Position numbers and translations under genes: made by a program. Shown here piece after piece: positions 1 to 42,929 of a stretch of 42,929 nt of DNA; the stretch's first letter is position 1, and the number at the start of each line of letters is the position of its first letter. Location: contig NZ_JMLH01000022.1 in the NCBI RefSeq assembly GCF_000686665.1, positions 1-42,929 of the forward strand, written 5' to 3'. The notes below the pieces were generated by a model. The model worked only from the letters and a program-made list of their open reading frames with translations. It was not told the DNA's origin and did not search any database. The DNA is from Thomasclavelia saccharogumia DSM 17460. GTDB taxonomy: Bacteria; Bacillota_I; Bacilli_A; Erysipelotrichales; Coprobacillaceae.

Positions 1-596
1 GTTTGATCAAAGAATATGCGTTTCGAGATGACCAGGGAGAGGTAGAAAAAAGTAATCTTAATTACCGTTATTTTATCAAGATGAGACATATCGATAAGCT
101 CATCAAGGAAAAAGGAATTGCAGGATTAGATGATTTAGAAAGGTTATGTTATTTGTTTATAAAAAATGAATATCCTGCTATAATGAAAGAAAGAGAAGAA
201 GATATCGTGGAGATGGTGATAAAGATGTATGACAAGTTTAGAAGCAATGAGCCGATATGGTCATTAGCAAACCAGTTAGCGTTAGCAAAGCTTAGAACTG
301 AATCATTAGAGATGGAGCGCGAAGAAAAGATAGCCAAAAGGATCGAAGAAGGAATCAAACAAGGAATTGAACAAGGGATTGAACGAGGAGTTGAGCAGGG
401 TATTGAGATTGGTCGTAAACAGGAAATTAAAAGAAACAAGAATAATTGTATTGAATTACTTAAGGGAAGATATCAAAAAGATTGTAGTAAATGGGTAGAA
501 AGTTTGAATGAAAAGCAAATAAGATTGATTTATAAATATATCTTTATAGAAGATGATTTTGAAGTATTTAAACAAAGGATAGAAAATAATAAATAG
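1..596 (+). CDS. Rpn-family recombination-promoting nuclease/putative transposase, C-terminal part (5' end outside window)
   Basis: The frame is open from the first bases to a TAA at 594-596, giving about 197 residues with no convincing start or ribosome site, so the gene begins outside the window. The sequence fits the C-terminal half of the Rpn/PD-(D/E)XK nuclease transposase family: a helical segment, then repeated EQGIE/KQGIE-type motifs around residues 118-142 that are a hallmark of these tails, then a helical C-terminus. The catalytic nuclease core would lie upstream and is not visible. Members of this family promote DNA breakage and recombination and are often present in many copies. 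The assignment rests on the tail pattern only; a related helical-tail protein is possible. Confidence 0.6.
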   Translation, partial: LIKEYAFRDDQGEVEKSNLNYRYFIKMRHIDKLIKEKGIAGLDDLERLCYLFIKNEYPAIMKEREEDIVEMVIKMYDKFRSNEPIWSLANQLALAKLRTESLEMEREEKIAKRIEEGIKQGIEQGIERGVEQGIEIGRKQEIKRNKNNCIELLKGRYQKDCSKWVESLNEKQIRLIYKYIFIEDDFEVFKQRIENNK

Positions 597-643
597 AATT
601 TTATATATGCTGTTAGTTTTTCTTACTTTAGGCAAACGTTATA

Positions 644-698
644 AAGAGATTTCTTAAATGATTGATATATGTCATTTTTGAAATCTCTTATTTTTAGT
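644..698 (+). terminator. Possible terminator after the Rpn-family gene
   Basis: A perfect 10-bp inverted repeat AAGAGATTTC (644-653) / GAAATCTCTT (680-689) is followed by ATTTTTAG. The 26-nt loop is large for an intrinsic terminator, so this is a moderate call. Confidence 0.4.
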
Positions 699-796
699 TA
701 TCCATTATTAAGTAAGAATTGTTATTTAAATAAATAATTGATCAAGTAAATTAAAAATATTAGTCTAATTATAATGGTTAAAATATTTATTTTTTG

Positions 797-2877
<2,081 letters not shown>

Positions 2878-2886
2878 AACCATAAG

Positions 2887-3960
2887 ATGAAGAAAATTGC
2901 TGTTTTATTAAGTGCTATTTTATTACTTACAGGATGTCATGATGCAAAAGAGACAGTTGAAAGTCAGATTGCTAATGACGCCTCTACTGTCGATAGTTTG
3001 GATGATTCATTTTATCGGGTAGTTAATTTTAATATAAATTTAAATCGTGATAATTACTATACTTCTTTTGGTCAAACTAGTGATTTTCAAACAATTGGTA
3101 GAGAATTACAAGTAATATCAACAAACTATTTTTCAACTGATGATTATTATATGTCAGAAGGTCAATATTTAGAAACTGAGGATATGAATAAATTATTAAG
3201 ACGTTCTAGTGATCCTGAAGAGTATCCTTATACTTTGCAAGTTCAAAGAGGTGAATCGGTAGGTGGAATCGAAAATCCAATAATGGTATCTACTGTTCAT
3301 GAACAGGATTATTATTTAAAAGATGGTGATAAATATGAATTGAAAGGGATTTCCTTGGCAATTGTCCTTGATCCTCGTAATGAAGATAATTCACGTTTAA
3401 CTACTTCTATGGATGATGCAACAGTTGAAGATTTTGGACGGCAATCAATTAGTAAATTGTATGATTATCTGCAGACAAAAGATGATTTAAAAGATATTCC
3501 GGCCAATATTTGTGTCTATTATGCAACTAATACTAATGAAAGTGATATTAACGGACGCTATATTTTAAATAGTTATTGTGATGGCAGTGTAGGAAATATT
3601 GAAACTTTAGATTATCATATGTATATGTTTACAAGTGAAGAAGCGACAGCAGCTGATGAAGAAACGTCATCACAATTTGAAATCTTTAAAAGTAATATGA
3701 AAAAAGCTGCTACTGAAGCAGTTGGAATAGTTGGTTATGGGCGATATAAAGATGGTACGATTCAATCAATGAATATTAATTTAAATATTAATGTAAAAAC
3801 TTATGAAGAATTGATCTATCTTGTATCAACTGCTGCAGATGAAATTGATAATGAGTTTACTGGATTTGATATTAAAGTATTAGTATACTCACAAGATGAA
3901 TTAGAAGCTATTATTATTAAAGATAAAGGTGAAAAGGCTAAGAGCAGTTTATTGTATTAG
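2887..3960 (+). CDS. camS: CamS family lipoprotein (sex pheromone cAM373 precursor family)
   Basis: A 357-aa secreted lipoprotein. The N-terminus has two lysines, a hydrophobic stretch and a lipobox L-L-T-G-C with the lipidated cysteine at residue 17, so it should be anchored on the outer face of the membrane. The family call (CamS/YerH) rests on size, lipobox and, strongly, position between ligA and gatC, the conserved order in Bacillus and staphylococci. In enterococci and staphylococci a peptide cleaved from the CamS signal sequence acts as a pheromone; here the signal ends L-L-L-T-G-C and any peptide activity is unknown. A strong AAGGAGG precedes the start, and gatC begins 9 bases after the stop, consistent with one transcript. 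Confidence 0.85.
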   Translation: MKKIAVLLSAILLLTGCHDAKETVESQIANDASTVDSLDDSFYRVVNFNINLNRDNYYTSFGQTSDFQTIGRELQVISTNYFSTDDYYMSEGQYLETEDMNKLLRRSSDPEEYPYTLQVQRGESVGGIENPIMVSTVHEQDYYLKDGDKYELKGISLAIVLDPRNEDNSRLTTSMDDATVEDFGRQSISKLYDYLQTKDDLKDIPANICVYYATNTNESDINGRYILNSYCDGSVGNIETLDYHMYMFTSEEATAADEETSSQFEIFKSNMKKAATEAVGIVGYGRYKDGTIQSMNINLNINVKTYEELIYLVSTAADEIDNEFTGFDIKVLVYSQDELEAIIIKDKGEKAKSSLLY

Positions 3961-3969
3961 GAGAATATT

Positions 3970-4260
3970 ATGGAAAGTAAAGAAGAAATGTTGAAAAAGC
4001 TAGGTTTAAAAACAATGTTTAATATTAGTGATGTAGAAATGCCGGTATTGGTAGATGAATATGATATATTTATGAATCATGTGGCAGTATTAGAGGAAAT
4101 TGATACTGAAGGAGTTGAACCTTTAGCATATCCATATGAAATTGAGACTACTTTTTTGCGGGATGATGAGCCAATTGATATTATTAGCTTAGAGGATGCT
4201 TTAAGCAATGCTAAAAGTGTTCAAGAAAACCAAATTAAAGTACCAAAGGTGGTGGGATAA
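3970..4260 (+). CDS. gatC: Asp/Glu-tRNA amidotransferase subunit GatC
   Basis: Small (96 aa) subunit of GatCAB, which converts Glu-tRNA(Gln) (and Asp-tRNA(Asn) where present) to the amidated form. GatC wraps around GatA and links it to GatB. Typical features are the V-x-x-L-x-x-I-D-T-E-G-V-E-P-L motif near residues 40-52 and an acidic C-terminal half with an R-D-D-E element. TAGGAG just upstream overlaps the camS stop. The stop overlaps the start of gatA in a TAATG junction at 4258-4262, which implies translational coupling. Confidence 0.95.
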   Translation: MESKEEMLKKLGLKTMFNISDVEMPVLVDEYDIFMNHVAVLEEIDTEGVEPLAYPYEIETTFLRDDEPIDIISLEDALSNAKSVQENQIKVPKVVG

Positions 4261-5708
4261 TGAAAGTATATACAATAGAAGAATTACATAATTTGATCGT
4301 TAATCAAGAGATTGATTTAAATAAATATTATGAAGAATTGTTTGATGAAGTTGATTTTCAACAAAAGCGGTTAAATGCTTTTGTAACAATTACTAAAGAT
4401 AAAGCATTTGAAAATATTAAAAATATTAAAGTAAAAGAAAATGAAATATTAAAAGGAATACCAGCAGTATTTAAAGATAATTATAACACTAAAGGAATCA
4501 AAACGACAGCTTCAAGTAAAATGTTAGAAGACTATGTACCTGTTTATAATGCTACAGTAGTAGAAAAATTATATGATCAGGGAATTAGTTTGATTGGTAA
4601 AGCTAGTATGGATGAATTAGCAATGGGCGGAACTAACAAATCAGCTTTGACAGGGCCAGTATATAATCCTTGGGATTCAACTCGTATTGCCGGAGGATCG
4701 TCAGGAGGAAGTGCAGCACTAGTTGGTAGTGGTCTGATTCCCTTTGCCCTTGGAAGTGATACCGGAGATTCAATTCGTAAGCCAGCTGGTTTTTGTGGAA
4801 TAGTGGGATTTAAGCCAACATGGGGAAGAATTTCGCGCTATGGCGTTATTCCTTATGCCTCAAGTTTAGATCATGTAGGAGCTTTTACTCGTAATGTTCG
4901 GGATATGGCAATTGTAATCGAAGCTCTTGCTGGAAATGATAAACATGATATGACTTCAAGTACCCAGCCAGTGCCACATTATTTAGAAAATTTAAATAGT
5001 GATATTAAAGGAATGAAAATTGCTGTTTTAAAAACTGTTAGTGATGAAATTAGAAATGAAGATATTAAAAATAATTTTAATCAAGTGATCGAAACATTTA
5101 AACAATTAGGAGCCATCGTTGAAGAAGTAGAAATTCCTTTGCATTTAGCTAAAGCAATATTACCAACATATACGATCATTGCTAATAGCGAAGCTACTAG
5201 TAATCATTCATGTTTAGATGGAATTAAATATGGTGATCGTCAAGCTGGTAATTCAACTGATGAAGTAATGATCAATTCGCGAACAGATGGTTTTGGAGCT
5301 CATATCAAACGTCGTTTTATTCTAGGAAATCTTGCTTTGGCGACTGAAAATCAAGAAAGAATGTTTAGAAAAGCCCAACGAGTAAGACGTCTGATCGTTA
5401 ATGAGCTAAATAAAATTTATCAAGATCATGATATTATTTTAACGCCAAATGGAGGAAGTATTGCGCCTAAAGTTGATGAAGCGGTTGATGATCGTTTATC
5501 AGATGAATATATTATTTTAGAAAATCATCTAGCATTAGGTAATTTTGCAGGAACCCCAAGTTTATCATTACCTTCTGGGTTTAGTGAAGGAATGCCGATT
5601 GCTGTAAATCTAATGGGGCGTTTATTTGAAGAACAAACAGTATTTAATGTAGCTTATGCTTTAGAGCAGGCTTTGGGCTTTGCTAATCAATATTCAAGAG
5701 AGGGGTAG
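4260..5708 (+). CDS. gatA: Glutamyl-tRNA(Gln) amidotransferase subunit GatA
   Basis: Glutaminase subunit of GatCAB, an amidase-signature enzyme that releases ammonia from glutamine for transfer by GatB. 482 aa, the usual length. The Ser-cisSer-Lys triad is visible: K72 in V-F-K-D-N-Y, a serine in the G-G-S-S-G-G-S loop (residues 145-151), and S171 in S-D-T-G-D-S-I-R. The offset from the S. aureus numbering (K79/S154/S178) is a constant 7. The residue before the catalytic serine is Asp where many GatA proteins have Gly (G-G-S-I-R). Its start overlaps the gatC stop by one base, and gatB follows after 5 bases. Confidence 0.97.
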   Translation: MKVYTIEELHNLIVNQEIDLNKYYEELFDEVDFQQKRLNAFVTITKDKAFENIKNIKVKENEILKGIPAVFKDNYNTKGIKTTASSKMLEDYVPVYNATVVEKLYDQGISLIGKASMDELAMGGTNKSALTGPVYNPWDSTRIAGGSSGGSAALVGSGLIPFALGSDTGDSIRKPAGFCGIVGFKPTWGRISRYGVIPYASSLDHVGAFTRNVRDMAIVIEALAGNDKHDMTSSTQPVPHYLENLNSDIKGMKIAVLKTVSDEIRNEDIKNNFNQVIETFKQLGAIVEEVEIPLHLAKAILPTYTIIANSEATSNHSCLDGIKYGDRQAGNSTDEVMINSRTDGFGAHIKRRFILGNLALATENQERMFRKAQRVRRLIVNELNKIYQDHDIILTPNGGSIAPKVDEAVDDRLSDEYIILENHLALGNFAGTPSLSLPSGFSEGMPIAVNLMGRLFEEQTVFNVAYALEQALGFANQYSREG

Positions 5709-5713
5709 AAAAG

Positions 5714-7147
5714 ATGAATTTTGAAACAGTTATTGGATTAGAAGTGCACTGTGAGTTAAAGACAAAATCAAAGATGTTTTCTGGAGCCCCAGTTACGTTT
5801 GGTGAAGCTCCAAATACAAAAGTTAATATTATTGATATGGGAATGACGGGAGCTATGCCGGTTTTAAATAAAGCTGGAGTTGAGTTTGCAATTAGAGTAT
5901 GTAGTGCTTTAAATATGGAAATAGATGAACTAGTGTGTTTTGATCGTAAAAATTATTACTATTCAGATTTACCAAAAGGTTTCCAAATTACTCAGGATCG
6001 TCATCCAATTGGTCGTAATGGTACAATGAATATTGAAGTTGATGGTCAAAAGCAGATCGTGGAAATTGAAAGATTACATATGGAAGAAGATACTGCTAAA
6101 CAGTTTCACTTTGATGACTATTCTTTAATTGACTATAATCGAGCTGGAATTCCTTTGATTGAAATCGTTACTAAACCAACGATTAGAAGTGGAGCAGCGG
6201 CTGCCGCATATTTGGAAAGATTAAGACAGATTTTATTATTTACTGATGTAAGTGATGCCAAAATGGAAGAAGGGTCAATGCGTTGTGATGTCAATGTTTC
6301 GATTCGTCCTTTTGGTAGTGATAAATTTGGAACAAGAACAGAAATTAAAAATTTAAATTCAATTTCAAATGTTCAAAAAGCAATTGAATTTGAAGTAGCT
6401 CGCCAAGAAAAAGTACTAATTAGTGGTGGTGAAGTTTTACAAGAAACAAGACGTTATGATGAGGATAAAAAAGAAACCGTAGTTATGCGTGCTAAGGGTG
6501 ATGCTGTAGACTATAAATATTATCCAGAACCAAATATTTTGCCGATTCGTTTAGATCATCATTGGGTCAAAGAAATTATTTCCAAGATTCCCGAAATGCC
6601 GGAATCTAGAGTAAATCGTTATATTAATGAATATAAGATTCCTAAAACAGATGCTTTGATTTTAGTACAAACTAAAGAAATGTCAGATTTCTTTGATGCA
6701 ATTGTAAAATATACTGATTATTATAAGATTGCTTGCAACTGGTTATTAGGTGAAGTACAGGCTTATTTGAATAAAAATAATTTAATTATTAGTGATACTT
6801 TATTAACACCAGAATATTTAGCAAAGATGATCAATTTTATTCAGGATGGAACTATTTCTAGTAAACAGGGTAAAAAGGTATTTGAAATATTAATGGCTGA
6901 GGGTAAAGATCCTGAAGTTATTATTGAAGAAAATAATATGAAACAAATATCTTCACCAGAAGAATTAACTAAAATTATTAATGAGGTTTTAGATGCTAAT
7001 CCACAATCAATTGAGGATTATAGTAATGGTAAAGATCGAGCTGTGGGATTCTTAGTTGGACAGATCATGAAGAAAACTGGTGGCCAAGCTAATCCCGGTC
7101 TTACAAATAAATTATTGATCGAGTTATTAAAGAAAAGAATTTCTTAA
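5714..7147 (+). CDS. gatB: Aspartyl/glutamyl-tRNA amidotransferase subunit GatB
   Basis: Kinase/transferase subunit of GatCAB that phosphorylates the misacylated aminoacyl-tRNA and receives ammonia from GatA. 477 aa, family-typical. It begins with the conserved E-T-V-I-G-L-E-V-H-C-E-L segment, contains the R-K-N-Y-Y-Y-S-D-L-P-K-G motif near residues 77-89 and the M-E-E-G-S-M-R-C-D-V-N-V-S motif near residues 186-198, and ends in the helical YqeY-like tail (residues about 330-477) with a V-G-x-x-x-G-Q-x-M-K-x-T-x-G-x-A-x-P element. GAGAGGGG over the gatA stop supplies the ribosome site. A promoter for the next gene overlaps its last codons. Confidence 0.97.
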   Translation: MNFETVIGLEVHCELKTKSKMFSGAPVTFGEAPNTKVNIIDMGMTGAMPVLNKAGVEFAIRVCSALNMEIDELVCFDRKNYYYSDLPKGFQITQDRHPIGRNGTMNIEVDGQKQIVEIERLHMEEDTAKQFHFDDYSLIDYNRAGIPLIEIVTKPTIRSGAAAAAYLERLRQILLFTDVSDAKMEEGSMRCDVNVSIRPFGSDKFGTRTEIKNLNSISNVQKAIEFEVARQEKVLISGGEVLQETRRYDEDKKETVVMRAKGDAVDYKYYPEPNILPIRLDHHWVKEIISKIPEMPESRVNRYINEYKIPKTDALILVQTKEMSDFFDAIVKYTDYYKIACNWLLGEVQAYLNKNNLIISDTLLTPEYLAKMINFIQDGTISSKQGKKVFEILMAEGKDPEVIIEENNMKQISSPEELTKIINEVLDANPQSIEDYSNGKDRAVGFLVGQIMKKTGGQANPGLTNKLLIELLKKRIS

Positions 7148-7189
7148 CAAATATCTATATATTTGATACAATAGTTGAAGGAGGATATA
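7144..7189 (+). promoter_or_regulatory. Strong promoter and ribosome site for the one-TM protein at 7193
   Basis: TTAACA (7144-7149), a 17-bp spacer and TACAAT (7167-7172) with an upstream TG form a near-consensus sigma-A promoter overlapping the gatB stop codon. AAGGAGG follows at about 7179-7185, 7 nt before ATG 7193, making 7193 a better start than the in-frame ATG at 7175. Confidence 0.75.
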
Positions 7190-7192
7190 AAT

Positions 7193-7885
7193 ATGTCTCA
7201 AAAAAGATTTGTATTTGATGATGAATTAGAAGAAGATTTACAATCAAAAACTGCAAAAAAGTCAGTTAAAAATACAGAAAAAACTCCCTTAACTAATTCT
7301 ATTGATAAGGACACTGTTAAAAAATCAATGGGTAAACGCAAGAAAAGAAGAAAAATAAAGAAAAGATGGATTGCTTTAATTTTATTACTTCTAATAATAA
7401 TTATTTTTATCGTATATGTGTTTATAGCAGGCGGAAATGATGGCCCTGTATATGGTGATCGTTGTGCTTCGTTGATTGCAATTGATGAAGATAAATTTAC
7501 TGATGTTGAAAATACTATTAAAGCTGATACAAATATTAATAGTATCGATATTGAGGTAGATTGTCGGATTATTAAGATTTCAATGAATTTTGTTGATAAT
7601 ATTAGTTCAGATGATGCTAAACAATTAGCAACCAATGCCTTACATACATTAGATGATGCATTAGGGCAACCAAAAAGCGAAGATAGTACCTATAGTGAAT
7701 TATTAGGTACTGCTAATGGTCGAGGGCAATATAATGTAGAATTTGTTTTAACTAGTAATGGTGATACAGATTTCCCAATTTTTGGAACTAAGCATCCAAG
7801 TAGTGATGAAATCAGTTTTACTGGTGCTAATATGGTTGATGAAAGTGCGACTAATCGTGCTTTAAAGAAAGATGAAACCGAATAG
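7193..7885 (+). CDS. Hypothetical membrane-anchored protein, single TM segment
   Basis: About 230 aa, unrecognised. A polar, lysine-rich N-terminus (residues 1-57) ends in a basic R-K-K-R-R-K-I-K-K-R patch, followed by one very hydrophobic helix (about residues 58-80), then a 150-residue C-terminal domain with no cysteine pattern or catalytic motif that I recognise. The positive-inside rule predicts an N-in, C-out topology with the C-terminal domain on the cell surface. It has its own promoter at 7144-7172 and is closed by the terminator at 7885-7906, so it is a separate unit from gatCAB. Confidence 0.75.
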   Translation: MSQKRFVFDDELEEDLQSKTAKKSVKNTEKTPLTNSIDKDTVKKSMGKRKKRRKIKKRWIALILLLLIIIIFIVYVFIAGGNDGPVYGDRCASLIAIDEDKFTDVENTIKADTNINSIDIEVDCRIIKISMNFVDNISSDDAKQLATNALHTLDDALGQPKSEDSTYSELLGTANGRGQYNVEFVLTSNGDTDFPIFGTKHPSSDEISFTGANMVDESATNRALKKDETE

Positions 7886-7906
7886 ACGAGCGATGCTCGT
7901 CTTTTT
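7885..7906 (+). terminator. Intrinsic terminator directly before the rlmD ribosome site
   Basis: A perfect 7-bp GC-rich stem GACGAGC / GCTCGTC (7885-7891, 7895-7901) with a GAT loop and a run of five T. It starts on the last base of the preceding stop codon and ends one base before AGGAGG of the next gene. Confidence 0.85.
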
Positions 7907-7917
7907 AGGAGGAAAAG

Positions 7918-9267
7918 ATGAAGAAAAATGATTATTTTTATGGTGAATGTGTTGATTTGACACATGATGGTCAGGGTGTTGTTAAAGTCGATAACTTTAC
8001 ATATTTTGTTAAAGGAATGCTAGTTGGGGAAACGGGAAAACTTAAAGTAATCAAAGTATTGAAGAATTATGCAATTGCTAGATTAATAGAGCTTGATAAA
8101 GTTTCTAAATATCGTCAAGAACCCAAATGTTTGGTTTTTAAACCATGTGGCGGTTGTCAATTACAACATTTGAATCAAGAAGGACAAATGCTATTTAAGA
8201 CGAAACGAGTTAAAGATTGTTTAGAAAGAATTGGTAACTGTTATGTTAAAGTAAATGATTGCTTAATGATGGAAGAGCCATGGTATTATCGTAATAAAGT
8301 TCAAATGCCAGTGGGAATCAAAGGCAACAAGCTGGTAACTGGTTTTTATAAACAAAAATCAAATGAAATTATTCCTTGTGATGAATGTTTTATCCAAAAT
8401 AAACTATCAAATCAAATAACAAAAAGAGTTAAAGAATTAATGGAAGAATATAAGATTTATCCGTATGATAAATTATCACATCAAGGAAATATCAAACATA
8501 TATTAACGAAGCATGGTTACCATACAAATGAAGTAATGCTGGTATTAATAAGTTATCTTGATCAAATAAATAATCTTGATAAACTTGTAACAAAGATTAC
8601 TAAAGAGTTTCCTATGATCAAAACAGTAATTCAAAATATCAACCATCGAATCGATAATGTTATTTTAGGAGATAAAGAAGTTGTATTATATGGTGATGGT
8701 TATATTTATGATCGGTTATTAGATAATCAGTATAAAATTTCATTAAAATCATTTTATCAAGTAAATCCGATTCAAGTAGAAAAACTTTATCAAAAAGCTA
8801 TTGAATCTGCAAAATTATCAAAAGATGATATTGTTTTAGATGCATATTGTGGAATTGGAACTATTGCCCTTTCACTAGCAAAATATGTTAAAAAAGTTTA
8901 CGGTGTAGAAATCGTTGAAGCAGCTATTAAAGATGCTAAAACTAACGCAAGTTTAAATAACATTAAAAATACTGAATTTAAATGTGCAGATGCTGGAAAA
9001 TATATGATTGAACTTGTAAATAATCATCAGCATTTAGACGTTGTTTTCGTTGATCCACCACGTAAAGGATGCTCGGCTGAATTTTTAGATTATTTGATTC
9101 AGGCTCATCCTAAAAAAATAGTTTATATTTCTTGTGATGTTGCAACTCAAGCTCGTGATATTAAGTATTTGCAGGAAAATGGATATCATGCTGATATTTG
9201 TCAACCAGTTGATATGTTTCCGCAAACAACGCATATAGAAAATATTCTGTTATTAAAATGTAGTTAA
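7918..9267 (+). CDS. rlmD: 23S rRNA (uracil-5-)-methyltransferase, RlmD/RumA family
   Basis: SAM-dependent 5-methyluridine methyltransferase acting on 23S rRNA (Gram-positive members may modify one or both of the U747/U1939 positions). 449 aa. An N-terminal TRAM-like domain (about residues 3-58) is followed by the Fe-S cluster motif C71-x5-C77-x2-C80 with a further cysteine in the I-I-P-C-D-E-C segment. The C-terminal methyltransferase domain has V-L-D-A-Y-C-G-I-G-T (SAM motif I), V-D-P-P-R-K-G (motif IV) and the nucleophile region Y-I-S-C-D with its catalytic cysteine. AGGAGG precedes the start. A terminator lies immediately upstream, so expression seems to depend on read-through or a promoter inside the preceding gene. 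Confidence 0.93.
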   Translation: MKKNDYFYGECVDLTHDGQGVVKVDNFTYFVKGMLVGETGKLKVIKVLKNYAIARLIELDKVSKYRQEPKCLVFKPCGGCQLQHLNQEGQMLFKTKRVKDCLERIGNCYVKVNDCLMMEEPWYYRNKVQMPVGIKGNKLVTGFYKQKSNEIIPCDECFIQNKLSNQITKRVKELMEEYKIYPYDKLSHQGNIKHILTKHGYHTNEVMLVLISYLDQINNLDKLVTKITKEFPMIKTVIQNINHRIDNVILGDKEVVLYGDGYIYDRLLDNQYKISLKSFYQVNPIQVEKLYQKAIESAKLSKDDIVLDAYCGIGTIALSLAKYVKKVYGVEIVEAAIKDAKTNASLNNIKNTEFKCADAGKYMIELVNNHQHLDVVFVDPPRKGCSAEFLDYLIQAHPKKIVYISCDVATQARDIKYLQENGYHADICQPVDMFPQTTHIENILLLKCS

Positions 9268-9869
9268 ATCAATGCTTTTAAATAATGCAATGCATTTATA
9301 AAGAAATAGATAATTTCCTAATGGACAGTGTAAATATTGGGTCTCTAAATTTCTGTGGGGTCAAAAAATGAGATTCTAAAATAATGTAGGATTTTGATGC
9401 TTATAATTGAAAAAGTACCATTTAATATCATGGAGTCAAGAATGGTACTTTTAATATACCTAAACATAATACGATTTTTTGATCTTTCAAAATTTTTATA
9501 TTTTAAAGCTGTTTTTAATAGAATCTTAATTCTGCTGTTAATGATAACAAATGAATTGATGATTTCTCTTTTCTGATTTTTTAAGATATTCACAACATTT
9601 TTAAAATTTAATGTTGTTAACTGATTATAAAGCCCATCTTTCATATGTATAATCTTTATTGAAGTTAAGATAGTCTTCTTTCCGTTTATATGCTTGTTTT
9701 AAAAATAAATATTGGAAGTGATATAATTTTAAATCATGAGTTGAGTGGTGCGATGTTTTTGAATCTTACGAAATTCAGACTTAAGTTTGTAAATGTTAAA
9801 TTATTTCTTAGCATTTTTTATTTATAAAAAGTTTATATGATTCAATACTAATATATATGTATGATAGAG
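9268..9869. other. Long spacer with a hairpin and a doubtful 99-codon minus-strand frame
   Basis: About 650 bases without a gene I can support. A minus-strand frame (9644 to 9345) encodes a basic, isoleucine/lysine-rich sequence with no ribosome site and no recognisable domain; it might be the decayed end of a transposase gene, but nothing proves it. A strong inverted repeat is listed separately (9411-9452). The right end holds the promoter of the gene at 9924. Confidence 0.4.
9411..9452. terminator. Perfect 12-bp inverted repeat, possible bidirectional terminator
   Basis: AAAAGTACCATT (9411-9422) and AATGGTACTTTT (9441-9452) are exact reverse complements with an 18-nt loop. The A and T tails at both ends suit termination in both directions, but it lies 144 bases after rlmD and could instead be a relic of a mobile element. 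Confidence 0.4.
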
Positions 9870-9892
9870 ATGAATAATCAGCCAAAAAATGT

Positions 9893-9914
9893 TACAATAA
9901 CTCTATGAAAGGAA
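9893..9914 (+). promoter_or_regulatory. Promoter -10 and ribosome site of the AAA-like gene at 9924
   Basis: TACAAT at 9893-9898 is preceded by TG (extended -10), with no clear -35. AAAGGAAG at about 9907-9914 precedes ATG 9924. Confidence 0.5.
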
Positions 9915-9923
9915 GCGATAGTC

Positions 9924-11483
9924 ATGGGAATCTATTTAAATCCAGATAATGAAAAATATGCTGAAATGCTGCGAGGAGAAGTATTTGTTGATCATAGTTT
10001 ATTAATAGAGAAAACAAATCCTTTGATACGTACGCCAAATAAAATGTTATGTATCTCAAGACCAAGAAGATTTGGAAAGAGCACTGATGCCAATATGTTA
10101 ACAGCTTATTATTCCAAGGGTTGTGATTCATCACAGATATTCAATGATTTAAAAATCAGTCAGACAGAGTTATATCAAAAGCACTTGAATCAGCATAATG
10201 TGATCCATCTTAATATGCAGGATTTTTTAAGCGAAACACATGATGTTGAAAAGATGATTCAATTGGTGAATGATTCAGTTATTTGGGAACTGCTTTTGAA
10301 ATATAAGGATTTGTTATATTTTGATAAAACAAAACTTATTAGAGTTCTCAATGATATATACAGTCAGATTCAAAACAGCTTTATTTTTATCATCGATGAA
10401 TGGGACTGTATCTTTAGAGAATATCTGGGGGATAAAAAAGCTCAGGAGAAATATCTGGATTTTTTAAGGAATCTGTTGAAAGATAAAGCATATGTATCAT
10501 TGTGCTATATGACCGGAATTCTGCCAATCAAGAAATATGGAACTCATAGTGCTTTGAATATGTTCAAGGAAATATCGATACTCAACCCAACACCATTAGA
10601 AGAGTTTATGGGTTTTACAGAAAAAGAAGTTGAAGATTTATGTTTAAAATATGATATGGATTATGAAAAAATGAAGGACTGGTATGATGGATACAGGATG
10701 ACAGATGATTTATCAGTTTATAATCATCGTTCTGTAGTTTATGCTTTGATGGACAGAAAATATGAAAATTACTGGAGTGCAACTGAAACGTATGAAGCCT
10801 TAAAAGTCTATATCGATATGAACTATGACGGCTTGAAAGATGATATTGTCAAGTTACTGGCAGGAGAGAATGTCGCTGTACAGACGACATCATTTCAAAA
10901 TGATATGACAACATTTGAGACAAAAGATGATGTTTTAACACTGCTGATTCATCTAGGTTATCTAGGTTATAACAGTTCTGATCAGACATGTTATATACCC
11001 AATAAAGAAGTTATCGATTCATTTGTTAATTCGATAAGAAGTTCTAACTGGAATGAAACAACGAAAGCGTTATTAAACAGCAGAGCCTTATTAGAAGCGA
11101 CATGGAATAGAGAAGAAGAATTAGTAGCCAAGTATATCGAAGAAGCGCATTTGGATACAGCGATACTAACATATAATAATGAAAATGCCTTAGCATATAC
11201 GATTTCGATTGCGTATATATATGCAAGGAATCATTATACGATAATAAGAGAGATGCCAAGCGGCAAAGGATATGCGGATATGGTGTTTATTCCTAAAGGT
11301 GATAAACCAGCGCTGATAGTAGAATTGAAGTGGAATCAGGAAGTAGAGACAGCTATCAATCAAATCAAAGAGAAGAAATATTATTATGGATTAGAAAAGT
11401 ATTTAGATAATTTACTATTGATTGGTATTATTTATGATAAAAAGAGTAAAAAACATAGTTGTAAGATAGAGAAAGTAAATTAG
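9924..11483 (+). CDS. AAA-ATPase-like / PD-(D/E)XK nuclease fusion protein, paralogue 1
   Basis: 519 aa. The N-terminal AAA-ATPase-like domain has a Walker A-like R-P-R-R-F-G-K-S-T (about residues 46-54) and a Walker B-like F-I-F-I-I-D-E-W-D (about residues 150-158). The C-terminal PD-(D/E)XK-type nuclease domain shows G-Y-A-D-M-V-F followed by I-V-E-L-K-W, giving D...E-x-K catalytic residues. These multicopy proteins are common in gut Firmicutes and Bacteroidetes; their cellular role is not established. Both domains look intact. It shares almost identical DNA blocks with the copy at 41099 but differs strongly in between (about residues 93-145). It has its own -10 and is flanked by long spacers, consistent with an accessory insertion. 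Confidence 0.88.
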   Translation: MGIYLNPDNEKYAEMLRGEVFVDHSLLIEKTNPLIRTPNKMLCISRPRRFGKSTDANMLTAYYSKGCDSSQIFNDLKISQTELYQKHLNQHNVIHLNMQDFLSETHDVEKMIQLVNDSVIWELLLKYKDLLYFDKTKLIRVLNDIYSQIQNSFIFIIDEWDCIFREYLGDKKAQEKYLDFLRNLLKDKAYVSLCYMTGILPIKKYGTHSALNMFKEISILNPTPLEEFMGFTEKEVEDLCLKYDMDYEKMKDWYDGYRMTDDLSVYNHRSVVYALMDRKYENYWSATETYEALKVYIDMNYDGLKDDIVKLLAGENVAVQTTSFQNDMTTFETKDDVLTLLIHLGYLGYNSSDQTCYIPNKEVIDSFVNSIRSSNWNETTKALLNSRALLEATWNREEELVAKYIEEAHLDTAILTYNNENALAYTISIAYIYARNHYTIIREMPSGKGYADMVFIPKGDKPALIVELKWNQEVETAINQIKEKKYYYGLEKYLDNLLLIGIIYDKKSKKHSCKIEKVN

Positions 11484-11748
11484 AGTTATAATATTTAAAC
11501 TATTATATCTTAACAAAAGTTTATATTTAAATTGGTATAGCAGATACATTAAAGTATATTTGATTGAAAAGTATCGATAGAAGTTATGTTTTTAAAAATT
11601 GATTTGTCAAAATAATTGTTTTAATAAAATAGATTGACTTTGGTTTTTGTTAAATAATTTGTTTTAAAAATTTAATTTATGAAGATGAATTAAAATTGAA
11701 AAAGATGAAATTTTAATTCAAATATTTAATAATTAAACAATTTTATGA

Positions 11749-11895
11749 AACGAACACAGAATCATATTTACAACTTTTAAAATTCCTAAAACATATAGTT
11801 TTATAGGAAAAGGAATTGGAGGTATTGAAGAAGTAAATCAAGAAATTTTATTGAAAAAAGGCAGAAATGATGATACAAAATTAGTTGTCTGTTAA
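11749..11895 (+). pseudogene. Gene remnant, 48 open codons ending in TAA
   Basis: The frame following a TGA at 11746 encodes a protein-like sequence with a S-F-I-G-K-G-I-G-G-I-E-E-V motif and a charged end K-G-R-N-D-D-T-K-L-V-V-C before TAA. It has no start codon or ribosome site and its amino-acid composition looks coding, so I read it as the 3' end of a decayed gene. Family not recognised. Confidence 0.35.
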
Positions 11896-12024
11896 AAAAT
11901 ATAGAAAATATTATACTTATGTAGATAATTATAATACTAGTTTTTAGTATCTTTGTAAAAAATCTGGTATGTAATAAGAAGGAATATTTAAAAAATATGT
12001 TTTGTTTGTAAATAATTTTGATGG

Positions 12025-12054
12025 AACATCATTGTATTTTTATACAATGATGTT
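12025..12054. repeat. Perfect 13-bp hairpin with TTTT loop
   Basis: AACATCATTGTAT (12025-12037) and ATACAATGATGTT (12042-12054) pair perfectly around a four-base loop. The bases after it are T-rich but interrupted (TGCATTTTG), so it may be a terminator, a processed relic or an element end. Confidence 0.5.
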
Positions 12055-12526
12055 TGCATTTTGAAAAAAAGATAAATGATTTAGAAATGGTGATATGTTA
12101 TTTAACTAGGTTAAGAATAATTAATATTTTTTAAATAAGAATAAACTTTGATCATTGAACGATAGATTTAATTTTAGTGAGATATTATAATAAATACATA
12201 ATTAAATGTAATATAAATGAAGTTAGGAAAAAATTTATATGTATTGAAAATAAAGGCATGGTATTACAAGAAAATATTGCTGAAATTTTTTATGTAGAAA
12301 TCAATGATATTTAGAAAATTACTGTATATAAGCAGAAAGTAGAAATTTTTAAAATATTATTGGAAAATAAGAATATTGTGATTTAGATACTATGTTGGTG
12401 TTAAAAGTTATTTTTTTATTTATAGAAAATTAATATAAAATAAAATGATTTAATTTATGAATACTTTTAAAAAGTATTTTTTATAAAAAATGATGAGATT
12501 TAATGGTAAGTGATGGAGGAAAAATA

Positions 12527-12919
12527 ATGATGAATCAAAAAATTTTAGATTTAATTCATCAAGCAGATCTTGCAATCAAAGAAGAAAGATTTGATGATTT
12601 GATGGAATTTTATACTGAAGATGCTTTATTAGTTGTAAAACCAGGATTAGAAGTACAAGGTAAAAAAAGAATTAAGCAAGCGTTTATTAAAATTGCAGCA
12701 TATTTTAAAAATAGCATTGTTCCAACTCAGGGGAAAATGATGATGTTAGAAGCGGGCGATACTGTGTTAGTTTTATCGCAAACATTACTTGATTCTAGTA
12801 ATAAGGATGAATCAGAATATAGTATGGATAGGCGAGCAACTTATGTTTATCGTTTAGTTGATGGAAAATGGCTATGTGCTATTGATAATTCATATGGAAC
12901 AACATTGTTGGATTTATAA
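12527..12919 (+). CDS. NTF2-like (SnoaL/DUF4440-type) protein
   Basis: About 130 aa, cytosolic with no signal or membrane segment. The layout fits the NTF2-like cone fold: N-terminal helices (I[23 protein letters not shown]), then beta strands ending in [15 protein letters not shown]. The Y-T-x-D-A and D-G-K-W elements are typical of this superfamily. The reaction, if any, cannot be inferred. GGAGG at about 12515-12519 supports ATG 12527 (or the adjacent ATG 12530) rather than the upstream ATG 12503. It precedes a MATE transporter by 157 bases; whether they are co-transcribed is unclear. Confidence 0.75.
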
Positions 12920-13076
12920 AAATAGAGCAGGAATCTATGATCGATATTTATTTTGGGTTAAGAAATAAAAGGGAAAAATTAATTTTATTGAAAATTTAAT
13001 AACTTTAAAGCATTTTTATCTATGATAAATTAAAGATTTTTAGATGATATCAGGAATTAAAAGGGGGTACAAGAAT

Positions 13077-14432
13077 ATGCATGATGAAAAAAAAGTAGCA
13101 ATATTTGAAACTGTTGCAATACCTAAAGCAATAGCTAATCTAGCAATTCCTACAGTTTTAAGTTCTTTGGTGATGGTTATTTATAATCTAGCAGATACTT
13201 ATTTTGTCGGAATGCTCAATGACCCGATTCAAAATGCAGCAGTAGCTTTAGCTGCGCCAGTCTTATTGGCATTTAACGCTATTAATAATCTTTTTGGGGT
13301 AGGAAGTTCAAGTATGATGTCTCGGGCTTTAGGACGTAAAGATTATGATACTGTTAAAAAGAGTTCAGCATTTGGTTTTTATTGTGCTTTGTTTTCAGGA
13401 CTGTTATTTTCTATTTTATTTACAGGATTTAAAGAACCATTATTAAATTTATTAGGAGTTGATGTCTCTACAGCTCAGGCTACAAGTGAGTATTTAAAGT
13501 GGACAGTATCATTTGGAGCAATACCAGCTATTTTGAATGTGGTACTAGCATATTTAGTGCGTTCTGAAGGCGCGTCTTTACATGCTAGTTTAGGAACGAT
13601 GAGTGGTTGTTTTTTAAATATTATTTTAGATCCTGTTTTTATTCTTCCCTGGGGTTTGAATTTAGGGGCTGAAGGAGCCGGATTAGCTACTTTTTTATCT
13701 AATTGTTTTGCTTGTTTATATTTTTTTGTTTTATTATTTTATAAAAGAAATAAGACATATGTCTGTATTGATCTTAAACAATTTTCTTTTAATAAAGATA
13801 TTGTATTAGGAATTTTTGCTGTTGGAATACCAGCATCGATTCAAAATTTGTTAAATGTCACAGGAATGACGATCTTGAATAATTTTACGTCTTCATTTGG
13901 CCCTGATGCTGTTGCTGCTATGGGAATTGTTCAAAAAATATATATGGTTCCAATGCAGATCACATTAGGATCATCTCAAGGAATCATGCCATTAATTAGT
14001 TATAATTTTTCTAGTAAAAATTATGATCGAATGAAAAGTTCGATTATTTTTACAGGAAAGGTTATTGTTGGATTTAATTTGATCATCTTAGCTGGTTATT
14101 ATCTGGGGGCTAGTCAATTAATTCAGATTTTTATGAATAAACAGGCAGTTATTGATTATGGAATAAAATTTTTAAGAGGTTTTTGTTTAGGATTACCATT
14201 TTTATGTTTAGATTTTTTAGCTGTAGGTGTTTTTCAAGCAATTGGTTTAGGTAAGAATGCTTTAATTTTTGCTGTGATGCGAAAAATAGTTTTAGAAATA
14301 CCAGCTATTTATATTTTAAATTATCTATTTCCACTTTATGGACTTGCTTATGCACAGTTTTGTGCAGAATTAGTTTTAGCAATCATTGCTATTATTGTTT
14401 TAAAACAAATATTTAATAAATTAGGAAAATAG
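13077..14432 (+). CDS. MATE family multidrug/cation exporter
   Basis: About 451 aa with roughly twelve hydrophobic helices in two similar halves. The N-terminal half shows the MATE pattern L-A-I-P-T-V-L-S-S-L-V-M-V-I-Y-N-L-A-D-T-Y-F-V-G, and the second half has the equivalent G-I-P-A-S-I-Q-N-L-L-N-V-T-G-M. MATE proteins expel organic cations or drugs using Na+ or H+ gradients; the substrate is not predictable here. GGGGG at 13063-13067, 9 nt before ATG 13077, sets the start; the in-frame ATG at 13044 lacks a good ribosome site. No regulator is adjacent. Confidence 0.93.
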   Translation: MHDEKKVAIFETVAIPKAIANLAIPTVLSSLVMVIYNLADTYFVGMLNDPIQNAAVALAAPVLLAFNAINNLFGVGSSSMMSRALGRKDYDTVKKSSAFGFYCALFSGLLFSILFTGFKEPLLNLLGVDVSTAQATSEYLKWTVSFGAIPAILNVVLAYLVRSEGASLHASLGTMSGCFLNIILDPVFILPWGLNLGAEGAGLATFLSNCFACLYFFVLLFYKRNKTYVCIDLKQFSFNKDIVLGIFAVGIPASIQNLLNVTGMTILNNFTSSFGPDAVAAMGIVQKIYMVPMQITLGSSQGIMPLISYNFSSKNYDRMKSSIIFTGKVIVGFNLIILAGYYLGASQLIQIFMNKQAVIDYGIKFLRGFCLGLPFLCLDFLAVGVFQAIGLGKNALIFAVMRKIVLEIPAIYILNYLFPLYGLAYAQFCAELVLAIIAIIVLKQIFNKLGK

Positions 14433-14988
14433 TTAATGTTTTATTTTTGTTATTATTTCAAGATTTTCTCATGTAACACAAGGTGGAACAAGAAAGAACA
14501 ACTTAATCATTTTTTAGGTTTAAAATTAGAAAACAGATAAACAAAAAATAATAGATATTGTATAGTTGGTTTACATAAATATAAAGATGAACTTGAAAGA
14601 CAGATAGGAAATGGAATTAATTATAACAAAAAAAGATTGAATTAAATAATTGATATGGTAATTAATTCAGAAGTTGAAAAAATAGGGGCGCTTTACAAAA
14701 ATATTGGGTATGGATTAATCTTTGTAATAAGTTTGGCCCTACAATAGAAATAAATAGATAATACTGAAAAAATAAAGCAACAAGAGTTAGTTGAAGATTT
14801 AGATTAGGTAGTAATTGTTTTTAGAATAAAAGAGTCAATAAAGCTCAAAAGATGATTAAAAAGTTGAATGATGATGATAAAGACATTAAAAATAATGCTG
14901 ATTACTAATAATAAATAAAAGTCTAAGTTATTTCAATTGACAGGCTTAGCCGATTTTGTTTATAATTGAGTATTAGGCAGAGAACAGG
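14433..14988. other. Spacer with decayed reading frames between MATE gene and left adhesin terminator
   Basis: About 560 bases with no intact gene. It contains interrupted coding-like stretches on the plus strand (listed at 14580-14908). No RNA gene or mobile-element end is evident. Confidence 0.45.
14580..14908 (+). pseudogene. Degenerate small-protein gene with several in-frame stops and shifts
   Basis: Successive short open stretches read as protein: D-E-L-E-R-Q-I-G-N-G-I-N (from 14580 to a TAA at 14643-14645), then N-S-E-V-E-K-I-G-A-L-Y-K-N-I-G-Y-G-L-I-F (hydrophobic, TM-like) ending in TAG, then K-A-Q-K-M-I-K-K-L-N-D-D-D-K-D ending at TAA 14906-14908. They look like pieces of one decayed gene. 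Family unknown. Confidence 0.35.
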
Positions 14989-15022
14989 AAAAACTTGGGA
15001 TGAGTTCACCCCAAGTTTTTTT
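14989..15022 (-). terminator. Intrinsic terminator of the left giant adhesin gene
   Basis: An 11-bp stem pairs 14989-14999 (AAAAACTTGGG) with 15010-15020 (CCCAAGTTTTT). Read on the minus strand it ends in T residues, and it touches the stop codon of the giant gene at 15021-15023. It could also act on plus-strand transcripts. Confidence 0.8.
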
Positions 15023-18000
15023 AACGAAGATATTTTTTCTTTTTTAAGAATGCTGATCCAATACCAATACTAGATGCAAATAACATTATAGTATAAGCAT
15101 TTAACAGTGTTGGATCAGATGTATCTGGATTTTGATTGCCATTGTCATTTGGAATTCTAGAATGATCTAATGTATTAATGATATTGTAACCATTTATTAC
15201 TGTATTGTAACCCTCAACAGCAGCTTCTGTTACTGTATATATAATTGCTTTACCATTTTGATCATATTTAGATAAACCATTAAATTCATATTTCCAATTT
15301 TTATTGGCACTAACGACTTGACTATTTATTTCTTTTCCATCAGCATACAGTGTTACAACAATGCTTTCAGGTCTAGTATTATACTGATTATCATTATCTA
15401 CCCAGATTTTTTGCCCACTAACGATAATATCTTTTTTATCAACTAAAGTATTTAGAAGATCAAATGTACCTTCAATATTACTTACCTCATAATCAGTATC
15501 ATTTATAGCTTTACCATCAATAGCAGTTTCCATAACTGCATATGTATATTCAACACCATTAGGATCATATTTATCTAAATTATTAAATTCATATTTCCAA
15601 TTAGTATCTTTACTAACATTCATTTCCTTAATAACTTTACTATTTTGCAATAAAGCAATAGTCACATTATTAGGTAAATTTTCATCAGACACATTTTTCC
15701 ATAACTTAGTACCAGCAACAACAGTTTCACCAGCTAAAGTATTTGTAATTTGATATTGATCAATAGTGCTTAAATAATTTTCAGCAATATTGATCTCTTT
15801 GACAACATATTCATGAACTTTACCTTCAGCATTAACTCTTGGTAAATTCATAAAAGTGTGCTGCCAATTATCTTTTGTAGTAATAGTCATATTTTCATAA
15901 TTAAGACCATCTTGCAATAATTCGATTTCAACACCATTAGGACGAGTTGAATAGGCGTTATTATTATCTAACCAGTTTTTAGTTACCGTAATACTAATTA
16001 CATCTTGATCTGTAAAAGTATTTGTAATTGTAAAACCATCATTTTTATTACCAGCATAAGTTGTTAAATAATGACTAATTGGATCTTCGCTAACTTTATT
16101 ATATTCAATCATGATACCATTTTCATCAAACGTAGGAACTTTTAATGTTGTAGACCAGTTATTATAATTATTTGCATTATCTTGATTTAATATAACTTCA
16201 TGTTCATTTAAATGAACTTTAATTTCATTTGGACGATATTTTTCTAAATTATCTCGATCATTCCAAATCTTATTGATAGCTATGATTTGATTCACAGGAT
16301 ATTTATTTCCACCAGTTAATGTATTAGTGATGACATTACCATCTTGCGACATTGTATAATCACTTGGTCTGTTGTCATTTTTTTCTTTAACTGTGTATTT
16401 GATAAGTGATCCATCAGGATTGTATTTATTAAGATCTGTAAATTCAAATTTCCATTCATTTTCTGTTCCTGTTACTAATTTACTATCAATTTCTTTTTCA
16501 TCAGCTAATAGGGCAACTGTGATGTTTTCCGGACGAATATTTAATTTGTTATTATCATCTTTCCATATTTTAGTACCTGTAACAGTGACATTTTGAGGAT
16601 CTTTTAATGTGTTGGTTAAAACATGATCATTATAACTGAATTCATAATCAGTATTTTCAATAGAAATATCATTTATATGTGTCTCTACTATCGAATAAAA
16701 ATTTTCAATGATTCCATTTGCTTGATACTTAGGAATGTTTGTAAATGTATATTGCCAATTAGTATCTTTTGTTAAAGTAACAGCGTCACCATAGTTATTT
16801 CCGTTTTGAATTAATTGAATAGTTATGCTATTAGGAAGATTATTTTCAGATACATTTTTCCATTCTTTACGAATAGGCAAATCAAATAACTCAATTTTTT
16901 CATCACCAACATGAGTATTTGTAATTGTACCACCACTAATTGATACCTCATAATCACCAACACGATTATTTATTACTGGTAAATCACCAACTTTTATTTC
17001 TTTGACAGAATATTCATATGGTGTTAAGCCATCATCTTGATATTCACGTAAATTATCAAACTTATGCTGCCAGTTTGTATCATTAGTTAAAACGACAGGA
17101 TCTCCATAAGTTTCATTATTTTGTTCTAATTGAATTGTAATATTTTCTGGAAGATTATCATCACCAATATTGACCCAGTGTTTTTTAACTGGATAAGAAA
17201 TAGTTGCTTTATCATTATCACTTACAAGAGTGTTATTGATTATTGTTTTTTCACCATCTTGTTGAACATATTTAATAGTAAAGTCTCTAACTCTTTCATT
17301 ATTTACATCAATATCGTTGATTTTAGTTTCTTTTGCTTTATATAGATCATATGGACTAATACCATTATCACTATATTTTCTTAAACCAGTAAATGTATAA
17401 TTCCACTCTGTTTCGTTTATTTGATTATTTTTTAATAATTGTACAGGAGCACCTTTATCATTATTATTATCTTCTAATTGAATAGTAATTGATTCTGGGA
17501 TATGACCGTTTGCATTGAGCCAGTTTTTGATTACCGGATATGTACCACTCATATCTTTATTTTTATCATCTTGTTTTAAAGTATTAGTAATATTTAAGCC
17601 ATTTTCATCAACTATATAATCACCAACAGCATTGTTTTTTACTTTTAATGTTGTGTTATCAGCAGTTACGCTGATTTCTTTAACACTATAAGTGTATTCA
17701 TTGCCATCTGCATCGTATTTTGGTAATGTGATACCGTTAAAATTAAATGACCATACTGTAACATTAGATTGATCTTTTTTATCAATAGTTTTAAAAACAT
17801 CATTACCATTAGTATCTATAGCTGGTTCCAGATTACCATTTTCAATATTTCGATATAACTGAATTTCAATTCTATCTGGAATGTTATCTTTTTCTACATC
17901 GACCCAGTTTTTTGTTCCTTCAAGTGAAGAACCATCAACAGTTCCACCTAAAGTATTAATAATATTAAGTTTTTCGTTATTATTAGAAGAATAACTTACG

Positions 18001-21000
18001 GTAAAATCACCAGCTTTATTATCTTCTACTTCGACATCATCAACAGCTGTTTCTTCAATACTGTAGATATATTCAGTATCATAATTATCTCGATCTTGAT
18101 AGACTGCTAAATCTTTAAACACATATGTCCAGGTAGTTTCCGTCTTAGACCATTCAGGCGTTACTTCTTTAACTAATTCGTTTTTACTGTTACTAGTTTT
18201 ACGATACAACGCAATTGTAATATTATCAGGAAGATTTTCTGGAGATAAACCATTCCATGTTTTAGTTACACTAACTTCTCTAGTTAAAGGTACATATGTA
18301 TTAATAACCTTATATATAAATGAGCCATCAGTTGCACTGTTTTCACTTATTGATGAATCAATGTTGTAGTTGTCATTATTTAGGTTTTCTTCTTTAATTG
18401 TATAATTGATGATTTTTCCTTCAGTATCATATTTATTTAATTCATGGCTTGTTACCCTACTATTATCTTTGGTAATAGTTAATGTTTCAACTGCAGATAT
18501 TTCATTATCATTTGCAATAATATCAAATGAAACCTCTGGGATGACAAAATCACTAGGTTGGTTTTGCCATTGTTTTTCTATCGTTACAGTTGTTTTGCCA
18601 ATCAAAGTATTTTTAATAGTAAAGTCATTTCCAGCGCCATCATCTTTTATATCTACTTGATAGTTTAATACTTGATTATCAATAACAGCAGTATCATTTA
18701 CTTTTATTTCATTGATCGTATAATCAACTTTCATACCATTGATAAACTCTGGTAGATCTTTCCAAGTATAAGTCCATTTATCTTTTTCGGTTAATTCTTG
18801 TATTGGGTTAAATTTATTTAAATCAACGATATCACCATTTGTAGTTTTAGCACTTAATTCGACAGTTACTGTATCGGGACGCTGATCTTTTAATGCAGCA
18901 TCTTTCCATACTTTAGTAACAGTTTTATTTACTTTGCCATTATCTAGTTGATTTATAAAAGTATACTTAGTTTCATTTTTATCATTTGAGATATCACTGT
19001 AGCCAGTTACACCTTCTTTAGGCGTGTTAATACCATCATAGTGTTCATATTCTTTTACTGAATAAATGTATTTTTTACCTTCATTGTTGTATTTAGGTAA
19101 ATTATCCCAGCTACCCTTTAATTTCTCATTAGTTAATTTAATTAGTGGAGAATCAGGAACAACATTTATATCAGTGCTTCCATCAACTCGACGATATAAT
19201 ACCATAGAGATTTCTTCAGGACGTTTTCCTTGAGCATCATTATCATCGATCCATTGTTTTTCTACAGCCATGGATGTGAAATTTTGCATATCATCTAATC
19301 TATTAGTTATTGTAAAGTTATTGTTATTATTTTCTATAGATGTAACATATTGATCATTAGGTAATGCACCCATTGTTTCTGAAACTGTATATTTGATTTT
19401 ATCACCATTATTGTTATAAACTGGTAAATTATCCCAGGTAATAGATTCACCATTCCAAGCTGGATCTGATGAAGAGATCGTTTTAGTTTGATTTTCTAGT
19501 TTTGTACCATCAGCAGATAATTCAAAAGTAATTGTATCTGGTCTAGTTTGATAGGCATCGTTATTATCGATCCATACTTTTTTTACAGATACAGAAGTTA
19601 AACTACGGTCATTAGTGATAGTGAAATTATATTTGTTATCATTGTCGATCGTTGCTTTATAGACTTCGTTATCACTTACTTTAATCAATTCATTTTCATC
19701 AGGTGAGTATTCATTACTGTTACTATCTATTAATGTTTCTTTAATAGAATAGTTGATTTGTTTATACTCGCCATTATCATCTTTTACAAGGGTTGGCAGA
19801 TCCCAATCGATCCAAGTATAAGACCATTCTTCACTGCCGTCTAAAATAACTGAAGAGTCTTGAGAATCGATTACATATTTCATGGTAAATATAACTATTT
19901 TTGAAGTACTGTCTTCATTACGTATAGATGATGATGGTGATAATACTGCAATTTCTTTGTCTTCGACAAAATAAGCAGTTTTAGCATCAGAAATACCTAA
20001 TTTTCCTCCATAAGTATCAGCAATCGTTATTCTTATTTCTGCCTTGCTGGCATAGTTGCCAGTACCTGGAGTACCAGTTGGTTCATCATATTTAAAAGTG
20101 TATATTTTTGATCCATTTTCTTTTACTTCAGAAGCTGTTACATCTTGTGACTTAAGATCCTTTTCACCATATTTAACTTTTAAAACAGCATCAGAACTTT
20201 CATCTTTTTGTTCAAGAATAGCTGTTATTTTATGATCCCGGTCTTCTTTTTTTATATTAGTAACAGTTTTACCATCAGCTAATAATTCAACTTTTACTTT
20301 ATATCCTTCTGGAGCCTCGGTTGTTTCACCGTTTTGAGTCCAAACTTTTGTAACAGTAGGAGTTAAATTTAGATTTGGCTGATTTGTAATGGTGAATATT
20401 AAAGCATTATCATCTTCTTTTTTATCGGTGTTGTTTGTTATCCAGCCTTCAGTAGCTGTTATTTCATTGACAACATAAGTGATTTCTACTTTGTTTTCTT
20501 TATTGTCTAAAATATAATCACCACCTGAATTAACTAAATATCTAGGTAGAGTGTATTTATTCCAAGTATAACTAAAAGCGTTTTCTTGATTTAATTCAAC
20601 GATTTTATAAGGCTCGTTTTCAATGCTTGCAATAATTTTTTTATTATTATCATCAATATATTCATAAGTTTGATATAGGCCGATTGTGGCACTAACATTG
20701 CTTAATGAATTATTACCTGAAGTTAATAATTCACCATTTTTATCAATCCAGTTTTTATTTACAGTTATTTCTTTTTCATAAGCATTATCTTTTATGCTTA
20801 TCGTCATACGACCATTGTTACCTAAATTTGATATTAAAACATCATTATTTAAAGTAGATTGGAAGAATCCCTCATCAGTACATGTCTTATTATCACCTGT
20901 TTCAGGATTATCAGTTATGATTGTATAAGAAACATCGTATAAATAATTGCCACTTTCAGAAATTGTTGGTGTATTTGCAATATGAATATCGATACTATGT

Positions 21001-23876
21001 TTGCTTTCTTTTTCAAAGAAAGATACATCAGTAGCATTATATTTTATACCATCAATTATAGTCTGTTCTTCAACAATAAAATCAAAATTAACACGTATTC
21101 CTTCGTTATTTTTATTAGTTATATCATCAATACATACTTTAAAACTTCCAACAGGAGGCCTGCTTGAATCAGTATCGCTAACCTTTCCCCAGAAAGAGCC
21201 ATCAGAAAAAAGAATTCCTGTAGCATTTGTAATAGTACTTCCATCAGCTGAATGATAGATGAAATAATCTTTAAAATTATTTTCATCAATTTTTTCTCCA
21301 TTTTGCGGTTGAATAATTTCTAATTGACCAACAAATGACTTAGCAATATTTCCCTTAGGCAGATCTTTATCTCGATATCTTATTATACCATCAGAATATT
21401 TATAATAAATATTACTATGATAACTATTCTTACCAATAGTTATCATATATCTATCACCTGATTGTACAACATTAATTCTATTACCATTTGAATCTTCAAT
21501 ATAATAACCATTTATATCCTGTTTCAATTCCATATAAACAGAAACGATTTCTTCTTCATTAGAAGTAGTAGGCGGTAAAGACTTTTCAATCAATATTGTT
21601 GCATCAGCTGCAGTTTTATCATTAGAAAGGACAGCTTCTGTATCATTAATAGTGATTGAATCAAGTGATAAATAATAATTATTCCATGATTGTCTACTAT
21701 ATATTGCAGAAACATTGATTCTAGCATTAGCTTCAATCGTTTCACCTGTATCATCAGCTGTTCCTTTGACTGTTATGGTTGTTTCACCACTCCAAAGAGC
21801 ATTTGTTGCAGCATTTCCAGATAAAGCAACAGTATAAGAATTACCATCATATGTAAAACTCATTTGTCCAGGGTTTAAAGAAAGTCTAATATCTTCTAAT
21901 TTAATATCAGCAGTTCCTTTTTCTGTTTCTGGTTGAGCTTTTTTTACAGGCATATCAACTTTTAGATATTCAGTTGTTGTCGCGGCAGCTTCTTTATCCG
22001 TTGTATATCCAATTTTATAATAATAGGGATTATCTTTAGCAGGTTTGAACTCTACATTTGAATAAGAATTTCCAGTTTCAAAATCATATAAATTAGTATA
22101 AAAAGCATAATCAGTAAAATTATTATTTGGTTTACCTTCACTATCAATTTCTAATCCTGAAAACAAAGAAGCATCTTCTTCCAAACCTACTTCATATAAC
22201 ATCCTAATTGGATAAGCAGTCTTATCATAATCATTTGTTCTACTATAAGTTGGCAAAAGGGCACTTGGAAAAGACCAGGTTATTTTATTATAACCAGTCT
22301 GGCCATTAACTACTAATTCATTATCTTTTTCAACTTTAAAAATAACGTCACTTAAACTAGAACCATCATTAGCAATTGGTCCCCCAGCTATAGTTCCATC
22401 CTGGGTCGTACCATTAAATTTATATGTACCATTCTCTTGTTTTTCAAATACATAATTGATTCCTTGATATCTTAAATACTGTTTATTGCCTTTTAACTCC
22501 ATCTTATAGCCAAGATAATCAGTAAAAGTAACAAAACTGTCGATATCACTACCACCAGATTCACTTGATACTGGGTTGTTTATTTCGGTATTAACGCTTG
22601 GAGCAATGGTCATATCTGAAAGAATATCTTTAAATGCATTTTCGAGATCTTCCTCACTCATTGAACCGCCAAAATATTTATCAGTATATTTATAATTATT
22701 TTTATATGTATCATCACGATTTAAAATAGTTTTTATCTCTCTAACTGTACTATTTGAATCAGTAGCAGTTGTAGAAGGATCTAACATAAAATGTGTCCAG
22801 TCTGTATTGTTGATATCTAGTCCAATTGTATAAAATTTAGCGACTGATTCTGATGAATCAGATAAGACATTTGAATAATCATATAAACCTTTATAATGTG
22901 TATCTAAAGTTTTTTTAGCATGATTAGCAGTTAAGATCGTGTATGCTCCAACTTCAGCATCATCATTATTATTATATCCACCATTGGCATTTCCTTGGTA
23001 TAGAGTGCCATTTTTAGGATCAATATAATCACTTTTAGCACTACCGGCAGCCCCATCAGATAATAAAACAAGAATAGGTAAACGAATTATATCGTCTGTT
23101 TTTTCTGTAGAATTTAATATTTCCATACCATGGTATATACCACGCTGTGTTGGAGTTCCACCACTTACCTCTTTACTTGAAGTGATAGGTATGCTGCTGC
23201 TATTTTTTACATAATAAGTTGTATTTCCCCAATTACTGCGCCTTGCAGCTCTAATGCTATTATTGGTATATTCTAGATATTTATTTTCATTTGAATCAGT
23301 TGAATATCTATCTAATGGAAATAAAGTTTCTGCGTTATTTTCGTTTCCTGCATTCTCACCTGAATATCCAACTATTCCAACTCGATTATTTTCATCTTCC
23401 ATTAATGTTTGAATTGATGAATTAACAGCATTTACCATTGCAGTTGCTTTTGAAGTACGACTTCCAGATATATGATCAGCCATACTTCCTGAAAAGTCTA
23501 AAACAAATACAACATCATAACCAATTTTTTGTTGGGTTGTAGACATTCCTACAGAGACGGTTGAGTATGTTTGGGCCATAGCTGATAGTGCAATATTAAA
23601 GTTGTTTTCACTAGCTGTAGCGCCATATAGTGTTCCCGTTGTTACAGATTTATCAGTCCATATTTTTCCATCTTCAGCAGGACTGCCGTTAAATATAGTA
23701 TTATTGCTTGAAGTATCCGGATCTGCTATAAGATTAGCTGAAAAGCCATCTAAGTTAGCAGTTTTATCATCTGATGCATATATTTTAGCAGGCTGAATGA
23801 CTGCTAAGATCATACTTGTTAGAATGATAAACATACTGAATATAAAACCTGCTTTTTTTAATGTTTTTTTCTTCAT
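15021..23876 (-). CDS. Giant secreted VWA/Cna_B-repeat surface protein (left adhesin)
   Basis: About 2951 aa. A signal peptide (residues 1-35, basic start, hydrophobic core, Y-A-S cleavage site) is followed by a head with G-K-I-W-T-D-K-S-V and a VWA domain (about residues 118-430). The MIDAS is complete: D127-F-S129-G-S131, a threonine in G-G-T-P-T, and L-S-D-G. The stalk has about 16 Cna_B-like modules of 80-110 residues, each opening with V-x-K-x-W and closing with I-T-N-T-L; such modules form Lys-Asn isopeptide bonds. The end is a wall-sorting signal with motif N-P-D-T-S-D, a hydrophobic helix and a K-K-K-K-Y-L-R tail. GGGAG before 23876 sets the start rather than the in-frame ATG at 23927. 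Its 5' side faces the invertible recombinase cassette. The likely role is adhesion to host or other cells; the ligand is unknown. Confidence 0.93.
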   Translation of the reverse strand: MKKKTLKKAGFIFSMFIILTSMILAVIQPAKIYASDDKTANLDGFSANLIADPDTSSNNTIFNGSPAEDGKIWTDKSVTTGTLYGATASENNFNIALSAMAQTYSTVSVGMSTTQQKIGYDVVFVLDFSGSMADHISGSRTSKATAMVNAVNSSIQTLMEDENNRVGIVGYSGENAGNENNAETLFPLDRYSTDSNENKYLEYTNNSIRAARRSNWGNTTYYVKNSSSIPITSSKEVSGGTPTQRGIYHGMEILNSTEKTDDIIRLPILVLLSDGAAGSAKSDYIDPKNGTLYQGNANGGYNNNDDAEVGAYTILTANHAKKTLDTHYKGLYDYSNVLSDSSESVAKFYTIGLDINNTDWTHFMLDPSTTATDSNSTVREIKTILNRDDTYKNNYKYTDKYFGGSMSEEDLENAFKDILSDMTIAPSVNTEINNPVSSESGGSDIDSFVTFTDYLGYKMELKGNKQYLRYQGINYVFEKQENGTYKFNGTTQDGTIAGGPIANDGSSLSDVIFKVEKDNELVVNGQTGYNKITWSFPSALLPTYSRTNDYDKTAYPIRMLYEVGLEEDASLFSGLEIDSEGKPNNNFTDYAFYTNLYDFETGNSYSNVEFKPAKDNPYYYKIGYTTDKEAAATTTEYLKVDMPVKKAQPETEKGTADIKLEDIRLSLNPGQMSFTYDGNSYTVALSGNAATNALWSGETTITVKGTADDTGETIEANARINVSAIYSRQSWNNYYLSLDSITINDTEAVLSNDKTAADATILIEKSLPPTTSNEEEIVSVYMELKQDINGYYIEDSNGNRINVVQSGDRYMITIGKNSYHSNIYYKYSDGIIRYRDKDLPKGNIAKSFVGQLEIIQPQNGEKIDENNFKDYFIYHSADGSTITNATGILFSDGSFWGKVSDTDSSRPPVGSFKVCIDDITNKNNEGIRVNFDFIVEEQTIIDGIKYNATDVSFFEKESKHSIDIHIANTPTISESGNYLYDVSYTIITDNPETGDNKTCTDEGFFQSTLNNDVLISNLGNNGRMTISIKDNAYEKEITVNKNWIDKNGELLTSGNNSLSNVSATIGLYQTYEYIDDNNKKIIASIENEPYKIVELNQENAFSYTWNKYTLPRYLVNSGGDYILDNKENKVEITYVVNEITATEGWITNNTDKKEDDNALIFTITNQPNLNLTPTVTKVWTQNGETTEAPEGYKVKVELLADGKTVTNIKKEDRDHKITAILEQKDESSDAVLKVKYGEKDLKSQDVTASEVKENGSKIYTFKYDEPTGTPGTGNYASKAEIRITIADTYGGKLGISDAKTAYFVEDKEIAVLSPSSSIRNEDSTSKIVIFTMKYVIDSQDSSVILDGSEEWSYTWIDWDLPTLVKDDNGEYKQINYSIKETLIDSNSNEYSPDENELIKVSDNEVYKATIDNDNKYNFTITNDRSLTSVSVKKVWIDNNDAYQTRPDTITFELSADGTKLENQTKTISSSDPAWNGESITWDNLPVYNNNGDKIKYTVSETMGALPNDQYVTSIENNNNNFTITNRLDDMQNFTSMAVEKQWIDDNDAQGKRPEEISMVLYRRVDGSTDINVVPDSPLIKLTNEKLKGSWDNLPKYNNEGKKYIYSVKEYEHYDGINTPKEGVTGYSDISNDKNETKYTFINQLDNGKVNKTVTKVWKDAALKDQRPDTVTVELSAKTTNGDIVDLNKFNPIQELTEKDKWTYTWKDLPEFINGMKVDYTINEIKVNDTAVIDNQVLNYQVDIKDDGAGNDFTIKNTLIGKTTVTIEKQWQNQPSDFVIPEVSFDIIANDNEISAVETLTITKDNSRVTSHELNKYDTEGKIINYTIKEENLNNDNYNIDSSISENSATDGSFIYKVINTYVPLTREVSVTKTWNGLSPENLPDNITIALYRKTSNSKNELVKEVTPEWSKTETTWTYVFKDLAVYQDRDNYDTEYIYSIEETAVDDVEVEDNKAGDFTVSYSSNNNEKLNIINTLGGTVDGSSLEGTKNWVDVEKDNIPDRIEIQLYRNIENGNLEPAIDTNGNDVFKTIDKKDQSNVTVWSFNFNGITLPKYDADGNEYTYSVKEISVTADNTTLKVKNNAVGDYIVDENGLNITNTLKQDDKNKDMSGTYPVIKNWLNANGHIPESITIQLEDNNNDKGAPVQLLKNNQINETEWNYTFTGLRKYSDNGISPYDLYKAKETKINDIDVNNERVRDFTIKYVQQDGEKTIINNTLVSDNDKATISYPVKKHWVNIGDDNLPENITIQLEQNNETYGDPVVLTNDTNWQHKFDNLREYQDDGLTPYEYSVKEIKVGDLPVINNRVGDYEVSISGGTITNTHVGDEKIELFDLPIRKEWKNVSENNLPNSITIQLIQNGNNYGDAVTLTKDTNWQYTFTNIPKYQANGIIENFYSIVETHINDISIENTDYEFSYNDHVLTNTLKDPQNVTVTGTKIWKDDNNKLNIRPENITVALLADEKEIDSKLVTGTENEWKFEFTDLNKYNPDGSLIKYTVKEKNDNRPSDYTMSQDGNVITNTLTGGNKYPVNQIIAINKIWNDRDNLEKYRPNEIKVHLNEHEVILNQDNANNYNNWSTTLKVPTFDENGIMIEYNKVSEDPISHYLTTYAGNKNDGFTITNTFTDQDVISITVTKNWLDNNNAYSTRPNGVEIELLQDGLNYENMTITTKDNWQHTFMNLPRVNAEGKVHEYVVKEINIAENYLSTIDQYQITNTLAGETVVAGTKLWKNVSDENLPNNVTIALLQNSKVIKEMNVSKDTNWKYEFNNLDKYDPNGVEYTYAVMETAIDGKAINDTDYEVSNIEGTFDLLNTLVDKKDIIVSGQKIWVDNDNQYNTRPESIVVTLYADGKEINSQVVSANKNWKYEFNGLSKYDQNGKAIIYTVTEAAVEGYNTVINGYNIINTLDHSRIPNDNGNQNPDTSDPTLLNAYTIMLFASSIGIGSAFLKKKKYLR

Positions 23877-23937
23877 AATATTTCTCCCTTCATAAATTTT
23901 AAATGAAATATCTAGTTTGACTTTCATTTAAATGATT

Positions 23938-23953
23938 TTGTAAACGGTTACAT
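23938..23953. promoter_or_regulatory. CcpA catabolite-response (cre)-like site
   Basis: TTGTAAACGGTTACAT matches the general cre consensus WTGNNARCGNWWWCAW at every fixed position. It lies about 61 bases upstream of the left adhesin start, inside the presumed leader, where CcpA could act as a roadblock. Confidence 0.55.
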
Positions 23954-24057
23954 AAATAATAAAAAATTAAAAATCATATTATTTAATTAATATACATATA
24001 GAAATCGGCAATAATAACATTAAATAATATAAAAGAAACATATTTTAACATTATTTG

Positions 24058-24086
24058 ATCATATTTATTTTAGTATATTTTGTCTT
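24058..24086 (-). promoter_or_regulatory. Weak candidate promoter for left adhesin outside the invertible segment
   Basis: On the minus strand AAGACA (24081-24086), a 17-bp spacer and TATGAT (24058-24063). AT-rich sequence makes chance matches common. If real, it would allow orientation-independent basal expression. Confidence 0.25.
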
Positions 24087-24182
24087 TATCCCTTCTTTCT
24101 TACTGATACTTATTATTGTTTTATTAAATTCTTGTATCAGTGACAATATTCGAATATTTATTTATTATTCTATATGTATAAT

Positions 24183-24207
24183 TTCATAGAATGCACTATT
24201 CTACGAT
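24183..24207. repeat. Left inverted repeat / recombination site
   Basis: 25 bp identical in reverse complement to 25264-25288. The core TAGAATGCACTATTCTA (24187-24203) has 6-bp palindromic arms (TAGAAT / ATTCTA) and a 5-bp centre GCACT, the layout of a tyrosine recombinase core site. Identity stops abruptly on both sides. Confidence 0.88.
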
Positions 24208-24223
24208 TAGTACACCTATATAT

Positions 24224-24252
24224 ATTTTATCATTAAAATAAAAATAAATAAA
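24224..24252 (-). promoter_or_regulatory. Candidate switchable promoter facing the left adhesin gene
   Basis: On the minus strand TAAAAT (24224-24229) with an upstream TG (TGATAAAAT, extended -10) and a poor -35 TTTATT (24247-24252) at 17 bp. It lies just inside the left repeat and fires outward through it. After inversion it would face the right adhesin gene. Confidence 0.4.
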
Positions 24253-24293
24253 GAAATAACTCTTATTCAAATAATTTATGAACATATTCTATC

Positions 24294-24323
24294 TATACTG
24301 TTAATTGTTAATAAATGAAAGGA
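24294..24323 (+). promoter_or_regulatory. Candidate -10 and ribosome site of the recombinase gene
   Basis: TATACT at 24294-24299, no convincing -35, and GAAAGGAAAA at about 24315-24324 before ATG 24334. Confidence 0.45.
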
Positions 24324-24333
24324 AAATAATATT

Positions 24334-25275
24334 ATGACAAAGTTAAATCAAAAAACAAAATTCAAACTTATTGCTGAAGACTGGTTAATTTTTAAAAAAT
24401 TAAGTATCAAACAGTCAACTTATATTAAATACGATAATTTATTAAAAATTCATATTTTCCCTTATTTTAAAGATATGGAATTTTTAGATATTGATGATGT
24501 ATCAATATCCATCTTTTTATCAAAAATGTGTGACAAATTATCTGCTAGTACAATTAAAACCATCTATTATCTAATTCAAGCTGTTTTAAACTATGGTAGT
24601 AAAAAATATAAGCTGGATTTAAGATACTATAATGTAAAATTACCAAAAATAAAAAGAAATGCTGTATCTTTAAGCGAAACTGAACAAATCATTATTGAAA
24701 AAAAAGCTAATGAACTAAATAAAGAAATAACTAGAGCTATCTTTTTAGGTTTATATGCTGGATTAAGATTAGGTGAGATATGTTCTTTGAAATGGGAAGA
24801 CATTAATTTTGATAGAAAAACTATCAATGTTAATAAATCAGTACAAAGAATCAGAGATATTTCTAATAATTCTAAAACTGTTTTATTGATTGGTACTACA
24901 AAATCTAATAATTCAAATCGAATTATTCCAATTTCTAGTCCTTTATTAAAATATTTGAAACAAATATATTTTAATAAAGGTGATTGTTATGTATTAAATG
25001 ATAAAGAAAAAGTAATTGATCCTCGAAAGATTCAGTTTCAATTTAAAAAGTTATTAGATGAATGTAATCTATCAGATATCAATTTTCATATGTTAAGACA
25101 TACGTTTGCCACAAACTGTATCAAATTAGGAATAGATGTTAAATCACTTAGTGAAATATTAGGCCATTCTAATGTTAATACTACATTAAATCTATATGTT
25201 CATTCATCATTAGAATTTAAAATGCAGCAAATGAATAAATGGGAAAACTTTATCTCTGATAATATCGTAGAATAG
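24334..25275 (+). CDS. Tyrosine recombinase (XerC/D-type), probable DNA invertase of the adhesin switch
   Basis: 313 aa. The N-terminal SAM-like/core-binding domain (about residues 8-95) is followed by a catalytic domain with all expected residues: R145 in A-G-L-R-L-G-E, H252 and R255 in H-M-L-R-H-T-F-A-T, H278 in L-G-H-S-N-V and the nucleophile Y288 in L-N-L-Y-V-H. The family cuts and rejoins DNA at short palindromic sites through a 3'-phosphotyrosine intermediate. The flanking perfect inverted repeats, and the fact that its last three codons and stop lie inside the right repeat, point to inversion of its own gene segment. GAAAGGAAAA supplies the ribosome site. No terminator is seen between it and the right adhesin, so read-through is possible. 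No excisionase or second recombinase is adjacent. Confidence 0.93.
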   Translation: MTKLNQKTKFKLIAEDWLIFKKLSIKQSTYIKYDNLLKIHIFPYFKDMEFLDIDDVSISIFLSKMCDKLSASTIKTIYYLIQAVLNYGSKKYKLDLRYYNVKLPKIKRNAVSLSETEQIIIEKKANELNKEITRAIFLGLYAGLRLGEICSLKWEDINFDRKTINVNKSVQRIRDISNNSKTVLLIGTTKSNNSNRIIPISSPLLKYLKQIYFNKGDCYVLNDKEKVIDPRKIQFQFKKLLDECNLSDINFHMLRHTFATNCIKLGIDVKSLSEILGHSNVNTTLNLYVHSSLEFKMQQMNKWENFISDNIVE

Positions 25276-25288
25276 TGCATTCTATGAA
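25264..25288. repeat. Right inverted repeat / recombination site
   Basis: Exact reverse complement of 24183-24207. It starts inside the recombinase gene and encodes its last residues Ile-Val-Glu and the TAG stop (25273-25275), then continues 13 bases beyond. Confidence 0.88.
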
Positions 25289-25463
25289 GTAATCATAATT
25301 GTATCAGAGAGGGGGCTAAGAGTTATTGATAGGGGGATTATTAGTATGCTTTAAAAGTTAATAAAAATTTAATAAGAATATAAGTAGAAGGAGATGATTG
25401 AGGAATAGATGTTAAATTAATAATATTATTATGACTATCAAATATGTGAAAGGAGTAAAAAAT
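25289..25463 (+). other. Leader of the right adhesin gene
   Basis: 175 bases with two G-rich patches (GAGAGGGGG near 25307-25315 and ATAGGGGG near 25330) and GTATCAG at 25301-25307, which also occurs on the other flank. I find no good promoter here, consistent with dependence on the invertible segment. AAAGGAG at 25450-25456 is the ribosome site for ATG 25464. Confidence 0.5.
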
Positions 25464-28400
25464 ATGAAAAACAAAAAAATAAAAAAGATAGGCTCTGGTA
25501 TATTTGTATTAGTTGTGATTCTTGCAATGATAATTGGTTTAATGCCGCAAGAATCAGTATATGCGTTAGAAGGGAAAACATCTGATAATAATACAACTAA
25601 TACATATACAGATTCTCTTGGTGGTGATACATCAACACAATATACTGGTCGTGTTTGGACAGATAAGACAGTATATGATGGAAATGCAACATTTACTGGA
25701 GATGTTAATGAAGGATCTCCTGAAGGGGTTACAATTGAAAATGATTCAGACTTTTTAGTTGCGTATTCCGCTCTAGCAAGTTCACAGTCTATCACTGGTC
25801 AAACTCAAGTACCAGTTGATGTTGTGTTTGTAATTGATAATTCCAATAGTATGGATGATAGGATAGGTGGAAATTCTAACCAAACGCGATTACAAGCAAC
25901 AGTTGATGCTGTAAATGATTCTATTGGTAAACTTATGGATGCTAATAAGGATTCACGAGTGGCGGTAGTTATTTATGGATTAAGTTCAAAAATTTTGATG
26001 CCACTAAATCATTATGAACGACGAAGTGATGGTAATTATATTACTCTTCAACAAAATGGTTCAGATACAGTTTTTTTATCTCCAAATTCGAGGTATTCTG
26101 TATCAATGTCAAGTGATGATAGAGGAACTAATACTCATATAGGTGTTGATACAGGAATGGATATTTTAGCAGAAGCCAGTGAAATTGAGAGCAATTTGCA
26201 AGATGGCACTAAAGTAAAGCATGTTCCTATTTTAGTATTATTATCTGATGGTGCTGCTACAGCATCTGGCCAAGGCGACTGGTGGAATCCTAATGGAACT
26301 TTAGGCTCAGGTACTAGTACTGCAAATTCATATAGTTTAAAAGTGGCTATGAATGCATCATATATGAAACAACGAGTAAATGATCATTATGGTGTTAGTT
26401 CAGATTCCCCTTATGCTACAAAGATATATACAATTGGAATGGGAATCGAACAATTGAGACAAACTGGTTGGAATGTAAATAATACAGATTATCATCGTGC
26501 CCAGATAGCCTTAGATCCAGGTAATCATATTGATGATAACAATAATGTGGCGAATGCAATTAGAACGCAGTGGAATAACTATTTAAATAATCGAACTGCA
26601 AGCTTGGACAGATATACATTTAATCATCCAAATTCAAATGATATTACAACAATTGCTTATAATGATGGGTATTATTCTGCAGAGAATGCTGAAGATGTAA
26701 ATAATGTATTCAGTGATATTACTAGTGTAATTTTAACTGATGCACCAATGATTCCAACTGAAGTTAGTGGTGATAATCCAGCAGAAGATGGATATATTAC
26801 ATATACTGATCCTATTGGTAAGTATATGGAAGTTAAAGATTTTAAAGCCATGATTTATGGTGGACAAGTATTTGAAAATCCTACAAAAAACACAGATTCT
26901 AATGGCATTACTACATATACATTTAGTGGTAAAATACATAGTGAGGTATACGGAGAGCAAGATGCTAGTCACATAGAAATCACTTTAAAAGAAACTGATG
27001 AAACACAGGAAACTGATAAAACACAGGTTTTAGAAATAAAAATTCCAGCTTCAGCAATTCCATTACGAGTTAATACTATTAATTTAAATTCTGATGGATC
27101 TGTAAAAACTAATACATCTAATAATGCTTATCCAATGCGTATACTTTATACAGTAGGATTAAAAGATGGGATTGTAGATGAAAATGGTGTTGTTACAGAT
27201 CAGGTAAGTGCTGATTATATTAAAGATCATTTAAATAGCGATGGTACAGTTAATTTTTATAGTAATCTATATAGTGGTAATACGGAAGATAATCAAAGTG
27301 TAGGTGATGCTACTGTTAGCTTTAAAGCTGCAGCAACAAATCAATACTATTTCTTCCAAGAAAATACGCCATTATACGAAGATGAGCCTTGTACTATTAA
27401 AGCTGCAACTTTTGAAGAAAATAGAACTTATTATTTTAAACAACAGTATTATGAAGGTACAGAATTAAAAACAGTTACTATTAGTCGTAAAGGCGCAATG
27501 CTAAATACTTATACTGATATTATAGATGGACAGTTACATATTAAAGCTGGAAGTCCACGTATTGGAAATTTAGCTCATTTTACTGGTGTAAAAGATTCTA
27601 ATACAACAAATACAGCAACAAATTACTATGTTCCTACATATGAACTTGATTCAGCTAATGGACATTTTGTTGTTTATTTAGGAAATAATGGTGTAGGGAA
27701 AGTAAAAGCAACTGGAACTTTAGAAATATCTAAAACAGTAACAGCTGATGAAGGTTTAACCGCACCTGATAAAGACTTTACTTTCACAGTTGCTTTGACA
27801 GATGCAAATGATGAAGGATTAAATGGAAGTTATGATTATACAATTGTTGATTCTAGTGGTGAAGCTATAAAAAATGCTGATGGTACACCAATAGTAGGTA
27901 CTATATCAAATGGTGGAAAATTAACATTGAAAAAAGATCAAAAAGCTAACATTACAGGATTACCACATGGCGCAAACTATAAAGTAACTGAAAGTGCAGT
28001 TAGTGGTTTTGAAACAAAATCAATTGGTGCAACTGGAACAATCAGCGCTGGTCAAACTATTACAGCAGCATTTACTAATAACTATTCTGTAACACCAGTT
28101 ACTTTAAATGGGTCAATAAATCTTCCAGTTGAAAAAGTGCTTACTGGTCGTGATTGGCAAGAAGGTGATAGTTTCACATTTGAAATTAGCTCTACAACTG
28201 CAACAGATCCACTTCCTGAACAACCATCAGTAACAATAGATTCAAATACAGATAATCATAAAACTGCATTTGGAAATATTACATTTACGAAACCTGGAGA
28301 ATATACATACACTATTATAGAGAAAACAGATAATAAAATTTTAGGCATAACATATTCAGATGCTGCTTATAATATAAGTGTGAAAGTTACAGATAAAGGT

Positions 28401-31400
28401 AATGGTACATTAGAAATTGAATCTAATATGTATAAAACATCTGAAGATGATGGAACAGAAATTTCTAAAGAAAATATTCAAAAAGTTGATAAGGCAATTT
28501 TTACTAATACTTACAATGCAACTAGTGCAAAAATAAGTTTGTTAGCTACAAAATCGTTAAGTGGAAATAAAGAATTATTAAATAGTATGTTCCAATTTAG
28601 AATAAGAGCAATTACACCTGGAGCTCCTATGCCTGGACAAACTGATGGAAATGGAAACGTTATAGTTTCTAATATTGGATCATCTATTAGTTTTACTAAC
28701 ATAGAATTTACTCCAGCTATGATTGGAAATACATATACTTATGAGATTTCTGAAGTAATTCCATCAGATGCAAAAGATAATGTTCTTAATGGAATAACAT
28801 ATGATAGTAAGAAATATACAGTTGATGTTGAAGTAACTGCAAGTAGTGATAATGATACCTTGGTTGTAATAGCTACACCAACATATAAAAATAGTGATGG
28901 TAATATAGTTGATAGTGTTACTTTTAATAATAAGTATGAAGCAACAAGTGTAACTCTTTCAGAAGATACGAATACAGCTATTCATGGAATTAAAACATTG
29001 AATGGACGTGATATGAAAGATGGCGAAACTTTTAGCTTTACTTTAACACCAGATGAAAATACGCTTTCAGCAATCACTGCTAAAGATGTTAGTGTAGGAG
29101 ATTTAACTGCTTCAGTTGAAAATGGACAAGCTGGTGTACCACAATTATTTAATTTTGGAGATATCACTTTTACAAAACCTGGAAATTATGTATTTAAAGT
29201 AGCAGAAGATGAAGGTAATGCTGGTGGTATTACTTATGATGAGCATGACTGTACTGTTACAGTTGTAGTAACGGATAATGGAAATGGTCAATTAGAAGCA
29301 GCTGTTACTTACAACAATGGAACAGGAAGTACAGATAATACTCAGTCAGTTTTTGTAAATACTTATCAGGCAGTTTTTGATACTGATACGGCTGTTAATA
29401 TCAATGGAACAAAGACTCTATCAGGTAAAGCTTTAGAAGCGAATGAATTCTTCTTTACTGTGGAAGCACAAGATAATGCTCCTATGGGTGCAAGCAGTAG
29501 CACTAATCCTAGTGATAATGCAGGAAGTATAGGATTGTTAAAAAATATTTCATATGAACAAGCAGGTACTTATGAATATATTATTAAAGAACAAATTCCT
29601 GAAACTAAACGTACAGGAATGACTTATGATGAATCTATTTATAAAGTTATTGTAACAGTAACTGATGATTTGAATGGAAATCTAAAAGCAACTTCAAAAA
29701 TTGAAAAGAGTAGTGATGGTGGAACAAACTACACTGATGCAAACAGTATTGAATTTAAAAATAGTTATGAACCACTTTCAGCAACAATGACTCCACTTGC
29801 AGTTACGAAAGTATTAAGTGGTGATAGAAATAATGGATTAAACGCTGGTGAATTCTCTTTTGAAATAAGTACTAATTCAGAAGATGGAATTATTTTACCA
29901 GCAAATAAAGTTGTTACTAATGATGCCAATGGAAAAGTACAATTTGAAAATATTACTTTTACAAAAGCAGGAACCTACGTTGTTTCGATAAAAGAAGTTG
30001 TTCCAGATAATAAAGTAGATGGTGTAACTTATGATGAGCACACTATAGAATCTACATTTAATGTAACTGATAGAAATGGCCAATTAGTTGTAACTAGATC
30101 AAATACAACTGGTAGTCAGACTTTCGAAAATGTTTATAATACAACAGGTAATGTAGATGGTGCAACTAATTTAAAAGTTACAAAAGTATTAGAAGGCCGT
30201 GATTGGCAAGCTGGTGATTCATTTAGCTTTGTATTAAGTGGAAATGATGATACAACAAATACAGCAATTAAAAATAAAGATATTATCTTACCTGATAATG
30301 CTAAAGGAATTACAATAACAAATGAAAATGAAACAAAATCAGCTGTATTTGGTGATATTACAATCAAAAAACCAGGAACTTATAAATTTACTATAAGCGA
30401 AGATGCACCTGATCCAGTGATAAATGGAATTACATATGCCGATGCAAAAGTAATTACAGTTACTGCTACTGATAATGGTAATGGAACATTAAATGTTACA
30501 GTATCAGGAAATACTGATTTGACTTTTGTAAATACTTATACTCCTAATGAAGCAATACTTAACGGTGAAGCTAATTTAAAAGTAACAAAAGTAATAGATG
30601 GTCGTGACTGGTTAGCTACAGATAAATTTAGCTTCAAATTAGAATCTGGAGATAATAACACAGAATTGGCAATTAAAAATAGCATTGTAAAAATGCCTGG
30701 TAGAACTCTTGTAATTGATAATGATAATAAAAATACTGCAAGTTTTGGTGATATTACATTTACAAAAGTAGGAACATATAAATTTAAAATAAGTGAAGTA
30801 GAAGGAGATATTTCAAAAGTAACTTATGATAAGACATCAAAAACAATTACTGTTGAGGTAGTTGATAATAAAGATGGTACAATGAGTGCAACTATTGTTA
30901 CTAATGAAAGTGATGATTTAACATTTACAAATAAATATACTCCAGATCCAGCAATTGTTGGTGCAACTAATTTAGCAGTAAGTAAAACGTTAACTGGTCG
31001 TGAGTGGAATGATACTGATGTATTTACATTTAGTATAGAAGCAGTTGATTCAACTACAAAAAATGCTGTTGAAGCAAAAGAAATTATATTAGAAAATCCA
31101 GAAACTAGTATAAATAAAGATACTGCGCGTCATACAGCAGCCTTTGGTAATATTAAATTTACAAAACCTGGTAATTATCAATTCAAGGTAACAGAGGAAA
31201 AAGGAAATATTAAAGGTATTACATACGATCCAAGTGAAAAATATGTCAATGTTAGTGTTACAGATGATAATAATGGAAAATTAGTAGCTAAGGTTAATGG
31301 AGAAGATCATGCAGTATTGGCATTTGAAAATACTTATGCCCCTGTTGATTCAGTAGTACTTAGTGGAGAAACATATTTAAAGGTAACAAAGAATCTCACA

Positions 31401-34400
31401 GGACGAGATAATGAATGGTTAGAAAAAGACATTTATATATTTGATTTGAAACCAGATACAACTGATACTATAACTGCTGAAGCTTATAATAATGGAAATA
31501 TTATTTTAGGTAATAGCTCATTAGTAGTTAATAGAGGAAATAGAGATACTGCACATTTTGGTGATATCACATTCAAAACTGCGGGAACATATAAATTTAC
31601 GGTTAGTGAAGTAGATACTGAAGTGGATGGAGTAGAATATGATCCTGCACCTACTAGAACAATTGTTGTCAATGTAACTGATAATCTTGATGGAACATTG
31701 AGTGCAGCACTTGACACTGAAAAAAGTCAATTATTAGAATTCAACAATGTTTATAAACCTAGTGAAGCCGTTCTTGAAGGAAGTACAGCATTAAAAGTAA
31801 CAAAGAACTTTACAGGACGTGACTGGTTAGGTAGTGAATTTACATTTAACTTAGCAGCAGGTAATATTACTACTCAAGAAGCAATTACTGCTGAAAAAGT
31901 AATTTTAAGTAATGATAGTTTAACTATCAATGAAGGAAATAAAGATAGTGCAAGTTTCGGTAATATTAGATTTAAAGAAGCTGGAACATACGAATTTATC
32001 GTAAGTGAAGTAGAAGGAAATATCCCAGGAGTAACATATGATACTGCACCTAGAAAAATTATCGTTAATGTAGTAGATAATAATAATGGTGAATTAGTAG
32101 CAACTATCGATAAAGAAAGTAAAGCTTTAACATTCAACAATAGCTATGCACCAAATGCAACAACTCTTGTTGGAAGTGAAAACTTACGAGTAACAAAAAC
32201 ATTTACTGGTCGTGCAAATAATGCGTGGTTAGAAACTGATGAATTTAGATTTGTTATAAAGGCAGCTGCAAATGATTTTGCGACTATTGAAGCTGTAGAA
32301 AATGGTGAAATTATTTTACCAGATGATTTAGTAATTAATAGTACTAATAAAGATAGTGCCAGCTTTGGTGATATCACATTTATAAAAGCAGGAACATATA
32401 AGTTTACAATAGGTGAAGAAGAAGGAAAGATTTCAGGCGTAACTTATGATAAGACACCAAAAACTATTACTGTTAATGTAGTAGATAAAAATGATGGTAC
32501 AATGGAAGCAACTCTTGTTGAAGGTAGTGGTGCTTTAACGTTCAACAATACTTATGCTCCTGAGCCAGTTCTTCTTGAAGGAAAAAATAATTTACAAGTA
32601 ACTAAGAACTTTACTGGTCGTGCAGGAGATGAATGGCGAAATGATGATATCTTTGGATTTATTTTAGCGGCTGATGAAAATGATCCAGCAACTAAAGAAG
32701 CCTTAGATCAAGGAAATATTGTATTGCCTGAAAATACTACTTTAGTTGTGACAAATAAAAATAAAGATAATGCATATTTTGATGGTATTACATTTAAAGC
32801 AGTAGGAACTTATAAGTTTACAATAAGAGAAACAAAAGGTAATACTGCTGGTGTAAGCTATGATGAATCTGTAAAGAACATTATTGTTCAAGTTACAGAT
32901 GATAATACTGGCGTATTAAAAGCAAGTGTTATTGAAGGTAGTGATACATTAACATTCAATAATACCTATGCACCTTTACCAGTAACTCTTGATGGAACTA
33001 AGAATTTAGTTGTTACAAAAGAATTCACTGGTCGTGCTAATAATCAATGGCTAGACACAGATGTATTTACATTTAATTTAACAGCTGCTGGTGATACATT
33101 AAAAGCTGTTGAAGCTGGTGATGTAAGATTCTTAGGAAATACAAAAGTTGAAATAAATAAAAATAGTAACAATACTGCAAGTTTTGGAAGTATTGAATTT
33201 ACAAAACCTGGAGAATATACATTCAAAGTAAATGAAGTGGATGGAAAAATCCCAGGTGTGACTTATGATTTAGTAGATAGAGTAATTACTGTTAAAGCAG
33301 TAGACAACAATGATGGTTCAATGAGTATTAGCGTTAAAGGTAATGATGATTTAACATTTAGTAATGTTTATCAAACTGAAAATGTTATTTTAGACGGTAA
33401 AACAAATCTTAATGTTACAAAAGTATTGGCAGGTCGTAACTGGAATGATACTGATAGCTTTAAATTTGAATTAAAAGCTTCTGATGAAATAACAAAAGCA
33501 GCTGTTGAAGCTGGAAAGATTGAATTACCTGAAACTACATTGACTTTAACAAAAGCATTACAAACAAATAATTTTGGTGATATTACATTTAAAGAACCAG
33601 GAACTTATACATTAGAAATTTCTGAAGTAAATGAAAATATTGAAAGAGTTGGATATGATAGTCATGTAACTACAATAAGTGTTGAAGTTACTGATAACAA
33701 CGAAGGTCAACTTGTTGTTGCAACACCTACAGTAAGTGGAGAAATGACATTTACAAATACATATACTCCTGCTCCTGTAACAGCAACATTACAAGGTACA
33801 AAAGTAATGAGTGGACGTGATTTAAAAGATACTGATAAATTTAGCTTTACAATTGAAGGTATCGATAACGCTCCAATGCCACAAGTTACAACTGTAGAAA
33901 ATGATAAAGATGGTAATATCAGCTTTGCTCCAATTACTTATCGTGAAGCTGGAACTTATGAATACACAATCAAAGAAACTGGTGGATCAGCTGCTAGTGT
34001 TACTAATGATAGTGGAACAGTTAAAGCAACGGTAAAAGTAAGTTATGATATGGATACAGGAATTTTAACTCCGGATGTTACTTATGTAAAAGAAGGCGGA
34101 AATGGTGAAGGATTTACTTTCACAAATAAATATGTAGCAAGTCCAATCGTACTTGCAAATGGATTTAGTGCTACTAAAGTAGTAGAACCAAGTGAAGGAA
34201 ATAATTATGAATTAAAAGGTGAAGAATTTGAATTCATGATTACGCCATCACAAAATAATCCAACAAGTGATCCAATTGAGCAAAAAACTGTAACAAATGA
34301 TAAAAATGGAAATATAACATTTGCAACTGATATTAAATACACTGAAGCCGGAACTTATGTTTATGATGTAAAAGAAGTTAGCGGAAACTTAGGTGGTATA

Positions 34401-35708
34401 AGTTATGATGATACTGTATATACAATTACAGTAAAAGTAACTGATAATCAAACTGAAGGAAGATTAGAGGCTGAAGTTTCTACTGTAATCAAAGATAATA
34501 GTGTAGATAGTATTAAGTTTACAAATGGATATAATCCAAAAGCAGCTACTGCAGTTATTTCAGGTAAAAAAGTATTAACTGGAAAAGAATTAGCAGTTGA
34601 TGCCTTTACATTCAATATAACAACAACTAATAATGCACCAATGCCAGAAAAAACTTCTGTAACAAATAGTGCTGCAGGATTAGTTCAATTTGATGAAATT
34701 ACATATGATAGACCAGGTGAATATCATTATCAGATTAGTGAAGTAGATGCTGGTAAAGAAGGTTATACATATGATAAGATTGTAAAAGATGTGACTGTAA
34801 AAGTAACTGATGATAATGGTGAATTGAAGTCAGAAATTGTTAATAATGAATTTGAATTCAATAATATGTATAAAGCAAAATCAGTTACTATTGGTGGTAA
34901 CAGTGCTCAAAAGATTGAAGCTGTCAAGAAATTAGATGGTCGTAAATTGAATGATAAAGAATTTGAATTTGAATTACTTGATCAAAATGGTACAGTTGTT
35001 GCAACAGCAGCAAATGATACTAAAGGAAACTTATATTTCAGCGAAATTGAGTTTGAAGAAGTAGGAACATATTATTTCACAATGATTGAAAAGAATAACA
35101 ATTTAGGTGGAGTAACATATGATCAAAACACATATTTATTAGAAGTTGTTGTAACTGATGAAGGTGGACATCTAGGTGCTAAGATTAGATATATTGGTGT
35201 TGATAATAGTGAATTAGATACAGTAGTATTTAATAATAGTTATAAAGCAGTAGCGACAAGTATCCAATTAGGTGCAACAAAGATGTTAAATGGAAGAGAT
35301 CTTAAAGCTAATGAATTTACATTTGTATTAAAGGATAAAGATGGAAAAGTAGTATCTGAAGCTTTAAATACAGCAAATGGATTAATTCAATTTGACAAAT
35401 TGAATTTTGATAAAGTGGGAACTTATCAATATACTATTGTTGAAGTAAGTGGTAGTGATAAAACAGTTACTTATGATAATTCAGTATTTACAGCTACTGT
35501 CAATGTTACAGATGATGGTAAAGGTAATTTAAATGCTGAAGTTGTATATGATAAAACACCTGTCTTTACAAATGAAGTAAAAGCAAAAGATTCATCTTCA
35601 GTAGAAACTGATGATAAATATGGATATGAATATCTTGGAGCATTAACTATTTCTATGTTAGGTGGAATGGCTTTATATGCTCAAAGAAAGAAAAGAGTTA
35701 TTAAATAA
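25464..35708 (+). CDS. Giant secreted VWA/FctA (Spy0128)-type isopeptide-repeat surface protein (right adhesin)
   Basis: About 3414 aa. A signal peptide (residues 1-34, V-Y-A cleavage) leads to a head like that of the left adhesin: G-R-V-W-T-D-K-T-V, then a VWA domain with MIDAS D125-N-S127-N-S129, a T in R-G-T-N-T-H and L-S-D-G. The stalk has about 19-20 modules of 90-120 residues of the pilin isopeptide-linker type, each with K-x-L-x-G-R-x-W at the start, F-G-D-I-T-F-x-x-x-G-T-Y-x-F in the middle, G-x-x-Y-D and a closing F-x-N-x-Y. These family members form Lys-Asn cross-links. The C-terminus is a hydrophobic helix plus R-K-K-R-V-I-K, but the expected sorting motif is only a degenerate S-V-E-T-D-D. 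AAAGGAG before 25464 sets the start over the ATG at 25431. Confidence 0.93.
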   Translation: MKNKKIKKIGSGIFVLVVILAMIIGLMPQESVYALEGKTSDNNTTNTYTDSLGGDTSTQYTGRVWTDKTVYDGNATFTGDVNEGSPEGVTIENDSDFLVAYSALASSQSITGQTQVPVDVVFVIDNSNSMDDRIGGNSNQTRLQATVDAVNDSIGKLMDANKDSRVAVVIYGLSSKILMPLNHYERRSDGNYITLQQNGSDTVFLSPNSRYSVSMSSDDRGTNTHIGVDTGMDILAEASEIESNLQDGTKVKHVPILVLLSDGAATASGQGDWWNPNGTLGSGTSTANSYSLKVAMNASYMKQRVNDHYGVSSDSPYATKIYTIGMGIEQLRQTGWNVNNTDYHRAQIALDPGNHIDDNNNVANAIRTQWNNYLNNRTASLDRYTFNHPNSNDITTIAYNDGYYSAENAEDVNNVFSDITSVILTDAPMIPTEVSGDNPAEDGYITYTDPIGKYMEVKDFKAMIYGGQVFENPTKNTDSNGITTYTFSGKIHSEVYGEQDASHIEITLKETDETQETDKTQVLEIKIPASAIPLRVNTINLNSDGSVKTNTSNNAYPMRILYTVGLKDGIVDENGVVTDQVSADYIKDHLNSDGTVNFYSNLYSGNTEDNQSVGDATVSFKAAATNQYYFFQENTPLYEDEPCTIKAATFEENRTYYFKQQYYEGTELKTVTISRKGAMLNTYTDIIDGQLHIKAGSPRIGNLAHFTGVKDSNTTNTATNYYVPTYELDSANGHFVVYLGNNGVGKVKATGTLEISKTVTADEGLTAPDKDFTFTVALTDANDEGLNGSYDYTIVDSSGEAIKNADGTPIVGTISNGGKLTLKKDQKANITGLPHGANYKVTESAVSGFETKSIGATGTISAGQTITAAFTNNYSVTPVTLNGSINLPVEKVLTGRDWQEGDSFTFEISSTTATDPLPEQPSVTIDSNTDNHKTAFGNITFTKPGEYTYTIIEKTDNKILGITYSDAAYNISVKVTDKGNGTLEIESNMYKTSEDDGTEISKENIQKVDKAIFTNTYNATSAKISLLATKSLSGNKELLNSMFQFRIRAITPGAPMPGQTDGNGNVIVSNIGSSISFTNIEFTPAMIGNTYTYEISEVIPSDAKDNVLNGITYDSKKYTVDVEVTASSDNDTLVVIATPTYKNSDGNIVDSVTFNNKYEATSVTLSEDTNTAIHGIKTLNGRDMKDGETFSFTLTPDENTLSAITAKDVSVGDLTASVENGQAGVPQLFNFGDITFTKPGNYVFKVAEDEGNAGGITYDEHDCTVTVVVTDNGNGQLEAAVTYNNGTGSTDNTQSVFVNTYQAVFDTDTAVNINGTKTLSGKALEANEFFFTVEAQDNAPMGASSSTNPSDNAGSIGLLKNISYEQAGTYEYIIKEQIPETKRTGMTYDESIYKVIVTVTDDLNGNLKATSKIEKSSDGGTNYTDANSIEFKNSYEPLSATMTPLAVTKVLSGDRNNGLNAGEFSFEISTNSEDGIILPANKVVTNDANGKVQFENITFTKAGTYVVSIKEVVPDNKVDGVTYDEHTIESTFNVTDRNGQLVVTRSNTTGSQTFENVYNTTGNVDGATNLKVTKVLEGRDWQAGDSFSFVLSGNDDTTNTAIKNKDIILPDNAKGITITNENETKSAVFGDITIKKPGTYKFTISEDAPDPVINGITYADAKVITVTATDNGNGTLNVTVSGNTDLTFVNTYTPNEAILNGEANLKVTKVIDGRDWLATDKFSFKLESGDNNTELAIKNSIVKMPGRTLVIDNDNKNTASFGDITFTKVGTYKFKISEVEGDISKVTYDKTSKTITVEVVDNKDGTMSATIVTNESDDLTFTNKYTPDPAIVGATNLAVSKTLTGREWNDTDVFTFSIEAVDSTTKNAVEAKEIILENPETSINKDTARHTAAFGNIKFTKPGNYQFKVTEEKGNIKGITYDPSEKYVNVSVTDDNNGKLVAKVNGEDHAVLAFENTYAPVDSVVLSGETYLKVTKNLTGRDNEWLEKDIYIFDLKPDTTDTITAEAYNNGNIILGNSSLVVNRGNRDTAHFGDITFKTAGTYKFTVSEVDTEVDGVEYDPAPTRTIVVNVTDNLDGTLSAALDTEKSQLLEFNNVYKPSEAVLEGSTALKVTKNFTGRDWLGSEFTFNLAAGNITTQEAITAEKVILSNDSLTINEGNKDSASFGNIRFKEAGTYEFIVSEVEGNIPGVTYDTAPRKIIVNVVDNNNGELVATIDKESKALTFNNSYAPNATTLVGSENLRVTKTFTGRANNAWLETDEFRFVIKAAANDFATIEAVENGEIILPDDLVINSTNKDSASFGDITFIKAGTYKFTIGEEEGKISGVTYDKTPKTITVNVVDKNDGTMEATLVEGSGALTFNNTYAPEPVLLEGKNNLQVTKNFTGRAGDEWRNDDIFGFILAADENDPATKEALDQGNIVLPENTTLVVTNKNKDNAYFDGITFKAVGTYKFTIRETKGNTAGVSYDESVKNIIVQVTDDNTGVLKASVIEGSDTLTFNNTYAPLPVTLDGTKNLVVTKEFTGRANNQWLDTDVFTFNLTAAGDTLKAVEAGDVRFLGNTKVEINKNSNNTASFGSIEFTKPGEYTFKVNEVDGKIPGVTYDLVDRVITVKAVDNNDGSMSISVKGNDDLTFSNVYQTENVILDGKTNLNVTKVLAGRNWNDTDSFKFELKASDEITKAAVEAGKIELPETTLTLTKALQTNNFGDITFKEPGTYTLEISEVNENIERVGYDSHVTTISVEVTDNNEGQLVVATPTVSGEMTFTNTYTPAPVTATLQGTKVMSGRDLKDTDKFSFTIEGIDNAPMPQVTTVENDKDGNISFAPITYREAGTYEYTIKETGGSAASVTNDSGTVKATVKVSYDMDTGILTPDVTYVKEGGNGEGFTFTNKYVASPIVLANGFSATKVVEPSEGNNYELKGEEFEFMITPSQNNPTSDPIEQKTVTNDKNGNITFATDIKYTEAGTYVYDVKEVSGNLGGISYDDTVYTITVKVTDNQTEGRLEAEVSTVIKDNSVDSIKFTNGYNPKAATAVISGKKVLTGKELAVDAFTFNITTTNNAPMPEKTSVTNSAAGLVQFDEITYDRPGEYHYQISEVDAGKEGYTYDKIVKDVTVKVTDDNGELKSEIVNNEFEFNNMYKAKSVTIGGNSAQKIEAVKKLDGRKLNDKEFEFELLDQNGTVVATAANDTKGNLYFSEIEFEEVGTYYFTMIEKNNNLGGVTYDQNTYLLEVVVTDEGGHLGAKIRYIGVDNSELDTVVFNNSYKAVATSIQLGATKMLNGRDLKANEFTFVLKDKDGKVVSEALNTANGLIQFDKLNFDKVGTYQYTIVEVSGSDKTVTYDNSVFTATVNVTDDGKGNLNAEVVYDKTPVFTNEVKAKDSSSVETDDKYGYEYLGALTISMLGGMALYAQRKKRVIK

Positions 35709-35722
35709 TTGATAAAACTCAA

Positions 35723-35766
35723 AAGGTCTGTAAAGAGTATCAAACTCTTTATAGACCTTCTTTTTT
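35723..35766 (+). terminator. Strong intrinsic terminator of the right adhesin gene
   Basis: 35723-35738 pairs with 35744-35759 (AAGGTCT and TAAAGAGT against ACTCTTTA and AGACCTT, one mismatch) around a 5-nt loop, followed by six T. It lies 14 bases after the stop. Confidence 0.88.
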
Positions 35767-35787
35767 AGAAAAATTATATTTTTTATT

Positions 35788-36151
35788 TTATTCTAATCCC
35801 TTGACAAAAGGAATCAAACAAATGAGAACAACTATTCCAACAATCCCAATAATAATTCCCATGATCATATTTTGCCAAACCATTGTCAAACACATTCCTA
35901 CCCCTAAAAGTAAGGAACCAATGATTCCAATGAAAGTAGCTATAATAATTTTTCCCGATAATTTAACTGGTGTTTTATTTTCCATTTTTCGCCAAACAAA
36001 TACCATAATAAGCAACACGATAATTCCAATAATTCCCATGATAATACCTGAATGCATTCCATTCAGGTATTAAAGCCATACACATACCTAGTGCAAATAA
36101 TATTCCTCCAACAGTTCCTAAAATCGTTGCTACAAATGTACTTTTTTTCAT
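35788..36151 (-). pseudogene. Small multi-pass membrane protein gene broken by a frameshift
   Basis: From ATG 36151 (after AAGGAGA) the frame encodes M-K-K-S-T-F-V-A-T-I-L-G-T-V-G-G-I-L-F-A-L-G-M-C and reaches P-E-W-N-A-F. Protein-like sequence then continues one frame over as S-G-I-I-M-G-I-I-G-I-I to TAA at 35788. The 364-bp span is one base too many for a continuous frame. The rejoined product would be about 120 aa with two similar halves (each with G-M-C and a G-I-I-x-G-I-x-G-I-V helix), the expected size for this family of uncharacterised membrane proteins in gut Firmicutes. The remaining 89-codon frame could start at an internal ATG, but it lacks a ribosome site. It lies 15 bases after the gene at 36427 and is probably co-transcribed with it. 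Confidence 0.65.
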
Positions 36152-36166
36152 TATCTGATTTTCTCC

Positions 36167-36427
36167 TTATTTATCATGTTTTAAAGCCGATTTTTCTTCT
36201 CTTTCTTTTTGTTCTTGTGCTAATCTTTTTTTAGCATCTTCTATAGATTCACCATCTTTGGTAAGATAGTTATCAACAAATTTATCTGATATTTTGTTAA
36301 AAGCTCCTACTACAGTTTTTTCAATGTTTTTGTACCCTCCAACAACACCTTCTTCAATATTTTTATAACTTCCTACGATTTCTTCTGCAATTTTTTCATT
36401 TGCTTTTACTAATTTTGATTTTGCCAT
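36167..36427 (-). CDS. Small charged hypothetical protein, M-A-K-S-K-L-V-K family
   Basis: 86 aa, start ATG 36427 after AAAGGAG (the longer frame from 36454 lacks one). The sequence is soluble and helical, with near-repeats of the type I-x-x-x-x-V-G-x-Y-K-N-I-E (at about residues 17, 28 and 39), then F-V-D-x-Y-L-T-K-D-G-E-S and a lysine/glutamate-rich tail. I recognise the pattern from uncharacterised proteins of gut Firmicutes; no function is known to me. Its stop codon overlaps the ribosome site of the membrane protein gene downstream, so the two form a small operon. Confidence 0.75.
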   Translation of the reverse strand: MAKSKLVKANEKIAEEIVGSYKNIEEGVVGGYKNIEKTVVGAFNKISDKFVDNYLTKDGESIEDAKKRLAQEQKEREEKSALKHDK

Positions 36428-36571
36428 TTTTATAATCTCCTTTCGTTTTGACATATACAGAATAGAATCAATTTATTTGTGAATTATTTATATTTTGTTT
36501 CTAAATTGTTAAATAATATATTTATTGATAGGTAATAAGTATTCAACATTATTGACAAAGTGGTTAGGGAG

Positions 36572-36979
36572 TTAACATGAGGTTTTTTGCTTTAGATTCA
36601 CTATATCAGCGTTAGAAATTAGTTCCATAACAAATTGAAAACAAAAATATTTATTTTTGAATTTATGGGGAATATGTAGAAAACATAGAATAAGACCTGT
36701 TCTTGTATAGGAAAATTGCTCTTTATTATTTATAAATTGATAAATATCATTTTTTAAAATATTAAAAATTTTATTTGGTACATATATTTGAATACGCATA
36801 TTTTCATAAATTTTTGTTTCTTGATTTTTATAGTTGTCTTCTTCAATTGCAAAGTCTTTATAGTTAAAGCTATAAAAAACCTTTTCATCTAAAGATATTG
36901 AAACATGATTATATCCTCCATGACATATAGTTGTTACTAATTTACTTAAAAAATTTGAATATTTAATTAGTAATAACAT
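36572..36979 (-). CDS. Permuted papain-like (YiiX/NlpC-P60 superfamily) protein, short
   Basis: 135 aa. A conserved Y-N-H-V-S-I-S-L-D motif near residue 24 (catalytic His of the permuted fold) and a later Y-F-C-F-Q-F-V motif (nucleophile Cys) match the permuted papain-fold amidases/peptidases. The C-terminus ends soon after D-I-V-N-L, where I would expect family members to continue, so it may be truncated. No good ribosome site precedes ATG 36979, only A-rich sequence, so the start and expression are uncertain. Substrate unknown. Confidence 0.6.
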   Translation of the reverse strand: MLLLIKYSNFLSKLVTTICHGGYNHVSISLDEKVFYSFNYKDFAIEEDNYKNQETKIYENMRIQIYVPNKIFNILKNDIYQFINNKEQFSYTRTGLILCFLHIPHKFKNKYFCFQFVMELISNADIVNLKQKTSC

Positions 36980-37574
36980 TATTTTTTATATAATAGTTCT
37001 TTATATGAATCTTGGATTATTGTATGATAATAATATTTATAGATTGTTTTAAATGTGTTTAAAAAATATTAATAATTTTAAACGATTAATAAACTATAAC
37101 TAGAATAATCAAATACTTTTTTATGTTTTACACCAGTTTTAGGTTTTTTATCAAGATGATTTGAGCAATTATTATAAGATTTAAAATTTTATATTTACTT
37201 AATATTAGTTATCACAGTATTCGTGTATAACGATATTCTGCTTTTTGTTTGACTTATAATGAAGGGTGGAAAATGGAAATAAACAATTTAACTGATAAGT
37301 TTTCTGATTTAATATTTTAAAGAATATTTTATATTATGCTGTTCTAGGTAGATTAGAAAATGTTACTATTTAGCAAAATTCAAATGATATAAGAGCTTTA
37401 GAAAGGCATTTTTTAATATTGAGAAAAATTAAAGTATTTGTTCGCAGGTAATACACTTACAAGGTTACAAAAAAGGCTAAAATATAGATAAATGAAGCAA
37501 TTCGCTGTTTGTGGGGTGTTAATTTTACGGAAAAGTCTGTTACATTTGTCTTGAAAGGAGTGAAAATGTAATGT
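36980..37574. other. AT-rich spacer with a decayed short frame before the XRE regulator
   Basis: About 595 bases. One short frame (37273-37320) has a good ribosome site (GAAGGGTGG) and encodes M-E-I-N-N-L-T-D-K-F-S-D-L-I-F before TAA. Coding-like pieces follow in other frames, for example Y-A-V-L-G-R-L-E-N-V-T-I from about 37333. This looks like the broken 5' end of a lost gene. No RNA gene is evident. Confidence 0.4.
37555..37574 (+). promoter_or_regulatory. Ribosome site followed by a start-stop ATG-TAA
   Basis: AGGAG at 37556-37560 is ideally spaced (5 nt) for ATG at 37566, but that ATG is followed at once by TAA (37569-37571). The regulator starts at ATG 37575, 14 nt from the ribosome site. 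The arrangement could tune translation by reinitiation. Confidence 0.45.
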
Positions 37575-38741
37575 ATGGATACTAAAAAAATAGGAGCATT
37601 TATTGCATTAAAACGTAAAGCTAAAGGACTTACGCAAGAACAGCTTGGTGAAAGGTTAGGAGTTAGTAATAAAACGATTTCTCGTTGGGAAAATGGAAAT
37701 TATATGCCTGATCTTTCTCTATTAGAGCCATTGAGCCGGGAACTTGATATTACTTTAAATGAATTACTTGCTGGAGAAGCAATCGAAGCAGCTGGGGCAG
37801 TTGAATATTCAGAGAAAAATATAATCAGTACATTAGATTATAGTGCTGAAAAAATCAAGAATGAACATAAAAAGATTTCTGTTTTTATTATGGTGATGGG
37901 AATATGTTTATGTTTTTGTGCTTTTGTTATTAGCTCACCAGAAAGCAGCTGGAGTTCAATTTATTCAATTATTGGTCTTGTACTATTTATTACAGGTGTT
38001 TTTAGAGAATTGAAAGTAACAACGATCCGAAAAAAACTGTTGATTAGTGTTTGCTTATTCCTATTAATATTATCTGCTTTTTTTGTAATAGATTTTATTG
38101 GTGTCAGTACATCAAAAAGGCCACCGATTTATAGATATTTAGCAGAAACAACATTTGTGAAAAACAAAGTGATTTTATACAAAAATCCTTTTTATCATGT
38201 ATATCAAATCAATGCTGATACGCCTAATGAATACTTTGTGATCGACACCAAAAAAGAATATACGATTGATACTGTTATGATCAGTCCTTTTAATAGAGAA
38301 AAAAGTGGTATAGACAATATTATTAAATATCAAAGTAAATATATTGGTGATAACAGCAATACTGAGGGATTAATTGAAAATTTGCCTCTTTCTGAATATG
38401 GATATGTATTTGAAATCAATTCACAAGATTGCAGGTTGACGATCGATTATCATTTTACCGATTGGTATGGAAATGATAATTTGTATGTGGAAAAGAGCAT
38501 GATTTATAATGCAGCTTCTATCTTTGCTTTAATAGAAAATGTTCAGTATATCAATTTCAATTTTAGTGGAAGCGCTTATTGTATTACAAGGAATATTTTT
38601 GAACAAAATTATCCTAATTGGAAAAAAGTGCTTCAAAGAGCACAGATTGATAAAAATAATTTTAACCAATATGTTGAGATGAAAATGAATGATACAATAT
38701 TTGTAGAAGATATCTTTGATATTTTTGAAAAAACTAGATAG
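37575..38741 (+). CDS. XRE-family HTH regulator with membrane segments
   Basis: 388 aa. The N-terminal Cro/C1 helix-turn-helix (residues 4-60, with K-G-L-T-Q-E-Q-L-G-E-R-L-G-V-S-N-K-T-I-S-R-W-E-N-G) is followed by about three hydrophobic segments (residues about 103-120, 127-145 and 155-175) and a 210-residue C-terminal domain rich in Tyr/Asp/Asn, with no motif I know. The layout suggests a membrane-tethered DNA-binding protein, the C-terminal part sensing something outside or at the membrane. Targets are unknown. The frame has a TAA six bases upstream, so 37575 is the first possible start. Confidence 0.85.
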   Translation: MDTKKIGAFIALKRKAKGLTQEQLGERLGVSNKTISRWENGNYMPDLSLLEPLSRELDITLNELLAGEAIEAAGAVEYSEKNIISTLDYSAEKIKNEHKKISVFIMVMGICLCFCAFVISSPESSWSSIYSIIGLVLFITGVFRELKVTTIRKKLLISVCLFLLILSAFFVIDFIGVSTSKRPPIYRYLAETTFVKNKVILYKNPFYHVYQINADTPNEYFVIDTKKEYTIDTVMISPFNREKSGIDNIIKYQSKYIGDNSNTEGLIENLPLSEYGYVFEINSQDCRLTIDYHFTDWYGNDNLYVEKSMIYNAASIFALIENVQYINFNFSGSAYCITRNIFEQNYPNWKKVLQRAQIDKNNFNQYVEMKMNDTIFVEDIFDIFEKTR

Positions 38742-39038
38742 CATAGTTTGTAAAGGGGGCAAAATGATGTGTTTTAAGAAGATCAAGTATAGTTAGTTTA
38801 ATACTACAACTAAATATGTGAATGTCCTAGCTTGTATAAACATTATGTTTTTGGTACTAGATCATATTTTGCTGTATAGTAGTAAGAGATGAATTACTAT
38901 CTCAATGGTATTAAAGTTAATAAAGTTTGTAAATATGTGATATTTTAATATTTATAGATAAAGAAAAAAGATTATAGTTTGTATGTGATTTTTATAAAAA
39001 GCTTTTTGAATATGATTTAATTTCAACAAAAACTGAGG
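38742..39038. other. Spacer between XRE regulator and malic enzyme
   Basis: About 300 AT-rich bases with no open frame of interest and no clear hairpin terminator. The right end leads into the malic enzyme promoter. Confidence 0.45.
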
Positions 39039-39044
39039 TATAAT
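39016..39044 (+). promoter_or_regulatory. Promoter of the malic enzyme gene
   Basis: TTTAAT (39016-39021), a 17-bp spacer and TATAAT (39039-39044), followed by AAGGA at about 39057-39061 before ATG 39068. Confidence 0.6.
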
Positions 39045-39067
39045 AAAAAGCAGAAAGAAGGATTAGA

Positions 39068-40243
39068 ATGAATTATAAACAAGAAGCATTAAATTTACAT
39101 AAAAAATTAGGTGGTAAATTAGAAATCAAATCACGTGTGACACTAAAGAACAAAGATGATCTAGCATTGGCGTATACTCCTGGTGTAGCACAACCCTGCT
39201 TAGAAATCAAAAAAGATATTAGCAAAAGTTTTACATTAACACGTCGCTGGAATACAGTTGCTGTTATTACAGATGGTAGTGCAGTATTAGGATTAGGCGA
39301 TATTGGTCCTGAAGCTGGGATGCCGGTTATGGAAGGAAAATGTATTTTATTTAAAGAATTTGGTGATGTTGACGCTTTTCCATTATGTATTAGAAGTAAA
39401 AATGTAGATGAAATTGTTAAAACTATCGCTTTATTATCAGGAAGCTTTGGGGGAATAAATTTGGAAGATATCAGTGCCCCACGGTGTTTTGAAATAGAAA
39501 ATCGATTAAAAGAACTTTGTGATATTCCGGTATTTCATGATGATCAACATGGTACAGCAATTGTTGTTAGTGCTGCATTAATAAATGCCTTAAAACTAAC
39601 AGGTAAGAAAATAGAAGAAATAAAAGTAGTTCAAAATGGTCCGGGTGCTGCAGGTACTGCAATTATTAAAATGTTACAGGCCTTAGGTGTTAAAGATATT
39701 ATTGCTGTTGATGAACATGGTATTTTATCTTTAGGAAGAGAAGCTGGATTAGAAGGTCAAAAAGAAGAATTAGCTAAGCTAACTAATCCTCGTAAAATTA
39801 AAGGTGGTTTAAAAGAAGCCTTAGTAGATGCAGATGTTTTTATTGGAACGAGTGTTGCTAATTGTCTTCAAAGTGAGATGATTAAAACAATGAATTCAAA
39901 ACCTATTATTTTTGCACTAGCAAATCCTGTTCCTGAAATTTTGCCTGAAAAAGCTAAAGAAGCGGGAGCTATGATTGTCTGCACAGGGCGCAGTGATTAT
40001 CCTAACCAGGTTAATAATGTATTAGTTTTCCCAGGGGTGTTTAGAGGTGCCTTGGATGTTCAAGCGTCACAAATTACAGAACATATGAAAATTGCAGCAG
40101 CTTATGCGATTGCTGAAATATTAGATGAAAAAGAATTATCGGCTGATAATGTTTTACCATCAATTTTTGATTCTCGAGTTAAAAAGGCAGTAAGTGAAGC
40201 TGTAAAAAAGGCTGCGGTTGAAGATGGTGTAAATCGTATTTAG
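39068..40243 (+). CDS. NAD(P)-dependent malic enzyme (short bacterial type)
   Basis: 391 aa. Oxidatively decarboxylates malate to pyruvate in the cytosol. Typical motifs are A-Y-T-P-G-V-A-Q-P-C (residues about 34-43, catalytic tyrosine), G-D-I-G-P-E-A-G-M-P-V-M-E-G-K (about 75-90), the metal-binding F-H-D-D-Q-H-G-T-A (about 156-164), the nucleotide-binding G-P-G-A-A-G-T-A and F-A-L-A-N-P-x-P-E. Length fits the short form without the phosphotransacetylase domain found in E. coli MaeB. Cofactor preference cannot be read with certainty. It has its own promoter, and an RsuA-type gene follows within 40 bases, possibly on the same transcript. Confidence 0.95.
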   Translation: MNYKQEALNLHKKLGGKLEIKSRVTLKNKDDLALAYTPGVAQPCLEIKKDISKSFTLTRRWNTVAVITDGSAVLGLGDIGPEAGMPVMEGKCILFKEFGDVDAFPLCIRSKNVDEIVKTIALLSGSFGGINLEDISAPRCFEIENRLKELCDIPVFHDDQHGTAIVVSAALINALKLTGKKIEEIKVVQNGPGAAGTAIIKMLQALGVKDIIAVDEHGILSLGREAGLEGQKEELAKLTNPRKIKGGLKEALVDADVFIGTSVANCLQSEMIKTMNSKPIIFALANPVPEILPEKAKEAGAMIVCTGRSDYPNQVNNVLVFPGVFRGALDVQASQITEHMKIAAAYAIAEILDEKELSADNVLPSIFDSRVKKAVSEAVKKAAVEDGVNRI

Positions 40244-40279
40244 GGGGAAAATTATATTAAGGAATTATATTATGTTTTA

Positions 40280-40939
40280 ATGAAAAATAAGTTAGGCAAT
40301 GTTAAAAAATGTAAAACCTTGATCAAACATGGAATGATTAAAGTAAATGATGAGATTATTACTAATACTAAGTATTTAATAAAGAAAGATGATAAAATAA
40401 TTTATAATAATCTCATGTTAAAAGCACAGCCTTTTAGTTACTATATGATGAATAAACCGACTGGATATATTTGTGCTAATCGAGATATTAAAGAAAAATG
40501 TGTTATTGACTTAATTGATAATAAAGAATGTTATTGTTTGGGGAGGTTAGATAAAGATACAACAGGTTTGCTGGTTATAACCGATGATCCAACTCTTTCA
40601 AAAAAATTACTTTTGCCACAAAATCATAGCGAAAAAAAATATTTAGTAAAAACTAAAGAAATACTAAATAATAATTTAATTGAACTCTTTAAAAGTGGAA
40701 TTATAATTGATCAAGATATTAAATGTTTGCCTGCAAAATTAGAAATCATAGATGATCACCATTGTTTTGTAACAATTAATGAAGGAAAATATCATCAGAT
40801 AAAAAAGATGTTTTTATCTTGTAATAATCAAGTAATCAGTCTAAAAAGGATTGCATTTGCAGGGATAAAATTAGATGAAGATTTAAATTATGGTGAGTAT
40901 CGAAATTTAACAGATAAAGAATTGAAATTACTTGTTTAA
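40280..40939 (+). CDS. RsuA-type 16S rRNA pseudouridine synthase
   Basis: 219 aa from ATG 40280. A short S4-like N-terminal region (K-T-L-I-K-H-G-M-I-K-V-N-D-E) precedes the RsuA/RluB/E/F catalytic domain with Y-Y-M-M-N-K-P-x-G-Y-I-C and G-R-L-D-K-D-T-T-G-L-L, whose Asp is the catalytic residue, and G-K-Y-H-Q-I-K-K-M-F near the end. Likely modifies the small-subunit rRNA (U516 type), though a 23S target cannot be excluded. The S4 domain looks clipped at this start. The frame stays open back to a TAG at 40241, and GGGGG at 40243-40247 is spaced well for an ATT at 40256, so a non-AUG start is possible. A terminator follows at 40956. Confidence 0.85.
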   Translation: MKNKLGNVKKCKTLIKHGMIKVNDEIITNTKYLIKKDDKIIYNNLMLKAQPFSYYMMNKPTGYICANRDIKEKCVIDLIDNKECYCLGRLDKDTTGLLVITDDPTLSKKLLLPQNHSEKKYLVKTKEILNNNLIELFKSGIIIDQDIKCLPAKLEIIDDHHCFVTINEGKYHQIKKMFLSCNNQVISLKRIAFAGIKLDEDLNYGEYRNLTDKELKLLV

Positions 40940-40955
40940 AATGAATATTATAATT

Positions 40956-40984
40956 AAACTGACTAAAAAATATAGTCAGTTTTT
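40956..40984 (+). terminator. Intrinsic terminator after the pseudouridine synthase gene
   Basis: AAACTGACTA (40956-40965) pairs perfectly with TAGTCAGTTT (40973-40982), followed by two more T. Confidence 0.75.
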
Positions 40985-41062
40985 AATATAAGAGATATTG
41001 TGTAAACTTTATTTTTATTACTTAGATTATATTGATAAAATTAAGATTATTTATATTTTTTA

Positions 41063-41094
41063 TGGTATAATTATTTCCTAAAGAAAGGAATGAT
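41063..41094 (+). promoter_or_regulatory. Promoter -10 and ribosome site of the AAA-like gene at 41099
   Basis: Extended -10 TGGTATAAT (41063-41071) without a clear -35; AAAGGA at about 41084-41089 before ATG 41099. Confidence 0.6.
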
Positions 41095-41098
41095 AAGT

Positions 41099-42652
41099 AT
41101 GGGAATCTATTTAAATCCAACAAATCAGAATTTTTATGAAGCGATTAATAAAGAAATATATGTTGACAAATCTTTATTGATTGAAAGAATTGAGCATTTG
41201 AAAGAAAAAGTGAATAAATATCTTTGTATATCACGACCAAGAAGATTTGGAAAGAGTACCGATGCCAATATGTTAGTAGCTTATTATTCCAAAGGCTGTG
41301 ATTCATCACAGATATTCAATGATTTAAAAATCAGTCAAACAGAGTTATATCAAAAGCATTTGAATAGACATAATGTCGTCTATTTAAATATGCAAAAATT
41401 CTTAAGCATGACACCAACAATAAAAGATATGCTTGAATTATTAAGTGAGGAAGTCATAGAAGAATTGGAAGAATGCTTTAAAGTCAAAAAGAGTAGAAAT
41501 ATTTTATCGCTGTACTTATCAAAAGTATATAGTCGTACAAACGAACAGTTTATATTCATTATTGATGAATGGGACTGTATCTTTAGAGAATACAAAAATG
41601 ATAAAGAAGTCCAAAATCAATATTTGGATTTTTTAAGAAATCTATTGAAAGATGAACCCTATGTAGAACTTGCCTATATGACGGGGATCTTGCCAATCAA
41701 GAAATATGGAACTCATAGTGCTTTGAATATGTTTGATGAAATCTCGATGATTGATTCAGAGCCGTTGCCAGAATATATGGGATTTACAGAAAAAGAAGTT
41801 GAAAAACTATGTCATCAGTATAATATCAGTTATGAAGAAATGAAAGAATGGTATGATGGTTATCATTTGACAGATATGATATCAACATTTTCACCAAGAT
41901 CAGTAGTAGCATCGATTACAAGGAAAAAGTTTGGGAATTATTGGACATCAACGGAGACATATGAAGCCTTAAGAGTGTATATCGATATGAATTATGACGG
42001 CTTAAGAGATGATGTTGTCAAATTATTGGCAGGAGAAGAAGTATATTTGAATACAGACAAGTTTCAAAATGATATGACGACGTTCAAATCAAAAGATGAT
42101 GTTTTAACACTGCTGATCCATCTAGGTTATCTAGGATATAACAGTTCTGATCAGACATGTTATATCCCTAATAAGGAAGTAACAAGTTCGTTTATAGCAT
42201 CGATTGAAGATTCATCATGGAATGAAACGACGAAAGCGTTATTAAACAGCAGAGCCTTATTAGAAGCGACATGGAATAGAGAAGAAGAATTAGTAGCCAA
42301 GTATATCGAAGAAGCGCATTTGGATACAGCGATACTAACATATAATAATGAAAATGCGTTATCCTATACGATTTCGATTGCGTATATATATGCCAGAAAT
42401 CATTATACGATAATAAGAGAGATGCCAAGCGGTAAAGGATATGCAGATATGGTGTTTATACCTAAAGATGATAAACCAGCGATGATAGTAGAGTTAAAAT
42501 GGGATCAGGAAGCCAAGACAGCTATCAATCAGATCAAAGAGAAGAAATATTATTATGAATTAGAGAAATATTTAGATGATCTATTATTAGTAGGAATCAG
42601 TTATGATAAGAAGACTAAAAAACATAGCTGTATAATTGAAAGATATAGATAA
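41099..42652 (+). CDS. AAA-ATPase-like / PD-(D/E)XK nuclease fusion protein, paralogue 2
   Basis: 517 aa. Same architecture as the gene at 9924: M-G-I-Y-L-N-P start, Walker A-like R-P-R-R-F-G-K-S-T near residue 48, Walker B-like F-I-F-I-I-D-E-W-D near residue 150, and a C-terminal nuclease domain with G-Y-A-D-M-V-F and I-V-E-L-K-W. ATG 41099 is chosen over ATG 41090 because it matches the start of both paralogues and is properly spaced from AAAGGA. Compared with the 9924 gene, the Walker A region and C-terminal third are nearly identical in DNA, whereas residues about 93-145 are poorly conserved. A third paralogue starts 14 bases after its stop. Confidence 0.88.
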   Translation: MGIYLNPTNQNFYEAINKEIYVDKSLLIERIEHLKEKVNKYLCISRPRRFGKSTDANMLVAYYSKGCDSSQIFNDLKISQTELYQKHLNRHNVVYLNMQKFLSMTPTIKDMLELLSEEVIEELEECFKVKKSRNILSLYLSKVYSRTNEQFIFIIDEWDCIFREYKNDKEVQNQYLDFLRNLLKDEPYVELAYMTGILPIKKYGTHSALNMFDEISMIDSEPLPEYMGFTEKEVEKLCHQYNISYEEMKEWYDGYHLTDMISTFSPRSVVASITRKKFGNYWTSTETYEALRVYIDMNYDGLRDDVVKLLAGEEVYLNTDKFQNDMTTFKSKDDVLTLLIHLGYLGYNSSDQTCYIPNKEVTSSFIASIEDSSWNETTKALLNSRALLEATWNREEELVAKYIEEAHLDTAILTYNNENALSYTISIAYIYARNHYTIIREMPSGKGYADMVFIPKDDKPAMIVELKWDQEAKTAINQIKEKKYYYELEKYLDDLLLVGISYDKKTKKHSCIIERYR

Positions 42653-42666
42653 AGGAGGTGAAAAAA

Positions 42667-42929
42667 ATGGGGATATATTTAAATCCAGGAAATTATGGTT
42701 TTAAAGAAGCAGTCAACAGTGAAATCTATGTAGACAAATCATTACTGATAGAATATACCAACAGGATAATCAATACGAATATGAAAAACATCTGTGTATC
42801 GAGACCAAGAAGATTTGGAAAGAGTACTGATGCTAGGATGATAGCAGCATATTATGATCAAAGCTGTGATTCATCGAAACTGTTCAAAGAGCTGAAGATA
42901 GCCAAGAGTGAGGGATATCAAAAGCATTT
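42667..42929 (+). CDS. AAA-ATPase-like / PD-(D/E)XK protein, paralogue 3 (3' end outside window)
   Basis: 87 codons are visible, open to the window edge. AAAGGAGGTG at 42651-42660 gives a near-perfect ribosome site for ATG 42667. The protein starts M-G-I-Y-L-N-P-G-N-Y, has V-D-K-S-L-L-I-E, and the Walker A-like R-P-R-R-F-G-K-S-T near residue 50, so it belongs to the same family as the two other copies. The 14-base gap to the preceding stop indicates a tandem operon of paralogues. The nuclease part cannot be seen. Confidence 0.85.
   Translation, partial: MGIYLNPGNYGFKEAVNSEIYVDKSLLIEYTNRIINTNMKNICVSRPRRFGKSTDARMIAAYYDQSCDSSKLFKELKIAKSEGYQKH

Follow-up and report, generated by a model that had tools for sequence, protein, structure and literature searches.

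A predicted self-encoded promoter-inversion cassette between two divergent giant surface-protein genes of Thomasclavelia saccharogumia

The question raised by positions 24183-25288 of the DNA analyzed here, a 42,929-nt stretch of Thomasclavelia saccharogumia DSM 17460 called the window below, is whether a short segment that encodes its own recombinase can choose between two giant surface-protein genes lying on either side of it.

The segment, its recombinase and the flanking genes

The features considered are listed in the order of their window coordinates.

15021-23927, minus strand: left giant surface-protein gene (2968 aa; VWA and 14 Cna_B repeats)
23877-24182, minus strand: left leader, from the left site to the left adhesin, without a terminator, unlike in the sister species
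24183-24207, plus strand: left recombination site (inverted-repeat arm), TTCATAGAATGCACTATTCTACGAT
24224-24255, minus strand: predicted outward promoter Pout, with the -35 element TTTATT, a 17-nt spacer and the extended -10 element TGATAAAAT at 24232-24224
24334-25275, plus strand: intact tyrosine recombinase gene (313 aa), within the segment 24183-25288
25264-25288, minus strand: right recombination site, the exact reverse complement of the left arm, holding the recombinase stop codon
25289-25463, plus strand: right leader, from the right site to the right adhesin, with its first 110 nt conserved in the sister species and without a terminator
25431-35708, plus strand: right giant surface-protein gene (3425 aa; VWA and 19 FctA/streptococcal-pilin isopeptide repeats)

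The segment is 1,106 bp long and carries the recombinase gene as its single gene. The recombinase has a Phage_integrase domain (PF00589, E=2e-30) with the R-K-H-R-H-Y set of tyrosine recombinases, and these residues, R145, K190, H252, R255, H278 and Y288, are invariant in an alignment of 18 family members. The solved relatives nearest by sequence are XerA, XerC-like proteins and integrases (Int). The enzyme is not a serine recombinase of the Hin/DNA-invertase type, and its gene lies within the segment, as in that type.

The two inverted-repeat arms are perfect over 25 bp each and contain an internal dyad, TAGAAT-gcact-ATTCTA, which is of the form expected for tyrosine-recombinase sites. The arms form the only exact inverted pair of at least 18 bp in the 42.9-kb window, and a search of the 3.14-Mb genome for the 23-bp core of the arm, with up to three mismatches allowed, gave just two sites, both at the segment borders. 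The arm folds as a short hairpin (-7.9 kcal/mol) and would lie near the 5' end of either predicted adhesin transcript; no Rfam match was obtained within the window. Short inverted repeats thus bound the segment as they do in promoter invertons. The sites are intergenic, except for the final codons of the recombinase itself, and so they do not lie inside coding sequences in a way that would make new protein variants, as sites of the hsdS/PsrA type do.

The two surface-protein genes are divergent, each reading away from the segment. Ribosome-binding sites and signal peptides place their likely true starts at 23876 (-) and 25464 (+). The signal peptides and the repeat architecture suggest surface display of both giant proteins, and their domains point to an adhesive function, for which the term adhesin is used here. 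The initial annotation had claimed a complete tyrosine recombinase with R145, H252, R255, H278 and Y288, enclosed by perfect 25-bp inverted repeats and set between two divergent giant surface-protein genes, and each part of this description was borne out.

The left adhesin gene is absent from the other genomes of the genus (nine species compared). Two similar open reading frames at 9924-11483 and 41090-42652, both with the motif LCISRPRRFGKSTDAN and probably ATPase-like, flank the variable region on either side. Across the genus, the interval between the RNA methyltransferase gene and the malic enzyme gene looks like an insertion hotspot.

The predicted outward promoter and the sister-species locus

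Ordinary sigma-70 scans gave no excess over shuffled sequences in the AT-rich region of the segment and so were uninformative there, for which reason a motif was trained on other loci. This motif was built from 19 cassette sites, with the window and its sister locus excluded. Its best site between the two adhesin start codons is 24232-24224 (-), with 13.3 bits as against 9.4 bits for the next one, and this site is among the top five of about 86,000 window positions. Pout thus lies at the recombinase-upstream end of the segment and points left out of the segment, away from the recombinase; as judged from the DNA, a putative internal promoter is aimed out at a regulatable gene, as in promoter invertons. 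The -35 element of Pout is weak, agreeing with the consensus at 3 of 6 positions. Extended -10 promoters can tolerate a weak -35 element. The stretch 24157-24253, next to the left site, is 84.5% identical to that of the sister species.

The -10 element of Pout lies about 347 nt from the likely start of the left adhesin (23876) in the assembled orientation, and once the segment was inverted, the right adhesin would start 216 nt downstream of it. Since Pout is predicted upstream of the recombinase gene and directed away from this gene, the expectation is that the left adhesin is ON as assembled and the right one after inversion. In the proposed mechanism, the recombinase gene, whose upstream region also lies inside the segment, would be independent of orientation, and its product would recombine the two 25-bp sites and flip the segment. 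As assembled, transcription from Pout would run leftward across the left site and on into the left Cna_B adhesin; after inversion, Pout would feed the right FctA adhesin.

A sister species, L008 (= G003/L045), an Erysipelotrichaceae metagenome-assembled genome, encodes the closest homologue of the recombinase at the corresponding locus. The sister recombinase is 89% identical, and its gene is enclosed by perfect 24-bp repeats in which an A to G change is found at the same site in both arms. The RNA-methyltransferase-like and malic-enzyme-like outer genes, the segment and its orientation are common to the window and G003. The right adhesin is also common to both; the DNA of its C-terminal half is 82% identical, whereas its first 645 residues are only 29% identical. 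Along the gene, this appears as a mosaic of a divergent part (25464-30166) and a conserved part (30166-35708).

In G003, the promoter end of the segment faces a strong terminator (L008 1671-1641 (-), dG -17.1, z -5.6). By the same simple folding rule, which makes terminator calls approximate, none is called on either side of the segment in the window. G003 thus has one adhesin plus a terminator, whereas in the window the left adhesin occupies the place of the terminator. Among those other members of the genus for which the sequence beside the RNA-methyltransferase gene was read, neither an adhesin nor a cassette was matched there, one of the contigs being short; in the closest genome, G007, the orthologous contig ends before the locus.

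The reading that we prefer, with a probability of roughly three in four, is that 24183-25288 is a self-encoded promoter-inversion cassette that would choose between two adhesins and that would have been derived from an ON/OFF switch by terminator replacement. The second adhesin gene would have taken the place of the OFF-state terminator, turning an ON/OFF switch such as that of G003 into an A/B switch. The simplest history is that an ON/OFF adhesin cassette became an either/or switch when a second gene was gained in the OFF direction; alternatively, the left adhesin may have been lost in G003.

It is rather unlikely that the segment inverts but turns one adhesin ON and OFF only, the other adhesin having its promoter outside the segment. 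A one-adhesin ON/OFF version exists in the sister species, and nearly all other cassettes described below are one-sided. In addition, there are two more extended -10-like sites in the left leader, at 24019 and 24050, so that the left adhesin could own a separate promoter. However, these two sites have no -35 element and score 6.9 and 5.5 with the trained motif, far under the 13.3 of the internal promoter, and the left side retains no terminator.

A family of self-encoded cassettes

At least 24 cassettes with their own recombinase and their own bounding repeats are present in one family of gut Firmicutes. They were curated by hand among fetched homologous loci of this one bacterial family, and the set includes close relatives, so that its members are not independent. 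Homologues of the recombinase, with 36-89% identity, are found in many genomes of the family, and in the curated cassettes the recombinase lies within a segment of 1.0-1.5 kb between inverted repeats whose sequence varies by locus, half-site spacer included. The recombinases that carry repeats do not group as one clade. An extended -10 element, TGNTANNNT, is located no more than 50 bp inside the recombinase-upstream repeat and points outward in 23 of the 24 cassettes; the other three combinations of edge and strand give 2/24, 2/24 and 0/24, with 3.5 expected from dinucleotide shuffles.

When viral contigs were searched with the single recombinase, no relatives were found, and the family profile retrieved only distant phage integrases from them. 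The best 15 of these served as a negative control; treated alike, all 15 lack flanking repeats. Random placements in the same DNA, some of which may overlap real cassettes, reached a score of at least 17 in about 1% of trials.

Cassettes in relatives serve either capsule operons or a gene for a DNA methyltransferase or for a single adhesin. Self-encoded cassettes precede capsule/EPS operons at L039, L041, L043, L046, L047, L051-L054, L056, L058, L083, L084 and L098; these operons begin with NusG-like genes, as a rule a tandem pair, and some species carry at least two such cassettes. A sub-clade adjoins a D12 adenine methyltransferase gene (L044, L062, L064, L072 and L080), with a GmrSD/DpnI_C-type restriction gene across the cassette from it at three loci; this sub-clade is a probable case of phase-variable restriction-modification. 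Longer Int-like recombinases at L076 and L042 belong to a separate clade; at L076, 1.38 kb is enclosed by perfect 24-bp dyad repeats, and L042 has a weaker 19-bp pair.

At five homologous recombinase loci (L048, L055, L057, L063 and L066), one repeat arm is missing or degenerate, and these are likely to be locked or decaying switches. Family loci that have lost an arm look locked, and so switches of this family can die. It is improbable, for all that, that the cassette in the window is itself a relic, with intact repeats and recombinase and an orientation fixed in nature. Such a state would fit the loss of one arm in several distant family members, as well as the single orientation seen: no second orientation of the locus was observed, there being no contig with the alternative orientation in the strain's own assembly and the same recombinase-to-right-adhesin orientation in the sister species, with one genome per species. 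Against it, both arms are perfect and co-changed in the sister species, and the catalytic residues are kept.

Comparison of orientations bears on the polarity of the cassettes. In 19 of 24 loci, the recombinase gene reads toward the gene or operon that is the target, and the outward promoter consequently points away from the target (OFF). In about 15 of the 19 OFF-oriented loci, an intrinsic terminator lies just outside the promoter end, placed to stop the outward transcript, while an operon-side candidate is called in only two of them. The ON arrangement, with the promoter facing the operon, is found at L043, L056, L062 and L068, and the window is the 24th locus, with a gene on each side. Capsule loci are seen in both orientations, and one genome (G029) combines an ON capsule cassette with two OFF ones, the spacers of all three being different. 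At L068 (8929-10103 in recombinase-oriented coordinates), capsule genes lie on the promoter side and a lipoprotein-like gene reads away on the opposite side, with no terminator called at either side of the cassette; it is possible that this is a second two-way cassette.

At L044 and L064, the GmrSD/DpnI_C-type gene is on the promoter side and the D12 adenine methyltransferase gene is opposite. Homologous flanking genes (54% and 47% identical) are on swapped sides of the segment at L062, so that the cassette has inverted between orthologous loci, as compared with one genome per species. The switch reading of the initial annotation thus gains comparative support from the co-changed repeats of the sister species, the intact recombinase, the conserved outward promoter and this inverted methyltransferase locus. 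Inversion at 24183-25288, transcription from Pout and the alternate display of the two adhesins are what we infer from the locus.

The terminators also bear on a polarity like that of Hin, in which read-through from the recombinase gene would now express the right adhesin and inversion would redirect this read-through. In favor of this arrangement, the repeat contains the recombinase stop codon, and the recombinase gene and the right adhesin are not separated by a terminator. It is nevertheless very improbable, because the terminators of the sister species and of most capsule loci are placed for the outward promoter and not for the recombinase transcript, and the promoter conserved in the family is directed away from the recombinase. 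Finally, a small mobile element, consisting of a recombinase gene with terminal repeats inserted by chance between two genes, was rejected as an exceedingly remote prospect despite the presence of homologous 1.1-kb units in many contexts, because the borders have no direct repeat that could be a target-site duplication, the segment is a single copy with ends unique in the genome rather than one of several same-ended copies as in insertion sequences and transposons, the end sequence is private to each locus, the position is kept in the sister species and the layout of promoter and terminator is conserved.

Comparison with known inversion systems and meaning

Hin is a serine recombinase encoded inside the segment that it inverts (PMC5903667, PMC9368917). 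In Salmonella, the H-segment promoter serves a single operon, fljBA, and FljA acts in trans to repress the other antigen (PMC9368917). The present locus resembles this system in that the invertase gene and a promoter lie inside the flipped segment and two surface antigens are predicted to alternate; it differs in that the enzyme is a tyrosine recombinase, the promoter is divergent from the recombinase gene and both antigens are encoded in cis on either side. The Hin-like topology proposed in the initial annotation therefore holds for the recombinase inside the segment but not for polarity, as the predicted promoter, located upstream of the recombinase gene, faces in the opposite direction.

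A tyrosine-type invertase gene, psrA, is also present within the inverting hsdS locus of pneumococcus (PMC12324116). This cod/SpnIII hsdS inverton with PsrA (CreX) is alike in having the gene for its tyrosine invertase inside the inverting locus, but it shuffles hsdS coding sequence without promoter inversion or a choice between flanking genes. The use of a tyrosine recombinase instead of a Hin-type enzyme, which the initial annotation had pointed out, is correct for this locus, and tyrosine recombinases encoded within the DNA that they invert are known.

Control of UpxY-containing capsule operons by promoter invertons is well established in gut bacteria (PMC11892184). The invertons of Bacteroides capsule loci with UpxY and those of hCom2 share with the present cassettes the short inverted repeats, the outward promoter and first genes of the NusG/UpxY type; their invertase is normally encoded outside the inverted DNA and is sometimes a master enzyme, whereas here each cassette has its own enzyme and its own site. 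In Clostridioides difficile, several ON/OFF switches are under the control of RecV, which is encoded elsewhere (PMC5903667, PMC7446863). These switches (cwpV, flagellar and cmr) likewise combine a tyrosine recombinase with surface genes in a gut Firmicute, but unlike the cassette at 24183-25288 they are neither self-contained nor two-way.

In Campylobacter fetus, according to a citing article, a single invertible promoter serves the surface-layer genes of the sapA system (Dworkin and Blaser 1996, cited in PMC4902306). As far as that account goes, the likeness lies in one promoter on an invertible segment that chooses between surface-layer genes. The sapA segment is 6.2 kb long and inverts in a RecA-dependent manner by recombination in homologous gene starts, and it is not known to contain a dedicated recombinase.

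In the searchable open-licence literature, no description was found of a self-contained cassette uniting a tyrosine recombinase with private sites and an outward promoter, nor of a two-way version between two adhesins. We likewise did not find there the reuse of one cassette type before capsule, methyltransferase and adhesin genes. The initial annotation knew of no description of this arrangement, and this stands for its two-way form in the open-licence literature; the locus is not a one-off, belonging as it does to a family of at least 24 cassettes.

On balance, these loci probably represent an undescribed family of autonomous, self-flipping promoter cassettes of about 1.1 kb that serve capsule, restriction-modification and adhesin genes in Erysipelotrichaceae and relatives, one of which became an either/or switch between two adhesins through terminator replacement. 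To our knowledge, phase variation in gut Firmicutes outside C. difficile has been little studied, and most promoter invertons that we know of rely on enzymes encoded elsewhere. If the proposal is true, private sites at each locus would explain how several independent switches could operate in one cell without cross-talk, and self-contained cassettes would serve as genetic parts in laboratory strains. The window and the sister species would form a before/after pair for the evolution of an ON/OFF switch into an either/or surface-protein switch, in which the cell would most likely exchange one surface protein for the other at each flip.
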